Of a DNA stretch of 64,000 nucleotides, positions 1 to 64,000 are shown one piece after another. Origin of the DNA: Cytophagales bacterium (GTDB lineage: Bacteria > Bacteroidota > Bacteroidia > Cytophagales > 172606-1). The notes below the pieces were generated by a model. It was not told the DNA's origin and made no database searches. It saw only the letters and a program-made list of their open reading frames with translations. Each line of letters starts with the position of its first letter. Position 1 is the stretch's first letter. The stretch is from positions 43,827 to 107,826 of the forward strand of contig JAUJMU010000014.1 of assembly GCA_030446715.1 (NCBI GenBank), read 5' to 3'. A program made the position numbers and the translations under genes.

Positions 1-1449
1 GGGCACAGTCATTTTGCCCCGTCCCAGCGCCTGCCCAACATTGTGCTCCTGACGGTGGACGACATGAATTATAATTCGTGCGGCGTGATGGGCAGTCAGG
101 TACCCAATATCACGCCGCATATTGATCAACTAGCCCGTCAGGGAATATTGTTTACGCGGGGATACGTTTCCAGCGCCGTTTGTGTGCCCAGCCGGACTTC
201 GATCATGACCGCTTGTTACCCGCACCGGGTAAGCCAGTGGGACGGTTTTGGGAAGCCGGCCTCGGCCGAGAAGGTCCCGCAAGCGGGTTACAACATTAAA
301 AAGGGAACCCCAACGCTGACCAAAGCCCTGAAGCAGGCGGGGTACGTTACCGGTATTCTGGCCAAACCCAACCATCACCTGCCTGAGGAAGAATTTCCCT
401 GGGATGTTGTGTACGGACACCATGCGTACGAAGAATTAAAACACGGCCGGGATGCGGAACTGTACGGCAAGCGTACGGAAGAAGTGATTCAGTTGGCCAA
501 AGGGCAAAAGAAACCATTTTTCCTGGTAGCCAATGCCGGCGATCCGCATCGGCCCTTTCCCCAGAGTACGGATGAGGCAAACTCGGTCGCCAAAGGTAGA
601 TTCGGCGGGGCCATGCCGCTGCCCTCGAAAGTGTATCAACCGGACGAGGTACCGGTTCCCGCCTTTTTGCCTAACCTGCCGGACGTGAGAAAAGAAGTAG
701 CCCTGTACTACTCAGGCGTAAAAAGAGCCGATGATATTGTGGGCAGTGTACTGAAAAAACTAAAGGAAGCCGGGGTGGAAAATGAAACGATTATCGTCTT
801 TTTGTCCGATCATGGCGCCCCCTTTCCTTTTGCCAAGGAATGTTCCTACATGAACAGCACCCGCACGCCAGTTATTGTGCGTTGGCCCGGCCATGTTGCA
901 CCGGGAAAAATCGACAGCACCCGGCTCATCTCCGCGCTGGACGTTGCGCCCACCCTGCTCGATTTGCTTGAACTGCCGCCTATGCCCGGCGTGGACGGTC
1001 GTTCGTTTAAGCCCTTGCTCTACGGCAAAGAACAAAAGAACCGGGACCGGGCTTTTACCGTGTATCACTTTACCCCCGGCCATGAGCCTATTCAGCAGCG
1101 GGCCGTAACCTATCACCAATACACCTATGTTTTTAACGCCTTTGCCGCCGAGAAGCAGTTGTTTACTTGCGGCGATCCGAAGGGCGGGCTTACGTATAAA
1201 GCCATGAAAGAAGCGGCCAGAGAGGCTCCGGAGCTGGCCAAAAGAGTGCAGTTTTTCGATTACCGTACTCCCGAGGAAATGTACGACGACCAGCAAGACC
1301 CGGATGCGTTAACCAACCTCATGGATGACCAATCGAAGAAAAAGCTGATCCGGGACATGCAGCAGATGCTCTTGGCCTGGATGCGGGAAAAGGAAGATCC
1401 TTTGTTGCCGTATTATGTGCAGTACCTGCATGGGCAAAAGCAAAAGTAA
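1..1449 (+). CDS. sulfatase, 5' end outside window
   Basis: Sulfatase of the alkaline-phosphatase-like superfamily that hydrolyses sulfate esters, probably on a glycan. The frame is open from base 1, so the true start and any signal peptide lie upstream; the GTG at 43 is internal. The core begins PNIVLLTVDD, whose acidic pair binds metal. The CVPSR motif at 181-195 contains the cysteine that becomes formylglycine. A later SDHGAPF stretch fits the second metal-binding site. It is first of six co-directional exported enzymes, with 90 bases to the next gene. The substrate cannot be read from the sequence. Family assignment is secure. Confidence 0.93.
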   Translation, partial: GHSHFAPSQRLPNIVLLTVDDMNYNSCGVMGSQVPNITPHIDQLARQGILFTRGYVSSAVCVPSRTSIMTACYPHRVSQWDGFGKPASAEKVPQAGYNIKKGTPTLTKALKQAGYVTGILAKPNHHLPEEEFPWDVVYGHHAYEELKHGRDAELYGKRTEEVIQLAKGQKKPFFLVANAGDPHRPFPQSTDEANSVAKGRFGGAMPLPSKVYQPDEVPVPAFLPNLPDVRKEVALYYSGVKRADDIVGSVLKKLKEAGVENETIIVFLSDHGAPFPFAKECSYMNSTRTPVIVRWPGHVAPGKIDSTRLISALDVAPTLLDLLELPPMPGVDGRSFKPLLYGKEQKNRDRAFTVYHFTPGHEPIQQRAVTYHQYTYVFNAFAAEKQLFTCGDPKGGLTYKAMKEAAREAPELAKRVQFFDYRTPEEMYDDQQDPDALTNLMDDQSKKKLIRDMQQMLLAWMREKEDPLLPYYVQYLHGQKQK

Positions 1450-1539
1450 TTGATGATTCATCCTTTACGCGGGGTTTCAAATGAACTTAATTTCTAAAGT
1501 CACCGGGTATACACCCATTCAGATATACCTGATCTGATC

Positions 1540-3006
1540 ATGAAAAAAAATACAGCGCTAATCGCCTTACTTCTTATTGTTTTCAGCCAATTGCCTACTC
1601 AGGGGCAATCCTATTCTTTGCCTTCTTCCAAACCGGCTGCTCCCGGGTGGTCTTTACGCCAGCCTATTTATGAAGCGAATATATCCCGTATGACCCGGGA
1701 AGGAACGTTTAAAGCGTTTGAAGCGCAGCTACCCCGCTTAAAAGCACTGGGGGTAGGAATTATATGGCTCATGCCCATTCACAAAAGAGGGCAATTCCGG
1801 GTGTCGGCTCAACTGATCGACAGTTTAGACGGAGCCCCTATTCCCGTTCCCGAAGCCTACCGCGTTTTAAATGGTAAACAGACCAGCCCTTACTGCATCT
1901 CCGATCATTACTCCATCCATCCGGAGTTTGGCACAAAGGAAGATTTCCGGCACTTGGTGGATGCCATTCATCAGCAGGGCATGTATATCATTCTGGATCT
2001 GGTTGTTAACCACACTTCCTGGGACCATTTATTTATTCAACAGCACCCGGACTTCTATGCCCGGAATCAAAATGGCGCGGTCGCGTATACCAAGCCCTGG
2101 AAAGATATCGCGCAATTGGATTGGGAAAATAAGGCCATGCGGGAATACATGCGGGACGTGTGCCGGTACTGGGTACGCGAAATGGACGTGGACGGCTTTC
2201 GTACGGATGTAGCCGACCGGGTTCCGTCGGGGTACTGGACCTGGCTGCGGGCCGAATTACACAAAATCAAACCCGTTTTTTTGCTGGCTGAAGGCTTTTC
2301 TCCGGCCGTACATCCTGCCCACGACGTTTCCTATGACTGGTTTCTCCCGCCGGCTTTCTGGTCGGTAGTAGAAGGGAAAAAAACCGTTGCGGTTATTGAT
2401 TCCCTGCTAGCCTGGGAAAGGAGGAAGTATCCGAAGGGCGTGCTGAAAATGCGGCACGCGACCAATCATGATGTACACGGGAAAGGTTATGCTTATCCAA
2501 GTATGGCCGATTATTACGATCAGGTTTTAGAAAAAACCTATTTTGAGCAGGTCCCATTGGTTGAAAAATTTGGGGAAGGTCTTAAAGCTTTTATGGTGCT
2601 CTCGGCCACCTTACCCAATAGCGTGCCGATGATCTGGAATGGCCAGGAAATAGGCATATTGCAAAAAACTCCTTCCGTAATCACCTGGCAGGATAATGAA
2701 TGGGTAGATTTCTATCAAAAGCTTTTTACGTTATATAGAACCAACCCTGCCTTTACGGCAGGAGATTTCACCCGCCTGTCTACCGGTCAGAATGAAAAAG
2801 TATATGCCTTTGTCCGCAAACACAACCGAAACAAAGTACTGGTAATGATTAACTGCTCCCCGGAAAACCAGCCGGTAACCTTTAAAATGGATGGCAACCC
2901 TGGGATGGGAAAGGATTTTTTCTCGGGCAAAACCCACCCGTTTTCAAAAAACAACAAAATGGTCCTGGAGCCCTGGGCTTCCCGGGTCTATGTATATCAT
3001 CAGTAG
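1540..3006 (+). CDS. GH13 alpha-amylase family glycoside hydrolase
   Basis: Exported enzyme of 488 residues acting on alpha-glucosidic bonds. A hydrophobic signal peptide covers about residues 1-23 (cut near QGQS). The four conserved GH13 regions are present: DLVVNH (153-158); GFRTDVAD (219-226) with nucleophile D223; LLAEGF (248-253) with acid/base E251; and ATNHD (307-311) with stabiliser D311. A C-terminal beta domain follows from about residue 400. It lies between two sulfatase genes on the same strand, so it probably helps break down the same sulfated or mixed glycan; that is inference. Exact specificity (amylase, glucosidase or transferase) cannot be settled. The start was chosen because it gives a clean signal peptide. 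Confidence 0.92.
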   Translation: MKKNTALIALLLIVFSQLPTQGQSYSLPSSKPAAPGWSLRQPIYEANISRMTREGTFKAFEAQLPRLKALGVGIIWLMPIHKRGQFRVSAQLIDSLDGAPIPVPEAYRVLNGKQTSPYCISDHYSIHPEFGTKEDFRHLVDAIHQQGMYIILDLVVNHTSWDHLFIQQHPDFYARNQNGAVAYTKPWKDIAQLDWENKAMREYMRDVCRYWVREMDVDGFRTDVADRVPSGYWTWLRAELHKIKPVFLLAEGFSPAVHPAHDVSYDWFLPPAFWSVVEGKKTVAVIDSLLAWERRKYPKGVLKMRHATNHDVHGKGYAYPSMADYYDQVLEKTYFEQVPLVEKFGEGLKAFMVLSATLPNSVPMIWNGQEIGILQKTPSVITWQDNEWVDFYQKLFTLYRTNPAFTAGDFTRLSTGQNEKVYAFVRKHNRNKVLVMINCSPENQPVTFKMDGNPGMGKDFFSGKTHPFSKNNKMVLEPWASRVYVYHQ

Positions 3007-3118
3007 CCGCTTTGATTGATTCCCTTCAACTAAAACCGAGTATTGGTTTTACTTACCCATAAAAATGATGTTATTGACTTGTAGTTTACAGCGCTTAAGC
3101 AGCGTCCTGCCGGATGGA

Positions 3119-4585
3119 ATGAGAACAGCCCGGTGTTTTTTTGCCCTGCTGCCCTTAGCGCTGCTTTTTTCCCAGGCTTGTAGTTCCCCCCGAAAGCCGA
3201 AGGCAACCGAAGCACCGCTCAACATTCTGCTGGTTACCGCCGATGACCTGGGCCTGCAACTGGGTTGCTACGGAGACAGCGTAGCCCGCACGCCGAATCT
3301 GGACCGGTTTGCCCGGCAAGCGGTGCTGTTCCGCAACGCCTACGTGACGCAAGCCTCCTGCAGCCCTTCCCGCAGCAGCATGCTTACCGGGCTGTATCCG
3401 CACCAGAACGGGCAGGTTGGCTTGTCGCACCTGGGTTACCAGATGTTTAACCACATCCGGACCCTGCCGCAACTCCTCAAAGCACAGGGGTATACCAATG
3501 CCATTATCGGCAAACTGCACATTCAGCCGGAAAATAATTTTCCTTTTGATTACGCCGACTTAGATGCCCGTAAGACGCGGGACGTAGCCGAAGTGGCCGC
3601 CAGGGCCCGAACGTTTATGGATACCGTCAGCCGACCGTTCTTCCTGATGGTCAACTATTTCGATCCGCACGTGGAGTTAATCCCGCAGGTAAAAGGCATC
3701 CCCCGAAACCCTTTTACGCCCGACCAGGTAAAGGCTTTCTCTTTCCAGGGAATTGATACACCGGCCGAACTGGCCCGGATTGCCAACTATTACAGTTGCA
3801 TCGAACGGCTGGACGCCGGATTTGAACTGCTCCTGCAGGCCCTGACAAAGGCCGGGAAGGCGGAAAACACCCTGGTTATTTTCCTGGGGGATCACGGGCC
3901 GCCTTTCGTGCGGGCTAAAACGGCCTGCTACGAAGCGGGACTGAAAATTCCCTTCCTGGTGCGCTGGCCCGGCAAACAGCCCCGGGAGTACCCCGGTTTG
4001 GTCAATACGACTGATATTCTCCCCACCCTGGCGGAGGCAGCACACCTTGCCGTGCCCGAAAACCTGCCGGGCCGGAGCCTCAGACCCGTGCTGGAGCACA
4101 AGTCCTTTGAAGACCGTCCCTACCTGTTCGGGGAATTCACCGCCCACGCCCCCGGCACCTTTTACCCGATGCGCTCCGTGCGGGATAAGCAATACAAGCT
4201 CATTGTCAACTATTTGCCCGGCCTGCCTTTTCCCAGTTTGAGTGTGGATGGGGATATAGCGTGGCAGGAATCGCGGAACGAAAAATTCGACGGAACCCCC
4301 GTACGCCAGGTATTTGACCGTTATCAGAACCGTCCACCCCTGGAGTTGTATAACCTGGCAACCGATCCCCATGAGTTTACCAACCTGGCCGGCGATCCGC
4401 AATACGGGCCGGTGATTACCCGGTTGCGCCAGGCCCTGGTCCAGTGGCAAGGGCAAACGGGTGACCCCTTGCTGGACAGCACCGGGCTGGCCCGGATGGT
4501 GGAGGTGCACCAAGCCATCCAGTCAGCAGCCCGGGCTGATCCCAATTACAAGGTTAAAGCCCCGATCCGGTGGACCGACTATTAG
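3119..4585 (+). CDS. lipoprotein sulfatase
   Basis: Formylglycine-dependent sulfatase of 488 residues. An in-frame ATG at 3065 would add 18 residues, but the ATG at 3119 puts a standard lipoprotein signal at the terminus, ending in SQAC with lipidated Cys21, so 3119 is preferred. The core starts NILLVTADD and the CSPSR motif has the modified cysteine at about residue 81. GDHGPPF provides the later metal ligands. The protein is probably anchored to the outer membrane or surface-exposed. It follows the GH13 gene by 112 bases and precedes the next sulfatase by 43, suggesting one operon. Substrate is unknown. Confidence 0.93.
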   Translation: MRTARCFFALLPLALLFSQACSSPRKPKATEAPLNILLVTADDLGLQLGCYGDSVARTPNLDRFARQAVLFRNAYVTQASCSPSRSSMLTGLYPHQNGQVGLSHLGYQMFNHIRTLPQLLKAQGYTNAIIGKLHIQPENNFPFDYADLDARKTRDVAEVAARARTFMDTVSRPFFLMVNYFDPHVELIPQVKGIPRNPFTPDQVKAFSFQGIDTPAELARIANYYSCIERLDAGFELLLQALTKAGKAENTLVIFLGDHGPPFVRAKTACYEAGLKIPFLVRWPGKQPREYPGLVNTTDILPTLAEAAHLAVPENLPGRSLRPVLEHKSFEDRPYLFGEFTAHAPGTFYPMRSVRDKQYKLIVNYLPGLPFPSLSVDGDIAWQESRNEKFDGTPVRQVFDRYQNRPPLELYNLATDPHEFTNLAGDPQYGPVITRLRQALVQWQGQTGDPLLDSTGLARMVEVHQAIQSAARADPNYKVKAPIRWTDY

Positions 4586-4628
4586 CCTGCCCGAGCAAGC
4601 ATTCCGCAAATCCCATCCCTATTTTAGA

Positions 4629-6113
4629 ATGATGAAAGGTAGTATAGCCATATTGTTTCTTCTGCTGCTTGCCTGTAGCAGTCGCCCTACCACCCAAGCG
4701 GGCAAGGCCCCGGCCCAATCCCCGGAAAAGGCCCTGCCCAACATCGTGTTCATCCTGGCCGACGACATGGGCTACGGCGATGCGGGCTGCTACAATCCCG
4801 AATCCAAAATACCTACCCCGGCCATTGACCGCCTGGCCGCCGAAGGCATCCGGTTTACCGATGCCCACGCGCCGGGCGCCTGGTGCGTGCCTTCCCGCTA
4901 CGGCTTCATCACCGGACAGTACCCGTTGCGGGCGAACATGGATTTAAAGCGCGGCAGTCTGGTAGCCAAAGACCGCCCGACGGTTGGTTCACTCCTGCAA
5001 AGGAATGGGTACCGCACGGCCATGATCGGCAAGTGGCACCTGGGCTTTGAAGGCGTGAGTGACTGGAATAAAGTAGACTACCGCCAACCTTTCCGGGGCG
5101 GGCCCGTGGACCGGGGTTTTGATTATTTCTTCGGCATGCACGCTTCGCTGGATATTCCGCCCTATTTCTACCTTGAAAACAACCGTTGTGTAACTGCTCC
5201 TGCCGATTCGGTTGCCGGACACCAGAGCCCGGGGGCCACTACTGCTATTTCAGGGGCCTTCTGGCGGGGCGGGAAAATTGCCCCGGACTTTAAGCATCAG
5301 GAAGTACTGCCCACTTTCACCCGCAAAGCGGTTTCCTTTATGGAAAGCCACGTGAAAGAACAAAGAAAGCAACCCTTCTTTTTGTACGTTGCCCTGACTG
5401 GCCCGCATACGCCCTGGGTAGCCCAGCCGCCCTTTGCCGGAAAAAGTGCCGCCGGTGAATACGGCGATTTTACCATGCAGGTGGATTACTCAGTGGGCGA
5501 GATTCTTAAGACATTAGAAAAGCTGGGGATTGCCGAAAATACCCTGGTTATCTTTTCCAGCGACAACGGCCCGGTGTGGTTTACCGAAGACGTGCAAAAG
5601 TTTAATCACCGTGCTACGGCTAACTTCCGCGGGATGAAAGTAGATGCCTGGGAGGGTGGTCACCGGGTGCCATTCATTGCCCGCTGGCCCGGCAAAATCG
5701 GGCCCAACACAACTTCCGCGCAACCACTCTGTTTTACCGACATGCTGGCTACCTTTGCGGCGGTAGTGGGCGACAGCCTTCCGCCAAATGAAAAGAGGGA
5801 CAGTTACGATATGCTGCCGGCTTTGCTGAACAAAGGCACAGCCCAGCGCAAGGGTCTGGTAGTGGAGGGGCACACGGTGCGGGAAGGCGACTGGAAACTG
5901 ATCTTTGGCAGTGGCATGGGCGTCCTGCACCGGCAATACGGCAAGGGAAACGCGCCGGTGGGGAAAGGGGAGCTGTATAACTTGCATGAAGATCCTGCCG
6001 AGACCCGTAATCTATACGACACCCACCCGGAAAAGGTGGCCGAACTCACCCGGCGCATGGAGCAGTACCGGGCCGAAGGCAGTGCTGCTTCTGAATCTCA
6101 TTCCCATAAGTAA
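4629..6113 (+). CDS. lipoprotein arylsulfatase-like enzyme
   Basis: Sulfatase of 494 residues, nearer in pattern to arylsulfatase A than its neighbours (FILADDMGYGDAGCY near the N terminus). The frame is open further upstream, overlapping the previous gene, but the ATG at 4629 (or 4632) begins a short lipoprotein signal, LLLLAC, with lipidated Cys16. CVPSR has the formylglycine cysteine at residue 86, GKWHLG supplies further active-site residues, and SSDNGP the second metal site. A G-x-x-R-x-G-K-x-D-like segment (FRGMKVDAWEGG) is typical of arylsulfatases. It sits 60 bases before the GH36-like gene. Substrate is not known. Confidence 0.93.
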   Translation: MMKGSIAILFLLLLACSSRPTTQAGKAPAQSPEKALPNIVFILADDMGYGDAGCYNPESKIPTPAIDRLAAEGIRFTDAHAPGAWCVPSRYGFITGQYPLRANMDLKRGSLVAKDRPTVGSLLQRNGYRTAMIGKWHLGFEGVSDWNKVDYRQPFRGGPVDRGFDYFFGMHASLDIPPYFYLENNRCVTAPADSVAGHQSPGATTAISGAFWRGGKIAPDFKHQEVLPTFTRKAVSFMESHVKEQRKQPFFLYVALTGPHTPWVAQPPFAGKSAAGEYGDFTMQVDYSVGEILKTLEKLGIAENTLVIFSSDNGPVWFTEDVQKFNHRATANFRGMKVDAWEGGHRVPFIARWPGKIGPNTTSAQPLCFTDMLATFAAVVGDSLPPNEKRDSYDMLPALLNKGTAQRKGLVVEGHTVREGDWKLIFGSGMGVLHRQYGKGNAPVGKGELYNLHEDPAETRNLYDTHPEKVAELTRRMEQYRAEGSAASESHSHK

Positions 6114-6173
6114 ACTTTACCCGGTATACCTGGCTACCGGGCACCGGGCGGGTTGTGTCACTTCTAATCGGTT

Positions 6174-8261
6174 ATGACTAAACTTTTTTTTAAAATCGCC
6201 CTGGCGCTGGTTTCGCTTTTTCTCGCGAGCCCGCCGCTGCGTGCCCAGCAGCAGACTACTTACCTGGACTGCTCCGTGCAGTGGAACGACAGCCTGCTGG
6301 TGTTGGAAAACAGCCGGATCAGGCGGACCTTTTACCGGAACGGTGGCAACCTGGTCACCAAATCGCTTACCGATAAGCGAGCCAACCACGTTTGGGCGAT
6401 TGAAAACAAGTCTCCCGATGCTGCCTATCCCGGCCTTACCGCCGGGGCGAGCAATGCCGGCTTGCAGGTAGTCCGGCAGCCAGCGAGTCCGCTGGCGCCG
6501 GCCCACCTTGAGGTAAGCCTTACCTGCCGGTGGGGTTCCCTGGAAGTAAAAAGAATCTTCCGGCTTTATCCCGACTGTCCGGCGATTGCCTCCGATTTTT
6601 ACTACCGGGGTCAGGCGGACGCATCCTGGGGAAGCCGTTTGATGCCGGGGCAGGAGCTGGCAGACGAGCCTACGCTGCCGGCAACGGCGAAAGAAACGAC
6701 CGTACCGGTCATTGAACGCCTGCAGTTGCCCGGCAACCACTGGCGTTTTACCAGCGTGCAGTTTTACGATGCCACCGACCAACGGAATACGCTGGTGCAA
6801 ACTACCTCGGCGCTGGGCTACCGCCGGCCGGCGGTGCTGCGGGGTAACCTGCTCTTTGCCGAGGACGGAGTGCAACAGAAAGGCTTCTTCCTGTTGAAGG
6901 AAGCCCCGCCGGCAACCGCCCAGGCCGCTTATCCCGGCGCTGATTTCCTCACTGGTTTTGATGAGGTCAGCGTGGTGGGCGCCGGATTGAGCAGCACTGA
7001 CCTGGAGGCAACCACCTGGAAACGGGGCTACGGCGTAGTAATCGGCGTGTACGGAGCCAGTGAACTGGACAAGCTCACCGCCCTGCGGACCTATCAGAAA
7101 CAGATCCGCCGCCATTTGCCGGAACGCGACGAAATGATTATGATGAACACCTGGGGCGACCGCAACAAAGATGCCAGTGTGGGTGAATCGTTCCTGATGA
7201 AAGAACTGGAGGCAGGCGCCAGACTGGGGATTACCTACCTGCAGATTGATGACGGCTGGCAACAGGGCCTTTCCAAAAATTCGGCCGCGGCTGCCGGGCG
7301 TCTCTGGGATGAGTGGGATGCGGCCAGCTGGCAGCCCCACGCGGAACGTTTCCCCCGCGGACTGGCCCCGGTAGTGAAAAAAGCCGGTGAACTGGGCATC
7401 CAGCTCGGGCTGTGGTTTCATCCAAGCAACGCCAACAGTTACGCCCGCTGGGAAACGGATGCGGGCATTATCATTGGCCTGTACCGCCAGTACGGCATCC
7501 GCACGTTCAAGATAGACGGTATTGAGCTGCCCGACAAAGGGGCAGAAATCAACCTGCGCCGGTTTTTCGAGGCGGTGCTGGCCGCCACGGAGGGGAAAGT
7601 GGTTTTTAACCTCGATGCTACGGCCGGCAAACGCGGCGGGTACCATTTTCTCAATCAGTATGGCAACATCTTTTTGGAGAACCGTTACACGGATTTCGGG
7701 AATTATTACCCGTACTGGACGCTGCGGAATCTGTGGATGCTTTCCCGCTACGTACCTGCCGAGAATTTGCAGATCGAGTTTTTGAACAAGTGGCGCAATC
7801 CCGGTAAGTATCCGGAAGGTGATCCTTTTGCTCCCCTGCACATTCCCTTCGACTATACATTCGCCGTCACGATGATGGGGCAGCCCCTGGCCTGGTTTGA
7901 AGCCAGCAAGTTGCCGGCCGAGGCTTTTACGATTGCCCCTCTGGTAAAAGCTTACCAAAAATGGCAGGCGGACCTGCACGCGGGATGGATATTTCCGGTT
8001 GGCGAAGAACCTTCGGGCCGGAGCTGGACGGGGTTTCAGTCCATCCGTGGCCAGGAAGGCTACCTGCTGGTGTTCCGGGAAAACAACGACCAGGGACAGA
8101 CCAAACTCAAAACGTGGCTTCCGGCCGGGCAAGCCGTGGAACTGACGGCGCTGGCGGGGCACGGGAAAAGTTTTAAGGCCAGAACCGACCCGGAAGGGCG
8201 GCTGGAATTCCGGCTGCCTGCTCCGAACAGTTTTGCCCTGTACCGTTACCGGCTGAAGTAG
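6174..8261 (+). CDS. GH36-like alpha-galactosidase
   Basis: Exported 695-residue enzyme with a signal peptide ending near residue 24 (PLRAQ). The first 300 residues form a beta-rich domain like the N-terminal domain of GH36. A TIM barrel follows with NTWGDR (325-330), QIDDGW (357-362) and FKIDG, where D448 sits at the clan GH-D nucleophile position. A small C-terminal beta domain closes the protein. GH36 enzymes remove alpha-galactose or related sugars. The RYTD segment later in the barrel may hold the acid/base Asp, but this is less certain. Its place among four sulfatases suggests a sulfated alpha-galactoside-containing glycan as target (inference). Confidence 0.85.
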   Translation: MTKLFFKIALALVSLFLASPPLRAQQQTTYLDCSVQWNDSLLVLENSRIRRTFYRNGGNLVTKSLTDKRANHVWAIENKSPDAAYPGLTAGASNAGLQVVRQPASPLAPAHLEVSLTCRWGSLEVKRIFRLYPDCPAIASDFYYRGQADASWGSRLMPGQELADEPTLPATAKETTVPVIERLQLPGNHWRFTSVQFYDATDQRNTLVQTTSALGYRRPAVLRGNLLFAEDGVQQKGFFLLKEAPPATAQAAYPGADFLTGFDEVSVVGAGLSSTDLEATTWKRGYGVVIGVYGASELDKLTALRTYQKQIRRHLPERDEMIMMNTWGDRNKDASVGESFLMKELEAGARLGITYLQIDDGWQQGLSKNSAAAAGRLWDEWDAASWQPHAERFPRGLAPVVKKAGELGIQLGLWFHPSNANSYARWETDAGIIIGLYRQYGIRTFKIDGIELPDKGAEINLRRFFEAVLAATEGKVVFNLDATAGKRGGYHFLNQYGNIFLENRYTDFGNYYPYWTLRNLWMLSRYVPAENLQIEFLNKWRNPGKYPEGDPFAPLHIPFDYTFAVTMMGQPLAWFEASKLPAEAFTIAPLVKAYQKWQADLHAGWIFPVGEEPSGRSWTGFQSIRGQEGYLLVFRENNDQGQTKLKTWLPAGQAVELTALAGHGKSFKARTDPEGRLEFRLPAPNSFALYRYRLK

Positions 8262-8358
8262 TCCCGCCCGTTGCCGTGGCAAAGTGGCTTATCCATCAGC
8301 CGCTGAATACAGATTTATTGCAAGAAACTGCTTAATTTTCAAAACAACTCTTACGCCT

Positions 8359-9966
8359 ATGTTGCCATTTTTCAAAAAAGTAAACCTGTTGGTGCTGAGT
8401 ATGGCTGCCTGCCTGCTCCTGCCGCACCAGATCCGGTCCCAGACCGGGCAAGTACCCACGCCTGTTACGCTTACTAAAGTTCAGGGCGTAAAGCCCCGGA
8501 ACATCGTCTTTATCCTCACCGACGACCACCGCTACGATGCCCTGGGCTTCCTGCACAAACAAACTTTCATCCACACCCCTAACCTGGACAAGCTTGCCCG
8601 GGGCGGGGTGTATCTGCCCAATGCGTTTGTGACCACGGCGCTGTGTTCGCCTTCCCGCGCCTCGATCCTGACGGGTTTGTACGCCCATAAGCACCGGGTG
8701 GTGGACAACAACAATCCGGTGTCCGAAGGGCTGGTGTTTTTCCCGCAGTATTTGCAACAGGCTGGCTACCAGACTGCTTTTGTGGGCAAGTGGCACATGG
8801 GCGGGGAAGGCGACGAGCCGCAGCGCGGCTTTGACCACTGGGTGAGTTTTAAGGGCCAGGGCAGCTACCTGCCGGAGAAAAATGGTCTGAACGTAAACGG
8901 CAAACGCGTGCCTCAGCAGGGCTACATCACCGATGAACTCACTGACTACGCCCTGGAGTGGCTCAAAAGCCGGAAAGACAATAAGCCCTTTCTGCTGTAC
9001 TTGTCGCACAAGGGCGTGCACGCCGACTTTGTACCCGCCGACCGGCACCGGGGCCGCACCAGGGACGACAAGTTTGTGGTCCCGGCGACGATGAATCCGG
9101 ACAACGTGCAGGAAGCGCCCATGTGGGTGCAGAACCAGCGCAACTCCTGGCACGGGGTAGAGTATCCCTACCACTCGGACCTGGACATTGGCCAGTACTA
9201 TAAACGTTACGCCGAGACGCTGCTGGGCGTGGACGAATCGGTGGGCCGGGTGATGGAATACCTTAACGGGAAGGGGCTGCTGGAATCTACGTTGATCGTA
9301 TACATGGGCGACAACGGCTTTCACTTCGGCGAACAAGGGCTCATTGACAAACGGACGGCTTACGAAGCCTCCATGCGCGTGCCCATGATTGCCCACTGCC
9401 CGGAGTTGATCAAGCCCGGCACCACCGTGAAAGAAGTCGTAGCCAACCTTGACGTTGCCCCTACGCTGCTGGAGGCAGCCGGTCTGGAAACCCCGGCGCA
9501 CCTGGACGGCAAAAGTTTTCTGCCCCTCATGCAAGGCAAAAAGGTGCCCTGGCGGGAGGCTTTGCTGTATGAGTACTACTGGGAACGCAACTTTCCGCAG
9601 ACACCTACCATCCACGCCCTCCGGGGAGACCGCTATAAGTACATTCACTACCAGGGCATCTGGGACACCGACGAACTCTACGATTTGCAGGCCGACCCCG
9701 GGGAAAGCAAAAACCTGATTCGCAGCCCCCGGCACCAGCAGGTAGTCAAAGACATGAACCGACAGCTGTTTGAAGTGCTGGGGCAGACTGAAGGGATGTA
9801 CATTCCCCTCAACCCCGACCGGGGCGGCCAGCAGAACAAGCGTCACCCCGGCCGCAGCAAAGCCGCCAGGTTTGGCGATTATATGTTGGGGACACCTGCC
9901 GGTGCCAGTGAAGCGAAACCGGTTGGAAGAGACGCCGGGGCCGCTTCCGGTAGTAAGAAGCAGTAA
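8359..9966 (+). CDS. sulfatase, possibly N-acetylglucosamine-6-sulfatase-like
   Basis: Secreted sulfatase of 535 residues. The frame is open from 8284, but the ATG at 8359 starts a signal peptide running to about residue 27 (HQIRSQ). The core begins RNIVFILTDDHRYDALG, and CSPSR carries the modified cysteine at residue 96. The DDHRYD start and the VVDNNNP segment after the motif recall glucosamine-6-sulfatases; this subfamily call is tentative. GDNGFHFGE supplies later metal ligands. The C terminus carries a basic, Gly/Ala-rich tail of about 50 residues that is probably disordered. It is the last clear enzyme of the locus. Confidence 0.92.
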   Translation: MLPFFKKVNLLVLSMAACLLLPHQIRSQTGQVPTPVTLTKVQGVKPRNIVFILTDDHRYDALGFLHKQTFIHTPNLDKLARGGVYLPNAFVTTALCSPSRASILTGLYAHKHRVVDNNNPVSEGLVFFPQYLQQAGYQTAFVGKWHMGGEGDEPQRGFDHWVSFKGQGSYLPEKNGLNVNGKRVPQQGYITDELTDYALEWLKSRKDNKPFLLYLSHKGVHADFVPADRHRGRTRDDKFVVPATMNPDNVQEAPMWVQNQRNSWHGVEYPYHSDLDIGQYYKRYAETLLGVDESVGRVMEYLNGKGLLESTLIVYMGDNGFHFGEQGLIDKRTAYEASMRVPMIAHCPELIKPGTTVKEVVANLDVAPTLLEAAGLETPAHLDGKSFLPLMQGKKVPWREALLYEYYWERNFPQTPTIHALRGDRYKYIHYQGIWDTDELYDLQADPGESKNLIRSPRHQQVVKDMNRQLFEVLGQTEGMYIPLNPDRGGQQNKRHPGRSKAARFGDYMLGTPAGASEAKPVGRDAGAASGSKKQ

Positions 9967-10023
9967 AAATACTTCCCCCGCTTCCTTTTATTTTACCTTT
10001 ACCGGATCAGCCCCTTTACTGCT

Positions 10024-10182
10024 ATGTTTTTCTCCCTTCGTCCTGTACTGCCTGCACACCAATGGCCGGGTACGCACCCATTAACTGTTCATTCAGGACT
10101 CAGCACCTGGTTTTTCCTGTTCTGCCTGCTGCTGGCCTGCTGCCAGCAGCAGACGGAGGAGCGGGCAGCGGCCAGGAACTAG
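10024..10182 (+). CDS. possible short lipoprotein or remnant of one
   Basis: A 52-codon frame starting 57 bases after the last sulfatase. Its C-terminal half reads as a lipoprotein signal (FFLFCLLLAC followed by CQQQTEERAAARN and a stop). The first 27 residues do not look like a normal signal n-region. It could be a tiny lipoprotein or, more likely, the leftover signal of a lost lipoprotein gene at the end of the sulfatase locus. The bases coding LLLACCQQQ also form an 11-base inverted repeat (10126-10136 with 10142-10152). Confidence 0.3.
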   Translation: MFFSLRPVLPAHQWPGTHPLTVHSGLSTWFFLFCLLLACCQQQTEERAAARN

Positions 10183-10201
10183 CGCGTGTTTGTAAAGTTT
10201 T

Positions 10202-10249
10202 AATGGTCAGCCTTTACACCCGTAATTTCCAGTGTAAAGGCTGACCATT
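10202..10249. terminator. bidirectional terminator hairpin
   Basis: Perfect 18-base inverted repeat (10202-10219 with 10232-10249) and a 12-base loop, lying between the end of the sulfatase locus on the plus strand and the end of a lipoprotein gene on the minus strand. Position fits termination in both directions, though neither side has a long T run. Confidence 0.7.
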
Positions 10250-10285
10250 CCCATTTCTTCAACATGCAGTAGATCGGTCTGCCCT

Positions 10286-11527
10286 TTAAGGAGCAGGGGT
10301 CAGATCCTGCCCGTTAACTACTGGACTCAGTTGCACGACCTGGCTGGTGCTGCCCGTCTTACCGGCGTTGTCGGTTACGCTCGAACGGATGGTAACTGAG
10401 CGCTTACCCGGCGGTACGACCAGCGTACCGCCTACTACCCAGCCAAAAGTGGTGCGTACCTTTCCGCTGGGATCAATTTCGCTGCCGGCAATATTGAACA
10501 CGGGAGCCAGGTTGTCCCCTGCCTTAATTACGTTGCCGTTGGGCTGCAAAAGGTCAACGTCGAAGGTAACCCGCAGACCGGTCACAAAGCGGTTTGGCCC
10601 TACTGAAGATTGAGTGCGGTCTTCAATCGTGCCTCGCTCATTCTCCGGGCGGCCCTCACCCGTCTCGTTTACGCCAATGCCCGCTCCGGTTTTATCCAAA
10701 GCCGACACCTGAATGAAGAACAAAGAACCACTAGCCGGAGGCGCCGGGGCGGTGGCCGGACCGGTAGCAACGCTGGAAGGTACACGGGGCGCAACCATCG
10801 TAACGACCGGTCCCTCCGGATCGTCAACGTTATCTCCGGGCTCACTTGCCGGCGTAGCCGGGGTAAGGGCCTGACCACTGGCCTCCCCATTAGCGCCCCT
10901 GGCTACTTTCAATGTGAGTTTATCGGCACCGGTTCTGCCTTCCCCGTCACGCACCGAGACGCTGATGGTAAAGCGGTCTACGCCCTCAGGCAAGGACTCC
11001 AGCACGTGCCAGCCGACCCATAAAGTTACTCCCGCACCGGGCGTGTCATCCGTGCCGGCGATGTTAAACAGGGAAGCCAGGTTCGTGTGCCTGGGAATGA
11101 CCCCACCGTCGGGCTTAATCAAATCTGTATCAAAGGTGACGGTAAGACCGGGAATATTGGGATTGGGACTGCCCAGCAACGCCGGATTACGGATGTTCAA
11201 TCCTTCCCGGGCCGGCACCTGGCCGGCCTGAGCGGTAATAATTTCCAGGTTGAGCGAAAAGCCGCTGCCGTTGAAGCTGCCCGCCCCAATGCTGCCTTCG
11301 CCGGGGGTCACCCGGGCGCCGGCTACGGGAGAGACAATGCGCACCTTGGGGCCGCCTTTACGCGCCGCTTCTGGGGTAGCGGCTGAATCAGGCTTTATCT
11401 GTTCCAGGTACTGACAACCACTCAGGAGCGTACTGAGCGTAAACAGTGAGCCGGCAATCAATTGACGGATGCGGGCAACCGGCCTTGTTCGGGCCGGCAA
11501 ATGGAGTTTGTTGGTTGGAAAATGCAT
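10286..11527 (-). CDS. two-repeat lipoprotein of unknown function
   Basis: A 413-residue protein with a lipoprotein signal ending LLSGC at about residue 38. Two related beta-rich units follow. The first has TVTFDTDLIKPDGGVI then LASLFNIAG; the second has RVTFDVDLLQPNGNVI then LAPVFNIAG. Each ends in a segment about symmetric changes under VTIRSSV- or FTISVSV-like strands, and a Pro/Ala-rich linker joins them. I do not recognise the family. It is probably an outer-membrane-anchored, beta-sandwich protein. It is transcribed towards the sulfatase locus, away from the sigma factor gene, and shares a 376-base divergent upstream region with it. Confidence 0.75.
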   Translation of the reverse strand: MHFPTNKLHLPARTRPVARIRQLIAGSLFTLSTLLSGCQYLEQIKPDSAATPEAARKGGPKVRIVSPVAGARVTPGEGSIGAGSFNGSGFSLNLEIITAQAGQVPAREGLNIRNPALLGSPNPNIPGLTVTFDTDLIKPDGGVIPRHTNLASLFNIAGTDDTPGAGVTLWVGWHVLESLPEGVDRFTISVSVRDGEGRTGADKLTLKVARGANGEASGQALTPATPASEPGDNVDDPEGPVVTMVAPRVPSSVATGPATAPAPPASGSLFFIQVSALDKTGAGIGVNETGEGRPENERGTIEDRTQSSVGPNRFVTGLRVTFDVDLLQPNGNVIKAGDNLAPVFNIAGSEIDPSGKVRTTFGWVVGGTLVVPPGKRSVTIRSSVTDNAGKTGSTSQVVQLSPVVNGQDLTPAP

Positions 11528-11903
11528 GGTAGCTAGGGTTATGGGTACTAAAAAAGGCGCCTGCCTGGCGCACGTTCAGCCCCAACTCGCAGCCCGGGCC
11601 CGAAACGTTGCCTGTGGGGCAGGAAAAATTTAATTTTTCTTCAGGGCTGATCGTTTGGGAGCAGGGTTAAGAAAATAACTTTCCAAGGTGATGGGTGCCG
11701 GAAGATTGCCAGAGTTTGGTCTGACACCACCAGATGGTAAAGCAGGCCTTCCAGGCGAACCTTTCCGGGTAAACCTTCACCCGCCGGATGGTCGGGGGAG
11801 TGTATAAGCGCAAGGAGCGAAGAGAAATTGACCGGCTGCGATTTGACTGAGCAGTCAGAAAATATTTTCCGGCCCAGGCAACCCTTTCCGGTAAATCTGC
11901 GAG
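11528..11903. other. divergent intergenic region, no gene seen
   Basis: 376 bases between the minus-strand lipoprotein and the plus-strand sigma factor. It must hold both promoters. I see a short AT palindrome (GAAAAATT/AATTTTTC, 11623-11639) but no clear TAnnTTTG box, RNA gene or further frame. Confidence 0.5.
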
Positions 11904-12512
11904 TTGGGGAAAAGCCGCAACAAGGTGTCTACTCCCAATCCAGGATTAAAACCACTCCTCCAGGCCTGCCAGCAAGGGCAACGCGAAAGCCAGCGGGAAC
12001 TCTACAAAAGGTTCTACAGCTACAGCTTAAGCATCTGCCTGCGCTACGTGCCCGACCGGAGTCAGGCCACTGAAGTACTCAACGATGCTTTCCTGAAAGT
12101 ATTCACCGGTATTGCCGCTTTTGATACCGAGAAGTTTGCCCTGGAACCCAGCTTCAAGGGCTGGCTCAAGCAGTACCTGGTACGGACGGCAATTGACTTT
12201 TACCGGGCCAACCGCAAGTACTGGTATACGGAGGAGGTAGAGCACCACGAGGCGGCAATCTTTACAAGTGGGGCCAATGCCCTGGAAGAATTGCAATACC
12301 AGGACCTGCTCGCGATGATCGGGCGGCTACCGCCGGCCTACCGGGCCGTGTTTAACCTGTCTGCCCTGGACGGCTACTCACACGAAGAAATCGCCAGCCA
12401 GTTGCATATCTCGGTGGGCGCTTCCAAATCCAATTTATCGAAAGCCCGGGCCAAACTCCGGGAAATGATCTCTTTCTGGGACGAACAAGTATGCAAAAAT
12501 TATCTGACATAG
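11904..12512 (+). CDS. ECF-type RNA polymerase sigma factor
   Basis: Protein of about 200 residues with sigma region 2 at about residues 25-95 (ELYKRFYSYSLSICLRY then EVLNDAFLKVF) and region 4 at about 135-190 (LPPAYRAVFNLSALDGYSHEEIASQL, a helix-turn-helix). ECF factors direct RNA polymerase to a small regulon, often for envelope functions. No ATG lies near the start: the frame opens with TTG at 11904, and GTG at 11925 is an equally possible start. The stop overlaps the next gene by 22 bases, so the two are translationally linked, as is common for a sigma factor and its membrane partner. Confidence 0.88.
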   Translation: MGKSRNKVSTPNPGLKPLLQACQQGQRESQRELYKRFYSYSLSICLRYVPDRSQATEVLNDAFLKVFTGIAAFDTEKFALEPSFKGWLKQYLVRTAIDFYRANRKYWYTEEVEHHEAAIFTSGANALEELQYQDLLAMIGRLPPAYRAVFNLSALDGYSHEEIASQLHISVGASKSNLSKARAKLREMISFWDEQVCKNYLT

Positions 12513-13918
12513 CACTCGATAAACTTTTTGGCCGCCTCTCGGATCCGCCTGATCTCGAATTCGTGGAGTCGGACTGGCAGGCGCTGGAAAAAAAGCTGGA
12601 ACAGGCCCCCGGGAAGCCTTTTAGGACTTACGCAATCTGGCTGGTGACGGGCTTATTGTGCCTGTTGCCCCTGCTACTGGCGGAGGATCAACCCGACCGG
12701 GCAGGCAAACCGGCTGGGTGGCAGGCCCGGCACGAAGCTGACACGCGGAAAACAAGGGAACCTGCTTTCCGGCTGCCGCTACCGCTTCCGGAAAGCAGCA
12801 GGCAAGCATTTGGAGTGCCCCCACCCGCAGAAGTAGCCGTTGCGCGGCCCAAAGCAGGAGAATCCGTCCAACAGCCAGTACCGGTAAGGGGGGTAAGGCC
12901 ACCGGTACCGGGGAAAAACGGGCCGGACTTTAAGCCGCAATCCCCTCCCCGAAAGCAAGTAGCTTCGGGCCCGGTTACGGAAGCAGAGACAGCAGACCAA
13001 TTGAGCGTAAAGATTGAACCCGAACCAGCCGGTAAAACGGCTGGAGCTAAACCAAAAAGCTTTTACCTGCCTCCCGTTAATATCCTGCCCGCGGGTGTTT
13101 CCGGGCCGACTGACCCGGCACGGCAGGCAATCCCTGGGCAAGCCGGACCAGCATCGGTCTTAACGGGAAAAAGGATGGCGGACTTTCCCCCCATGCTGCC
13201 CCAAACTATTATACGCATTACTACTGATAATCAAGGGGTACCACCCCTCAACCAATCAATACCAACCGCACCCCTGGTGGATAAGGACGTTGGCAGGAAT
13301 AAGGGCATTAACCGGGCTTCCCGGTGGACGGTAGGACTCTCCCTCGCCCCGGACGTAAGCCGGGCCCAAAAGGGTGGGGTAAAGTACGTAGGACAAAGCG
13401 GCAACCTGCTGGTTGAATACAGGGTGACCTCCCGCCTTTCCCTTGCCTCGGGTCTCTACTACGCCCGGAAGCTGTATTCAACTACCGGAGCCGAATACAA
13501 GCCGCCGAAAGGTTTTTGGACCAACCGGGTGGTGCCTGACCAGGTAGAGGCCGATTGCCGGGTGCTGGATCTGCCCTTGCTGCTGCGTTACGAACCAATG
13601 CCCGGTCCGCGCAGCAACTGGTTTGTGACCGGGGGACTTTCTTCCTACTGGATGCTGGAGGAGAAATATGAGTACCTCTACCAGGCAGCCAATGACCCTG
13701 ATTTGATTCAAAACTGGCAAACTAAAAACCGCCACCGTCACCTGCTGGCTGGTATCCACCTGTCGGGTGGCTACCAGTGGCACCTGGGCCGGAGGTTCTC
13801 TCTACAGGCAGAACCCTACCTGAAGGTGCCGCTCTCCGGTGTCGGCTTTGGCAAGATAAAGCTCTACAGTACCGGCCTGCTGTTCAGCCTCAAATACCGG
13901 ATTGCCGCTTTCCGTTGA
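12491..13918 (+). CDS. membrane-anchored beta-barrel protein, ECF partner
   Basis: 475 residues. Residues 1-38 are a short cytoplasmic segment (EFVESDWQALEKKLEQ), followed by one membrane helix at about 45-60 (AIWLVTGLLCLLPLLLA). A long Pro/Lys-rich linker of roughly 190 residues comes next, then a C-terminal porin-like beta-barrel domain from about residue 275 (RWTVGLSLAPDVS to SLKYRIAAFR). This layout is typical of Bacteroidota proteins encoded right after ECF sigma factors. The N-terminal part could hold the sigma factor at the membrane while the distal part acts in the periplasm; this is inference from the 22-base overlap and architecture. Confidence 0.72.
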   Translation: MQKLSDIALDKLFGRLSDPPDLEFVESDWQALEKKLEQAPGKPFRTYAIWLVTGLLCLLPLLLAEDQPDRAGKPAGWQARHEADTRKTREPAFRLPLPLPESSRQAFGVPPPAEVAVARPKAGESVQQPVPVRGVRPPVPGKNGPDFKPQSPPRKQVASGPVTEAETADQLSVKIEPEPAGKTAGAKPKSFYLPPVNILPAGVSGPTDPARQAIPGQAGPASVLTGKRMADFPPMLPQTIIRITTDNQGVPPLNQSIPTAPLVDKDVGRNKGINRASRWTVGLSLAPDVSRAQKGGVKYVGQSGNLLVEYRVTSRLSLASGLYYARKLYSTTGAEYKPPKGFWTNRVVPDQVEADCRVLDLPLLLRYEPMPGPRSNWFVTGGLSSYWMLEEKYEYLYQAANDPDLIQNWQTKNRHRHLLAGIHLSGGYQWHLGRRFSLQAEPYLKVPLSGVGFGKIKLYSTGLLFSLKYRIAAFR

Positions 13919-14038
13919 TTGTGCGCCCAGGTGCCGGCTGTACCCGTGCCCGCTGGCGGGGAGGGAATGCTTTGCCCCGAGAATCGTGCCCTTTTCCTGA
14001 TATCCGTCCTGTTATTCATTTTTTAAACACCAATCATT

Positions 14039-15018
14039 ATGAAATTAAAGCTTATCCACCGGTTCTTTCGTTAAGCGTTACGCCCGGCAATCGTATAACG
14101 GGGCCAATTGCCACTTTCCTGCCTTTAGGCGTACTCACTTTCTTCTGGGTCTTGCCGGCTGCCGGGAGGATGAGGCGGGCACGCCCAAAGAGGCACCTGA
14201 TGCCGGACAGGTGAAACTGGCTACCAGCCCCACCCTGGGGTACTTACCTGACTGACGGGCTGGGCAACACCCTCTATCTGTTTACCCGGGATGCGAGTGG
14301 CACCAGTAACTGCTCGGGTAACTGCGCCACCATCTGGCCGGTGTATTACGCCGAAAATGTATCGGCGGGCAGTGGCCTGGAAGGGATTGATTTTGGCACC
14401 ATTACCCTTCCCGATGGAAGCAGACAAACCACTTATAAAGGCTGGCCGCTCTACTACTACGCCCCGGGTGGCGTGAGAGAGGAGGCGGGTGAAACCCGGG
14501 GAGAAGGCGCCAGCAACAACGCGTGGTTTGTAGCTAAACCCGATTATACCTTGCTGCTGGCAGCTGGCCAGACCATCCCGAATAACGCTACCGGACAGCC
14601 CGAATCCAAACGTTACCTGGTGGACGAAAAGGGCTTTACGCTCTACTACTTCGAGCGTGACACAGTGGCCAACCAAAGTCAGTGCACGGGTGGTTGCATT
14701 TCGGCCTGCCCCCTCTACTACCGGGAAGCCATCAAAGGTCCCTCTGCCCTTTCTGCCGCTGACTTTAGCTCAATTACCCGACCGGACGGAATGCGACAAA
14801 CCACTTACAAAGGTCGTCCTTGTACTACTTTTGCCCTCCAGACGGACAAAGCGGGCGGCAACGGGAATTGCGTGGGGGAGACGAAAGGTCACGGCACGAT
14901 TGGAGCTGGGGGCCTGTGGTTTGTTCTGGACCCGGCCCTGCAAAGGCTTGACCATGTAATGCCCGGCCATATATGGGAGGAGCAGGCATCAGCTTCTCTC
15001 CCATTCTCCCTGAACTAA
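14039..15018 (+). pseudogene. decayed lipoprotein with COG4315-type repeats
   Basis: Remains of a secreted lipoprotein with repeats of the Lipoprotein_15/COG4315 type (unknown function; seen in LTLYLF...C..GCA..WP units). The likely ATG at 14039 reads MKLKLIHRFFR then TAA. A membrane segment in another frame (PIATFLPLGVLTFF) must shift to reach the lipobox LLGLAGC. At 14237-14240 a run of four G breaks the frame again: three G would join ATSPTLG to TYLTDGLGNTLYLF. From there the frame stays open to 15018, with two repeats (LPDGSRQTTYKGWPLYYY and RPDGMRQTTYKGRP). At 14815-14835 an expected PLYYF reads PCTTF, explained by one lost and one gained T. The last residues are read from transposon-derived sequence. 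Confidence 0.75.
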
Positions 15019-15229
15019 CTCCAACCGGTAATCATCAGGGCGTGGATGCCCAACCCGCTGCCCGGTTGAGCCAGTGTTCCGGCTCCTTTGAGTGCTTTCA
15101 GGACTACTTTGGTCTTGAACTGCGCCTCGTGAAGCGTCGGGTTGCTTTGCTCATTGTTGAACATTTTGTAGGAATAAAGTATTGCAATCAAGTTATTCTG
15201 CCCGTACGGTTTCAGGGGAGCACTATACA
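15015..15229 (-). mobile_element. IS3-family remnant, left end and start of orfA
   Basis: On the minus strand the 49-codon frame 15164-15015 reads QFKTKVVLKALKGAGTLAQ then LGIHALMITGW and stop. It lines up without gaps with the N-terminal helix-turn-helix of IS3 OrfA proteins (EFKAKVALEAIKGEKT ... YGVHPNQITQW). About 65 bases upstream the sequence TGTATAGTGCTCCCCTG (15229-15213) looks like an IS3-type terminal repeat, beginning TG. Everything beyond the first 49 codons is missing: the remnant stops where the decayed lipoprotein frame begins. No partner inverted repeat was found. Confidence 0.65.
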
Positions 15230-15272
15230 GAATGGATTGCTATGAGGTTGAAAGGTGAAAGCATGAGGTAAG

Positions 15273-15329
15273 CCGGAGTGATTTTAACGTGAACAGGAAA
15301 TTTAGTCCTGATTTTCAAAATCACTCCGG
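15273..15329. terminator. hairpin at 3' end of decayed receptor gene
   Basis: Perfect 13-base inverted repeat (15273-15285 with 15317-15329), with a smaller inner stem AGGA/TCCT in the 31-base loop. It overlaps the last codons of the receptor pseudogene and faces the IS remnant. It may terminate leftward transcription. Confidence 0.5.
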
Positions 15330-18067
15330 TCGGCACCGTTGGTAAAGTGACGGAGGTTGCAGGTAAACGTGAGCATGAAGTAACGCTGCAAAAACAGTTG
15401 ATTGCACATCTTCCACGTACAGTTCGGTGACATTGCGCCGGATGCTGTTGTTCTGCTCAAGCAGGTCAAAGCCACCAGGCTGATCTCGCCCCGCTGGTTT
15501 TTAAACAGCTTCTCTGCCCAGGCTCATATTCCAGAGCAGGTAGTTGTTGTCGAAGCCCGCCGAAAGGCCCGCATTGACCCGGTGATAGAGTTCGGTGCGG
15601 AACACAAATCCCTGCCACACGATCCAGTCGAGTTTCAGGTGCGTCGTCTGGTTGAAAAAGTTATTGTTCAAAGCGGGCCGCAGGGAGTTGTTCACCGTTG
15701 TGTAGCCCGACCGGGTGGAGAGGGTAAAATCGAGCTTTTCGCTGATATTGCTGCTCAGCGTGACGCCGGCCCTGAAGTTGCCGGTTTGTACCGTGTTCAT
15801 TTCATCGTTGATCATGCCCGGCCGGCTGGCAAAGTTGATTGAGCCGTTTAAGTTGAGGTTCGTCTTGATGGGGTTAACCGGCCTTCCGTAGCTCACGTAG
15901 GAGTGGAGGTTGTAATAGCCGTTCAGGTTCACGGGGCGGGAGAGCTGCGAACCGCGCTGAAGCACAATCTCATCGCTTAACTGGATAGGCTGGGCAGCAA
16001 TCAGGGTACTGCTTGATATATAGTTGCGGGCAAAGGTGCCCTCCAACATGCCAAACAAAGAGGTGTTCGTTTCGGGCTGGTGCATCCGGTAGCGGGCCCT
16101 CATCCAGTGCTGGTACGACTGCGCCAGATCGGGGTTGCCGGTCCGGAGCTGGAGCGGGTTGGTGTTATCAATCACGTTCTGCAACTGCTGCACGGAGGGG
16201 GCCGTGGTCCAGGTGCGGTAATCGAAATGGAAGCTGCGGGAGGAAGAAAACTTGTAATCAATCTCCACCGAGGGCAGCACGCTGGTAAAGGTGCGTTTGA
16301 GCACGAGCGGCCGGGGAAATACCTGATCATTCTGCAGGGCGGCATGCTGGTACTGGCTTTCCAGTTCTAGGTGCAGTTTTTCGGAATTGAACTGATAGCC
16401 CGCCTCCAGTTCCTGGGTCAGGTAATTGCTCCCGAAGGTATTGCTCAGCAGCGGGCTGAGTTCACTGTAGCTTCCGGTTTGCTCCGAGAAATCGAAGGTC
16501 CGTTTATCCGAATCATTTTGCCGGTTGCCGATTTCGTATCCCAACTCCAGCCGGCTCTGCTTACCCAGCGGTTCCTGGTAGGAGATTTCGCCCTCCCAGG
16601 TAAAACCGCTCCGATCGTTGCGCATGTACTGGTTAAGGATAGTGGCCGTATCGGCACCCTCGTAGAAAAGGTTCTCCGCCAGCCGGTACCCGTTGCCGGC
16701 AGCATTGCCCAGGGCATTGTGCAGCCGGAACGTTACCCCCCGGCCCCGGTCATTGAACCGGTGGTTGTAGAGCAGGCTGCTGCGGAAATTGTACCCCCGG
16801 TTGTCGGCATTTGACTGGTTTTCGGTCTGGTTGAGCGGACCATTGCCCGTCACCGTACGGCCGAAGAAGTAATCCTCGTCTTTTCCCTTTTCCACCGACA
16901 GGTCCGGCCGGAAAAGCAGCCGGTTCCGCTTATCGGGTTTGTAGTCGATGCGGGCATCGAACCGGTGAGTGGCGTCATCGTCGGTGCTGCGGCTGTTTTC
17001 CGAATAGATTTGCCCCGGGTCAGCGGCAAGCACGTAGTCCCGCTGCCGCGACCGGGCGATCTGGTTTTTTCGCCTTGTGTAGAAATAACTGCCGCTGGCC
17101 TCTATTTTTTTGCCCCACTTTTCGCTGTAGTTGATGCCGAGGCTGCTGGTGGTAATGATGCCATCCTGCGGCCGGCCGCCTTCCTGTTCGCCCGGATCAG
17201 CTTTGAAGTTGAGGGTATTGATGTTGTTGCTCAGCCCGGTAACCGTTACGCGCCTTTCTTCCCGGAAAAGATTGACGCTGGCACCCAACAGGTACCGTTC
17301 ATTGGTGCCGTAGCCGGCAGTCATCCGGCCAAACTGGCCAGTGCGGCGGTTGCGCCTGGTGACAATGTTGATGGTTTTGATCCTTTCGCCGTCATCGAAA
17401 CCGCCCAGTTCGGCCTGGTCGCTTTGCGGTCGAACACCTGAATCTGGGCAATGACCTCAGCCGGCAGGTTTTCCAGCGCCGTCTGCACATCCTCGCCGAA
17501 AAAAGGCTTGCCGTCCACCAGGATCTGCTGCACGTCTTCGCCCTGCGCCTGTAGCTTACCGTCCTGCATGACAATGCCGGGCATCTTCTGCACCAGTTCG
17601 CCGGCGTTGGCGTCGCGGGTGGTCTTGAAGGCGGCCGCGTTGAACTGCGCGGTATCCCCCTTTTGCTCCCCGGTGGGCACCTGCCCGATCACCCTGATTT
17701 CCTGCAAGGCAGTGGCTTCTTCCTGCAGCAGGATGGTGCCCATGTTCACCGGTTGCAGCACCCGCACGGAACGGGAGTAGGGCTTAAAGCCCAGGTAGCT
17801 GACTTTAATGGTGTATTGCCCCGGCGCCACCCCTTCAAAACGGAAGTTGCCCTGTTGGTCGGTTGCCGTGCCGGCCAGGGTAGAGTCTTTTCCTACACCG
17901 GTGGCCCCGCCCGGTGATTGTTGCAGCACTACCGTTGCCCCGGGTAGGGCGGTGGTATCGGTTCCCATTTTCACGTTTCCCTGAAGGGTATAGCTTTGGG
18001 CGGAGGCCATAAAATGGTGCGCCGGTAAAAGGCAGAGTAAAAAAATAAGGGGAAACAGGTTTTTCAT
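15302..18067 (-). pseudogene. TonB-dependent outer membrane receptor, frameshifted
   Basis: Order of parts: signal peptide (1-24), carboxypeptidase-regulatory-like domain (about 25-110), plug domain (ALQEIRVIGQ to AQIQVFDRK), then an OMP_b-brl_3-type barrel. The first 248 codons end out of frame. Restoring one A at 17423-17425 turns RKATRPNW into RKSDQAELGGFDDGERIKTI and joins the barrel. Three more breaks lie near the C terminus: an extra base near 15510-15516 (giving GREAV-stop instead of LFKNQRGEISLVA), a lost base at 15468-15470 (FDLLEQ) and an extra base near 15389 (TVFQRYFMLTF). The corrected protein would end at 15302. It lies after a LytS/LytT pair on the same strand. Confidence 0.82.
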
Positions 18068-18336
18068 GCAGTTAGGTTATAGTCAGATAACGCTGAGAGG
18101 CAACCGGCCCGGAGAAGCGCGGGAAACTTACCCGAGGCCTGCTGCCCGATAGTTTTACGTAAAGAAGCCGGAATGAACCCGTTCCCGGAAAGGGATGCCG
18201 GTTAAGGGGGGAGATTACTGCGCCGGACCGGGAAATGAGGTTTCCGAAACGGCGGCTGCAACGGGGACATTTTCAGACGGATCAGTCTTTTTCCGCTTCA
18301 ATCCCGGTACAGCTGATCAGCCTCTGCCCGGTGCGG
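18068..18336. other. upstream region of the receptor pseudogene
   Basis: 269 bases between lytT-like and receptor genes, both on the minus strand. No further frame, RNA gene or convincing TAnnTTTG box seen. Confidence 0.4.
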
Positions 18337-19122
18337 TCACTGTTCGAGCCAGGCCTTGAATGCCGGTGTCCGCTCACTGCTGATAATCACTTCTTCCCGC
18401 AGGGGAGGGGACAGGATCAGCTTGAGCCGGCCTTTAAAGTAGGGATGAATTTCCGAGGCCGCATCGAGGTGAATGATCAGCTGGCGGTTGACCCGGAAAA
18501 ACAATCCGGGGTCAAGCATCTGCGTGAGTTCGTCGAGGGAGTAATCCACCGGGTACCGCTGATTCTCTCTGGTGACCAGCAGGCTCAGCTTCTGCTCGGT
18601 AAGAAAGTAGGCAATCTCGTCCGTTTTCACGGCTTTGATGCGGTTGCCGAGCCGCACCATGAAACGGGATTTGTAGCCGGCATTGCCCCGGCGGATCAGC
18701 TGCACCAGTTCATCGAGGGGCAATGCCGGACCTGCATCCGGTTCCGGCGGGGCCTCCGCCAAGCTTTTGCGCATATCCCGCAGCTTATCCAGGCTCTGGT
18801 TCAGCCTGGCCTGCCCGATGGGCTTGAGCAGGTAATCCACGCTGTACACCTGAAAAGCCCGGATGGCGTACTGGTCGTAGGCAGTGGTGAAGATGACAGG
18901 ACACTTTACGGACACCTGCCGGAATATCCCGAAGCAAAGCTCATCGGAGAGCTGAATGTCCACCAGCAGCAAATCCGGGGAGAGGTTGGTTTGCAGCCAT
19001 ACAACCGCCGTTTCCACCGAAGCCAGCACCGCTTCCACCCCGATGCCCGGATCGTATTCGTGCAGCATACCGGCCAGCTTCTCGGCGGCCAGTTCCTCAT
19101 CTTCAATAATGACTACTCGCAT
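18337..19122 (-). CDS. LytTR-family response regulator
   Basis: 261 residues. An N-terminal receiver domain (1-120) has acidic residues in IIEDEE, phospho-acceptor D55 in LLLVDIQL, a conserved Thr in VIFTTAYD and Lys in YLLKPIG. A LytTR DNA-binding domain covers about 155-261 (FMVRLGNRIKAVKTDEIAYF, then FFRVNRQLIIHLD). Start: a TTG at 19128 is two codons upstream, but the ATG at 19122 opens directly on the receiver fold and is preferred. It is 42 bases downstream of the LytS-like kinase gene, so the two form a pair. The target could be the adjacent receptor gene (inference). Confidence 0.92.
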   Translation of the reverse strand: MRVVIIEDEELAAEKLAGMLHEYDPGIGVEAVLASVETAVVWLQTNLSPDLLLVDIQLSDELCFGIFRQVSVKCPVIFTTAYDQYAIRAFQVYSVDYLLKPIGQARLNQSLDKLRDMRKSLAEAPPEPDAGPALPLDELVQLIRRGNAGYKSRFMVRLGNRIKAVKTDEIAYFLTEQKLSLLVTRENQRYPVDYSLDELTQMLDPGLFFRVNRQLIIHLDAASEIHPYFKGRLKLILSPPLREEVIISSERTPAFKAWLEQ

Positions 19123-19164
19123 CGGCAATCCTGTTTGTGTCCGGCAGGTAATTACTTTTTAATA

Positions 19165-20220
19165 TTACGCTTCCTCAGGGCGGAGCAGCGGTATTTTAAC
19201 GGTAAAATACTTTCCGTCGCAGCTTACCTCTACCTTCAGCCGGGAGAAGAAAGCATAGCGGTTGCGGATGTTCTCCAGTCCGGTGCCCGGCAGCGAGGCG
19301 TTTTCCACCTGCCGGGGCTGATACGTGTTCTGCACGACGAGCCATGTCTTATCCTGAACAAAAACCGCAATCTGCAAAGGCGACGCCTTGGTGGCTTTGT
19401 TGTGCTTGAGGGCATTCTCCACCAGCATTTGCAGCGACAGGGTGGGAATCAGGTACGCCGATACCGACCCGGGCACCTCTATATTCACCTGTAGCTGTCC
19501 CCCCAGCCGCTTGCTGAACAGGAAAAGATACGCTTCCAGAAATTCCCTTTCAAGGCCAGCTTCCACCAGTTCCTCATCTTTGTGCCGGAGCACGTAGCGG
19601 TACACTTCGGCAAACCGGTCCAGAAAAACCTGGGCCTCGGCCTTGTCTTTGGCAATCAGCGAAGAGAGCACGTTGAGGCTGTTGAACATGAAGTGCGGGT
19701 CCAGGTGCGCCCGCAGGGATTCAAAACGCGCCTTGAGGTTTTCTTCCTTCAGCTTTTCGGACTGGATAAAAGTCTGCTTCCACTGCACCATGAAGTAGAT
19801 GCCGAAGTTGACCGAAATTACCGGTACCAGAAACAGCAGGCCGTACACGTTCAGGACCATCATCTGCTGGCCGTCCGGCGGGCGGCCGGTGAGCAGGGTC
19901 TTGAGCAGGTAGTAACTCAGGTTTACGCAGAGCAGGGAGTAGAGGCTGCTGGCGGCCAGTTGGGTGAAGAAGCGGCGGTAGGTCTGCTCCGTCCAGGGAT
20001 AGCGCCGGCTCAGCTTCCGGTAAATGAAGCGGTTGCCCGCCCACAGCAGCACCAGTACCCCCAGAATCCACAGCAGGGAGGCGATGTATTCGGGTCCCGT
20101 CCGGTAAGCCGCCAGCCCAAAAAAGGCCAGCGACGCCAGCAAAGCCCCGGCTGGCACCAGCCAGAGGCAGGGGAGCCTTTGCCCGGAGGAAAGTACTGTT
20201 CGTTGTGGTTCAGCTGCCAA
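19165..20220 (-). CDS. LytS-like sensor histidine kinase
   Basis: 351 residues. Four membrane helices (about 20-40, 45-62, 88-110 and 122-146) form the sensor part. The His_kinase domain then carries RAHLDPHFMFNSLN, with phospho-acceptor H176, and an ATP-binding region with MLVENALKHN (N box) and GTGLENIRNR (G box). No ATG lies upstream in frame; the gene appears to start with TTG at 20220, 17 bases after the preceding gene's stop. It signals to the LytTR regulator encoded next. The ligand is not evident; there is no periplasmic sensing domain. Confidence 0.9.
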   Translation of the reverse strand: MAAEPQRTVLSSGQRLPCLWLVPAGALLASLAFFGLAAYRTGPEYIASLLWILGVLVLLWAGNRFIYRKLSRRYPWTEQTYRRFFTQLAASSLYSLLCVNLSYYLLKTLLTGRPPDGQQMMVLNVYGLLFLVPVISVNFGIYFMVQWKQTFIQSEKLKEENLKARFESLRAHLDPHFMFNSLNVLSSLIAKDKAEAQVFLDRFAEVYRYVLRHKDEELVEAGLEREFLEAYLFLFSKRLGGQLQVNIEVPGSVSAYLIPTLSLQMLVENALKHNKATKASPLQIAVFVQDKTWLVVQNTYQPRQVENASLPGTGLENIRNRYAFFSRLKVEVSCDGKYFTVKIPLLRPEEA

Positions 20221-20237
20221 AATGCCCGTAAGTTACA

Positions 20238-21506
20238 TCATTCAAGGATCAGGGTACGGATTTGATTCCAGGGTATGTAGCGGTACTTGTCTTTGCCCCG
20301 CCACACCATCACGCCCCAGTTTTTCTCCGATACGTCGTGCTGGCCGCCCAGCACCAGGGTGCTGCCGTTGCGCAGCAATACGGCCGTATAGCGGTGATTG
20401 CGGGGGGTAATGGTTTTGATGTACCGGAAGGGAACCTGGTGAGACAGGCCGTTGATGTCCTGCCCGTCCAGGGGCTCACAGTCCCACTGCTCGTCGAGGT
20501 CAAAGATCAGTCGTCCGTGGACCTGCTGCCCGTTTGTGGTCTGCACCACTCCCCGCAGCCGTTTTGACACCGGGAAGCGGTCGTACCCGGCCGCAAATCT
20601 GGCATCCGGCTCCCGGAACGTAACCCCCTTCAGGTCCCGCCAGCGGAGCCTTACAATGCCCCAATCGGGGTGCTTCACCAGAATGCCGTGGTTGGTGCGG
20701 CTGACGTCACTGTTGTCTTTCAGGTAAATCTCTTTTCCATCCTTCAGCTTTACGAGAGCCCCCGCGTCCCGGGGATGGAGGGTAACGATCTGGCCGAAAG
20801 TGAAGAGTTTCTTTTCATTTTGCTCCGTCTTGCCGTCGAGCCGGTCAGAAGTCAGGTCTTCGTCCATATCCCACCTGATGAAGCCGGTATAGTCGCCGCT
20901 GCGGGTAGAGACGGTACCATAAAGGGGCAGGCTGTTCCAGGCGGGCAGGGCAGGGGGCGTGGCAAAAAAGCGGACGCTTTCTATCTGGTCCCAATCCAGT
21001 TTTTTTTTGCCCTGCTGATCCGTGTACACTGTGATAAACCGGCCAATCTGATTTTTGTAACTGCCCTCCTCATCGCCCTTTACTTTTATCTTGTCTCCGT
21101 TCCTGAGCGTGATCAATGCCTCCTCGCCGCCCGTTACGTGAACAGCGGCCAGGTCGCCGAACCGGCAACGCAAAGGGTGCTTGCGGGCCGGATATCTGTT
21201 CTTCCACAGGTTTAAAAACCCCCAGTCCGTTTGCTTTTCGGTTTCTTCCTCACTCAGTTTTTCGAGCTGCGCACTGCTCAGGTATCTGAGCACGGGGTTA
21301 TCCTGCTTTTCGGCCACCAGCAGGTCCACCCACAGCCGCTGCCCGGCACTCCAGCGGATCACGCCCCGGTACCGCTGCCCATTCACCAGGGTTGCTTCCC
21401 CGTAAATAAAAGCCTCTTTTCCTCCTCCGGCCAAAGCCGCCTGCGGGAGGAGAAGCACAATAAGCCAGCCGATGAGAAACCGGTATCCCATACCAATCCT
21501 GTTCAT
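20238..21506 (-). CDS. secreted protein with repeated NGxxYxGxIRW units
   Basis: About 422 residues. The frame is open to 21680, but ATGs at 21506 and 21491 precede a clear signal peptide (FLIGWLIVLLLPQAALA), so the longer form is unlikely. The mature part is beta-rich with recurring units: NGQRYRGVIRW, SGDYTGFIRWD and NGQQVHGRLIFD, each followed by a strand pair ending around ITLRNGDKI, VKLKDGKEI or VLLRNGSTL. I do not recognise the family. It is encoded 17 bases upstream of the LytS-like kinase and in the same direction, so it may be part of the same sensing unit (inference). Confidence 0.75.
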   Translation of the reverse strand: MNRIGMGYRFLIGWLIVLLLPQAALAGGGKEAFIYGEATLVNGQRYRGVIRWSAGQRLWVDLLVAEKQDNPVLRYLSSAQLEKLSEEETEKQTDWGFLNLWKNRYPARKHPLRCRFGDLAAVHVTGGEEALITLRNGDKIKVKGDEEGSYKNQIGRFITVYTDQQGKKKLDWDQIESVRFFATPPALPAWNSLPLYGTVSTRSGDYTGFIRWDMDEDLTSDRLDGKTEQNEKKLFTFGQIVTLHPRDAGALVKLKDGKEIYLKDNSDVSRTNHGILVKHPDWGIVRLRWRDLKGVTFREPDARFAAGYDRFPVSKRLRGVVQTTNGQQVHGRLIFDLDEQWDCEPLDGQDINGLSHQVPFRYIKTITPRNHRYTAVLLRNGSTLVLGGQHDVSEKNWGVMVWRGKDKYRYIPWNQIRTLILE

Positions 21507-21735
21507 TCCCGGGTTCAACATCCCGGCAAGATGGGAAAGATCTGTTGCCGGGACAAGGACAGCCTGCCGAAGCCGGATTTTTGCAGGCCCAAACCGCATT
21601 TCTCCTGTTTCAGAATCCATCTTTCCGGTAGCTCCGCTAACTTTCAGTGAGTAGTTCACCGGAAGTCGCTTTTGATGCAACAGGGGTCTGAAATAAGAAG
21701 CGTAATGGTAAAAGGTTGGAATAAAGAGACAGCGC

Positions 21736-23985
21736 TCAGAGTACCTCTTCCTCCCGGTTTACCGAACGGATCAGATTTCTTTCTCCCGACAGCCAGACGA
21801 TATCGCCTTTCCGGAACACGGTAGCCGGGTCAGGATTAAGCATTCGCTGACCGTCCCTTTCCAGACCCACAATCAGCCCGTGGGTTCTTTCCCGGATGCG
21901 GGAATCGCGGATGCTCATACCCAGAAACGGAAATTTTTCATCCACGGTCAGCTGCCTGAGCGTCACCTCCGGATGCAGGGCCGGGAGCTGGCTCTGGGAA
22001 GGCTCAAGAACGGGTTTCAAAAGCTTTAACTGCTCATCGGTGCCAACCAGCGTGACCTTGTCAAATGGAAACAGCCTTTCCTGTCCCCCCGGCACAATGA
22101 TGGTGCTTCTGCCCCGCTCAATGCTTGCCACATTTACCCCGTAGCGTTCCCGGAAGGAGAGCTCCTGCAGTGTTTTTCCGATTACTTCCGAATCCGGACT
22201 GACTTCAAATCCGCTCAGGTGCGCATCCCAGGGCAGAAGCCCCCGGCCGGCTGAGGTATTTCCGGCCGGGCTGCCGGCCAGTTCCCGCGAATTGAGATTA
22301 TGCAGAAAACGCCGTTCGATCCGGGCGTAGGTTGCCTGCAGTCTGCGGGTGAAAAGGGGCAGTATCCCTAAAATGATTACCACCGCCCCGGCAAGAGCTA
22401 CCGCCGGGGAGAAAAGCTGATCCAGCAAAAGGCCCACCAGCAGTACCCCCAGCGCAATACGGCTCCCTTCCAGAGCCACCAGCGGACCGCGGTTAAACCG
22501 GCGGTACCTCCAGAGGTTGTTGTAGGCCTGGGTCCGGATTTTTCGCACTGACAGCGCCCAGATGAAGGGAGCCATCAGCGTAAGGGCAACCAGGGCCGTG
22601 ATTACTTCCGCCCACGGATCAGGAGCAAGCCGGCTTTTGATGAAGGGGGCAAGAAAACGGGTAGTGATCAGTATGATGCTGATGATCAGTACGGAGTTGA
22701 TGATCAGCGTCTGCAGGAAGCTGCGGACCACCACCCGCCAGTCACTCACCCCGGATATGGTTTGGGTGCCGGTGCTGTAGTTGTTGAGTACCAGTTTCCA
22801 CCGCCGGGGCAGCACCCGGTCAATGGCCCCGTACACCGGCTCGGCCAGCCGGATCAGGTAGGGTGTAGTGAAGGTGGTAATGGCCGAAACGGCTACTGCA
22901 ACCGGATAAAGAAATTCACTGGTCACCTTCAGGCTGAGCCCCAACGTGGCAATGATAAAGGAAAACTCCCCGATCTGGGCCATGCTCAGCCCGGTCTGCA
23001 GTGCCTGGCGAAGCGGCTGCCCCGAGAGCATGGCGCCGGCCGTTACGTGAAAAGACTTGCCAAGGATCACCACCAGCGAAAGCAAGGCCACCGGCCCGGC
23101 GTAGGTGATCAGCACGGAAGGGTCAATCAGCATGCCGACTGATACAAAGAACACCGCCCCGAACAAATCCTTTACCGGCTGCATGAGGTGTTCTATCTTC
23201 TCGGCATAGAGGGTTTCGGCCAGAATGGAGCCCATCAGAAACGCACCCAGCGCCGAGGAAAAACCGGCCTGGGTCACCAGCACCACCATCATCAGGCACA
23301 GGGCAATGGCAATGATGAGCAGGGTTTCGTTGCTGATCAGCTTCTGGCTCGACCGCAGGAAGGAGGGAATCAGGTAGATGCCGGAGAGAAACCAGGCGAT
23401 GAGGAAAAAGCCCAGCTTGAGAATGGAAAAGAGCAGCTCGGTGCCGGCAAACTGCCGGCTGACGGCAAGCGTGGAAAGGAGCACCAGCAGCAGGATGGCG
23501 ACCAGATCCTCAATGACCAGTATCCCGAAGACGAGTCCGGCAAACTGCTGGGTTTTCAGCCCCAGTTCATCAAAAGCCCTCAGGATGATGGTGGTAGAGG
23601 AGATAGAAATAATGCCTCCCAGAAAGATACTGTCCATGGTGGACCACCCCAGCCACCTGCCCGTGGCATACCCCAGCAGCAGCATGGCCCCCATTTCCAC
23701 AAGGCCGGTAACGGAAGCTGACCCGCCTATCTTTACCAGTTTCCTGAAACTGAACTCCAGCCCGAGGCCAAACAGCAGGAAGATTACGCCGATATCGGCC
23801 CAGATGCGGATGGTTTCGATTTCGCCAATGGTTGGAAAAAGCGGAAAGTTAGGCCCCACCAGCAGCCCGGCCAGAATATAGCCCAGCACCAGGGGTTGCC
23901 GCAGCTTTTTGAAAATCAGCGTGGTCAGTCCGGCAGCCCCAAGGATGAGGGCCAGATCAGTGATCAGTTGGGGTACGTGTGCCAT
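21736..23985 (-). CDS. CPA2-family cation/proton antiporter with RCK_C domains
   Basis: 749 residues. About residues 1-385 form a Kef-like antiporter with a dozen membrane helices; LLFGLGLEFSFRKL and ISISSTTIILRAFDELG are typical family segments. A second membrane part (about 410-545) has several more helices. The soluble C terminus carries two TrkA-C-like (RCK_C) domains (about 580-665 and 670-749). It likely exchanges K+ or Na+ for H+ under nucleotide or ligand control. The TTG at 23997 is a less likely start than the ATG at 23985. Its mRNA leader contains hairpins (24004-24050), and it diverges from a second antiporter gene. Confidence 0.88.
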   Translation of the reverse strand: MAHVPQLITDLALILGAAGLTTLIFKKLRQPLVLGYILAGLLVGPNFPLFPTIGEIETIRIWADIGVIFLLFGLGLEFSFRKLVKIGGSASVTGLVEMGAMLLLGYATGRWLGWSTMDSIFLGGIISISSTTIILRAFDELGLKTQQFAGLVFGILVIEDLVAILLLVLLSTLAVSRQFAGTELLFSILKLGFFLIAWFLSGIYLIPSFLRSSQKLISNETLLIIAIALCLMMVVLVTQAGFSSALGAFLMGSILAETLYAEKIEHLMQPVKDLFGAVFFVSVGMLIDPSVLITYAGPVALLSLVVILGKSFHVTAGAMLSGQPLRQALQTGLSMAQIGEFSFIIATLGLSLKVTSEFLYPVAVAVSAITTFTTPYLIRLAEPVYGAIDRVLPRRWKLVLNNYSTGTQTISGVSDWRVVVRSFLQTLIINSVLIISIILITTRFLAPFIKSRLAPDPWAEVITALVALTLMAPFIWALSVRKIRTQAYNNLWRYRRFNRGPLVALEGSRIALGVLLVGLLLDQLFSPAVALAGAVVIILGILPLFTRRLQATYARIERRFLHNLNSRELAGSPAGNTSAGRGLLPWDAHLSGFEVSPDSEVIGKTLQELSFRERYGVNVASIERGRSTIIVPGGQERLFPFDKVTLVGTDEQLKLLKPVLEPSQSQLPALHPEVTLRQLTVDEKFPFLGMSIRDSRIRERTHGLIVGLERDGQRMLNPDPATVFRKGDIVWLSGERNLIRSVNREEEVL

Positions 23986-24344
23986 AGGGGGAATCAAAGG
24001 GGCAGGAGCATAGCAGGTTCTGCTCCTTAAGGCAGGAGTTTTGGCTTAAGGAGCTGAAGTATTGGTGTAATGCTTGAAATTCAAGGTTTTTCTGCCGCAG
24101 AAGCCGACATCCGGATCAGGAGTCCGGACAGCAGCGTTTGTACAGGCATTAAGCCAAATATAGGCCTTTTAGCTTCAGAATGCCCTTTTCTCTTCCGCAA
24201 ATATAGAAGTGTCCGCTTTTGCAGAACTGCCCGGAATATAAATTATAAGTCTGAAAAATAAGCGTCCGGTCCTGCGTTCTACCGGTTGCCGTTTTCATCA
24301 GCTGATTCATTGCCCGCTAAAATAAAATGTTGTAAACTGTCGCC
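23986..24344. promoter_or_regulatory. divergent region between antiporters, leader hairpins
   Basis: 359 bases serving two divergent antiporter genes. Close to the minus-strand start lie a 7-base stem AGGAGCA/TGCTCCT (24004-24010 with 24021-24027) and an overlapping CTTAA/TTAAG stem (24026-24030 with 24046-24050). The shared bases mean only one can form at a time, which would suit an RNA switch, though this is inference. No gene seen. Confidence 0.4.
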
Positions 24345-25949
24345 ATGCGTGAGGTAGAAATCATCCTTGTTCTGCTGGCAATCATAACCGCCCTTGCTCA
24401 GGTAACCGATAAGGTTAAAATACCCTATCCGATCCTGCTGGTGGTGGCCGGAATGATGATCAGCCTTGTTCCCGGCCTTCCGCACGTGGAACTGGATCCG
24501 GAAATAGTGTTCATCCTCTTTCTGCCGCCACTTCTCTACCAGGCGGCATGGACTACCTCGTGGCCGGACTTCAGGGCAGCCCGTCGGCCTATCATCCTGC
24601 TTGCCATTGGCTGCGTGCTGTTTTCTACTGTTGCGGTGGCTGCAGTGGCGCATTATTTTATTTCGGGCTTTCCCTGGCCGGTGGCCTTTGTGCTGGGTGC
24701 GATCATCTCTCTGCCTGACGCGGTTGCTGCTACCTCCGCCACCAAAGGCCTGGGCGTACCACGGCGGGTCATTACCGTGCTGGAAGGGGAGAGCCTGGTC
24801 AATGACGCCACCGGCCTGATTGCTTACCGTTATGCGGTGGCTGCAGTGGCCACCGGGCAATTTGTGCTCTGGCAGGCAGGTCTGCAGTTTCTGCTGGTGG
24901 CAGCCGGGGGGGTGCTGATCGGCCTCCTGGCTGGTTACCTGCTGGTATGGGTACACCGGATTACCAGTGACAACGCCACCGTAGATACCAGTCTGACCTT
25001 TCTTTCCCCCTATGTCTCTTATCTGATTGCGGAAGAACTGCATGTGTCGGGGGTGCTGGCGGTGGTAACGACGGGTCTTTTCATTGTAGTCCGCTCCTCG
25101 GAAATTTTTTCGCACCAGACCCGTCTGCAGGCAGTATCCACCTGGAACACGGTCATTTTTCTGCTGAACGGAATCGTTTTCATCCTGATCGGGCTCCAGT
25201 TGCCTTCTATCATCAGCGGGATCGGTGCCTATTCGCTGCCTTCGCTGATCGGCTACGGGGCTATGGTAAGCGGTGCGGTCATCCTGGGACGGATCATCTG
25301 GGTATATCCGGGCGCATTTCTGCCCAGGTGGCTGAGCCGGAAAATCCGGGAACGGGAAAAAATGACAACGGTGCGGAATGTCACCATTGTCGCATGGACC
25401 GGCATGCGGGGAGTCGTTTCCCTTGCCGCTGCACTTGCCCTGCCCCTCACTCTGCCGGATGGTTCACCCTTCCCCCAGCGTAATCTGATCCTGTTTCTCA
25501 CCTTTTGCGTGATATTCTCCACCCTGGTATTGCAGGGATTAAGTCTGCCATGGGTAATCCGGATGCTGAAGATAAAGGCTGATGAAAGCGTCCATCAGGA
25601 GGAAGCAGATGTACGGCTGAAAATTGCCCGCTCCGTCATTGATTATATCGAGGGGCACCTTTCATTTGGCGTGCTTACTGATCAGGTACTGGCTCAGATC
25701 AAAACCCGGTATGAAATCCGCGTGGCCCGGCTCATGCAGAAATCAGGCTATAACCTGAACACGCAGCTGGACGGGGAGCAGGTCCGGCAGTTTCTTTTGA
25801 TTCAGCACCAGCTTATTCTGCTGGAAAGGAAGTCGGTCATCGGGATGAGAAGGGAAGGAAAAATAAACGATGAGGTCCTCCGCCGGCTGGAGCACGAACT
25901 GGATCTGGAAGAGTCAAGGGTGATGCTGGAGATGGAAACCGGCCACTGA
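24345..25949 (+). CDS. CPA1-family Na+/H+ antiporter
   Basis: 534 residues with about 12 membrane helices. Family motifs include FLPPLLYQAAW, SLPDAVAATSATKGLGVP and GESLVNDATGL; the Asp pair positions in the second and third are the ion-binding residues of this family. A cytoplasmic tail of about 120 residues (from KADESVHQEEADV) is helical and charged. It should exchange Na+ (or K+) for H+ and help pH and salt balance. It diverges from a CPA2 antiporter gene across 359 bases, so the two may be co-regulated. Related bacterial proteins are annotated NhaP or YjcE. Confidence 0.92.
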   Translation: MREVEIILVLLAIITALAQVTDKVKIPYPILLVVAGMMISLVPGLPHVELDPEIVFILFLPPLLYQAAWTTSWPDFRAARRPIILLAIGCVLFSTVAVAAVAHYFISGFPWPVAFVLGAIISLPDAVAATSATKGLGVPRRVITVLEGESLVNDATGLIAYRYAVAAVATGQFVLWQAGLQFLLVAAGGVLIGLLAGYLLVWVHRITSDNATVDTSLTFLSPYVSYLIAEELHVSGVLAVVTTGLFIVVRSSEIFSHQTRLQAVSTWNTVIFLLNGIVFILIGLQLPSIISGIGAYSLPSLIGYGAMVSGAVILGRIIWVYPGAFLPRWLSRKIREREKMTTVRNVTIVAWTGMRGVVSLAAALALPLTLPDGSPFPQRNLILFLTFCVIFSTLVLQGLSLPWVIRMLKIKADESVHQEEADVRLKIARSVIDYIEGHLSFGVLTDQVLAQIKTRYEIRVARLMQKSGYNLNTQLDGEQVRQFLLIQHQLILLERKSVIGMRREGKINDEVLRRLEHELDLEESRVMLEMETGH

Positions 25950-26061
25950 ATCATTTTCAGATCTGATAAGCAGCAGCCCGGAGGAGCAGGCCTGATCCCT
26001 CTTTTTCTGATGCCATTCCGGATCGTATCCGGCACAAGCTTCACCGCATGGACCTGAAAGC

Positions 26062-26105
26062 AAATTGCGTACACCCATTCCTTGCGGAGCCGGCATACGC
26101 AATTT
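26062..26105. terminator. hairpin between convergent genes
   Basis: Perfect 10-base inverted repeat (26062-26071 with 26096-26105) between the convergent antiporter and oxidoreductase genes. A run of seven A follows on the plus strand. Likely a shared 3' end structure, but not a textbook terminator. Confidence 0.45.
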
Positions 26106-26124
26106 ATAAAAAAACCGGAAAAAA

Positions 26125-27462
26125 CTACAGAACCCGCGTCTTGCCGGGTACCGGAATCGGATAGAAGCCGTCCGGGCCGGGATTAGTCGGCGTCTGGGCC
26201 GTCCAGGAGAATTCCTTCGGCATGATGCTCATTTGGGAATTCATGGCTTCATCCCAGCTGATCACTTGTCCGGAGTACGTAGCCATACGCCCCATGATGG
26301 CAGTCATAGTACTCTTGGCACCAAACTCGGCGTCATTATGCGGTTTATTGTTTTTGATGGCCGCAAACAGCACGTCGTGTTCAGTCTGGTAGGGGTTGGG
26401 ATCCTCCTCGCCACGGTGGCGGTATACTGTGTTGCCCTTCCAGTCGCGGATCATGGCTTTGTTGCCGCCGTCCAGTTCGATGCGGCCTTTGGTACCCACC
26501 AGGGTTTCGGATACGTTGCTGGCCGTGCCCGGATAGTGGCAGCACTGGCTGGACATCACCGCGCCGTCAGCGTACTCAAACTGCACGCTGTGGTGGTCAA
26601 AGATTTCACCGTACTCCTTACCGGTGCGCAGCTGGCGGCCGCCTACACCGTAGGCTTTTACCGGATAGGCATTCTTAAACCAGTTGGTTACGTCAAGGTT
26701 GTGAATGTGCTGTTCGTTGATGTGGTCGCCGCAGAGCCAGTTGAAGTAGTACCAGTTACGCATCTGGTATTCCATTTCGGTCATTTTGGGCTCACGTTGC
26801 CTTACCCATACACCCGGGCTGTTCCAGTACACTTGGGAGGCTACAATGTCGCCGATGGCACCGTCCTGCACCCGCTTGAGGGCCTCCAGGTAGTTGTTCT
26901 GGTAGTGGCGCTGCAGGCCGACCACTACTTTCAGGTTTTTTTTCTTTGCCTCTTCGGCGGCGGCCAGTACCTGGCGGATACCCGGGGCATCGGTGGCTAC
27001 GGGCTTTTCCATGAACACGTGTTTGCCCTGCTTTACGGCTTCTTCAAAGTGGATGGGACGGAAGCCGGGAGGCGTTGCCAGGATTACCACGTCGGCAAGG
27101 GCAATGGCCTGCTTATAGCCGTCGAAGCCGGTAAACCTGGCTTTCTCAGCTACTTTCACCCTGGCCTTTACTTCCGCATTTTCAGAAAGATTTTTGAAAG
27201 AATCATCCAGCCGGTCCTTGAAGGCGTCGGCCATGGCCACGAGTTGCACGTTGGTGTGCCCGGTGTTTTTGAGGGCCTGTACGGCCGCACCCGTTCCGCG
27301 GCCACCGCAGCCAATGAGGGCAATTTTCAGGTTGTCGCTGCCTTTTACGTAGGCACTGGCTTCGAGGGAAAGTCCGCTCAGCACTACGCCGCCGGCAGCC
27401 AGCACGGAGCCTTTCATAAAATCACGGCGGGAGAAGCCGTCTTTGGTATCATGGGTATTCAT
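26125..27462 (-). CDS. Tat-exported Gfo/Idh/MocA-family oxidoreductase
   Basis: 445 residues. The N terminus has a twin-arginine signal, SRRDFMKG (11-18), then a hydrophobic stretch. The NAD(P)-binding Rossmann domain has IALIGCGGRGTG, and HVFMEKPVATDAPG carries the family's conserved EKP Lys. The C-terminal domain has the usual beta-sheet fold (from about 190). Such enzymes oxidise or reduce sugars and cyclitols or act as glycosidases through NAD; Tat export implies a folded, cofactor-loaded enzyme in the periplasm. GTG at 27468 is a possible but less likely start. It lies upstream of the formylglycine-enzyme-like gene on the minus strand relative order. Confidence 0.92.
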   Translation of the reverse strand: MNTHDTKDGFSRRDFMKGSVLAAGGVVLSGLSLEASAYVKGSDNLKIALIGCGGRGTGAAVQALKNTGHTNVQLVAMADAFKDRLDDSFKNLSENAEVKARVKVAEKARFTGFDGYKQAIALADVVILATPPGFRPIHFEEAVKQGKHVFMEKPVATDAPGIRQVLAAAEEAKKKNLKVVVGLQRHYQNNYLEALKRVQDGAIGDIVASQVYWNSPGVWVRQREPKMTEMEYQMRNWYYFNWLCGDHINEQHIHNLDVTNWFKNAYPVKAYGVGGRQLRTGKEYGEIFDHHSVQFEYADGAVMSSQCCHYPGTASNVSETLVGTKGRIELDGGNKAMIRDWKGNTVYRHRGEEDPNPYQTEHDVLFAAIKNNKPHNDAEFGAKSTMTAIMGRMATYSGQVISWDEAMNSQMSIMPKEFSWTAQTPTNPGPDGFYPIPVPGKTRVL

Positions 27463-27497
27463 GGGCACAGAGGGTAAGGGTTAGAAAGTAATTTTAA

Positions 27498-27600
27498 ATG
27501 TTGGATGTTGAATTTTAGATGAGAGATTGATTGCCGGAAGTGTCGGTTTTGCACTCATTTAAAATTCACAATTCAGCATAGCAGGCTGCGCCTGCTATGC
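27498..27600. repeat. intergenic inverted-arm hairpin element 1
   Basis: Arms 27498-27523 and 27554-27579 pair at 21 of 26 positions. Words are of the ATGTTGAATTTTA / TAAAATTCA type. A second, perfect 10-base stem (27576-27585 with 27591-27600) follows and covers the stop codon of the next gene. Lies between two minus-strand genes. Confidence 0.65.
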
Positions 27601-28629
27601 GTCTTTGATTGCTTCGAGCCAGTATTTGGCAATTTCTTCCTTTGAAGGCTGCTTCAGCGGCCGCACCACCCTGAAGCCCACAAATGAAGCGTCTGTCAGC
27701 CACCAGTTGCTCCGCGGAATCTGCGGGTCGCGCTGCTTCCACTTGGGATTGGAGGCCCGGCGGGCGGCGCTGCGGAGGCGGTCAGCGTCGTCGTCCCAGG
27801 AGCCGCCCCGTACGGCGTGCGGGTAAAGTCTGGTCGGCCGCGCCACCGGATTTTCGGCAGTAGTTGACGCAGACTGGGCGTAGAAATCGGGCAGATACTG
27901 GTCGTAGGTCCATTCGGCCACGTTGCCGTGCATATCGTGCAAGCCCCACGGGTTGGGCTGCTTTTTGCCCACCTGCTGGTACTTATTATTGCTGTTTTCG
28001 AAGAACCAGCCATGCTCTTTCAACTGAGAGAGGTCGTTGCCAAAGGAGTAGGAGGTAGTAGTGCCCGCCCGGCAGGCGTATTCCCATTCAGCCTCGGTGG
28101 GGAGGCGGTAAAATACGCCGGTTTTGGACGTAAGCCACTTGCAGTACTGCAGGGCAGCGTACTGCGTCATATTCACCGCCGGAAAACCGACTTTGCCCAT
28201 GCCGAACGACATTTCCACGTACGGCGCAGTGGGGTGCGAAACGGCGTCTACCAGAGAAGCGGACCTGGTGCTGACCGTGCTGGTCCGGGCGGTTTCGATC
28301 TGCTTGTACACAAACAGTTCGTAAAGGTCCCAGGTAAGCTCGTGCCTGGCCATCCAGAAGGCGTCCACCTTTACTTTGTGCTGCGGACCTTCGTCGGGCT
28401 TGTGGCCGGTTTCGCTTTCGGGACTGCCCATTATAAATTCGCCCCCTGGCACCGCCACCATGGCAATGGACAGGTCAGTACCCGGCAGGGGCTGCACGTA
28501 GGCCTTGAAATCGTCGGCGGTGGGCGTAACGGTTTTATTCGGGGCCTGGCTTGAAAGCGTAACCATCAGGCCAGCCAGTGCCACGAGGGAAAGCAATTTC
28601 CGGTGAAAAGGGGAATGGGTAAAAGACAT
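27595..28629 (-). CDS. exported formylglycine-enzyme-like (SUMF1) protein
   Basis: 344 residues with a signal peptide to about residue 28. The fold markers of the FGE-sulfatase family are clear: VPGGEFIMGS, FWMARHELTWDLYELF, LPTEAEWEYACRAG, MHGNVAEWT and VRGGSWDD...RSAAR...VGFRVV. True formylglycine-generating enzymes need two copper-binding cysteines between GGS and GFR; here that stretch has none. So it is probably not the sulfatase-activating enzyme of this genome, but a periplasmic relative of unknown role, as many Bacteroidota paralogues are. It sits next to the Tat-exported oxidoreductase and far from the sulfatases. Confidence 0.88.
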   Translation of the reverse strand: MSFTHSPFHRKLLSLVALAGLMVTLSSQAPNKTVTPTADDFKAYVQPLPGTDLSIAMVAVPGGEFIMGSPESETGHKPDEGPQHKVKVDAFWMARHELTWDLYELFVYKQIETARTSTVSTRSASLVDAVSHPTAPYVEMSFGMGKVGFPAVNMTQYAALQYCKWLTSKTGVFYRLPTEAEWEYACRAGTTTSYSFGNDLSQLKEHGWFFENSNNKYQQVGKKQPNPWGLHDMHGNVAEWTYDQYLPDFYAQSASTTAENPVARPTRLYPHAVRGGSWDDDADRLRSAARRASNPKWKQRDPQIPRSNWWLTDASFVGFRVVRPLKQPSKEEIAKYWLEAIKDA

Positions 28630-28735
28630 CCTGAATATTCTGAAAATAATGCTGAATTTAATGGATTATGAGTTAATATCGTTGATATTACTGCAAAATT
28701 TATCGGGATCAGTCCTGTTCTGTACTGCCTGGGAC

Positions 28736-28766
28736 AAAGAAAAAGCCGGACCAGCTGATCCGGCTT
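28736..28766 (-). terminator. rho-independent terminator after galU
   Basis: On the minus strand an 8-base stem (AAGCCGGA/TCCGGCTT, 28759-28766 with 28743-28750) is followed by TTTTCTTT. It lies 46 bases after the galU stop. Confidence 0.8.
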
Positions 28767-28811
28767 CCGTACAAACCCGAAAGTTCTCAAGCCCTTCCGG
28801 TTTAATCTGCA

Positions 28812-29708
28812 CTATCCTTCTACTTCCTTTACTTCCTGCAATTCCAGTTCCCGCACGATTTCTTTCAGGAAGGCAGCGAAAGGCTTGGCAAATTCCTTGC
28901 GGCGCAGTGCAAATTCCACGTTGGTTTTCAGGAAATCGAGTTTGTTGCCGATGTCGTACCGCTTGCCCTCAATCGTGTGGGAGTAGATGTTCTCCCGCTT
29001 CAGCAGGTAAAGAAAGGCATCCGTCAGCTGTATTTCGTTGTTTTTGCCCTTAGGTGTATACTCGATGGCCTCGTAAATCTGAGGGGTGAGAATGTAACGC
29101 CCGGCAATGGCAAGGTTGGAAGGTGCCTTGTCCACGGAGGGTTTTTCTACCAGAGTAGAGAGCTCCATGATGGTGTCGCTCAACTTCTTGCCGCCCACAA
29201 TGCCGTAGCGGGAAACCTTGTCCTGCGGCACTTCCTCCACCGCAATGACCGTGCCCCGGTACTGATCGTAAATATCAATCAGCTGCTGCGTAACCGGAAT
29301 GACGGAGTCAATGACCGTATCGCCCAGCAACACCGCGAAAGGTTCGTTGCCGGTGTGGAAGCGGGCATAGTAAATGGCATCCCCAAGGCCGTTCATTTCT
29401 TTCTGCCTTACAAAGTGGATGTTGGCCATGTCGGCCAGCCGGCGTACCTCGTTGTACCAGCGTTCATCTTCCTTTTCTTCCAGCCGCGCCTCCAGTTCGA
29501 AGTTGCGGTCAAAATGATCTTCCATGGCCCTTTTGCCCTTGCCGGAAATAATGAGAATGTCTTCAATGCCCGAATCAACGGCCTCCTGCACCACGTACTG
29601 AATGGTGGGCGTGTCCATGATGGGCAGCATCTCTTTGGGCCGCGCCTTGGTGGCCGGCAGGCATCGGGTACCTACCCCGGCAGCGGGAATTACGGCTTTA
29701 CGGATCAT
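28812..29708 (-). CDS. galU: UTP--glucose-1-phosphate uridylyltransferase
   Basis: 298 residues, the usual length. Makes UDP-glucose from UTP and glucose-1-phosphate in the cytoplasm, feeding cell-envelope polysaccharide and glycan synthesis. The nucleotide-binding start KAVIPAAGVGTRCLPATKARPKEMLPI is diagnostic; VVQEAVDSGIEDILIISG and LGDTVID (sugar/metal-binding Asp) follow, then NEIQLTDAF. The gene stands alone with its own terminator. A possible imperfect TAnnTTTG-like box (TATATTCG) lies upstream on the minus strand. Confidence 0.96.
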   Translation of the reverse strand: MIRKAVIPAAGVGTRCLPATKARPKEMLPIMDTPTIQYVVQEAVDSGIEDILIISGKGKRAMEDHFDRNFELEARLEEKEDERWYNEVRRLADMANIHFVRQKEMNGLGDAIYYARFHTGNEPFAVLLGDTVIDSVIPVTQQLIDIYDQYRGTVIAVEEVPQDKVSRYGIVGGKKLSDTIMELSTLVEKPSVDKAPSNLAIAGRYILTPQIYEAIEYTPKGKNNEIQLTDAFLYLLKRENIYSHTIEGKRYDIGNKLDFLKTNVEFALRRKEFAKPFAAFLKEIVRELELQEVKEVEG

Positions 29709-29822
29709 TTGCGGGGATTTTGGTTTAGATGGAGCGAATATAAACGGAAAGTGCCATACCTCCGAAGAAGCATGGCACCCTTTTCGATGTACGATTCAAT
29801 AAAGCCGATGCAGAGGGGGCAA

Positions 29823-29869
29823 AAGAACACCACCGGTCCGGAAACTGCTTCCGGGCCGGTGGTGTTCTT
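29823..29869. terminator. strong hairpin after small lipoprotein gene
   Basis: Inverted repeat of about 20 bases (29823-29842 with 29850-29869, one G-U-compatible mismatch), 14 bases after the lipoprotein stop. A short T run follows on the minus strand. Confidence 0.75.
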
Positions 29870-29883
29870 GATTTGCCAGGCGT

Positions 29884-30303
29884 TTAGCTGGCGTGAATCA
29901 GTTTCAGTTCAATGTCATGCAGGTCGCCGTATTCATCTTCGACTTTGGATTTTACGTTCAACTTGCCTTTTTCAATTAATTGAACATCCCAGGTCTCTTC
30001 GTCCGCTGAAGCTTTGTCCAGGATAAGCTTTGTCTGATCGGAATTGAACTCCCAAACCCCGGGATAAGTCATTCCCGGAGCAGACCAGGTATAGGTCCCG
30101 TTGGCCCTGAATTCGTATCTCCAGCTTAATATCTGGAGAGCAACAGTGGTGGCTGATCTGCCGTCATAGTAAGCTTCACTGGGCTTCCAGGTTTTTTCGG
30201 TAAGAATTGCTTTTCTGTCGGGTTTGACATCTTTGTCAGTGCAGGCGCCGAGGATCAGCAGCGAAAAAAGGGAGAAAAGGAGGGCAAGTTTTTGTGTTTT
30301 CAT
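29884..30303 (-). CDS. small lipocalin-like lipoprotein
   Basis: 139 residues. Lipoprotein signal with LILGAC (lipidated Cys21). The mature part resembles the small lipocalin-like Bacteroidota lipoproteins: a K-x-W start (LTEKTWKPSEAYY), a YEFRANGTYTW strand, PGVWEFNSDQTKLIL and a closing WDVQLIEKGKLNVKS. Such proteins are predicted beta-barrels of unknown role anchored in the outer membrane. Assignment to the fold rests on this strand pattern. Own terminator downstream; divergent from glnS across about 480 bases. Confidence 0.78.
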   Translation of the reverse strand: MKTQKLALLFSLFSLLILGACTDKDVKPDRKAILTEKTWKPSEAYYDGRSATTVALQILSWRYEFRANGTYTWSAPGMTYPGVWEFNSDQTKLILDKASADEETWDVQLIEKGKLNVKSKVEDEYGDLHDIELKLIHAS

Positions 30304-30747
30304 GGTTGCTTTACGTTTTGTGGTTGGTTTGATTGATTAAGTTTAAGGTGTAAGTGGTTTGGTTTGATCAGTAAGGTTGCAAGTGGTTTGTTTCTCGTGG
30401 CGTGTTTCCCGAAAAATAAGGCTGCCCGTATTCTGGTTAAGTAAATTTCAGGTTGCTTGCGGTAACATTTTTGGGTTGCCCGTGCTTTCCGTTTCAGCGT
30501 CTGGGTAGCGGGCCCTGCGTCCTCATTACTGCCGGAATGCGTTGCAAAAGTAGGTTCACCGGGGAGGGATTGTCTAACAGGCACGTTTCAAATGCTGACA
30601 TATTTGTTTCACCTGCCAGAATAGTTTAATTAATTATTGGAAATATTATATAATCAAAAAGAAAACCTGAACTTTTTTGAAAACTTTACACGGCGCGGCA
30701 AATTATTATTGCGTCCGGGGGGAGAACTTCAAGTCCGAAAGCCTTCA
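30304..30747. other. long divergent region before glnS, no gene seen
   Basis: About 440 bases without a credible gene. Near the lipoprotein start the word AAGTGGTTTG occurs twice, about 29 bases apart (around 30353 and 30382). The part nearest glnS is AT-rich (30600-30690). A 94-codon minus-strand frame here has no protein-like features. Confidence 0.45.
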
Positions 30748-30755
30748 TACCTTTG
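30748..30755 (+). promoter_or_regulatory. TAnnTTTG promoter box for glnS
   Basis: TACCTTTG matches the Bacteroidota -7 consensus TAnnTTTG and lies 33 bases before the glnS ATG. No perfect -33 TTG at the ideal distance. Confidence 0.55.
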
Positions 30756-30788
30756 CCCCATATTATATATTGTATAAAGCGCCTTCTG

Positions 30789-32456
30789 ATGAGCGAAGAA
30801 AAAAGCCTCAACTTTCTGGAAGAGATCGTAAGAAACGACCTGAAAGAGGGAAAATATAAAAGTATTGTGACCCGGTTTCCGCCGGAGCCCAACGGTTACC
30901 TTCACATGGGCCACGCCAAAAGCATCTGCCTCAACTTCGGTCTGTCGCAGGAGTATGGTGGCTACACCAATCTTCGTTTTGACGACACCAATCCGGTCAC
31001 TGAGGATACCGAGTACGTGGAGAGCATCAGGAACGACGTGCGGTGGCTGGGCTTCACCTGGCAGAATGAACTTTACGCCTCCGACTACTTCGGCCAGCTG
31101 TACGAATACGCCTTGAAGCTGATCCGCAAAGGACTGGCCTACGTGGACGACAGCACCAGCGAACAGATAGCGGCCCAGAAAGGCACGCCCACGCAGCCCG
31201 GCACCAACAGCCCATACCGCGACCGGAGCGTAGAAGAAAACCTGCGCCTGTTTGAGGAAATGAAAGCCGGTAAATACAGGGATGGCGAAAAAGTACTGCG
31301 GGCGAAGATCGGCATGGCGCACCCCAACATGCACATGCGCGACCCGATCATCTACCGGATCAAGCACGCCCACCACCACCGCACCGGCGACAAGTGGTGC
31401 ATCTATCCGATGTACGACTTTGCCCACGGTCAGAGCGACGCCATCGAGCACGTGACCCACAGCGTCTGTACGCTGGAATTTATTCCGCACCGCGAGCTGT
31501 ATGACTGGTTTATCGAAAAGCTGGAAATATTTCCCTCGCACCAGTTTGAGTTTGCCCGGCTCAACATGACCTATACCATCATGAGCAAGCGGAAACTGCT
31601 GCAACTGGTCAGCGAAAAGCACGTGCGGGGCTGGGATGATCCGCGGATGCCAACGATCAGCGGCGTGCGGCGGCGCGGCTACACGCCCGAAAGCATCCGC
31701 GATTTCTGCGAACGGGTGGGCGTGGCCAAACGTGAAAACCTTATTGACGTGGGCCTGCTGGAGTTTTGCGTCCGCGAACACCTCAACAAAATTGCCCTGC
31801 GGCGGATGGTCGTGTTTGACCCGGTAAAGGTGGTCATCACCAATTACCCGGAAGGGCAAATTGAAATGTTGCCCGGTGAAGACAATCCGGAAGACCCCGA
31901 TTCAGGTCACCGCGATATGCCGTTCAGCCGCGAGCTGTACATTGAAGCGGAAGATTTCATGGAAAACCCGCCGAAGAAGTATTTTCGCCTCTCTCCCGGA
32001 CAGATGGTGCGCCTCAAGAGTGCCTATATCATCAGGTGCGAAGAGGTAGTAAAAGAGGATACCGGTGCGCTGAAAGAACTCCGCTGCACCTACATTCCCG
32101 AGAGCCGGAGCGGTTCGGATACCTCCGGCATCAGCGTAAAGGGTACCCTGCACTGGGTGAGCATTGCCCACGCCGTGCGGATAGAGGCCCGGCTCTACGA
32201 CCGGTTGTTCAGGGTGGAAAACGTGAGCGAAGCCGAAGGAGATTTCAAGGACTACCTCAATCCCGATTCCCTGCAGATCCTGCCGGCCGTGTACGCCGAA
32301 CCCGCCCTTGCCCACGCCAGACCCGAAGAGCGTTACCAGTTCCTGCGCAAAGGCTATTTCTGCCTCGATCCCGACTCCACTCCGGAAAAGCTGGTGTTTA
32401 ACCGCACCGTCGGCCTGCGGGATATGTGGGCGAAGGAAGTGGGGAAAAAGTCGTAA
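30789..32456 (+). CDS. glnS: glutamine--tRNA ligase
   Basis: 555 residues, as in E. coli. Charges tRNA-Gln with glutamine in the cytoplasm. Class I motifs are HMGH (39-42, after PPEPNGYL) and IMSKR (264-268, the KMSKS site). VDDSTSEQ and RFDDTNP, and the GWDDPRMPTISGVRRRGYTPE stretch that separates GlnRS from GluRS, support the call. The beta-barrel anticodon domain occupies about 340-545. The in-frame ATG at 30753 lies inside the promoter box, so 30789 is the start. The stop codon is the first word of a hairpin element shared with the convergent gene. Confidence 0.97.
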   Translation: MSEEKSLNFLEEIVRNDLKEGKYKSIVTRFPPEPNGYLHMGHAKSICLNFGLSQEYGGYTNLRFDDTNPVTEDTEYVESIRNDVRWLGFTWQNELYASDYFGQLYEYALKLIRKGLAYVDDSTSEQIAAQKGTPTQPGTNSPYRDRSVEENLRLFEEMKAGKYRDGEKVLRAKIGMAHPNMHMRDPIIYRIKHAHHHRTGDKWCIYPMYDFAHGQSDAIEHVTHSVCTLEFIPHRELYDWFIEKLEIFPSHQFEFARLNMTYTIMSKRKLLQLVSEKHVRGWDDPRMPTISGVRRRGYTPESIRDFCERVGVAKRENLIDVGLLEFCVREHLNKIALRRMVVFDPVKVVITNYPEGQIEMLPGEDNPEDPDSGHRDMPFSRELYIEAEDFMENPPKKYFRLSPGQMVRLKSAYIIRCEEVVKEDTGALKELRCTYIPESRSGSDTSGISVKGTLHWVSIAHAVRIEARLYDRLFRVENVSEAEGDFKDYLNPDSLQILPAVYAEPALAHARPEERYQFLRKGYFCLDPDSTPEKLVFNRTVGLRDMWAKEVGKKS

Positions 32457-32562
32457 GTGGTAAGTGGTGAGTGATTAGTGCTGAGCAGGCAGTTAGCAAA
32501 CTAACGTCAATGGTTATACCCGGCAGCCCCTTACCACTTACCACTTGCCACTTACCACTATT
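32454..32562. repeat. intergenic inverted-arm hairpin element 2
   Basis: Left arm 32454-32480 of AAGTGGT words begins in the glnS stop codon; right arm 32529-32560 of ACCACTT words ends next to the convergent gene's stop. A perfect 12-base stem joins 32456-32467 with 32548-32559. It fills the whole gap between two convergent genes. Confidence 0.7.
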
Positions 32563-33228
32563 TTACCGACTGCCAAATATCGAACTGCCCACCCGGATCA
32601 TCGTGCTGCCTTCCTCCACGGCAATGTCAAAGTCGCCGCTCATGCCCATGGAGAGTTCGCGCATTTCGGCGTTGGCGGGGAGAGGGCCCTTTTTCAGCTT
32701 CTCAAAGAACTGCTTCAGGCTCCGGAACTCCGCCCGTATCTGCTCCCGGTTACCGGTAAACGTAGCCATGCCCATCAGTCCCGCAATGCGGATGCCCGCC
32801 AACCCGGCTACTTCCGGCGAGGCCAGCAAGGCTTCGGCTTCTTCCGTGGATAACCCGAACTTGGTTTCCTCCTGCGCAATGTAAATCTGCAGCAGGCAGG
32901 AAATGATCCGGTTGTTTTTTAGGGCATGTTTATCAATCTCCTGCAGCAATTTCAAACTTTCAACCGAATGGATCAGGCTCACGAACGGGGCTATGTATTT
33001 GACCTTGTTGGTCTGGAGGTGGCCGATCAGGTGCCACTCAATGTTTTTGGGCAGCTCTCCGTATTTTTCGGCCATCTCCTGCACCCGGTTTTCTCCGAAG
33101 GCTTTGCAGCCGGCGTGCCAGGCTTCCAGCAGCATTTCCACGGGTCTGGTTTTGGTAACGGCAACCAGGCGGCAGCCGGTGCCGGAGAGTTTTTGCTGCA
33201 GAGAATCGATTTGAAGGGCAACAGACAT
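32563..33228 (-). CDS. YggS-family PLP homeostasis protein
   Basis: 221 residues. Small TIM-barrel PLP-binding protein of the YggS/PLPBP family, which buffers free pyridoxal phosphate and has no known catalytic reaction. The PLP-binding Lys is K26 in LVAVTKTRP. Further family signs are FGENRVQE, WHLIGHLQTNK, GLMGMATF and the C-terminal LSMGMSGDFDIAVEEGSTMIRVGSSIFG, which binds the phosphate. Stands alone, convergent with glnS. High confidence in family. Confidence 0.95.
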   Translation of the reverse strand: MSVALQIDSLQQKLSGTGCRLVAVTKTRPVEMLLEAWHAGCKAFGENRVQEMAEKYGELPKNIEWHLIGHLQTNKVKYIAPFVSLIHSVESLKLLQEIDKHALKNNRIISCLLQIYIAQEETKFGLSTEEAEALLASPEVAGLAGIRIAGLMGMATFTGNREQIRAEFRSLKQFFEKLKKGPLPANAEMRELSMGMSGDFDIAVEEGSTMIRVGSSIFGSR

Positions 33229-33364
33229 GGTGAAGTAAATTGATTGATGGATGAATGAGTGACAAAAGCCCGTTTTGCTGATACAGACGGGTCGTGTAAC
33301 GCCGGCAGTGGAGCCGGTTGCCCGTTGCGGCGGTTTTTAACTTCCTAATCTGACCTATTCGGCT

Positions 33365-33372
33365 TACTTTTG
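33365..33372 (+). promoter_or_regulatory. TAnnTTTG promoter box for GH3 gene
   Basis: TACTTTTG matches the consensus, 27 bases before the ATG at 33400. No matching -33 TTG at ideal spacing. Confidence 0.5.
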
Positions 33373-33399
33373 TGCTTATTTTAATAAAAATAACGAAGG

Positions 33400-34947
33400 A
33401 TGGCTATACTGGGAACGCTTTTAAAGAACGGAATCAAACTGAGTAAAGTCATAGAGCAGGAGCGGACCAATCCCTTCGAACTGCAGAGAAGGGAACTGAA
33501 GAAGCTTCTGACCAAAGCCCTGGGGACCGAATTCAGTAAGGCATACGGTTTTGAGGGCATCCTGAATGAACTGGAACACGGCAAGGGCCGGGGTTTTTAT
33601 GAGAAGTACCGCCGGCAGATACCGGTGTATACCTATAATGACATCTACCGCGACTGGTGGCACCGCACCCTGCAAGGGGAACGGAACGTGTGCTGGCCGG
33701 GCCGCGTCACGTACTTTGCCCTGAGTTCAGGCACTTCGGAAGCCTCCACCAAGCATATTCCGATCACCAGATCCATGATGAAGGCAATACAGCGAACCAG
33801 TATCCGCCAGATTCTTTCCCTGTCCAATTACAAAAACCTGCCCGGTAAATTATTTGAAACCGGCATTCTAATGCTGGGCGGCAGTACGCACCTCAACTAC
33901 AATGGTACGTACTTCGAGGGAGACCTGAGTGGCATCAGCGCCGGGCAGATTCCCTTCTGGTTTCAGCACTTCTATAAGCCCGGGCGGAAAATCGCCAAAA
34001 TGAAGGACTGGAACAGCAAGCTGGACGAGATTACCGAAAAAGCCCACCTGTGGGACATCGGTTTTATCGTGGGAGTTCCGGCCTGGATTCAGATCCTGAT
34101 GGAGAAAATCATTGATCATTACAAAGTAAACACGATTCACGACATCTGGCCTAACCTGATGGTGTATACCCACGGCGGCGTGTCGTTTGATCCCTACCGG
34201 AAGGGATTTGAAAAGCTGGTGGCCCGGCCGCTGGTGTACATTGAAACCTACCTTGCCTCCGAGGGCTTCATTGCCTATCAGGCGCTGCCCAACCGCCGCT
34301 CCATGCGGATGGTGCTCAACAATGGGTTGTTCTACGAGTTTATCCCTTTCAATGAGCAGAACTTTGGCGCCGACGGTGAAATGGCCAAAAGCCCCCAGAC
34401 CCTCACCATCGACGAGGTGGAAGAAGGGAAGGAGTATGCGCTGCTGCTCTCCACCTGCTCCGGCGCGTGGCGGTACCTGATCGGCGACGTGATCAGATTT
34501 GTTTCCAAAGCCGAATCTGAGATCGTGATCACCGGCCGCACCAGGCACTTCCTGAGCCTCTGCGGCGAACACCTTTCCGTAGACAACATGAACAAGGGGA
34601 TTCAGCTGGCCGCCGATGACCTGAATATTTCCATTCCCGAATTTACGGTGGCTGGTATCCCGCACGGTACCCTGTTTGCGCACCACTGGTACATTGGCAC
34701 CGACGATCAGGTAGACAAAAATCTGCTGCGGGATAAGCTCGACGCCCATCTGCAGGTACTCAACGACGATTACCGCGTAGAGCGGAGTGCCGCTCTCAAG
34801 GAGGTAGAAGTCACCGTACTGCCTGCGGAGGTATTTTACCAGTGGATGCGGAAAAAAGGCAAGGAAGGCGGTCAGAACAAATTTCCCCGGGTGATGAAAA
34901 AGTCTCAGTTTGAAGAGTGGGAAGCGTACGCAGGTCAGTACCGGTAA
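33400..34947 (+). CDS. GH3 auxin-responsive promoter family protein
   Basis: 515 residues. GH3 proteins belong to the acyl-adenylate-forming superfamily; plant members join amino acids to jasmonate or auxin, while bacterial members have no settled substrate. Visible signs are the ATP-binding FALSSGTSEASTKHIPIT, the YIETYLASEGFIAYQ loop, and the adenylate region LSTCSGAWRYLIGDVIRF followed by ITGRTRHFLSLCGEHLSVDNM. No membrane helix or signal, so it is cytoplasmic. A strong hairpin element separates it from the LysE gene downstream. Confidence 0.93.
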   Translation: MAILGTLLKNGIKLSKVIEQERTNPFELQRRELKKLLTKALGTEFSKAYGFEGILNELEHGKGRGFYEKYRRQIPVYTYNDIYRDWWHRTLQGERNVCWPGRVTYFALSSGTSEASTKHIPITRSMMKAIQRTSIRQILSLSNYKNLPGKLFETGILMLGGSTHLNYNGTYFEGDLSGISAGQIPFWFQHFYKPGRKIAKMKDWNSKLDEITEKAHLWDIGFIVGVPAWIQILMEKIIDHYKVNTIHDIWPNLMVYTHGGVSFDPYRKGFEKLVARPLVYIETYLASEGFIAYQALPNRRSMRMVLNNGLFYEFIPFNEQNFGADGEMAKSPQTLTIDEVEEGKEYALLLSTCSGAWRYLIGDVIRFVSKAESEIVITGRTRHFLSLCGEHLSVDNMNKGIQLAADDLNISIPEFTVAGIPHGTLFAHHWYIGTDDQVDKNLLRDKLDAHLQVLNDDYRVERSAALKEVEVTVLPAEVFYQWMRKKGKEGGQNKFPRVMKKSQFEEWEAYAGQYR

Positions 34948-34960
34948 CTGAGCTGGGGTT

Positions 34961-35135
34961 GGATGGTTGAATTACTGAATTGTTGAATTGCTGAATGGTC
35001 GTCAGACTGAACGGTCATTTTCCGGGCCTCCAACCATTCAACAGTTAAACAATTTAACCATACAACCATTCGACATTTGAACAATTAAGCAACCAGACCA
35101 TCCAACCACATAACCTTAAAACCATTTTCAATTTT
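34961..35135. repeat. intergenic inverted-arm hairpin element 3
   Basis: Words of the TTGAATGG / CCATTCAA type. Left arm 34965-34999 pairs with 35033-35067 at about 27 of 35 positions, with several mismatches G-U compatible. A further run of CCA-ACCA words extends to about 35115. Lies between two plus-strand genes. Confidence 0.65.
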
Positions 35136-35155
35136 CAATTGTCAATTTCCTTCAC

Positions 35156-35776
35156 ATGATCCAGTCTTTGGTGAGTGGCATTGTTTCGGGATTGCTGCTG
35201 GCCATACTGATCGGGCCGGTTTTTTTTGCGCTGATTCAAACCAGTATAGAACGGGGTTTCAGGTCGGGAATTCTGATGGCAACCGGGGTGGCCCTGAGTG
35301 ATGGGTTGTATGCCTCTGTTTGTCTTCTGGGCTACTCGCAGCTGAATATCACCGATACTTTTCAGGAAAGTCTTGCCGTGTTCGGGGGGCTGATCCTGAT
35401 CTTCTTTGGGGCGTCAACCTTGTTTAAGAAACCATCCATGCACGCGGCCACCGATATCAGTGCCGGAGGCCGGCCGGGTACGTACCGGTATATCATCAAA
35501 GGCTTTGCCCTTAACTCCATCAATCCTTCGGTGCTGCTGTTCTGGGCAGCCATGATCACCCTGGGCTCCGTGCAGCACCATTTTCACGGGGTGCAGATAG
35601 CGGTATTTCTCGCCAGCATCATTTTCACCGTCCTGAGCACCGATATTGCCAAAGCCTACGTAGCTACCCGGCTCCGCAGCTACCTGAGCATCAACCTGAT
35701 TGCGTGGATGAACCGGGCCGTGGGCATCACCATGGCCGCGTTTGGCATCAGGCTGCTGGTGGTAGCCCTGCAGTGA
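35156..35776 (+). CDS. LysE/RhtB-family amino acid exporter
   Basis: 206 residues with six predicted membrane helices. Family features: N-terminal SGLLLAILIGPVFFALIQTSIERGFRSGILMATGVALSDGLY, a central loop after FGASTLFKK, and FALNSINPSVLLFWAAM. LysE-type proteins export amino acids or related small molecules; the substrate cannot be told here. Start ATG at 35156 follows directly on a C/A-rich run that ends element 3. Confidence 0.9.
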   Translation: MIQSLVSGIVSGLLLAILIGPVFFALIQTSIERGFRSGILMATGVALSDGLYASVCLLGYSQLNITDTFQESLAVFGGLILIFFGASTLFKKPSMHAATDISAGGRPGTYRYIIKGFALNSINPSVLLFWAAMITLGSVQHHFHGVQIAVFLASIIFTVLSTDIAKAYVATRLRSYLSINLIAWMNRAVGITMAAFGIRLLVVALQ

Positions 35777-35852
35777 TACTTTGCTGTATGGGAGATTTTT
35801 CTTATATGAATAATCCTACATAATCAAAAGAAAAGGCACTAAATTTATTGTT

Positions 35853-36098
35853 ATGAAAACAATTGATATAAATAAACTCCTTACCGATACCTACTTACAG
35901 CTTTTAAAGAACTTGAGTCCGGGCAATAAGCTGGATTTGATAGCGAAGTTGACTCAGTCAATAAAATCGGACATTGAAGAAAAAAAGAGTGTTTTTAAAC
36001 GGTCTTTCGGAGCGTGGCAGGGTAATGCAAACCCGGAGGAGTTGGCAGACGACATCAGAAATAGCCGGCAGTTGGGCAGACAAACCGAAGGCTTATAA
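35853..36098 (+). CDS. putative antitoxin of a VapC-type pair
   Basis: 81 residues, acidic and basic mixed, with helices predicted at 5-20 and 28-45 (LIAKLTQSIKSDIEE) and a C-terminal EELADDIRNSRQLG. Its stop overlaps the toxin's ATG by one base (TAATG), so the two are co-translated. I do not recognise a named DNA-binding domain such as AbrB, RHH or Phd; the role is inferred from its position. Base composition is clearly more AT-rich than neighbouring genes. Confidence 0.78.
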   Translation: MKTIDINKLLTDTYLQLLKNLSPGNKLDLIAKLTQSIKSDIEEKKSVFKRSFGAWQGNANPEELADDIRNSRQLGRQTEGL

Positions 36099-36493
36099 TG
36101 CAATACCTGATAGATACAAACATCTGCATTTATTATCTGAAGGGTCTGTTTAGCCTTGATAAAAAATTTGCTCAGGCCGGATCAGATAATTGTTTTATAT
36201 CCGAAATCACACTTGCCGAGCTTAAATTCGGTGTAGAGAACAGTCAGAGCATTGAGAAAAACAGGAAAGCACTGGAAGACTTCTTGACCGGGATGCAGAT
36301 TCTTCCTCTTTTTCAAGCCATTGATACTTATGCAAGGGAAAAGGCAAGGCTTAGAAAAAAGGGCACATCTGTTGATGACTTCGATCTGTTGATTGGTGCG
36401 ACAGCCGTGGTTTACAGCCTGACACTGGTAACGAACAATACCAGACACTTTGACAAAATCAAAAACATAAAACTCGAGGACTGGACGAAATAA
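36098..36493 (+). CDS. PIN-domain toxin, VapC-like
   Basis: 131 residues, the usual VapC size. VapC toxins are Mg2+-dependent RNases that cleave tRNA or rRNA and stop growth until neutralised by the antitoxin. PIN-domain acidic residues are D6 (LIDTN), E41 (TLAELKFG) and D92/D95 (SVDDFDLLIGA), with the closing TNNTRHF (111-117). It forms a one-base-overlap operon with the preceding gene and shares its AT-rich composition, which suggests acquisition as a unit. Confidence 0.92.
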   Translation: MQYLIDTNICIYYLKGLFSLDKKFAQAGSDNCFISEITLAELKFGVENSQSIEKNRKALEDFLTGMQILPLFQAIDTYAREKARLRKKGTSVDDFDLLIGATAVVYSLTLVTNNTRHFDKIKNIKLEDWTK

Positions 36494-36564
36494 AGCATTG
36501 CCCCTGATCTGGCCCGTTGAGTATCCTCCTTTAAACCATTGAGCTGCCGGATCGTTTTACCGGT

Positions 36565-37164
36565 ATGACCAAACGATTCCTCTTCACCTGCACGCTTCTG
36601 CTGCTCAGTGGCTTATCCGTAGCGCAGACTGCCTCCGACCGGCTGGTATCCTTCAACGAAAAACAAATCCGCATCAAAAAAATCGGAATGCTTACCCTTG
36701 GCAGCTGGGCCGTGGGCAATATGGCCGTCAGCGGATTTTCCATCAATGGTGCATCGGGCAGTAACCGCCACTTCCACCAGATGAACGTGTACTGGAACGT
36801 GGTCAATCTGGCTCTGGCGGGGTTTGGCTACTACGGCGCGGTCAGGGCGGACCCCTCCACGACCGATCTGGCCCGGTCCGTCAAAGACTTCTACGGCACG
36901 GAGAAAACCCTGCTCCTGAACGCCGGTCTGGATGTCGGGTATATACTGGGCGGGTTGTACCTCACCGAAAGGGCCAAAAATCCGGAGAACCGGCGGGACA
37001 TGCTAAAGGGCTTCGGGCAGTCGGTGATGCTGCAGGGGGGATTTCTGCTGCTGTTCGATACAGTTCTTTACTTTGTGCTTCACCAGCAGGAAAAAGAACT
37101 GCCCGGTCTGCTTTCGTCTCTCCGGTTTACCGGCAGCGGCATTGCCCTGGCCATCCGGTTGTAA
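36565..37164 (+). CDS. membrane protein of unknown function
   Basis: 199 residues. A signal peptide or first helix (1-20) ends at SVAQ; three to four more hydrophobic segments follow (about 42-60, 75-93, 118-133 and 150-175). The loop SINGASGSNRHFHQMNVYWN between them is conserved-looking. The pattern fits a family of uncharacterised Bacteroidota membrane proteins, but I cannot name it with certainty. Convergent with the VWA gene, separated by a hairpin element. Confidence 0.75.
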   Translation: MTKRFLFTCTLLLLSGLSVAQTASDRLVSFNEKQIRIKKIGMLTLGSWAVGNMAVSGFSINGASGSNRHFHQMNVYWNVVNLALAGFGYYGAVRADPSTTDLARSVKDFYGTEKTLLLNAGLDVGYILGGLYLTERAKNPENRRDMLKGFGQSVMLQGGFLLLFDTVLYFVLHQQEKELPGLLSSLRFTGSGIALAIRL

Positions 37165-37308
37165 GTTGAATGGCTGTATGGCTATATGGTTGAATTGCCA
37201 GGTGTGGGGGAAGTGCTTTGGGTTGCCTGTTCCGCACCGGCCCATAATCAAGTAATTCAACAATTAAACAGTTCAGCCATCCGGCAATTTAACCATACAA
37301 CCATTTAA
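37165..37308. repeat. intergenic inverted-arm hairpin element 4
   Basis: Left words TTGAATGGCTGTATGG and right words CCATACAACCATT. Arms 37180-37199 and 37283-37302 pair at 17 of 20 positions. It fills the gap between two convergent genes. Confidence 0.65.
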
Positions 37309-37309
37309 T

Positions 37310-38344
37310 CTAATCTTCCAGCACATTGCTCATAAAGGTAGCTTTGGTCAACATCCAGCCGATGAGCAGAATCACCGCCCAACGCAGGTATACGGTGTAG
37401 TGATCTTCTGTTTCGCGGAAGCGGATTTCCTGCACCATGGTCTTTTCAAAGCGGTCAATTTGCCCGAAAACGTCCTGCAAAGCGCGGCCATCGGCGGCGC
37501 GGTAGAAGCGGCCTTCGCTCAAGCCGGCAATTTCGCGCAGCGTAGACTCATCCACTGTGTTTTCCTCGTACTGCACCCGGCCATTGATGCGCACCGGCAC
37601 CTTACCTCCCTGCCCGACCAGTATGGAATAAAGGCGTATCCCATACATGGCCGCCAGCCGTGCGGCCGTAAGCGGGTCCAGATTGCCGCTGGTATTGTCG
37701 CCGTCACTGATCAGGATGATTACTTTGGTTTTTGAGCCGGACTGCCGCATCCGGTTAACGGCTACCGCCAGTGCGCTGCCGATGGCTGTGCCGGGCGTAC
37801 GGATGGTGCCAAAGCTGATGTCGTTCAGCAGCGAGTTGAGCAAGGCATAATCGGTGGTGAGGGGTGCCAGCGAAAAGGCATCTCCCGCGAATACCACAAT
37901 GCCGATCCGGTCCTGAAAACGACCACCGATGAAATTGCGGGCTACCTCTTTGGCCACTTCGAGGCGGTTAGGCTGAAAATCTTCAGCCAGCATGGACTGC
38001 GATACATCCAGCACCAGCATAATATCGATGCCTTCGGAGAAAAACTCTACCTGTTGCTGCTCGCGCTGCGGCCGGGCCAGCGCCACCAGCACCAGCATAA
38101 TGGCTAAGCCCATGATCAGATCAGGGACGAAACGGAGCAGGCTCACCGGCGTCCAGCGGAGCCGCCGCAACGGCAGGGCAACTGACAGCTTCTGCCGGTA
38201 TTGCACCACCAGCAGCCACCGGATCACGAAGAGCAGGGGAACCAGCGGGATTCCGTACAGAAACAAGGGCTGGCCCCACACAAACTCCCGCAGCGTACTC
38301 CACTGAAACCAGCTGAAGGAAGACCAGGGGAGTATTACGGACAT
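37310..38344 (-). CDS. BatA-like VWA-domain membrane protein
   Basis: 344 residues. Two N-terminal membrane helices (about 28-47 and 72-90), a von Willebrand A domain (about 104-290) and a final helix near 318-335. The metal site is complete: DVSQS gives D113, S115 and S117, followed by the Thr in TPGTAIGSAL and SDGDNTSG. This layout matches BatA of the aerotolerance (Bat) cluster, thought to work with MoxR ATPases at the membrane. Here no moxR, batB or batD lies nearby, so the gene is separated from the usual cluster or is a paralogue. Confidence 0.85.
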   Translation of the reverse strand: MSVILPWSSFSWFQWSTLREFVWGQPLFLYGIPLVPLLFVIRWLLVVQYRQKLSVALPLRRLRWTPVSLLRFVPDLIMGLAIMLVLVALARPQREQQQVEFFSEGIDIMLVLDVSQSMLAEDFQPNRLEVAKEVARNFIGGRFQDRIGIVVFAGDAFSLAPLTTDYALLNSLLNDISFGTIRTPGTAIGSALAVAVNRMRQSGSKTKVIILISDGDNTSGNLDPLTAARLAAMYGIRLYSILVGQGGKVPVRINGRVQYEENTVDESTLREIAGLSEGRFYRAADGRALQDVFGQIDRFEKTMVQEIRFRETEDHYTVYLRWAVILLIGWMLTKATFMSNVLED

Positions 38345-38512
38345 ACAGGAGGGAATGATTCCGGGGAAAAAGTTTGGAAAGGACGAGACTGGTTAACGCT
38401 GCAAAATTAAGTTTCTATAAACCAAACAATTGTCACTTTAGTGATATTTATTTTTAATAAACGGAGATATGTCTATCTTAGGGGCTCTCTTTGCAACCTT
38501 TTCCTTATCTCC

Positions 38513-41479
38513 ATGAAACACGTTTCTACGGCAACAGGGCTTTTCGGTGCTGCCCTTTTTCTGTTTTCCTTCAACCTTTTTGCACAAAGCATTACAGTAT
38601 CCGGATCGGTTACTGATGAACAGTCCAGGCAGCCGCTGGCCGGAGTGAACCTGGTGGTCAAAGGCAGGGTAATCGGAACCACCACGGATACCCGGGGCAA
38701 CTTCTCCCTGACCACCAACACCAATCCGCCCTTTACGCTGGTGGTTTCTGCCGTCGGCTACGGGTCTAAGGAAGTAGAAGTGACCGGCAGTCAGTCGGGA
38801 ATGACCATTTCCCTGGCCGAACAAGTCATCATGGCCAACGAGGTAGTGGTGGCTGCCTCCCGCGTGGAGGAATCGGTGCTTCAGTCGCCGGTGTCGGTAG
38901 AAAAAATGGACATCCGGGGCATCCGCGAAACGCCGGCTGCCAGTTTCTACGAAGGCCTTGCCAACCTGAAAGGCGTGGACATGAGCACCCAGAGTCTTAC
39001 TTTCCGTTCCATCAGCACCAGGGGTTTCAACGCCAACGGCAACCTCCGGATGGTGCAGATGATTGACGGAATGGACAACCAGGCACCGGGACTCAACTTC
39101 TCCGTCGGGAACATTGTCGGTATTTCGGAGCTGGACCTTGAAAGCGTGGAACTGTTGCCCGGCGCTGCTTCGGCGCTGTACGGACCCAATGCCGTAAACG
39201 GTATCCTGCTCATGACCAGCAAAAGTCCCTTCCGCTACCAGGGCCTGAGCGCCACCAGCAAACTGGGCGTGATGCACGTAGACAACCGTTTTCGCCCGGC
39301 CAGTCCCATGTACGAGGGAGCGATCCGCTACGCAAAAGCGTTTAACAACAAAATTGCCTTTAAAATCAACGCTTCGTACCTGGGAGCCCAGGACTGGCAG
39401 GCCCGCGATCTGCGGGACCAGAGTCTGCTTAACGGCTTTGGGTTGGAAAACGGCAACCGGACCAGTAACCCGGGCTACAACGGCGTAAACGTATACGGTG
39501 ACGAAGTCAACGTAAACATATTCAACAGCCTGATCGGCAACGGTCAGCCGGGAAATGGTACCAACGGAACTTCTCAGTTTCTGGGTCTGATTGCCACCCA
39601 GGACGTAAGTCCGCAGCCGGGAACGCAGACCCTGCCCCAGCTCACGGGACTCACTCCCCAGCAGATTTATGGCCAGATGATCCCCAGCCAGAGCATTTCC
39701 CGCACCGGCTACGAAGAACGGGATCTGGTGGACTACGGTACCAGAAGCATGAAGCTGAACGGCGCGGTGCACTACCGGATCACCGAAAAACTGGAAAGTA
39801 TTCTGCAGGTCAATTATGGATCAGGCACCACCGTGTATACCGGTCAGGACCGCTACTCTATCCGTAACTTCAACCTTTCGCAGGTGAAAGCCGAACTGAG
39901 AGGCAGTAATTTCTTTGTCAGGGCCTATACTACCCAGGAGCGTTCCGGCGACTCATATGCGGGCGGCGTGCTGGGCCAGCTGGTCAACGAGTCATGGAAA
40001 CCCAGTACACAATGGTTTCCGCAGTACTTCGGTGCCTACGCACAGGGCGCTTTCCAGACGTATGCTACTGCTTACCTGACTTCACTGGCGCAGGGCCAGA
40101 ACAATGCGCAGGCTATTGCCGCCGCCCAGGGCGCCGCTTCGGGCAGTGCCGGTAACCTGCACGACAACGCCCGTAACTTCGCCGATCAGGGAAGGCTTAT
40201 TCCCGGTACGCCTGAGTTTAACCAAGCCGCCAATGCCGCCCGTGAAAACCCCATTCCGCGCGGAGCCCGCTTTCTGGACCGGACCAATCTGTACCACGCC
40301 GAGTTTATGTACAATTTTACTGAACTGGCCAGCATCGCCGACATTACGGTGGGGGGCAACGTGCGGCAGTATGACCTGAACTCCGATGGAACCCTGTTTG
40401 CCAGAAGTGATGATAACGAGGAATTCAATATCAACGAATACGGCGCTTACGTTCAGGCTTCCCGCAAGCTGTTCGATGATGCCCTGAAACTCACCGGCTC
40501 ACTCCGCTACGACAAGAATGAAAACTTCAAGGGGCTTTTCAACCCGCGGATTTCGGGTGTGTATACCCTGGGTGAGCACAACTTCCGGGCTTCTTACCAG
40601 ACCGGTTTCCGGATTCCGACCACCCAGAATCAGTACATTGACCTGCTCACGCCCCAGGCCCGGCTGCTGGGTGGCCTGCCGCTGCTGCGTGACCGCTACA
40701 ATCTGGTGACTAACCCGGTGTTCACGGCCGCTTCCGTACAGGCTTTCGGAGCTTCCGTACAGGCTGGTGCGCCGAATCCGGGCCTGCTGCAGGTTTACCA
40801 GTTCCGCGATTTTCAGCCGGAGCAGGTACAGACTTACGAAGTGGGATACAAGAGCCTGATCGGGAATAAGTTGTTCATTGACGCCTACTACTACTTCACC
40901 AATTTCACCAACTACATCGGCACCCAGATCGTGATTCAGGATGCAGTAGGCAACGGTAATCCGGCTAACTTGTTTTCTTCCCTCACCCGTAATACCTACG
41001 GTTTTCCGGTGAACCGTCCCGAGAAAATTCAGTCGCAGGGATGGGCTTTGGGCTTAAACTACGCACTGCCGGCCAACTACACTATCGGGGGCAACCTTGC
41101 CTACAACGTGCTGGTAAATCCGGGTGATCTGGAAGGGTTTCAGACCGAATACAACACGCCCCGTTACCGGGCCAACCTGACTTTCGCCAACCGCGAAGTA
41201 GTGAAAAATCTTGGCTTCAGTCTGGCGTGGCGCTGGCAGGAATCGTTCCTGTGGCAATCCACTTTCGTGAATAACCCGGTAGCCAGCAGTGAAAGGTCCA
41301 TCATTCCGGCTTACCACACCTTCGATGCGCAGGTGAGTTATAAGATTGCCCCGCTGAAAACCATCCTCAAGGTGGGCGGCAGCAACCTCTTCAACAACTA
41401 CTACCGTCAGGCGTGGGGCAACCCCAGCGTAGGTGGGCTCTACTACATCCAGCTTACCTTTGACGAGTTCCTGAACTAA
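38513..41479 (+). CDS. TonB-dependent outer membrane receptor
   Basis: 988 residues. Signal peptide to about 24 (FSFNLFAQ), a carboxypeptidase-regulatory-like domain (ITVSGSVTDEQSRQPLAGVNLVVKG, about 25-110), plug domain (about 115-230, RGFNANGNLRMVQMIDGMDN then LYGPNAVNGILLMTSK) and a 22-strand barrel ending YYIQLTFDEFLN. It imports a substrate too large for porins using TonB energy. No SusD partner is next to it, so a polysaccharide is less likely than a siderophore, peptide or metal complex; the substrate is not evident. The ATG at 38441 would precede an implausible leader. Confidence 0.93.
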   Translation: MKHVSTATGLFGAALFLFSFNLFAQSITVSGSVTDEQSRQPLAGVNLVVKGRVIGTTTDTRGNFSLTTNTNPPFTLVVSAVGYGSKEVEVTGSQSGMTISLAEQVIMANEVVVAASRVEESVLQSPVSVEKMDIRGIRETPAASFYEGLANLKGVDMSTQSLTFRSISTRGFNANGNLRMVQMIDGMDNQAPGLNFSVGNIVGISELDLESVELLPGAASALYGPNAVNGILLMTSKSPFRYQGLSATSKLGVMHVDNRFRPASPMYEGAIRYAKAFNNKIAFKINASYLGAQDWQARDLRDQSLLNGFGLENGNRTSNPGYNGVNVYGDEVNVNIFNSLIGNGQPGNGTNGTSQFLGLIATQDVSPQPGTQTLPQLTGLTPQQIYGQMIPSQSISRTGYEERDLVDYGTRSMKLNGAVHYRITEKLESILQVNYGSGTTVYTGQDRYSIRNFNLSQVKAELRGSNFFVRAYTTQERSGDSYAGGVLGQLVNESWKPSTQWFPQYFGAYAQGAFQTYATAYLTSLAQGQNNAQAIAAAQGAASGSAGNLHDNARNFADQGRLIPGTPEFNQAANAARENPIPRGARFLDRTNLYHAEFMYNFTELASIADITVGGNVRQYDLNSDGTLFARSDDNEEFNINEYGAYVQASRKLFDDALKLTGSLRYDKNENFKGLFNPRISGVYTLGEHNFRASYQTGFRIPTTQNQYIDLLTPQARLLGGLPLLRDRYNLVTNPVFTAASVQAFGASVQAGAPNPGLLQVYQFRDFQPEQVQTYEVGYKSLIGNKLFIDAYYYFTNFTNYIGTQIVIQDAVGNGNPANLFSSLTRNTYGFPVNRPEKIQSQGWALGLNYALPANYTIGGNLAYNVLVNPGDLEGFQTEYNTPRYRANLTFANREVVKNLGFSLAWRWQESFLWQSTFVNNPVASSERSIIPAYHTFDAQVSYKIAPLKTILKVGGSNLFNNYYRQAWGNPSVGGLYYIQLTFDEFLN

Positions 41480-41481
41480 GG

Positions 41482-41509
41482 GAGACGGGAGTAAGACGTC
41501 TCCCGTCTC
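41482..41509. terminator. hairpin between convergent genes
   Basis: Perfect 10-base stem (GAGACGGGAG/CTCCCGTCTC, 41482-41491 with 41500-41509) directly after the receptor stop and before the convergent gene's end. No T run. Confidence 0.55.
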
Positions 41510-41517
41510 ACCAACGC

Positions 41518-43629
41518 CTACTGCGCCGTATAAGATACCGTTGCACTCTTCAGGTCACCGTCGCCGCTGCCGGAAAGGTCCATTTCCGCCTGTTCCGACG
41601 TCTTTAATGATTTTACCGGCATTTCCCATCTGGAAACCACTTTCATGTCGGCCGGTGCGTTGCCTTTGAGCAACTCGAGGGTAAGCTGATCGTCCTGGTG
41701 GATGTAAAAAGCATCCGTGTAGAGGTTATCCACGGATTTGGCCACCGGTATCGGATTCGACTGGTACAGGGTCCGGTTCGGCGTGCGGATCCGCCAGGCA
41801 ATGTTGCCGGCGTCTCCCTTTTTGAACTTTACACTGGCAATGCCCAGCGTCACGAATTTAAGGTTCTGCCGGCCGGCTTCAAACCGCAGCGCCGAGGCAC
41901 CTTCTCCGACCGGTACCGGCGGCGTTTGTTTGTTGCTCACAAAAGCCTTGTAAGCAAAAGGCAGAGGCACAGTTTCCAGCTTGGTAATGGAGGTGTAGGG
42001 CAGGAAGAGTCGCACCGTGCCCGAGGTGTTTTCCATTGCAAAAGCAACCGCTTTCTTATCCGGGCTGGTGATGGGTTTGGTGTTGCCGTCTACGGGAGTC
42101 ATGCGGCGCAGCAGATCCACCGCCCGGCTGTCCTGCGGCGTACCCGTAAAATGTACGTAGCGTTCTCCCCGCAGCAATTCTCCGTAGGGCTTCGGTGCCT
42201 GGTAGGGCAATGACAGGGTTACACCGTGTTCGTTGTTCACCAGTGTATCCTTTACGCGGGCCACGGGGGTAACCGTTATCTCCTTGATCACGCCCACCGG
42301 CAGGTCCTGCCGTACACTTTTCCGGGCTACCGGATTCGGATTCCCCTGTATCCGAACCTGCACCGCAAACTGCTTGGGCGGGTTCTGCCGGATGGTTGGG
42401 TCGTTGAGCAGAAGGTTAAAGGAAGGGTAAAAAACGGTGGTTTTGCCGGTGGCACTGCGGTCCAGCACCACGGCTCCGGTCGTATCGGCTTTGCCCTTGC
42501 CCTCAATCACCCGGCCGCCGGTGAGGTAGGAGGGGGCTTCGGCATTGTCGGGCTGGTAGGCGATCCACGCTTCCAGCGGAGGCAGGGCAGCGGACAGGGT
42601 AGCCTGCGTATTGAAAGTAATACTGGTGCCGGTCACGCCTTCGTGAGTGGCATATGGATTTACAGTAATTCCCGAAAGCTGCACTGCCGGCACTTTATAC
42701 TGGGTAAGGTCCATTTTCAGGTCCACTGCATTGTTCTTCAGGCTGATGGTTTTTCCTGATTTTGGGTCCAGGGGCCATTCGCCGGTAAGGGCGGCCGCAT
42801 TATCGAAAGTAGCCATGCTTTTATTGTCGGACGTCCGCAGAATACGGGGCTTGTTGGACCGGATTACCCCACTCTGGGTACTTTTCTGGAGCTTCAGCCG
42901 GATCACATCGCCTTCCGAATAGAGGAACCCAAGCGGCTCGTTAATTTCTACATTAGCCATGGCGCTTACGTCGCGGGCCTCTTTTTTGCTGCCCGGGTAC
43001 ACCAAAAGATCCTGCTCCAGCCGACCCGCTTCGTACCGCTTGCCGGCTTTGTCGACAATCGTGATTTGCCGGGGTACCAGCGTAGCGGCATACACAGCGG
43101 GGCGGTTGATGGTAATGTTCTGCGAATGGATGTTTTCGAATTTCTTCCCTTTTTCGGTAAGGGCATTCAGCGAAAGCTTCACGGCATTGGCACCTTCGGG
43201 CAGCGTGGTGTGCGTAAAAGGAATAAACAATTCAATGCCCGTATTGCGCCGGCCCTGGGCTTTATTCTGCGGCTCATAGGCATGTTCGGTGGCAAAATGC
43301 AGGGCTACCGTTTCGTTTGCCTTCCGGTAGTAGCCATAGGCGGAGGCATTGTAGGCGGCTTCGTTGTTTTTATCGGCAACGGAGGCGTAAAATGTAAAAT
43401 AGTTGCGACCCTGGTTGTCCCGCATGGCGGTGTACTCAGGGTCAGAGAAGTTATACTCGCAGCTGAAGACTACTGAAATACCGCGAATGCCTTCTTTCAC
43501 TGCACCGGGGTTGACATCAATCTTGTAAATGTTGAATTTTTTGCCGGCTGGATTGCTACTCTGGGCGGAAAGAGGGGAGGCCACAGGGATCAGCACTGCA
43601 AAAAGGGCAAACAAACTACGATAGAGCAT
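41518..43629 (-). CDS. large modular secreted protein of unknown function
   Basis: About 703 residues. ATG at 43629 starts a signal peptide (FALFAVLIPVASPLSAQ); the longer frame from 43704 is unlikely. At least three copies of one module are visible, opening FNIYKIDVNPGAVKEGIRGISVVF, LSGITVNPYATHEGVTGTSITF and IKEITVTPVARVKDTL. These alternate with a second, C2-like module (RQITIVDKAGKRYEA...DLLVYP...GDVIRLKLQKS and VTLGIASVKFKKGDAGN...DQLTLELLKG). I do not recognise the family. It is probably periplasmic or surface-associated. It ends convergently with the TonB receptor. Confidence 0.75.
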   Translation of the reverse strand: MLYRSLFALFAVLIPVASPLSAQSSNPAGKKFNIYKIDVNPGAVKEGIRGISVVFSCEYNFSDPEYTAMRDNQGRNYFTFYASVADKNNEAAYNASAYGYYRKANETVALHFATEHAYEPQNKAQGRRNTGIELFIPFTHTTLPEGANAVKLSLNALTEKGKKFENIHSQNITINRPAVYAATLVPRQITIVDKAGKRYEAGRLEQDLLVYPGSKKEARDVSAMANVEINEPLGFLYSEGDVIRLKLQKSTQSGVIRSNKPRILRTSDNKSMATFDNAAALTGEWPLDPKSGKTISLKNNAVDLKMDLTQYKVPAVQLSGITVNPYATHEGVTGTSITFNTQATLSAALPPLEAWIAYQPDNAEAPSYLTGGRVIEGKGKADTTGAVVLDRSATGKTTVFYPSFNLLLNDPTIRQNPPKQFAVQVRIQGNPNPVARKSVRQDLPVGVIKEITVTPVARVKDTLVNNEHGVTLSLPYQAPKPYGELLRGERYVHFTGTPQDSRAVDLLRRMTPVDGNTKPITSPDKKAVAFAMENTSGTVRLFLPYTSITKLETVPLPFAYKAFVSNKQTPPVPVGEGASALRFEAGRQNLKFVTLGIASVKFKKGDAGNIAWRIRTPNRTLYQSNPIPVAKSVDNLYTDAFYIHQDDQLTLELLKGNAPADMKVVSRWEMPVKSLKTSEQAEMDLSGSGDGDLKSATVSYTAQ

Positions 43630-43713
43630 CTTTGTCTGAGGGTTGTGTTTTCTTGTAAACGATCGGATGCTCAATTTAGCACAAAACCGTTTACAAGAAA
43701 TCACATTAAATCC

Positions 43714-43911
43714 TTATGGCCGCAGCGGCGTCGACGGCTCCGTTACCGGAGGAATGCCCGGATCGGGCTGCTGCGGAATGGTTGGCGGCTCTTCTATCTG
43801 CGGCGCCATTGGCGGATCAATGTTGGGTACGATCGGATCTGAAGGTACCGGTACACTGGGATAGGGCGGATTAGGTATGCCGGGAATACCGGACCAGGGA
43901 GATGATTTCAT
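43714..43911 (-). CDS. possible proline-rich small protein
   Basis: 65 codons; about one third of residues are proline (PPYPSVPVPSDPIVP, EEPPTIPQQPDPGIPP). No signal peptide. Third-position choice looks coding, and its stop lies 84 bases before the start of the modular protein on the same strand, so it may be a leader gene of it. It could also be a chance open frame. Confidence 0.35.
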   Translation of the reverse strand: MKSSPWSGIPGIPNPPYPSVPVPSDPIVPNIDPPMAPQIEEPPTIPQQPDPGIPPVTEPSTPLRP

Positions 43912-44010
43912 AAAGCTGTTTTTAGAAGCGTACGAAATCAAACCTATAAGGTTGGACGGGCTTCCTGCGAAGCAGCCTTGCAGCGCAAGAGTGGAGGCGC
44001 GGATAGGTAC

Positions 44011-45330
44011 CTACTGGCTGGACGTATAGTTATAGTTTTTAAGGGTAAGGGTAAAGGTAGTCCCCTGACCCGGATGACTTACTACCCCGATCTTCCCGTC
44101 AATCATCTGGAGGGCCTGCTTTACGATGTACAACCCAAGGCCCGAGCCAGTTGAAAGTTCGCTGCCCCGGTAGAACATATCGAAGATCCGTGACAGGCTA
44201 TCCGGCGGGATACCAATTCCGTTATCCGATATCCGGATGTGGGCCCGGCTGGTATCGGTACTGATTACAAAAGACAGATGGCTTTCCTCCGCCTCCTGAT
44301 TGCGGAACTGAATGGCATTGGCAATAATATTGTTCAGGATAATGGTCAGGCGGAAAAGATCGCTGTGGAAAGGCACGCCGGGCGTTTCTTCAATGCTCAG
44401 CCGCACCTATTCCCACCCGTTCAGGTAACGAAGGTCCTGAAAGATAGTGTTTGCCAGCGGCTCAATGCCGATCTGCGTAGGCTGAATATGAGTATTCAGC
44501 ACTTTTGAGTGCGAAAGGACCGACTGGATGAATTTGTCTGCCTTCGTAATGGTGCCTCCGATCATGGTCAGGTAATTGCGCAGCACTTCGGATTCTGCTT
44601 CATCTGCCGCAAGGTTTACCAGGCCGGTCACAGAGCAGAGCGGAGCCCGCAGGTCATGGGAGACGCGGTACACATAGTGGTCCATTTCGTGGTTCCGCTG
44701 CTGCAGTTCGGTCAGGGTCTGCCGCAGGTTGGCTTCCGTACGTTCGTACACAATGACCAGGTAGAGCAGGGAGAGCAGCACTGATCCAAGAATGCACACA
44801 ATGTTGATGATAAATGTGCGGTTGAGCAGTTCGTCTGTTACCTCCACGTGTACGGGAATGCTGTAACTGGTAACCTGAAATACCGAAAAGATGATGAGCA
44901 TCATCAGTACGTTGCCGATCAGTTGCCGGTGTTCCTCATTGAAGTAGAGCAGATAGCTGACAAAAACTGCGCCTACCAGCACGCCGTACGTAACCAGCAG
45001 ATCAACCCGGTAAGCTGACAGGAAAAACACTGCTGCATGCACGCAAACCATGAATAACCAGCGGGCAATGGTAAAGTTTCCTCTTTTGTTGAGCAGAAGA
45101 ATACAGAGGGAAACCAGTGTGATCAATCCGTAAAACTGATACGACACCCACGAACCGATAAAAAGCAGCAGAAAGTTGGCACTCAGAATCAGCAGGCACA
45201 ATACGTGCAGAAATTCTTCCTGCAAACCTCTCAGCGAAGACGGAGATGAAAACCAGGGTGTGCTGGTGATGCCCAGCAGCAGCTTTCCGGTATGCGTCTG
45301 GATCCGGCTGAAGTTAAAAATAGCTTTCAT
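44011..45330 (-). pseudogene. sensor histidine kinase interrupted by an amber codon
   Basis: Residues 1-307 hold six membrane helices (about 38-195) and a HisKA domain with H225 in YRVSHDLRAPL. The frame then meets TAG at 44409-44407 and continues in the same frame directly with VRLSIEETPGVPFHSDLF and a complete HATPase domain (NNIIANAIQF, DNGIGIPPDS, GSGLGLYIVKQAL) to 44011. One base change (for example CAG to TAG, Gln) would explain it. Either a nonsense mutation, or two pieces translated separately from the GTG just after the stop. No response regulator is adjacent. Confidence 0.88.
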
Positions 45331-45411
45331 GGGGGTTCCTTCTATTCTGCCTGAACTGTTTCAGGTTGAATGGTAATAAAATGCGGACAAGACCTCGGCA
45401 CTGAGTGCAGG

Positions 45412-46245
45412 CTACACCAGCATTAAAAAGGTGATTTGCTGAAAGTCGTTCCGGGTACTGTAAATCCGCACTACATACCGGCCCCTTTTGAACTGAACAT
45501 CCGGGCCGGGCTCGAATATATAGCTGGTCATGTACTCAGTTGATGCCCTGATCCGCTCATTACCGTTCGAGATAATGTAATTGTCAGGGTCTCTGATCTC
45601 AATCCGCAGGTAAGGGTCGGCCAGTGCATCCGGATATCCCTGCAACTGCAACTGGATGGTAATGCTGTTTGTACGGTGATACCGGTTTTTCTTATCCGAA
45701 GAAAAGATCCGGAAATAGTACACAGATAATTTTTTTGCGGGGGTTACCAGAAAGGGCTCACTGTGAGGTAAGTAGGCTGCGGCTCTGGACAGCCCTGTTC
45801 CAGGGATGCCCCCATGGGGCAGGGTATGCTCCAACGCAACGGGTTCAATACTGGCCGCTGCCGCCTTTTCGGGATGCTCCCCGACTACCGTCTTTACTCT
45901 CTTCTCAAGGTCGCCCACCTGAGTCTTCACTCCGTTCAGCCGAGTAAACAATTGCTGCTTGCTGGCGGCAGAGATGTTATTGTGGTAAAAGTCTTTTCGG
46001 ATCTTTTCAACCTGCCGGAGGATCTGCTGTTTTTTCTGCATACTCTCTTTGTCAGGAGTTGGCAGTACCTCAAGCAGCACTGTCATCTCCTGCTCAATGG
46101 CCCTGAGTTCATTTCTGAACTTCTCATTTTCATCTTTTACAACAAGCGTGTACCCCGATGTGTAAATGAGAGAGCAAAGCAGAATGCCGATGACCACCCC
46201 AAAGGTAAATTTGTCATTTTTGAGAATACGCCCGGGTGCATTCAT
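45412..46245 (-). CDS. membrane-anchored coiled-coil protein of unknown function
   Basis: 277 residues. One membrane helix (about 13-33, FGVVIGILLCSLIYTSGYTLVV), a coiled coil (about 36-118, rich in Glu/Lys/Gln heptads) and a C-terminal beta-rich domain (about 165-277, AKKLSVYYFRIF ... YVVRIYSTRNDFQQITFLMLV). The form is like the gene at 49629-50549: helix, coiled coil, then a similar C-terminal beta domain. They may be distant paralogues (inference). The function is unknown. It sits upstream of the interrupted kinase on the same strand. Confidence 0.72.
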   Translation of the reverse strand: MNAPGRILKNDKFTFGVVIGILLCSLIYTSGYTLVVKDENEKFRNELRAIEQEMTVLLEVLPTPDKESMQKKQQILRQVEKIRKDFYHNNISAASKQQLFTRLNGVKTQVGDLEKRVKTVVGEHPEKAAAASIEPVALEHTLPHGGIPGTGLSRAAAYLPHSEPFLVTPAKKLSVYYFRIFSSDKKNRYHRTNSITIQLQLQGYPDALADPYLRIEIRDPDNYIISNGNERIRASTEYMTSYIFEPGPDVQFKRGRYVVRIYSTRNDFQQITFLMLV

Positions 46246-46510
46246 AAAAGCATTGTGGTGTGCCGGTGGATGATACAGGTAAATTTAACCATCCAACCGG
46301 TAAAGCCGGCACCGACGTCCGGCAGCCATTGTAAGGTAACCGGTTAATGCCGGAGTTTACCGGCACCTGATCATAAGCAGTGTGGCCGTGGTACATCACA
46401 AAAGTGCTTCCGTCCGGGAGGCATTCTTCCGGAAAAGTGCTGACCATAAACTCCTGCATGGTCCCCTGCTGCAAGGACAGCAGCTCTCCGCTGATGTCAT
46501 ACAGCTTCAC
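46214..46510 (-). other. open frame with T9SS sorting-domain-like segment
   Basis: A minus-strand frame, open back to about 46600 and overlapping the next gene's start. VVAVKLYDISGELLSLQQG followed by LPDGSTFVMYHG resembles the C-terminal sorting domain of type IX secretion cargo, but no upstream gene is attached and no start with a signal is visible. Possibly a fragment left by a deletion. Confidence 0.25.
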
Positions 46511-46640
46511 GGCAACTACTGGCTCCCCTTCTGCCGGACTGGTGCCGGTTGTGTGGGCAGCGGCAGGCGCTGTCCGACTGCTTCCCGTTCGGTTTTACGC
46601 AAAAGTTGTCCGTTTCCGGACAATTGGCAGACTGCACGTG

Positions 46641-47633
46641 TCAGTCATTATGGCCAGGCAGGAGCAACTGAGCCTGCAGATAAGCAATTTCTTCTTCAAC
46701 GGTTGCCTTTCCCCGCAGGCTGATGAGTCTGGCAATCGTATTCCGGATAAAAGCCTGGTGCGCCAGCGAATGAACGTTAAACGGCCGGTGTGCCATTGCC
46801 TGTCGTATTTTTTCCCATTCCTGCAGGAAAGCCCGGGTAGGATCGTCCATGAAGGCTTCGGTAAATTTTTGCCAGATGTACGCCTCGGCCACTTCCGACG
46901 GGTGAACCATATCGGCTTTGTAAAAACGGTAGTCCCGCAGGTCGTCGGTCATGATCTCAAACGCCGGAAAGTACTGCACCTGTGCATGTACTTCCGTAAG
47001 CTGATGGCAGGCCACGCGCAGAATGGATTTGCTGACCGCATTGAGTGGAAGGGTATCTTTCAGGTGCCGCACCGGGCTTACAGTCAGCACAATTTTCAGC
47101 ACCGGGTACCGGGCAGTCAGTTGGGTGATCATGTTGCTGAGGCTGGAAAACACAGCCTCCGCCGGAAGCAGCTCCCGGACGAAATGTTTAGCGGGAACTT
47201 TGTGACAGTTGGCGGCCACCCGGCCAGTACCGGTGCGGCGGTACACAAGAGAAGTGCCCAGCGTAAGCAGCAGCCACTGGGCCGTCCGGAGAAATTTACC
47301 GGTCTGACCGATTTGATGATCAGCCAGCCGCAGCAAATCCTCCGGGCCGGCAGCAGCTATGCGGGAGTGAAAGTCATAGTGACGCCAGCCATCAGGTGTG
47401 TTTACCAGACCATGGGGGTCGGCTGGCGTACCGGCCAGTACGCTTTCCAGCAGCCCGGCCAGTGAAACCGGATTGAAAATAACGCCGAAAGGGTTTATCA
47501 GCGTGCTGAACTTATTGGCAAGGAGTTTATCGCCCATTACTTCCGCAAAACAGGAGCCCAAAGCCAGTACGGGCGTCTGCAGGCTGATTTTATGAACGGA
47601 AGGCGTAACCAGCAGGGGCGTACGAAAATTCAT
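46641..47633 (-). CDS. GSCFA-domain protein
   Basis: 330 residues. The signature LALGSCFAE (GSCFA at 26-30) lies near the N terminus, with FGVIFNPVSLAGLL and TLGTSLVYRR after it, and FYKADMVHPSEVAEAYIWQKF near 240-260. GSCFA proteins are predicted SGNH-like hydrolases of unknown substrate, common in Bacteroidota. The Ser in GSCF and the Asp/His in DMVHPS match the SGNH catalytic layout (inference). No signal peptide. It starts just before the terminator of the ribosomal operon. Confidence 0.9.
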   Translation of the reverse strand: MNFRTPLLVTPSVHKISLQTPVLALGSCFAEVMGDKLLANKFSTLINPFGVIFNPVSLAGLLESVLAGTPADPHGLVNTPDGWRHYDFHSRIAAAGPEDLLRLADHQIGQTGKFLRTAQWLLLTLGTSLVYRRTGTGRVAANCHKVPAKHFVRELLPAEAVFSSLSNMITQLTARYPVLKIVLTVSPVRHLKDTLPLNAVSKSILRVACHQLTEVHAQVQYFPAFEIMTDDLRDYRFYKADMVHPSEVAEAYIWQKFTEAFMDDPTRAFLQEWEKIRQAMAHRPFNVHSLAHQAFIRNTIARLISLRGKATVEEEIAYLQAQLLLPGHND

Positions 47634-47647
47634 AGGGGATACCCGGA

Positions 47648-47680
47648 AAAGAAAAAGCGTTCCTGTTCAGAACGCCTTTT
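47648..47680 (-). terminator. terminator of rpsF-rpsR-rplI operon
   Basis: On the minus strand GCGTTC/GAACGC (47670-47675 with 47657-47662) is followed by TTTTTCTTTT. 31 bases after the rplI stop. Confidence 0.75.
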
Positions 47681-47710
47681 CCATGTTAACATATACGTGT
47701 GCGGCGCGGC

Positions 47711-48154
47711 TTAGTCACCGGCTACTTTGAAACGTACTTTGTGCTTCACTTCTTTGTGCAGGTCCAGGGTGGCGGTGTATTCACCTACCGTTTTTACCTC
47801 GGAATCAAAGGAGATCTTTTTGCGGTCTACTTCAAATCCTTTGTTGCGAAGGGCTTCAGCAATCTGAATCGTAGTCACTTTCCCGAAGATCTTGCCGCTT
47901 TCACCCGCTTTGGCCGGGATGTTCAGCTGGATATCGCCAATGCCTTCGGCCAGTTGCTCGGCATCTTTGCGGATCTTGTCAGCTTTGTGGGCTGCCTGAC
48001 GGGAATTTTCCGCCTGAATCTTTTTATTTGCCTCATTGGCAATCATGCCGAATCCCTGAGGAATGAGGTAGTTGCGGCCGAAGCCCGGTTTTACGGTAAC
48101 AGTGTCACCCTTATAGCCGAGTCCCGCAATATCAGTTTTGAGTATAACTTCCAT
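47711..48154 (-). CDS. rplI: 50S ribosomal protein L9
   Basis: 147 residues, full length. The N-terminal domain opens MEVILKTDIAGLGYKGDTVTVKPGFGRNYLIPQG, the family signature. A long helix and the C-terminal RNA-binding domain (about 80-147) follow. L9 binds near the base of the L1 stalk on 23S rRNA. The frame is open upstream to 48217, but that part is hairpin element 5. Third gene of the operon; transcription arrives through the element from rpsR. Confidence 0.97.
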   Translation of the reverse strand: MEVILKTDIAGLGYKGDTVTVKPGFGRNYLIPQGFGMIANEANKKIQAENSRQAAHKADKIRKDAEQLAEGIGDIQLNIPAKAGESGKIFGKVTTIQIAEALRNKGFEVDRKKISFDSEVKTVGEYTATLDLHKEVKHKVRFKVAGD

Positions 48155-48164
48155 GTGGGTCAAT

Positions 48165-48238
48165 TTTGAATTTTGAATGCTGAATGCTGAATGCTGAATG
48201 GTCTGGACATTAAACATTCAGCATTGAAAACTGAGCAT
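48165..48238. repeat. intergenic inverted-arm hairpin element 5
   Basis: Tandem TGAATGC words on the left and ATTCAGCATT words on the right. Arms 48169-48193 and 48208-48232 pair at 21 of 25 positions. It occupies the whole gap between rpsR and rplI in the same operon. Confidence 0.7.
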
Positions 48239-48490
48239 TTATTTTAAGGAGTCAGTCACGTAAGGCAACAGCGCCAGGTGACGGGCACGCTTCACTGCCT
48301 GGGCAACTTTACGCTGAAACTTCAGACTGGTGCCGGTAATGCGCCGGGGTAAAATCTTGCCTTGTTCGTTGAGAAGCTTTAACAAGAAGTTAGCGTCCTT
48401 ATAATCAATGTATTTGATACCGTTTTTCTTGAACCGGCAGTATTTTTTCCGGTTCTCGTTTTTGTGCATGGGTTCATTCATCAGTGTCAT
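48239..48490 (-). CDS. rpsR: 30S ribosomal protein S18
   Basis: 83 residues. Typical sequence: [64 protein letters not shown]18 binds 16S rRNA on the platform beside S6. The ATG at 48490 overlaps the rpsF stop (ATGA), supporting this start; ATGs three and seven codons in are possible. Confidence 0.97.
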
Positions 48491-48864
48491 GCCTGTTCCT
48501 CCTGGGTTTGGGGTTGATTTCTTCTTCCGACTAATCCTTTTCTCTTCCGGTCATTGTAGTCAACTGCGTGCTTGTCGAGTGCAATGGTCAGAAAGCGAAG
48601 CACCCGTTCGTCGCGGCGGTACTCAGTTTCCAGCGTAACGATTTGCTGGGTATCAGCCCTGAATTCAAATAGTTGATAAAATCCCGTGTTTTTGTGGCCT
48701 ATCGGGTAAGACAGCTTCCGGAGACCCCAGCTCTCCTCATGGATAATTTCTGCGCCGCCGTCAGCGAGCACCTTCCTGAATTTTTCGACTGTATCCTTCA
48801 TCTGAACGTCAGACAAAACGGGAGTTAAAATGAATACAGTCTCGTAGTTCTTTGTGAACTGCAT
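48487..48864 (-). CDS. rpsF: 30S ribosomal protein S6
   Basis: 125 residues. Start [29 protein letters not shown]; also [23 protein letters not shown] and DERVLRFL. Binds the central domain of 16S rRNA with S18. The frame extends upstream to 49080, but the promoter lies in that stretch, so 48864 is the start. The acidic/Gln-rich tail PQTQEEQA is usual for Bacteroidota. First gene of the operon. Confidence 0.97.
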
Positions 48865-48911
48865 AAGAAAGTAATGTAAGTTAAAATAGTTACGAAAACT
48901 TTTTGAGGGGG

Positions 48912-48942
48912 CAAAGATAATTAACCAGCCAGTGTAATCCAA
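48912..48942 (-). promoter_or_regulatory. rpsF promoter, both boxes
   Basis: On the minus strand TTG (48942-48940), 20 bases, then TATCTTTG (48919-48912) match the Bacteroidota sigma-A consensus TTG-N19-TAnnTTTG closely. 48 bases before the rpsF ATG. Confidence 0.72.
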
Positions 48943-49089
48943 ATGGGATTCAGACTTTTTGAATTGTCTAACGGTTTGAAAAAGAAGGAAATGGCAGGGG
49001 CAAAAGGGCTTTAATGTACAACCGCAGCGTCCATTGCCGGATTTTACCTGCCAGGCATCGGTTCCGGGCAGCCGGAGCATGCCCGGCTG

Positions 49090-49467
49090 TCAGTCAGCAG
49101 TAGCCGGCCGGCCGGGCCGGGTACTGGTAACGGCCACGATGGAGATCCTCGGGGGAGGGGTGCAAAGGGTCAGGTACTGATCAGTCGGATCGGGTTCGGG
49201 CAGGCTGAAGGCAAGGTAAACAGTCATTCCGCTGGTCTGGTACTGATCGGGGAGATTCAGGGTTTCGACCACATTTTCGTAATCAGCGTTTTCCCGGATT
49301 CCGTAATCGCGGTTTTTGCCCTGCAACTGAATGGCAAAGCTTCCCGACCGACAGCCCGGTCCCAGTACAGTGCCGGCTACATACCTGATCCGCGCCTCCT
49401 CCCGGCAGGCCGGAAGAAACAATACAGAAGCGATGAGTATCGCCAGAAGACGAGCCTGCCTGTACAT
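49090..49467 (-). CDS. small lipoprotein of unknown function
   Basis: 125 residues. The ATG at 49467 gives a lipoprotein signal ending LFLPAC (Cys21). The mature part has four cysteines besides this one or near it, including GPGCRSGSFAIQLQG and YLTLCTPPP, and is beta-rich. Similar small lipoproteins in Bacteroidota have no known role. It is a single gene with nothing co-transcribed visible. Confidence 0.7.
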   Translation of the reverse strand: MYRQARLLAILIASVLFLPACREEARIRYVAGTVLGPGCRSGSFAIQLQGKNRDYGIRENADYENVVETLNLPDQYQTSGMTVYLAFSLPEPDPTDQYLTLCTPPPRISIVAVTSTRPGRPATAD

Positions 49468-49574
49468 AAGATTCAAGGATTGGGCGTTTATCGGGTGCTT
49501 GCTTCGATAAGACACTTAAATATAAGGGAAGGTTGCAAAGAAAACTATGTTTTCTACATAATTCTACATAAATG

Positions 49575-49602
49575 GCAAAAGCCACCCTATGGTGGCTTTT
49601 GC
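49575..49602. terminator. terminator hairpin
   Basis: Perfect 12-base stem (49575-49586 with 49591-49602), 4-base loop, both arms with A4/T4 runs, so it can act in both directions. It follows the coiled-coil gene on the minus strand. Confidence 0.8.
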
Positions 49603-49628
49603 GGCAGAAAGATGATTCCCTGTCAGGT

Positions 49629-50549
49629 TTATTTTACAACAAAATTGCCCTCCCCGATTTTAAAGCCGTCGGCGTACAACTCTACGGTATGCCTGCCGCT
49701 CTTGTAGGGAGTGCCCTTGCTGAACACAAAGGCAACGGGCTGCCTGGTGTTGTCAAACAGAATTTCCTGCTTGGCAGTGTAAAAGGTTTCCTGTCCGTTG
49801 AACATGAATGTGCCGCCACCGGTAGCCATATCAAATACCGCGGCACCATCGGGTTCGATCAGGCGCATATAAATGTCTTTGGTTTCGATCTTGGCTACAT
49901 TATTTTCACCGAGGCTGAACGCTACCTTGATCCGGTCGATTTGTTTGGCGCGGTACTCGCCTTTGTCACGTTCCTTGCCCCGCTCATTGATGGCACTGAT
50001 CTCAAGACTCTCGGCTTTCAGCGCCGATGCGATGGTAACCTTCTCGGCCAGTTGCCGCTTCTCGCGGTCAATAACGTTAATGGAGTCAGCCAGCCGGACT
50101 TTCTGCGTTTTCAGATTGGTATTCTCAGAAAACAATTCCTTATTGACTACACTGAGCCTTTCGATTTCCTGATCCTTGCTGACCAGCAGTTCTTCGTAGC
50201 TTTTGATTTTTTCCTGCAGGCGGCGACGTTCGGAAGCACTGGCAGTTTTCAGCGAAACTTTGTCTTTTTCCAGCTGATCCCTGGCAGTGGTGAGGGCTTC
50301 TACATCGCCTCCCAGCTTGCGCACTTCCGCAATCCGGATGTCGAGTTCATTGGATATAGAATCCATCTTGGACTCTGTCAGGTCCAGTGTTGCCTGGGTT
50401 TCGGTATTCTTGGTTTTTAAAACCGTGTTTTCATCCCTGTTTTTGATGTTCAGGTACAGTAAAACGCCGTTGAGGGCAATTAGTACAATGATAAAAATAG
50501 TTAGCAGGATTTTTCTGCTGCTCTGCTTCTCAGGAGTTTGTTCGTTCAT
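49629..50549 (-). CDS. membrane-anchored coiled-coil protein of unknown function
   Basis: 306 residues. N-terminal cytoplasmic tail, one membrane helix (about 13-33, ILLTIFIIVLIALNGVLLYL), a long coiled coil (about 36-185) and a C-terminal beta domain (about 200-306, DRIKVAFSLGENNVAKIETKDIYMRLIEPDG). Similar architecture to the gene at 45412-46245. Such proteins in Bacteroidota are often labelled chromosome-segregation-like from the coiled coil alone; that would be unsupported here. Confidence 0.75.
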   Translation of the reverse strand: MNEQTPEKQSSRKILLTIFIIVLIALNGVLLYLNIKNRDENTVLKTKNTETQATLDLTESKMDSISNELDIRIAEVRKLGGDVEALTTARDQLEKDKVSLKTASASERRRLQEKIKSYEELLVSKDQEIERLSVVNKELFSENTNLKTQKVRLADSINVIDREKRQLAEKVTIASALKAESLEISAINERGKERDKGEYRAKQIDRIKVAFSLGENNVAKIETKDIYMRLIEPDGAAVFDMATGGGTFMFNGQETFYTAKQEILFDNTRQPVAFVFSKGTPYKSGRHTVELYADGFKIGEGNFVVK

Positions 50550-50591
50550 AAGTATTGGGAAATTATTTGAGTGCCCGTTCCGAATCTGCCG

Positions 50592-50599
50592 CAAAAATA
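50592..50599 (-). promoter_or_regulatory. TAnnTTTG box for coiled-coil gene
   Basis: TATTTTTG on the minus strand, 43 bases before the ATG at 50549. The surrounding 250-base gap to surE holds no gene. Confidence 0.45.
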
Positions 50600-50805
50600 A
50601 ATTTTTTTTCCCTTTGCGGCCTTACGCATTGATTTAAAAATCAGTTCAAAGAAAAAAAGACTTTGCAATAAACTTATTTTCTCCCGAATTATTGCATGCA
50701 AAAGCCAGGGGGCCGCAGGAAAGCCGGGAAAACGAGATTTTAAAAGCTGATATACGGCTGATAATCAGTAAAGTTACGGCATGCCGATATACCTGTACCG
50801 GCATC

Positions 50806-51585
50806 TCACAATTTCCATCTGTTCAGCTGCGGCAGGGCGTAATGCGCTGTCAGATCAAAAGTACAGGGCACAATGGAAATGAAATTGTTGGAGAGCGCCC
50901 ACTCATCCGTATCTTCCCCTTTATCAAAGTTGACGAAGTTGCCCGCCATCCAGTAATAGCTGCGGCCGTACGGGTCTTTGCGCTGGTCGAATACCTCAGT
51001 CCATTTGGCTTTGGCCTGCCGGCATACTTTTACGCCCCTGATGGGCTGCTCCGTCCGGGCGGGCAGGTTTACGTTAAGCGCAACATCGGGCGGAACCCCG
51101 TACTGAAGTGCCTGCAGCGCAATGGCTCTTACATATTCCAGCGTGTGGGAGAAATCTGCCGTTGAAGAATAATCACACAGGGAGAAACCTATGGCCGGTA
51201 AGCCTTCCAGCGCGGCCTCAATGGCTGCCGACATGGTGCCGGAGTAAAGCACACTTACTGATGAGTTGCTGCCGTGATTGATTCCACTGACCACAAGGTC
51301 GGGGCGGCGGTCTTTGAGCACATGGTGCTTGGCCAGTTTTACGCAGTCGGCCGGCGTACCGGAGCATTCATAAGCCGCAATGCCTTCGTCCTCAAAGGCA
51401 GTGGAGCGGTCCAGCCGAAGCGTGTTTCCTACAGTGATTGCGTGTCCCATACCAGATTGCGGGCTGTTGGGGGCTACCACTACTACCTCGCCGAGTTCCA
51501 TCATTGTTTCCACCAGGGCACGGATGCCCCGGGAGGTAATTCCATCATCGTTGGAAACTAAAATCAGCGGCTTTTTTCCGGACAT
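50806..51585 (-). CDS. surE: 5'/3'-nucleotidase SurE
   Basis: 259 residues. Removes phosphate from nucleoside monophosphates, often with a survival role in stationary phase. The metal-binding motif ILVSNDDGITSRGI (D13, D14) opens the protein; GTPADCVKLA and SGINHGSNSSVSVLYSGTMSAA (metal/phosphate-binding) follow. The ATG at 51615 would add ten residues; the start at 51585 matches family length. It lies 69 bases downstream of ribBA on the same strand. Confidence 0.96.
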   Translation of the reverse strand: MSGKKPLILVSNDDGITSRGIRALVETMMELGEVVVVAPNSPQSGMGHAITVGNTLRLDRSTAFEDEGIAAYECSGTPADCVKLAKHHVLKDRRPDLVVSGINHGSNSSVSVLYSGTMSAAIEAALEGLPAIGFSLCDYSSTADFSHTLEYVRAIALQALQYGVPPDVALNVNLPARTEQPIRGVKVCRQAKAKWTEVFDQRKDPYGRSYYWMAGNFVNFDKGEDTDEWALSNNFISIVPCTFDLTAHYALPQLNRWKL

Positions 51586-51654
51586 CTGAATAAATGGATA
51601 ATTGAAAATTGACAAGACAATAGAAAAGGGGAGGAAAGGACCCTCCGTGGCAGA

Positions 51655-52944
51655 TCAGGCGATGTTGGTGTTTTTATCCTCCAGCGGCAGCTCTGTATCT
51701 TCTATAACCTGACCCGGCTCCTGGGTGGTACGCAGTATGTAGTGACCCATTTTGTCGCGCTTGGTGGTCAGGTAGCGTTCATTGTGCTGATTCGCCTTCA
51801 TCTCAATGGGAACCGTCTCGACAATCTGGAGACCATATCCCATCAGTCCGGCTCTTTTGCGCGGATTGTTGGTAATCAGGCGGATTTTGGAGATACCAAG
51901 GTCGCGGAGAATCTGGGCACCTACGCCGTAGTCGCGTTCGTCCATCCCGAATCCCAGTTCGATGTTGGCTTGTACGGTATCCCGGCCCAGTTCCTGAAGC
52001 TTGTATGCCTTGAGCTTGTTGAGCAGGCCGATGCCCCGGCCCTCCTGGTTCATGTACAGCACCAGACCCTTGCCTTCGTTTTCCACCATTTGCATAGCCG
52101 CGTGCAGCTGACCGCCGCAGTCGCAGCGACAGGAGCCGAAAATGTCGCCGGTTACGCAGGAGGAGTGTACCCGCACCATCACTGGTTCATCTTTGTCCCA
52201 GGAACCTTTTACCAGTGCAAGGTGCAGCTGGCCGGAATTTTCCTGCCGGTAGGCAATCAACTCGAAATGGCCGTAATCCGTGGGCATATCCACGCCGATT
52301 TCCCGCCTGATCAGGCTTTCGGTAGCCAGCCGGTACGCGATCAGGTCTTTGATGGACACCAGCTTCATGCCGTACTGATCGGCAATGCGCCGGAGTTCAG
52401 GCAGGCGGGCCATGGTGCCGTCTTCATTAAGCACTTCAATAAGTACCCCGGCAGGAGCAAGGCCGGCCAGGCGGGCAAAGTCAACGGTAGCCTCGGTATG
52501 TCCGGACCGGCGGAGTACGCCGCCATTCATAGCGCGCAAAGGGAAAATATGACCCGGACGGCCTAAGTCTTCCGGTCTGGTATCCGGATCTACCAGTGCC
52601 CGGATGGTTTTGGCCCGGTCGCTGGCTGAAATGCCGGTGGTGCAGCCATTGCCCAGTAAATCTACCGAAACCGTAAAAGGAGTACTGTGAACCGCCGTAT
52701 TGCGGCCTACCATCATCTCCAGCCCTAATTCGTGGCATCGTTCCTCGGTCAGGGGCGCGCACATAAGGCCACGGGCATTTTTGATCATAAAATTGACCAT
52801 CTCCGGCGTAATGGTTTCGGCGGCGCAAATCATGTCGCCTTCATTCTCGCGGTCCTCGTCGTCTACTACAATAATCAGTTTGCCCTGACGGATGTCTTCA
52901 ATGGCATCCTCAATTTTATCTAAACGTATGTCTGATGTTTGCAT
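51655..52944 (-). CDS. ribBA: bifunctional DHBP synthase / GTP cyclohydrolase II
   Basis: 429 residues. The N-terminal half (to about 205) makes 3,4-dihydroxy-2-butanone-4-phosphate from ribulose-5-phosphate ([26 protein letters not shown]). The C-terminal half (about 210-405) opens GTP as the first riboflavin step, with zinc ligands C263, C274 and C276 ([17 protein letters not shown]) and the NQEGRGIGL loop. The frame extends upstream to 53022, but the ATG at 52944 gives the normal start. The leader of about 100 bases does not look like an FMN riboswitch. Confidence 0.96.
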
Positions 52945-53042
52945 ATTCTGAAGCCTGATAAGGTAAGTGAGCCAGGAACAGATGCCGGGCGGCAGTCTGT
53001 AGCTCCTTAACACAAAAACCACTGCTTTTGTCTCCGGCCTGG

Positions 53043-53050
53043 CAAAGGTA
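53043..53050 (-). promoter_or_regulatory. TAnnTTTG box for ribBA
   Basis: TACCTTTG on the minus strand, leaving a leader of about 95 bases before ribBA. No good -33 TTG. Confidence 0.45.
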
Positions 53051-53130
53051 CCAGTTTAGATGGATTTACGCATTTGTAAAAGCGCTTGCCGGATGGAGAA
53101 GAGGGAGCACGATCCCCACTGCTGGTTTCC

Positions 53131-53162
53131 CAATAAAAAAGCCCCGGCAATGACCAGGGCTT
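53131..53162 (-). terminator. rho-independent terminator after sppA
   Basis: Minus-strand stem of 9 pairs (53154-53162 with 53139-53147, one G-U) followed by TTTTTTA; 26 bases after the sppA stop. Confidence 0.75.
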
Positions 53163-53187
53163 CTGAGCCGGAAAGACTGACTGACCG

Positions 53188-54948
53188 TTACCGGTACTCG
53201 ATGTTGAAGGGAAGCCGGGCCTGCACCCCCTGCACGTCGCGCAACTGCTTCACGTAAGGTGCCATGATCCCGAACTGCCGCGCCATGATCTGCTCTTCCT
53301 GGTCGCCGGTAAGCTGCGAGATGAGCTTTTCAGCAAAGGATTTCTGCTCGGGCAGATACCGGACGCGGTACCCGCCTTCCTTTAGGTTAGCGGCTTTGGC
53401 CGCAATCCGGATGGCATCGTCGAGGCCGCCCAGCACGTCCACCAGGCCGTTTTCTTTTGCTTCGGCTCCGGACCAGACCCGGCCGGAAGCAATGCTTCTG
53501 AGCTGTTCCTCGGACATGTTGCGGCCCTGGGCTGCTTTGGTAACAAAATCATCGTATCCTTCTTCTACGTTCTCCTGAATCACGCGGCGTTCAAAGGCGG
53601 TCAGGGGGCGGGTGGGGTAGCCAATGTCCGCGTGGGCATTGGTCTTTACGCCGTCTACCGTAACACCCAGTTTGTTTTTAAGAAAATCCTGAACATTGAA
53701 TAACACACCAAAAATACCAATGGAACCCGTAATGGTGTTCGGGTGGGCTACAATGGTGTCGCAGCCCATGGCCATGTAGTACCCGCCCGAGGCAGCTACG
53801 TCCGACATGGAGGCAATCACCGGCTTTTCTTTTTTCGCCAGCATCACTTCGCGCCACATCACGTCGGAAGCCAGCTTACTGCCACCCGGCGAGTTGATGC
53901 GCAGCACAATGGCCTTGATCTTCTTGTCTTTCCGGGCCTCGCGGATTTCCCTGGCTATCCGGTCGGAGCCGATTACCTTGTCGGTGCCTTCTCCGCTCCG
54001 GATTTCGCCGGAGGCCACAATGACGGCGATGCGGGTGTTGTAATCGCCTTCCTTTAGGTGATTCTCCGCTTTGCCGTACCGGGTAAGGGTCACGAAATTC
54101 ACGTCTTTGTCTTCTTCAATCTTCAGCTTTTGCCGCATGTAATCTTTTGCTTCGTCATAATAGCCAAGGTCTGTCACCAGCTTGTACGACAGGGCGTCTT
54201 CGGGCCGGCGGATCAGAAGCGAATCTGCAATCCGCTGCAAGTCAGGCATTGCAATTTTGCGGGCTTTCGAAATGCCGGCGAAGGAGTGATTGTTGACAGC
54301 ACTGAGGTAAGACATGGTTTGCTGCTCACTGGCTTCGCTCATCTGGTCGAGGAAAAAAGGCTCTACGGCACTTTTGAACTCCCCGACCCGGAAGATTTCC
54401 GGCTTGATGTCCAGTTTCTCAAACGTGCCTTTAAGAAAAGGTACCTGGGCAGTCAGACCGTTCAGTTCAAGGGCACCTTCCGGATTGAGATAAATGCGGT
54501 CGGCTACGGAAGCGAGGTAATAGGCCTTTTCGTTGTAAACTTCTCCGTATGCCACCACAAACTTTTTTGACTCCTTAAAGTCGGTCAACGCATTGCGGAT
54601 TTCTTCGAGTGAGGCGTAGCCGGCATCCAGAAACATATTGGCTTCCAGATAAATGCCTTTGATGTTGGGGTCCAGTTTGGCGTTGGCAATGGCTTTCTTC
54701 ACCTGTACCAGACCGATACCGCCCGGATCAGGGCCAAAGGGAATCTCAAAGTTTTCCAGGGGATTTTCCTGGCTGCGTTCCACAATGGCCTGATCAAAGG
54801 TAAGCTTGAGTACGGAGTTATTTTCGATGGCCACGGGCTCGTCGGAAGATGCCGCCGAGCCGATAGCCATCAGTACAAAAATCATCAGGAATGAAAACAC
54901 GAGCAGCCCAATGATAGTTGCCAGCACGTATTTGAAAAATTGTCGCAT
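53188..54948 (-). CDS. sppA: signal peptide peptidase SppA, long form
   Basis: 586 residues, the 67 kDa type made of two ClpP/crotonase-like halves. An N-terminal membrane helix (about 8-32) anchors it to the inner membrane. The catalytic Lys is K192 in VGEFKSAVEPF and the Ser is S387 in SDVAASGGYYMA, matching the Ser-Lys dyad split between halves as in E. coli SppA. It degrades leftover signal peptides. INSPGGS before the second half is the usual substrate-loop. It has its own terminator and a promoter region shared with folK. Confidence 0.95.
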   Translation of the reverse strand: MRQFFKYVLATIIGLLVFSFLMIFVLMAIGSAASSDEPVAIENNSVLKLTFDQAIVERSQENPLENFEIPFGPDPGGIGLVQVKKAIANAKLDPNIKGIYLEANMFLDAGYASLEEIRNALTDFKESKKFVVAYGEVYNEKAYYLASVADRIYLNPEGALELNGLTAQVPFLKGTFEKLDIKPEIFRVGEFKSAVEPFFLDQMSEASEQQTMSYLSAVNNHSFAGISKARKIAMPDLQRIADSLLIRRPEDALSYKLVTDLGYYDEAKDYMRQKLKIEEDKDVNFVTLTRYGKAENHLKEGDYNTRIAVIVASGEIRSGEGTDKVIGSDRIAREIREARKDKKIKAIVLRINSPGGSKLASDVMWREVMLAKKEKPVIASMSDVAASGGYYMAMGCDTIVAHPNTITGSIGIFGVLFNVQDFLKNKLGVTVDGVKTNAHADIGYPTRPLTAFERRVIQENVEEGYDDFVTKAAQGRNMSEEQLRSIASGRVWSGAEAKENGLVDVLGGLDDAIRIAAKAANLKEGGYRVRYLPEQKSFAEKLISQLTGDQEEQIMARQFGIMAPYVKQLRDVQGVQARLPFNIEYR

Positions 54949-55034
54949 AGGTTGAATAAAATTTATGAACTGAAGTGAAAAGATCAGCCCGCTCCGTAAC
55001 TGGAGGCGGCGGATCTGTATATCTTGTAAATAAC

Positions 55035-55064
55035 CAAATCTACCAAAGAGTTTATATAGTTTTG
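55035..55064. promoter_or_regulatory. divergent promoter boxes, sppA and folK
   Basis: On the minus strand TAGATTTG (55042-55035) faces sppA; on the plus strand TAGTTTTG (55057-55064) faces folK, 15 bases before its ATG. Both match TAnnTTTG. Confidence 0.55.
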
Positions 55065-55078
55065 TCTTTTTTACATGA

Positions 55079-55573
55079 ATGGCAAATTCTGTCTACCTGC
55101 TGTCGGGGGCTAATCTGGGGGACCGGCAGAGGAATCTGGAGAGGGCCTGCGAAATGCTCGGAAGCATGGCCGGGAAGATTGAAAAACGCTCAGCTTATTA
55201 CGAAACGGACGCGTGGGGAGTGACCAGCCAGCCCGCTTTCTGGAATCAGGCTATCCTGCTCAGCACTCCTCTGGAACCCGACCAGCTTCTGACTGTGATC
55301 CATCAGATTGAGCAGGTGCTGGGGCGCCGGCGCGACCAGCGGTGGGGAGCCCGCACGCTGGATATTGATATTCTTTATTTCGGGGATCAGGTGATCCGGA
55401 CGGAGCGGTTATCCGTGCCGCATCCGGAGATTGCCAACCGCCGGTTTACGCTGGTGCCGCTGGCCGGGATTGCCCCCGGTTTTGTGCATCCTCTGCTCCG
55501 GAAGACGAATCTGGAACTGCTGGAGCTTTGCTCCGATCCGCTGGCTGTCCGGCAACTCAGGATGGATAAATAG
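55079..55573 (+). CDS. folK: HPPK, folate biosynthesis
   Basis: 164 residues. 2-amino-4-hydroxy-6-hydroxymethyldihydropteridine diphosphokinase; transfers pyrophosphate from ATP in folate synthesis. The family signature appears as YLLSGANLGDRQRNLERA and RRRDQRWGARTLDIDILYFGD, with the metal-binding D-I-D; VPHPEIANRRFTLVPL follows. ATG at 55079 is 15 bases after a TAnnTTTG box, so the leader is short. Convergent with a small conserved protein. Confidence 0.96.
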   Translation: MANSVYLLSGANLGDRQRNLERACEMLGSMAGKIEKRSAYYETDAWGVTSQPAFWNQAILLSTPLEPDQLLTVIHQIEQVLGRRRDQRWGARTLDIDILYFGDQVIRTERLSVPHPEIANRRFTLVPLAGIAPGFVHPLLRKTNLELLELCSDPLAVRQLRMDK

Positions 55574-55646
55574 CCGGGCGTAAGATGGGAGACGTGAGAC
55601 AAAAGACACGGTTCTGCTCTGCCCGGATTCTGCCTCCTGATACACA

Positions 55647-56018
55647 TTACACGGCTGCCGCCGGGTTTCTGAAATGATCGCTTTCGTCCTCTCCGGGCCG
55701 CTTGTGCAGGCACTGAAAATCCTTTTCAACCAGAATATGCAGCCGGTGTCCTTCGCTGCCGGCTATCTGCTCTTCAATACCGACCTGGTCTGAAAGTGCC
55801 CACCGGGCGGCCTGGTCCGGTGGAAGACGAACCTGAATCTCCCCTTCCCGGAACCGGGCATCAGGTGTACGGATGGCCGGATCGGTCAGCAAAGCGTAGG
55901 AGAAATGACCCGTGCCAAAACAAACCTCTTCCCGTATAACCTGCCCGAGATTGATCCGGCTGATTTCGCTTTGCGTGAGCCGGAGGCGGATGCTGTTTCC
56001 TTTGATGCGCAGCTTCAT
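55647..56018 (-). CDS. small conserved protein of unknown function
   Basis: 123 residues. Opens MKLRIKGNSIRLRLTQSEI, then GQVIREEVCFGTGHFSYAL, GEIQVRLPPDQAARWALSDQVG and LHILVEKDFQCLHKRPGEDE. It has the look of a known small family of unknown function found in Bacteroidota and Cyanobacteria (possibly the one labelled DUF7009); the name is from memory and not certain. Soluble, no signal. It follows the response regulator gene by 22 bases on the same strand. Confidence 0.78.
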   Translation of the reverse strand: MKLRIKGNSIRLRLTQSEISRINLGQVIREEVCFGTGHFSYALLTDPAIRTPDARFREGEIQVRLPPDQAARWALSDQVGIEEQIAGSEGHRLHILVEKDFQCLHKRPGEDESDHFRNPAAAV

Positions 56019-56039
56019 AAAGTTAATCGTAAGTCGCCC

Positions 56040-56684
56040 TTATAATAATTTTTCATCCAAAGCCGTGCGCACCAGTTCCACCGCGTTTTTGACGCCAAGC
56101 CGCTTCATCATGTTGGCCCGGTGGTTGTCCACCGTCCGTACGCTCAGATCCAGCTTTTCGGCAATTTCGCGGCTGTTGAGGCCGTCAACGATCAGCTTCA
56201 GCACCGCTTTTTCCTTTTTCGACAACCGGGGCTTCTGCCGGGGAACAGCCCGCTTTACGTTATGGAGGTAGGCCTGGACGATAATGTTGGAAACCGAGTT
56301 GGCAAAGTATTTCTCCCCGCCTGCTACCGTCCGGATGGCCCGTATCATTTCATCTCTGGTCGTGTCTTTAAGCAGATAGCCGCAAGCCCCGGCTTCCACA
56401 GATTTAAGAATATAATCTTCGTTGTCGTGCATGGAGAGAATCAGGGACCGGGTTTTTTTGTAGTGTCTGCTGATCTGTTCAGTAGCCTGAATGCCGCTCA
56501 TGACGGGCATGGCAATGTCAATCATGGCAATGTCCGGCATGAGTGTTTTTACCATTTCCACCGTCTCGGCGCCATCCCCGGCTTCGCCTACAATCTCGAT
56601 TTCCCCGAACTCTTCCAGGATAGACCGGATGCCGTTGCGCACGATGGTATGGTCATCCGCTAATAACACTGTGATTTTTTTCAT
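56040..56684 (-). CDS. NarL/FixJ-family response regulator
   Basis: 214 residues. Receiver domain (1-120) with LLADDHTIV, phospho-acceptor D56 (IAMIDIAMP), S84/T-like in LILSMHDNEDY and K in GYLLKDTTRDE. LuxR-type HTH at about 148-210 (LSKKEKAVLKLIVDGLNSREIAEKLDLSVRTVDNHRANMMKRL). Start at 56684: longer frames overlap further into the kinase gene. The 32-base overlap with the kinase 3' end marks a cognate pair. Nearby cobA and nirBD make nitrate/nitrite regulation a possibility (inference). Confidence 0.93.
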   Translation of the reverse strand: MKKITVLLADDHTIVRNGIRSILEEFGEIEIVGEAGDGAETVEMVKTLMPDIAMIDIAMPVMSGIQATEQISRHYKKTRSLILSMHDNEDYILKSVEAGACGYLLKDTTRDEMIRAIRTVAGGEKYFANSVSNIIVQAYLHNVKRAVPRQKPRLSKKEKAVLKLIVDGLNSREIAEKLDLSVRTVDNHRANMMKRLGVKNAVELVRTALDEKLL

Positions 56685-58128
56685 CTTCCAGATAAATGAT
56701 CGGTACTTTAATTCCAATCCGGGTGCCCTGGCCCGGCCGCGAATCAATTTTCATGATGCCGTTGATCATGTGCGAACGTTCCTGCATGTTGTTGAGTCCA
56801 AGGTGGGCCACCCCGTTTTCTTCCTCTATCCCGTACAGAAAGCCTTTCCCGTTATCGGCAATGATCAGGTGAATATACTCCTTTTTGGTGACCAGCCGGA
56901 CGGCAATCTGGTCGGCCTGGGCGTATTTGAGGGCATTGTGAATCCCTTCCTGTGCAATGCGGTACAGCCCGATTTCGATGTTTTTCGGTAGCCGGACTCC
57001 GCTGAAATTGGTATTGAAAGATATATTGAAACCCGTATTGTCCGACGTCTGGGTAGTGAGCAGTTTGAGGGCCGAGGCAATGCCGAAATCACTCAGCACG
57101 GCAGGCATCAGGTTGAACGAAATCACCCGGGTCTCGCCAATGGTCTGCCCGATGAGGGTTTTGAGTTCACCGAGCAGTTTCTGGCCTTTCTCCGTAAACG
57201 TGCCGTGGGTACCCATCCTCTCAATGCCCAGCTTTAAGGCCGTCAGCATTTGCCCGAGTCCGTCGTGCAACTCGCGGGCCATCCGTTTCCGTTCCTCCTC
57301 CTGCCCTTCGATCAGGCAGGCCGCCCGCAGTTTCTGCTCACTCATTTGTTGCAGGTGTTTCTGGTTGGCTGCCTCCAGTAACTCCTCCCTGGCTTCCTTG
57401 AGGGATTGATTGAGCCTTACCAGTTCCTGGTTCATTTTAACGGCTTTTGTTTCGGAAGCCAGCAACTGCACGATTGTGTCACGCAGTTTACGCACGGCCG
57501 GGCGGAATACAAGCAAGCCTTCTACGGCCAGTACGAGCAGGGTGAAGCCTCCCAGCAGCAACTCAATGCGCCGCAATTGCGTCACCCTGGCTTTGGCCTC
57601 GTGGTCATACCCGAAAACAATCTGATCCATCAGGGTAAGAAAAATACGTTCGTGCGCCAGAATTTCTCTGGTTTCACGCGCTGGCATGGCGGGGTCTTTA
57701 CCCGTTTCCAGTTGTCTGACGGCGTCGCCGGCCCGGCTCCGGATGGCCTGAAAATGAGGTTCCAGCCGGGCATAGAGCCGTTTGGTGCTGTCGCTGTTGG
57801 ATACTGCAAACCCCAGTTCTTCCCGGTTGCCGTTCCGGAGGGCATGGTGGTATTTCTGCCAGGCGGCCAGGCCTCTCCTGAGCTCATTCAGGTAAACCGT
57901 ATCGGCAGGGGTCGCTTCCCCGTCCGTCAGCAGCAGGAGGTTTTTTACGATCTGCTGGCTCAGGAAACGCTGGCGGCCGGCGTAGTTGATGATGCCGGAG
58001 TCATCCAGCTGATTGTTGAGGGTAAGCTGGATCAGCACCTGGCCCAGCACCGACAGGAACGCAACCGCCGACAGAGCCAGTATGTACAGTCTGGTAAACT
58101 TCCGTGATATGTTGCCGGGATCAGTCAT
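56653..58128 (-). CDS. NarX-like sensor histidine kinase
   Basis: 491 residues. Two membrane helices (about 13-36 and 190-208) flank a periplasmic all-helical domain of about 150 residues that begins NYAGRQRFLSQQIVKNLLLL, the PilJ/NarX-type sensor signature (PF13675-like). NarX uses this region to bind nitrate or nitrite. A coiled-coil linker is followed by a HisKA_3 domain with H288 in ARELHDGLGQML, and HATPase (DNGKGF, GLNNMQER). The gene overlaps its regulator by 32 bases and lies next to siroheme and nitrite reductase genes, which supports nitrate or nitrite sensing (inference). Confidence 0.92.
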   Translation of the reverse strand: MTDPGNISRKFTRLYILALSAVAFLSVLGQVLIQLTLNNQLDDSGIINYAGRQRFLSQQIVKNLLLLTDGEATPADTVYLNELRRGLAAWQKYHHALRNGNREELGFAVSNSDSTKRLYARLEPHFQAIRSRAGDAVRQLETGKDPAMPARETREILAHERIFLTLMDQIVFGYDHEAKARVTQLRRIELLLGGFTLLVLAVEGLLVFRPAVRKLRDTIVQLLASETKAVKMNQELVRLNQSLKEAREELLEAANQKHLQQMSEQKLRAACLIEGQEEERKRMARELHDGLGQMLTALKLGIERMGTHGTFTEKGQKLLGELKTLIGQTIGETRVISFNLMPAVLSDFGIASALKLLTTQTSDNTGFNISFNTNFSGVRLPKNIEIGLYRIAQEGIHNALKYAQADQIAVRLVTKKEYIHLIIADNGKGFLYGIEEENGVAHLGLNNMQERSHMINGIMKIDSRPGQGTRIGIKVPIIYLEDEKNHSVISG

Positions 58129-58153
58129 AAGACCAAAGTTGTAAGTCGGGTAG

Positions 58154-58173
58154 AGACGCCATGCATGGCGTCT
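58154..58173. repeat. perfect 20-base palindrome, AGACGCCATG type
   Basis: Self-complementary AGACGCCATG/CATGGCGTCT, preceded by GTAG. The GTAGAGACGC...GCGTCT form recalls small palindromic repeats common in some bacterial genomes. It opens the intergenic element before the kinase gene's upstream side. Confidence 0.6.
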
Positions 58174-58226
58174 GTATCAGGTAAGTGGTAAGGCCGGCGG
58201 AATCGGATGGATCATGAACAGGGAAA

Positions 58227-58351
58227 GAATGTCGAATGATGAACAAGGAACCGAAGCTCGGCGAAGCCAATGCTGAATACCGAAGTGCTGGTACCGGCCT
58301 CTTTCCTTCATCATTAGAAGTTCAAAATTCCTTGTTCGATATTCGACATTG
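58227..58351. repeat. intergenic inverted-arm hairpin element 6
   Basis: Left arm 58227-58250 and right arm 58328-58351 pair at about 20 of 24 positions (words GAACAAGGAA and TTCCTTGTTC). TTACCACT words follow at 58389-58430 and run into the cobA 3' end. Lies between two minus-strand genes. Confidence 0.62.
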
Positions 58352-58386
58352 ACTTCATCCGGCATTCAACAGCGGCAGCAAGTCTT

Positions 58387-59151
58387 TCATTTACCACTTT
58401 GCACTTTCAACTTACCACTTGCCAGCAGCCATTCCGGATGCAGTCGCACTACCTCGCCCACCACGATAATGGCGGGGTTTTCCAGACTCCGCTGCCGTAC
58501 CTCCTCCACAATGGTGGAAACGTTGCCCAGGGCTGTTTTCTCCCCTTCCCAGGTGCCGCTCTGGATTACCGCTACGGGAACATCCGCTTTTCCAAGTCCT
58601 CTGTAAATATCCATGATCTCCGGCAGGTGCTTCATGCCCATCAGGATGATCACCGTGGCCGAAGACTGCGCCGCTTTCCGGATGTCTTCCGGCAGGGCAT
58701 GGTGGCGGGTGGTGCCGGTTACCACCCAGAAACTCTCACTGACGCCCCGGCAGGTCAGGGGAATCTGCTGCAGTTCCGGAACGGCAATGCTGCTGGAAAT
58801 TCCCGGCACTACTTCCGTGGCGATGCCGAACTCCCGTGCGTAGCAGATTTCCTCGTAACCCCGGCCAAATACGAAGGGATCACCGCCTTTCAGCCGTACC
58901 ACGTGGCCATGGTGCAAGGCATGATGGACGATGAGTGCATTGATGTCCGGCTGCGAAAACTCACACCGGCCCCGCCGCTTGCCGACAAAAACTTTCTGCG
59001 TGGCCGGGGGAGCATACGCAAGCAGGTCGGGGTGTACCAGGGCATCGTACAGCACTACGTCTGCCTGGGCAAGCATTTTTACCCCGCGGAGGGTAATCAG
59101 TTCCGGATTTCCGGGGCCGGCTCCCACCAGCGTAAGCCTGGGCTTGGACAT
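58387..59151 (-). CDS. cobA: uroporphyrinogen-III C-methyltransferase
   Basis: 254 residues. Methylates uroporphyrinogen III twice to precorrin-2, the entry to siroheme, needed by the neighbouring nitrite reductase. Signs: LVGAGPGNPELITLRG (SAM-binding), YDALVHPDLL, VRLKGGDPFVFGRG and EVVPGISSSIAVPE. A single-domain form without the CysG dehydrogenase part, so oxidation and chelation need another enzyme not in this window. Start: the ATG at 59190 is less likely than 59151. The last ten residues (SGKLKVQSGK) are encoded by the TTACCACT-type repeat. Confidence 0.95.
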   Translation of the reverse strand: MSKPRLTLVGAGPGNPELITLRGVKMLAQADVVLYDALVHPDLLAYAPPATQKVFVGKRRGRCEFSQPDINALIVHHALHHGHVVRLKGGDPFVFGRGYEEICYAREFGIATEVVPGISSSIAVPELQQIPLTCRGVSESFWVVTGTTRHHALPEDIRKAAQSSATVIILMGMKHLPEIMDIYRGLGKADVPVAVIQSGTWEGEKTALGNVSTIVEEVRQRSLENPAIIVVGEVVRLHPEWLLASGKLKVQSGK

Positions 59152-59432
59152 AAAATCTGATGTAAAAGGGTGTGCAATAGAAAAATGCAATTTGGTATAC
59201 TATTATTTATATAAGTATTTATACTTAAATTATTTTTAAGTAATATATTTTGAGTTTTGAAAAATGACTCTTATTTTGGACTTACAATTTCAGAATATTA
59301 TTTGTTTTTAAAAAAGTAAGTTAGAATTAAATGCTGAAATATGAATGAAGTAACATTTTTTATAAAAGTATACCTAATATTGAACTGAGTATAATTTAAT
59401 CTCATTTACTGTTCGCGCTTAACTGTAATGAT
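59152..59432. promoter_or_regulatory. AT-rich divergent region, cobA and nirB
   Basis: 281 bases, very AT-rich compared with neighbours, including a TAAGTATTTATACTTA palindrome (near 59210) and similar TATA/TACTT words at 59360-59390. No clear FNR or Crp site. The same kind of AT-rich sequence lies at 63756-64000, upstream of the TrpD2-like gene. Confidence 0.45.
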
Positions 59433-61916
59433 ATGGATGTCCTGGTTATCGGCAATGGAATGGCAGGCTACAAGTTCTGCGAAAAGATGTTGTACAAGTC
59501 CAATCCGCACTCGGTACGCCTGACCGTTTTCGGCGAAGAACCCCGTCCGGCCTACGACCGGGTACACCTGAGCAGCTACTTTTCGGGCACCTCCGCCGAA
59601 GCGCTGATGCTGGCCCCTGCCGGCTGGTACCTGGACAACGACATTGATCTGCATACCGGTGAACTGGTCGTGGCAATTGACCGGGAGCGTAAACTGGTGA
59701 CTACCCAGCACGGCAAAACGGCTGCCTATGACAAGCTCATACTGGCTACCGGTTCAGCCGCGTTTGTTCCCCCGATTCCCGGCACCGAAAAAGACGGCGT
59801 ATTCGTGTACCGCACCATAGAAGACCTGGAGGCCATGACGGCCTATGCCCCCAAAGCCCGGAGAGCGGCGGTCATCGGCGGCGGGCTGCTGGGCCTGGAA
59901 GCCGCCAAAGCTGTCCTCGACCTCGGCCTGGAAGCCCACGTGGTGGAATTTGCACCCCGCCTGATGCCCCGGCAACTCGACGAAGCCGGCTCCCGCGTCC
60001 TTCAGCGCAAACTGGAAGCGCTGGGCATCGGCATTCACCTGGGCAAAAATACGGCGGCCATCGAAGGCGAAACGGGAATTTCAAGAATGGTATTTACCGA
60101 CGGCACCGCGCTGGAGGTGGATATGGTCATCATTTCGGCGGGCATCAAACCCCGCGATGAACTGGCGGCCAGAGCCGGGCTGGCAGTTGGTCCGCGGGGC
60201 GGCATTGTGGTGGATGACCTGCTCCGCACCTCTGACCCGGACATTTACGCGGTCGGGGAATGCGCCCTGCACAAAGGAATGGTGTACGGCCTGGTGGCGC
60301 CCGGCTACGAAATGGCCGACGTAGTGGCAACCAACCTGACCGGCGGCAGCAAAGTGTTTACCGGTTTTGACATGTCTACCAAACTGAAACTCATCGGCGT
60401 AGACGTAGCCAGCTTCGGCGATCCGTTCTGCGTCTCGGTAGCCCACCACCCGGTTGTGCTGGAAGATTCCGTAAAAGGCGTATACAAGCGCATCAACGTC
60501 AGCGCAGACGGCAGGCAACTGCTGGGCGGGATACTGGTGGGAGAAGCGGAAAGCTACAATATGCTGCTCCAGACGGTTAAAAACGCCCTGCCCCTGCCGC
60601 CGGCTCCGGAAGATCTGATTCTCGGCGCCCGGGGAAGGGGTGACGGAGGCAGCAGCGTGATGCGCCTGCCCGACGAGGCCCTGATCTGCTCCTGCGAAGG
60701 GGTTTCGAAGGGCACGGTCTGCCGCGCCGTTGCGGAAAAGGACCTGAGCGACGTGAAAGGAATCAAGGCCTGCACCAAAGCCGGTACCGGGTGCGGCGGC
60801 TGCCTGCCCATGCTTTCTGACCTGCTCACCGAAGCCCTGAAGGCGCAGGGCAAAACCGTCCGGAAAACCCTCTGCGAACATTTTGATTACACGCGGCAGG
60901 AACTGTTTGACCTGATCAGAGTGAAGGGCATCCGCGGCTACGACCATTTACTGACTGAGCACGGCAAAGGGTACGGCTGCGAAATCTGCAAGCCGGCCGT
61001 AGCCTCCATGCTGGCCAGCATCTGGAACGAGATGATTCTCCGGCAGGCCACGATTCAAGATACCAACGACCGGTACCTGGCCAATATCCAGCGGGGCGGT
61101 ACGTACTCGGTGGTGCCCCGGGTGCCGGGTGGCGAGATCACGCCGGAAAAACTGGTGACCATCGGGCAGGTGGCGCAGAAATACGGCCTCTACTGCAAAA
61201 TTACCGGAGGGCAGCGCATTGACCTGTTCGGTGCCCGCGTGGACCAGTTGCCCGGTATCTGGGAAGAACTGATTGCCGCCGGTTTTGAAAGCGGACACGC
61301 CTACGGCAAAGCCCTGCGGACGGTGAAAAGCTGCGTGGGCTCCACCTGGTGCCGTTTCGGTGTGCAGGATTCTGTGGGCTTTGCCATTGAAATAGAAGAA
61401 CGATACAAGGGGCTCCGGGCGCCGCATAAATTAAAAAGCGCCGTTTCGGGCTGCGTCCGCGAATGCGCAGAGGCACAATCGAAGGATTTCGGCATCATCG
61501 CCACTGAAAAGGGCTGGAACCTCTACGTGGGCGGCAACGGCGGCGCCAAACCGCAGCACGCCCTGCTGCTGGCGGCTGATCTCGACAAAGATACCTGCAT
61601 CCGGTACATTGACCGTTTCCTGATGTTCTACATCAAAACGGCTGAGCCCCTGGCCCGCACCGCTGCCTGGCTCAACAAGCTGGAAGGCGGCATTGACTAC
61701 CTCCGGGACGTGGTCGTGCACGACGCCCTGGGGATCGGCGCGCAACTGGAGCAGGAAATGCAGGGCCTGGTAAATACCTACAGGTGCGAATGGCGGGAAG
61801 TGGTGGAAAACCCGCAGCTCCGCAGCCGCTTCGCCCACTTCGTCAATACCCCCGAACCCGACCCGACCATTCAATTCCAGGAAGACCGCGGGCAAAGGTT
61901 TCCGGTGAAATGGTAG
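59433..61916 (+). CDS. nirB: NAD(P)H-dependent nitrite reductase, large subunit
   Basis: 827 residues. Reduces nitrite to ammonium in the cytoplasm with NirD, using FAD, [2Fe-2S], [4Fe-4S] and siroheme. Order: FAD/NAD-binding domains (1-about 300; VIGNGMAGYKF, AAVIGGGLLGLEAA), a BFD-like [2Fe-2S] domain (near 415-490; CSCEGVSKG, CTKAGTGCGGC), then the sulfite/nitrite reductase ferredoxin-like and siroheme domains (about 545-800) with C-x5-C (CVGSTWC) and C-x3-C (CVREC) ligands of the [4Fe-4S]-siroheme centre. All key ligands are present. The stop lies at the edge of hairpin element 7. Confidence 0.97.
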   Translation: MDVLVIGNGMAGYKFCEKMLYKSNPHSVRLTVFGEEPRPAYDRVHLSSYFSGTSAEALMLAPAGWYLDNDIDLHTGELVVAIDRERKLVTTQHGKTAAYDKLILATGSAAFVPPIPGTEKDGVFVYRTIEDLEAMTAYAPKARRAAVIGGGLLGLEAAKAVLDLGLEAHVVEFAPRLMPRQLDEAGSRVLQRKLEALGIGIHLGKNTAAIEGETGISRMVFTDGTALEVDMVIISAGIKPRDELAARAGLAVGPRGGIVVDDLLRTSDPDIYAVGECALHKGMVYGLVAPGYEMADVVATNLTGGSKVFTGFDMSTKLKLIGVDVASFGDPFCVSVAHHPVVLEDSVKGVYKRINVSADGRQLLGGILVGEAESYNMLLQTVKNALPLPPAPEDLILGARGRGDGGSSVMRLPDEALICSCEGVSKGTVCRAVAEKDLSDVKGIKACTKAGTGCGGCLPMLSDLLTEALKAQGKTVRKTLCEHFDYTRQELFDLIRVKGIRGYDHLLTEHGKGYGCEICKPAVASMLASIWNEMILRQATIQDTNDRYLANIQRGGTYSVVPRVPGGEITPEKLVTIGQVAQKYGLYCKITGGQRIDLFGARVDQLPGIWEELIAAGFESGHAYGKALRTVKSCVGSTWCRFGVQDSVGFAIEIEERYKGLRAPHKLKSAVSGCVRECAEAQSKDFGIIATEKGWNLYVGGNGGAKPQHALLLAADLDKDTCIRYIDRFLMFYIKTAEPLARTAAWLNKLEGGIDYLRDVVVHDALGIGAQLEQEMQGLVNTYRCEWREVVENPQLRSRFAHFVNTPEPDPTIQFQEDRGQRFPVKW

Positions 61917-62033
61917 TGGTCAGTGATTAGTGGCAAGTGGCTAGTGGTACGCGGTAAGCGGTAACTTACAGACCTCTGCTTACCACTGTCCACTTACGCC
62001 TTACCACTTACTTACGACTTATCACTTATCACT
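61915..62033. repeat. intergenic inverted-arm hairpin element 7
   Basis: Left arm 61915-61964 of AGTGGT/AAGCGG words, right arm 61980-62033 of TTACCACT/ACTTATC words, roughly complementary along their length. It begins in the nirB stop codon and ends 15 bases before nirD. Confidence 0.68.
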
Positions 62034-62048
62034 TTAACTGATACAGCC

Positions 62049-62417
62049 ATGAACACCATCACGACTGATATTACATGGTTCAGGGCCGCCCCGGTGGAGG
62101 CGTTTCCCGAAAATGGCGGGGCCTGCATAAAGTTAGGGAATGACCAGATTGCCGTGTTCAACTTCACGGCCCGCAACGAGTGGTACGCCTGCCAGAACCT
62201 TTGCCCGCACAAGATGCAGATGATCCTCTCCCGGGGCATCATCGGCGACACCTGCGGCGAACCGAAGGTAGCCTGCCCCTTCCACAAGAAAAATTTCTCC
62301 CTGACCACGGGCGAAAACCTCAACGGCGAAGACTACCGCATCAAAGTTTACCCCGTAAAGGTGGAGAATGGGGAGGTGTTTGTAGGAGTGGGAAATGAAA
62401 TAAGTGACCAGTGGTAA
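62049..62417 (+). CDS. nirD: nitrite reductase small subunit, Rieske type
   Basis: 122 residues. Rieske-like partner of NirB. Both ligand pairs are kept: C52-P-H54 (CQNLCPHKMQMILSRGII) and C76-P-F-H79 (VACPFHKKNFSL), so it could carry a [2Fe-2S] cluster, which some NirD proteins lack. No signal, cytoplasmic. 132 bases after nirB, the gap being filled by a hairpin element. The last residues (SDQW) are encoded at the border of element 8. Confidence 0.95.
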   Translation: MNTITTDITWFRAAPVEAFPENGGACIKLGNDQIAVFNFTARNEWYACQNLCPHKMQMILSRGIIGDTCGEPKVACPFHKKNFSLTTGENLNGEDYRIKVYPVKVENGEVFVGVGNEISDQW

Positions 62418-62508
62418 GTAGTAAGTAGAAGCCTGTAAGTTACCGCGTTCCACTTACCACTGGCAACTTACCACTTACCACTGTTCTCACTTACCACTAA
62501 CCACTTTC
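62402..62508. repeat. intergenic inverted-arm hairpin element 8
   Basis: AGTGGTAAGT words (left) and ACTTACCACT words (right), with a perfect 12-base stem (62408-62419 with 62452-62463). It covers the nirD stop and the last six codons and stop of the convergent TrpD2-like gene. Confidence 0.7.
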
Positions 62509-63755
62509 AAACGACTATTGACCCATTCCGCCCCGCTGCCGTACAGGGCTTTTGCCAGGTTCACGCGTTTGTCGAAATCTTCGTTGCCGGTATGGCCGTT
62601 GTCGGTAAACAAATGGATCAGGGAAAGATTGTCTTCGGGGCGCAGCGGCTCCACCACAGCGTCCTGGGCGGAACGGAAAGCGGCGAATTCTTCCGTGTCG
62701 GCGGCAATGGTGTGGGTTTTCCAGGCCCCGTCCGGTTGCCGGGCCGCGCAAAGGATGCCGCTGGCCCGGGCGACCGAAGGTGCCAGGGTGCCTTCAAGGC
62801 CCCTTTTCAGGACGATCACGCCGGTAAAGCCGGTCATGCCGGCAAGGGTGATCATCTTCTCCAGGTAGGTGATGTGAAACACGGAAGTAATCAGGATGGA
62901 GGCGCCGCACGGGTTGAGCACCTTTTCCATCGTAGCCAGAAAGGGCCGCTTCAGCATCCGGCGACGCCGCTCGGTCCAGGCATCGAGGGCCGGAGAGAAA
63001 TCCTGCTGCCGGAGCGCCCAGCCGTAAGGGGGCAGAGGCTGAAGGAGTTGTTCGTTCCTTTCAAGGTAGGAGCCGGGCAGGGCGTTGTACAGGCCGGGCA
63101 GGTTAAGGCCCAGCTTGGGTCCGCCGGACCGGCCGGTTGTAGAAACGACTGTGTAACCCTGCTCCCCTAAAAACTGCGCCAGCAACGGGGTAATCAGGTA
63201 GGAATGCTCCACGCCGTCGAAGGGTTCGGCCAGTTGGATAAGCGGCCGGGGCGGGACAACGCGGGTGCGGAAGCCCTCCGTGTACGTCTCTTCCGCGGCC
63301 CGGATCAGGCCCTGGTATTCCTCGTCTGTCTCGTACCGGATGCGCAGCATACTGGCGGCCATGCCCCGGTAGGCCTCACCGGGCAAATCAGACAAAAGAT
63401 AGTCGCCCAGCTGTTGCGCCCCGGCGGGGTCAAGGGTTTCTTTACTGAGTATTTTTACTCCTGTTTCACTTAAATGTTCAGGTGTGTCGCCGCACAGCTT
63501 CCGGTAGAGCCTGACCGGGTCCGTCAACGTGCCTTCCCCCAGAAATTCTTCCAGCCGGTATTCGTGCGGGGCTACGCCTTTGGCCATCAAAGCCCCGAAG
63601 AAAACGCCCATTTGCAACGGATCGGCCTTTCCTGACTGCAACTCAAGCAGGATGTCCGTGACGAGTCCTTCGGGCAGATCCTTGCTTCCGTGTTTCCCGA
63701 TCCCGATGAACTGAATGCCCCGGCCCAGGGCGGTTTCCCGGTATTGTTCTTCCAT
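62487..63755 (-). CDS. TrpD2-like glycosyltransferase-fold protein
   Basis: 422 residues, related to anthranilate phosphoribosyltransferase (glycosyl transferase family 3 fold; TrpD2/YbiB type). The N-terminal helical domain is visible (LPEGLVTDILLELQSGKADPLQMGVFFGALMAKG), and the second domain has STTGRSGGPKLGLN in place of the TrpD glycine-rich KHGN loop, so anthranilate activity is unlikely. YbiB binds nucleic acid; the function here is unknown. It is convergent with nirD, which fits a nitrogen-related context but is not proof. The last six residues (KVVSGK) are encoded by repeat words. Confidence 0.85.
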   Translation of the reverse strand: MEEQYRETALGRGIQFIGIGKHGSKDLPEGLVTDILLELQSGKADPLQMGVFFGALMAKGVAPHEYRLEEFLGEGTLTDPVRLYRKLCGDTPEHLSETGVKILSKETLDPAGAQQLGDYLLSDLPGEAYRGMAASMLRIRYETDEEYQGLIRAAEETYTEGFRTRVVPPRPLIQLAEPFDGVEHSYLITPLLAQFLGEQGYTVVSTTGRSGGPKLGLNLPGLYNALPGSYLERNEQLLQPLPPYGWALRQQDFSPALDAWTERRRRMLKRPFLATMEKVLNPCGASILITSVFHITYLEKMITLAGMTGFTGVIVLKRGLEGTLAPSVARASGILCAARQPDGAWKTHTIAADTEEFAAFRSAQDAVVEPLRPEDNLSLIHLFTDNGHTGNEDFDKRVNLAKALYGSGAEWVNSRLKVVSGK

Positions 63756-64000
63756 AGTATGCTTTTTTCCAAAAATAGGATAAAAATTGATTTTATTCTT
63801 CTTGTCTATATACAGGTATTTACAAAAATTACCTCCATTCTAGGGGTTGGTTCAGACAAAAAATAATATTTCTACAAAAAGTATCCCAAGAACTGGACTC
63901 GTATTTTTAAATTAAGTATAATTACTCAAAATTAGTATCTGAATCCGAAGGTGGTGCATTCATTAAACAAAACTTTGTAAAAATATAATTTTTCTTATTA
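63756..64000. other. AT-rich upstream region, no gene seen
   Basis: 245 bases at the right edge, strongly AT-rich, with TAAGTATAATTA and CAAAAATTA words similar to those before nirB. It should hold the promoter of the TrpD2-like gene and perhaps of a divergent gene beyond the window. Confidence 0.4.

Follow-up and report, generated by a model that had tools for sequence, protein, structure and literature searches.

The window analysed here is a stretch of 64,000 nucleotides (positions 43827-107826 of scaffold C3) from a Cytophagales bacterium whose genome comprises 6.43 Mb in 25 contigs and is estimated to be 98.15% complete. Searched with about the first 530 bases of the 16S gene, three of 13 named genomes gave a long match (Spirosoma telluris 87%, Mucilaginibacter gilvus 84%, Draconibacterium mangrovi 82%) and the others short ones. 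Open reading frames and Pfam matches place four S1 formylglycine sulfatases, one GH13 enzyme and one GH36-fold enzyme at positions 1-9966, all on the + strand and separated by 43-112 bases, depending on the start chosen for w2 (Table 1). This bears out the first-pass annotation, which had described four sulfatases with GH13 and GH36-like enzymes lying close together on a single strand. The four sulfatases combine the PF00884 domain with a Cys-type C-x-P-S-R version of the C/S-x-P/A-x-R maturation motif, the two features that define S1 formylglycine sulfatases. The last gene of the cluster is w4, and the next long frame (10286-11527) lies on the opposite strand; another long frame on the - strand runs antisense to GH36a.

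A run of 100 Ns (C3:43727-43826) directly precedes window position 1, and w1 therefore lacks its start. Signal peptides were judged by eye rather than with a predictor. Lipobox-like signals were seen in w2 (LFSQAC, from start 3119) and w3 (LLLLAC), and Sec-like signals in the GH13 enzyme, GH36a and w4. Thus, the earlier view that all six enzymes are exported holds by eye for five, two of which (w2 and w3) look like lipoproteins; in w1 the gap has removed the N-terminus.

The first-pass annotation had found no SusC/SusD pair in positions 1-10182, which is correct, and had proposed looking further upstream for this pair and for regulators. Reading the frames of C3:1-54000 with Pfam, we identified a single SusC/SusD pair, and likewise a single ECF-sigma/FecR pair, on the same scaffold; SusD ends 12.9 kb to the left of the window, with the 100-N gap between. 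On the + strand the upstream part also encodes six sulfatases in which the PF00884 domain is complete, plus one sulfatase fragment. Every upstream frame with an assigned family lies on this strand; four short frames of 91-139 amino acids lie on the - strand. The genome has 52 PF00884 matches (fragments counted), 11 of them inside C3:3.3-53.3 kb, so this concentration of sulfatases within 6.43 Mb is not due to chance.

Table 1. Features of the cluster in scaffold order. Coordinates marked C3 are those of the scaffold, all others those of the window; the Pfam cut-off for PF00884 is 25 bits.
Feature	Coordinates	Strand	Evidence and remarks
Pieces with CARDB, F5/F8 and T9SS-tail domains	C3:61-1335, 34959-36536	+	Pfam
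PF05426 alginate-lyase-like protein	C3:1550-2905	+	Pfam
Sulfatase fragment	C3:3539-3943	+	Pfam
Second PF05426 copy, split in two frames	C3:4131-5047	+	Pfam
u1 sulfatase	C3:5355-6902	+	Pfam
u2 sulfatase	C3:7050-8735	+	Pfam
PA14/cytochrome-c protein	C3:8796-11891	+	Pfam
GH36b	C3:12060-14117	+	
Split GH42/DUF4832 protein	C3:14274-15754	+	Pfam; GH42 match 22.9 bits
3keto-disac_hyd (DUF1080) protein	C3:16326-17036	+	Pfam
Protein without Pfam match	C3:17166-19019	+	
u3 sulfatase	C3:19016-20596	+	Pfam
u4 sulfatase	C3:20674-22122	+	Pfam
u5 sulfatase	C3:22379-23605	+	Pfam
ECF sigma	C3:24189-24707	+	Pfam
FecR	C3:24906-25931	+	Pfam
SusC	C3:25983-29477	+	Pfam
SusD	C3:29490-30959	+	Pfam
Two glycosidase-like proteins without Pfam match	C3:31124-32731, 36702-38237	+	Likeness by the authors' reading of the sequence
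GH28	C3:39389-40858	+	Pfam
u6 sulfatase	C3:40922-42337	+	Pfam
Protein without Pfam match	C3:42416 running into the gap	+	
w1 sulfatase, S1_8-like by best match	1-1449	+	PF00884 153.7 bits; 5' end cut by scaffold gap
GH13 alpha-amylase-family enzyme	1540-3006	+	Alpha-amylase PF00128 108.1 bits (cut-off 22); Sec-like signal by eye
w2 sulfatase, S1_8-like by best match	3065 or 3119 to 4585	+	PF00884 164.4 bits
w3 lipoprotein-like sulfatase, S1_15-like by best match	4629-6113	+	PF00884 189.6 bits
GH36a, GH36-fold alpha-glycosidase-like enzyme	6174-8261	+	Melibiase 38.3 bits (cut-off 27)
w4 sulfatase, S1_11-like by best match	8359-9966	+	PF00884 207.4 bits

The adjacent susC and susD genes with an ECF-sigma/FecR regulator alongside mark the locus as a Sus-type polysaccharide utilization locus (PUL). 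Like the Bacteroidota PULs of this type with ECF-sigma/FecR control, it sets SusC, SusD and the sigma/anti-sigma pair beside co-directional exported carbohydrate-active enzymes and sulfatases; it differs from them in having no assigned substrate, two diverged sulfatase/GH36 sets and a scaffold gap in its middle. We consider it likely that a sulfatase-rich PUL of some 52 kb, from C3:1550 to position 9966 of the window, has the six genes as its distal end, a link between window and upstream genes that depends on the scaffold across C3:43727-43826. Paralogous pairs on either side of the gap favour a single locus despite it: GH36a and GH36b are 55% identical, w4 and u2 67%, and w1 and u1 44%. Omega is 0.18 for the GH36 pair (dS 2.1) and 0.16 for w4/u2 (dS 1.6), both dS values being near saturation, and saturated dS precluded an estimate for w1/u1. 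The two sets may reflect two related tasks.

The AlphaFold model of GH36a (pLDDT 88.8, pTM 0.89) aligns along its full length with GH36 alpha-galactosidases (Foldseek E 1.7e-26); against 2xn0 the Z score is 30.0, with an rmsd of 4.2 across 575 residues and 13% identity. By its model, the enzyme thus has the GH36 fold throughout, and the GH36-like label was right at the level of fold. The DDGW motif, typical of GH36, is also present. GH36a shares this motif and the whole-length fold with the alpha-galactosidases 2xn0 and 4fnr, but identity in the listed structure matches is 10-13%, and at least one relative of GH36a is fused to a FAD_oxidored domain (the extra part of L041, the one scanned of four long frames).

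A pattern scan of an 84,980-species collection, its matches confirmed with tblastn, recovered relatives at 51 loci (37-54% identity by best segment), 48 in Bacteroidota or its subgroups, including Bacteroides and Spirosoma, and three in Planctomycetota, Phycisphaerales or Verrucomicrobiales; viral contigs held no relative of the protein. An alignment of 42 sequences, the window protein and 41 of the 51 loci, leaves out the long fused L041, L045, L057 and L061, the broken or partial L058, L060 and L062, and L020, L046 and L059. In it D359, D448 and E502 are invariant and D507 is at least 90% conserved, as alignment positions rather than residues mapped one by one on a solved structure; D448 and D507 are candidates for the catalytic Asp pair of GH36. 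The commonest neighbour cluster is GH3 by its one scanned representative (46 proteins, 23 of the 51 loci), followed by SusD- and SusC-type clusters and a SusE-like one; DUF4832 proteins are also among the partners.

A clear sulfatase accompanies six of the 51 relatives, many with short flanks, whereas L059 and L060 have sulfatase-model matches of only about 26 bits. When the count is restricted to the 29 loci flanked by about 10 kb, six have a sulfatase-model match, where the number of sulfatases in these genomes would give 1.95 under an even spread, five genomes being scored for at most 54 candidates each (simulated P 0.009); without the weak 25.9-bit match at L059 the count is five of 29. 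One sulfatase-bearing locus, in Allomuricauda, carries six sulfatase frames together with SusC and SusD. The association of the GH36-like enzyme with sulfatases is present but occasional.

The GH13 label was likewise accurate. The best PDB match is the alpha-amylase 4gkl (188.5 bits), and the sequence holds GFRTD, AEG and NHD, which we take to carry the catalytic Asp, Glu and Asp of the alpha-amylase domain. Matches occur in 24 of 390 genomes of the order (E <=1e-60) and four of 395 of the class (E <=1e-70), this genome counted in both. The relatives elsewhere are 36-44% identical, with at most four candidates scored per genome, so that nearer ones may be missed. As a marker of such loci the gene failed: in 20 neighbourhoods from the 23 other matches in the order, one of them a short stretch, none lists a sulfatase homologue and one has SusC/SusD homologues. 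Matches to w4 were found in 23 of 395 genomes of a phylum-wide sample (this genome included), the others being 51-59% identical (best per genome). Both sets of the present locus and L021, where a 56% relative of w4 lies two genes before the GH36-like gene, had suggested a dedicated w4-GH36 pair, an idea rejected as a general rule since none of 22 neighbourhoods of w4 relatives has a GH36-like gene. These neighbourhoods, one from each of the 22 other genomes and several shortened by contig ends, include a second sulfatase in three cases and lack it in 19.

A genome of the same genus (G001, rated 75% complete) retains part of the cluster. One of its contigs (68) starts inside w2 and continues with w3; the C-terminal 166 codons of w2 are 92% identical (omega 0.17) and 493 codons of w3 are 87% identical (omega 0.16), so that both look constrained by purifying selection. 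Of GH36a, a remnant that contains stops persists behind w3 over roughly 170-210 bases; beyond it, blastn aligns nothing more of the contig with C3, and this genome has thus not kept the cluster's 3' part. GH13 was not found in it at E 1e-60. Another, interrupted GH36-like gene lies on contig 66; a comparison over 20,000 bases showed this contig and L062 (Cytophagales bacterium isolate YX2bin28) to be identical.

The occasional and mixed partners of GH36a, w4 and GH13 relatives, and the mere GH36a remnant after w3 in the related genome, are what one would expect if the genes had been acquired independently, each with its own transcription, and served a number of unrelated glycans. Promoter-like sites (four against 6.0 expected from shuffles) and terminator-like sites (15 against 14.1) do not exceed shuffled sequence, so the genes may be transcribed separately. 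Against such a loose assembly, the gaps between genes are short, all frames with an assigned family share one strand, paralogues lie on both sides of the gap, and C3:1-54000 has one SusC/SusD and one ECF-sigma/FecR pair. We regard it as unlikely.

For the sulfatases, the subfamily labels are those of the best solved match to each of w1-w4 rather than of a subfamily phylogeny. The best PDB match of both w1 and w2 is N-sulfoglucosamine sulfohydrolase (SGSH) 4mhx (149.7 and 218.8 bits), with S1_8A 9bb9 at 108 and 155.3 bits. Those of w3 are the S1_15 enzymes 7oze (268.1 bits) and BT3333 6s20 (261.9 bits), and those of w4 the S1_11 enzymes 7ebp (288.9 bits) and BT4656 5g2v (281.4 bits), along with 9s8y. 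According to PMC6994673, BT3333, a sulfatase for 6S-Gal/GalNAc, binds its sugar through D173, R174 and H225, the Asp173/Arg174 dyad contacting O4 of GalNAc, and BT4656, which acts on 6S-GlcNAc, recognizes it through Asp361, Arg363 and His447. In w3 the segment SLDIPP faces TVDRVP of BT3333, so that the Asp is kept and the published O4-binding Arg is replaced by Ile; the position of His225 falls beyond the aligned stretches. By pairwise alignment w4 keeps the Asp and Arg (DKR) and has Pro opposite His447, as does u2. Since a recognition residue is replaced in both w3 and w4, the subfamily labels do not transfer substrate, and no choice can be made among the sulfated galactans, fucoidan and mucin-type glycans first put forward as candidates.

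Maturation of these sulfatases by anSME was considered and set aside, as TIGR03942 has no match in the genome. One of five PF03781 matches has the CxxxxC cysteine pair of FGE; the PF03781 protein inside the window is without these cysteines.

The comparison with solved enzymes raises the possibility of a galactan locus resembling that for lambda-carrageenan, with S1_8-like enzymes removing 2-O- and S1_15-like enzymes 6-O-sulfate and the GH36-like enzyme acting as an alpha-galactosidase. The lambda-carrageenan enzymes S1_8A and S1_15A are among the structures matched by w1, w2 and w3, and the GH36 fold is that of alpha-galactosidases. According to PMC12549532, exo-acting S1_8 and S1_15 sulfatases of the lambda-carrageenan pathway unblock the glycosidases; like our locus, the PUL of Pseudoalteromonas distincta U2A combines exo glycosidases with sulfatases of types S1_8 and S1_15, and in both unblocking presumably precedes cleavage. 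It has GH110, GH150 and GH2, whereas here we found GH36-like, GH13 and PF05426 proteins. GH150 and GH110 are absent from the Pfam matches of the scanned locus proteins (searched by match rather than by name, four proteins being matchless). GH2 has no Pfam match among the proteins scanned, which gave only the 22.9-bit match to GH42 in the split upstream gene. An upstream glycosidase-like protein gave a single match in a sequence search of the PDB, a kinase at E 1.4. The missing O4-binding Arg of w3 and the PF05426 and GH28 proteins, which misfit a pure galactan, also argue against this substrate, which we find improbable.

Still more doubtful is a heparan-sulfate-like locus with S1_8 as N-sulfamidase and S1_11 as GlcNAc-6-sulfatase. 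In its favour, SGSH is the top match of both S1_8-like enzymes, w1 and w2, and w4 has BT4656 among its best matches. Against it, beyond the DN/DH motif w2 carries Lys aligned with an Arg of SGSH, at what we take to be an active-site position; w4 lacks His447; and neither heparinase nor GH88 has a Pfam match among the locus proteins scanned. The Lys of w2 may indicate a leaning to O-sulfate esters. Pedobacter heparinus, according to PMC10154612, does employ S1_8, S1_9 and S1_11 enzymes.

The reading of the six genes as the distal end of one PUL leads us to anticipate that the cluster probably desulfates and digests one sulfated sugar polymer. Sulfated oligosaccharides would be taken up via SusC/SusD, and lipoprotein and periplasmic sulfatases would take O-sulfates off the chain ends, presumably in exo fashion. 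Desulfation would come first, exposing alpha-linked sugars to be cut by the GH36-fold and GH13 enzymes, an order for which the exo sulfatases of the lambda-carrageenan pathway offer a precedent. The first-pass proposal of a sulfated alpha-linked glycan stands as far as a co-directional sulfated-glycan locus is concerned, whereas its alpha linkage rests on two enzyme classes and is not settled. For the upstream set of u1, u2 and GH36b, the target is probably a different linkage or sulfation pattern within that polymer. From the gene content, the PF05426 lyase-like, GH28 and DUF4832 proteins upstream suggest that this polymer is mixed and probably contains uronic acid. More tentatively, the two copies of the duplicated sulfatase/GH36-fold set (pairs 44-67% identical) may each have become specialised in its own version of a single sulfated polymer containing uronic acid, with the altered recognition residues giving the sulfatases new substrate specificities beside a GH36-fold family of unassigned activity.

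A sulfatase-rich Sus-type locus is of a known kind, and the gene cluster is ordinary for a polysaccharide degrader. Among the literature matches listed, the sulfatase, GH13 and GH36-like combination of this locus was not described. The locus pairs S1_15- and S1_11-like enzymes of altered recognition residues with a widespread GH36-fold family that is 10-13% identical to solved GH36 enzymes. Many sulfatase subfamilies are without a known substrate, and finding one substrate here would help to assign several families together.

The 413-residue lipoprotein-like protein has no match in Pfam or NCBIfam, and its halves resemble each other by eye. The gene for the receptor-like protein is divided into two overlapping frames, with the break near 17321, as would be expected of a frameshift. 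As the formylglycine-generating enzyme (FGE) for sulfatase maturation, the candidate at C9:19016-19942, on another contig of this genome, is likelier than the PF03781 protein of the window.

Left of the window on contig C3, a glycosidase-like protein that has no Pfam match recurs as copies or as pieces, and so do CARDB, F5/F8 and T9SS-sorting domains; these repeats may represent an endo-acting, secreted enzyme belonging to the locus. In this genome, a number of genes for sulfatases and for lyase-like and glycosidase-like proteins are broken up into frames or fragments; the cause is either frameshifts in the assembly or a large repertoire of sulfatases in decay.

Features discussed here
Feature	Location	Strand	Remark
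Lipoprotein-like protein, 413 residues	window 10286-11527	-	
Outer-membrane receptor-like protein	window 15501-18067	-	PF14905 in downstream frame
GFO/IDH/MocA oxidoreductase	window 26125-27468		adjoins PF03781 protein of window
PF03781 protein	window 27595-28629	-	both FGE cysteines absent
Glycosidase-like/CARDB/F5/F8/T9SS-sorting pieces	C3:61-1335, 31124-32963, 34959-36536, 36702-38237		
Broken genes	C3:3280-3943, 4131-5047, 14274-15754		
Broken genes	C14:187682-188467, 223278-224475, 231431-232323		
Broken gene	C10:273460-274455		
Broken gene	C7:62358-63319		

Among loci from other genomes that carry relatives of the GH36-like protein, L041 encodes in one frame (8120-11968) an FAD-dependent oxidoreductase domain (PF12831) followed by the GH36-like domain, and L045, L057 and L061 also have long GH36-like frames (Pfam was run on L041 only). 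This fusion suggests that an oxidation step could be coupled to glycoside cleavage in these relatives.
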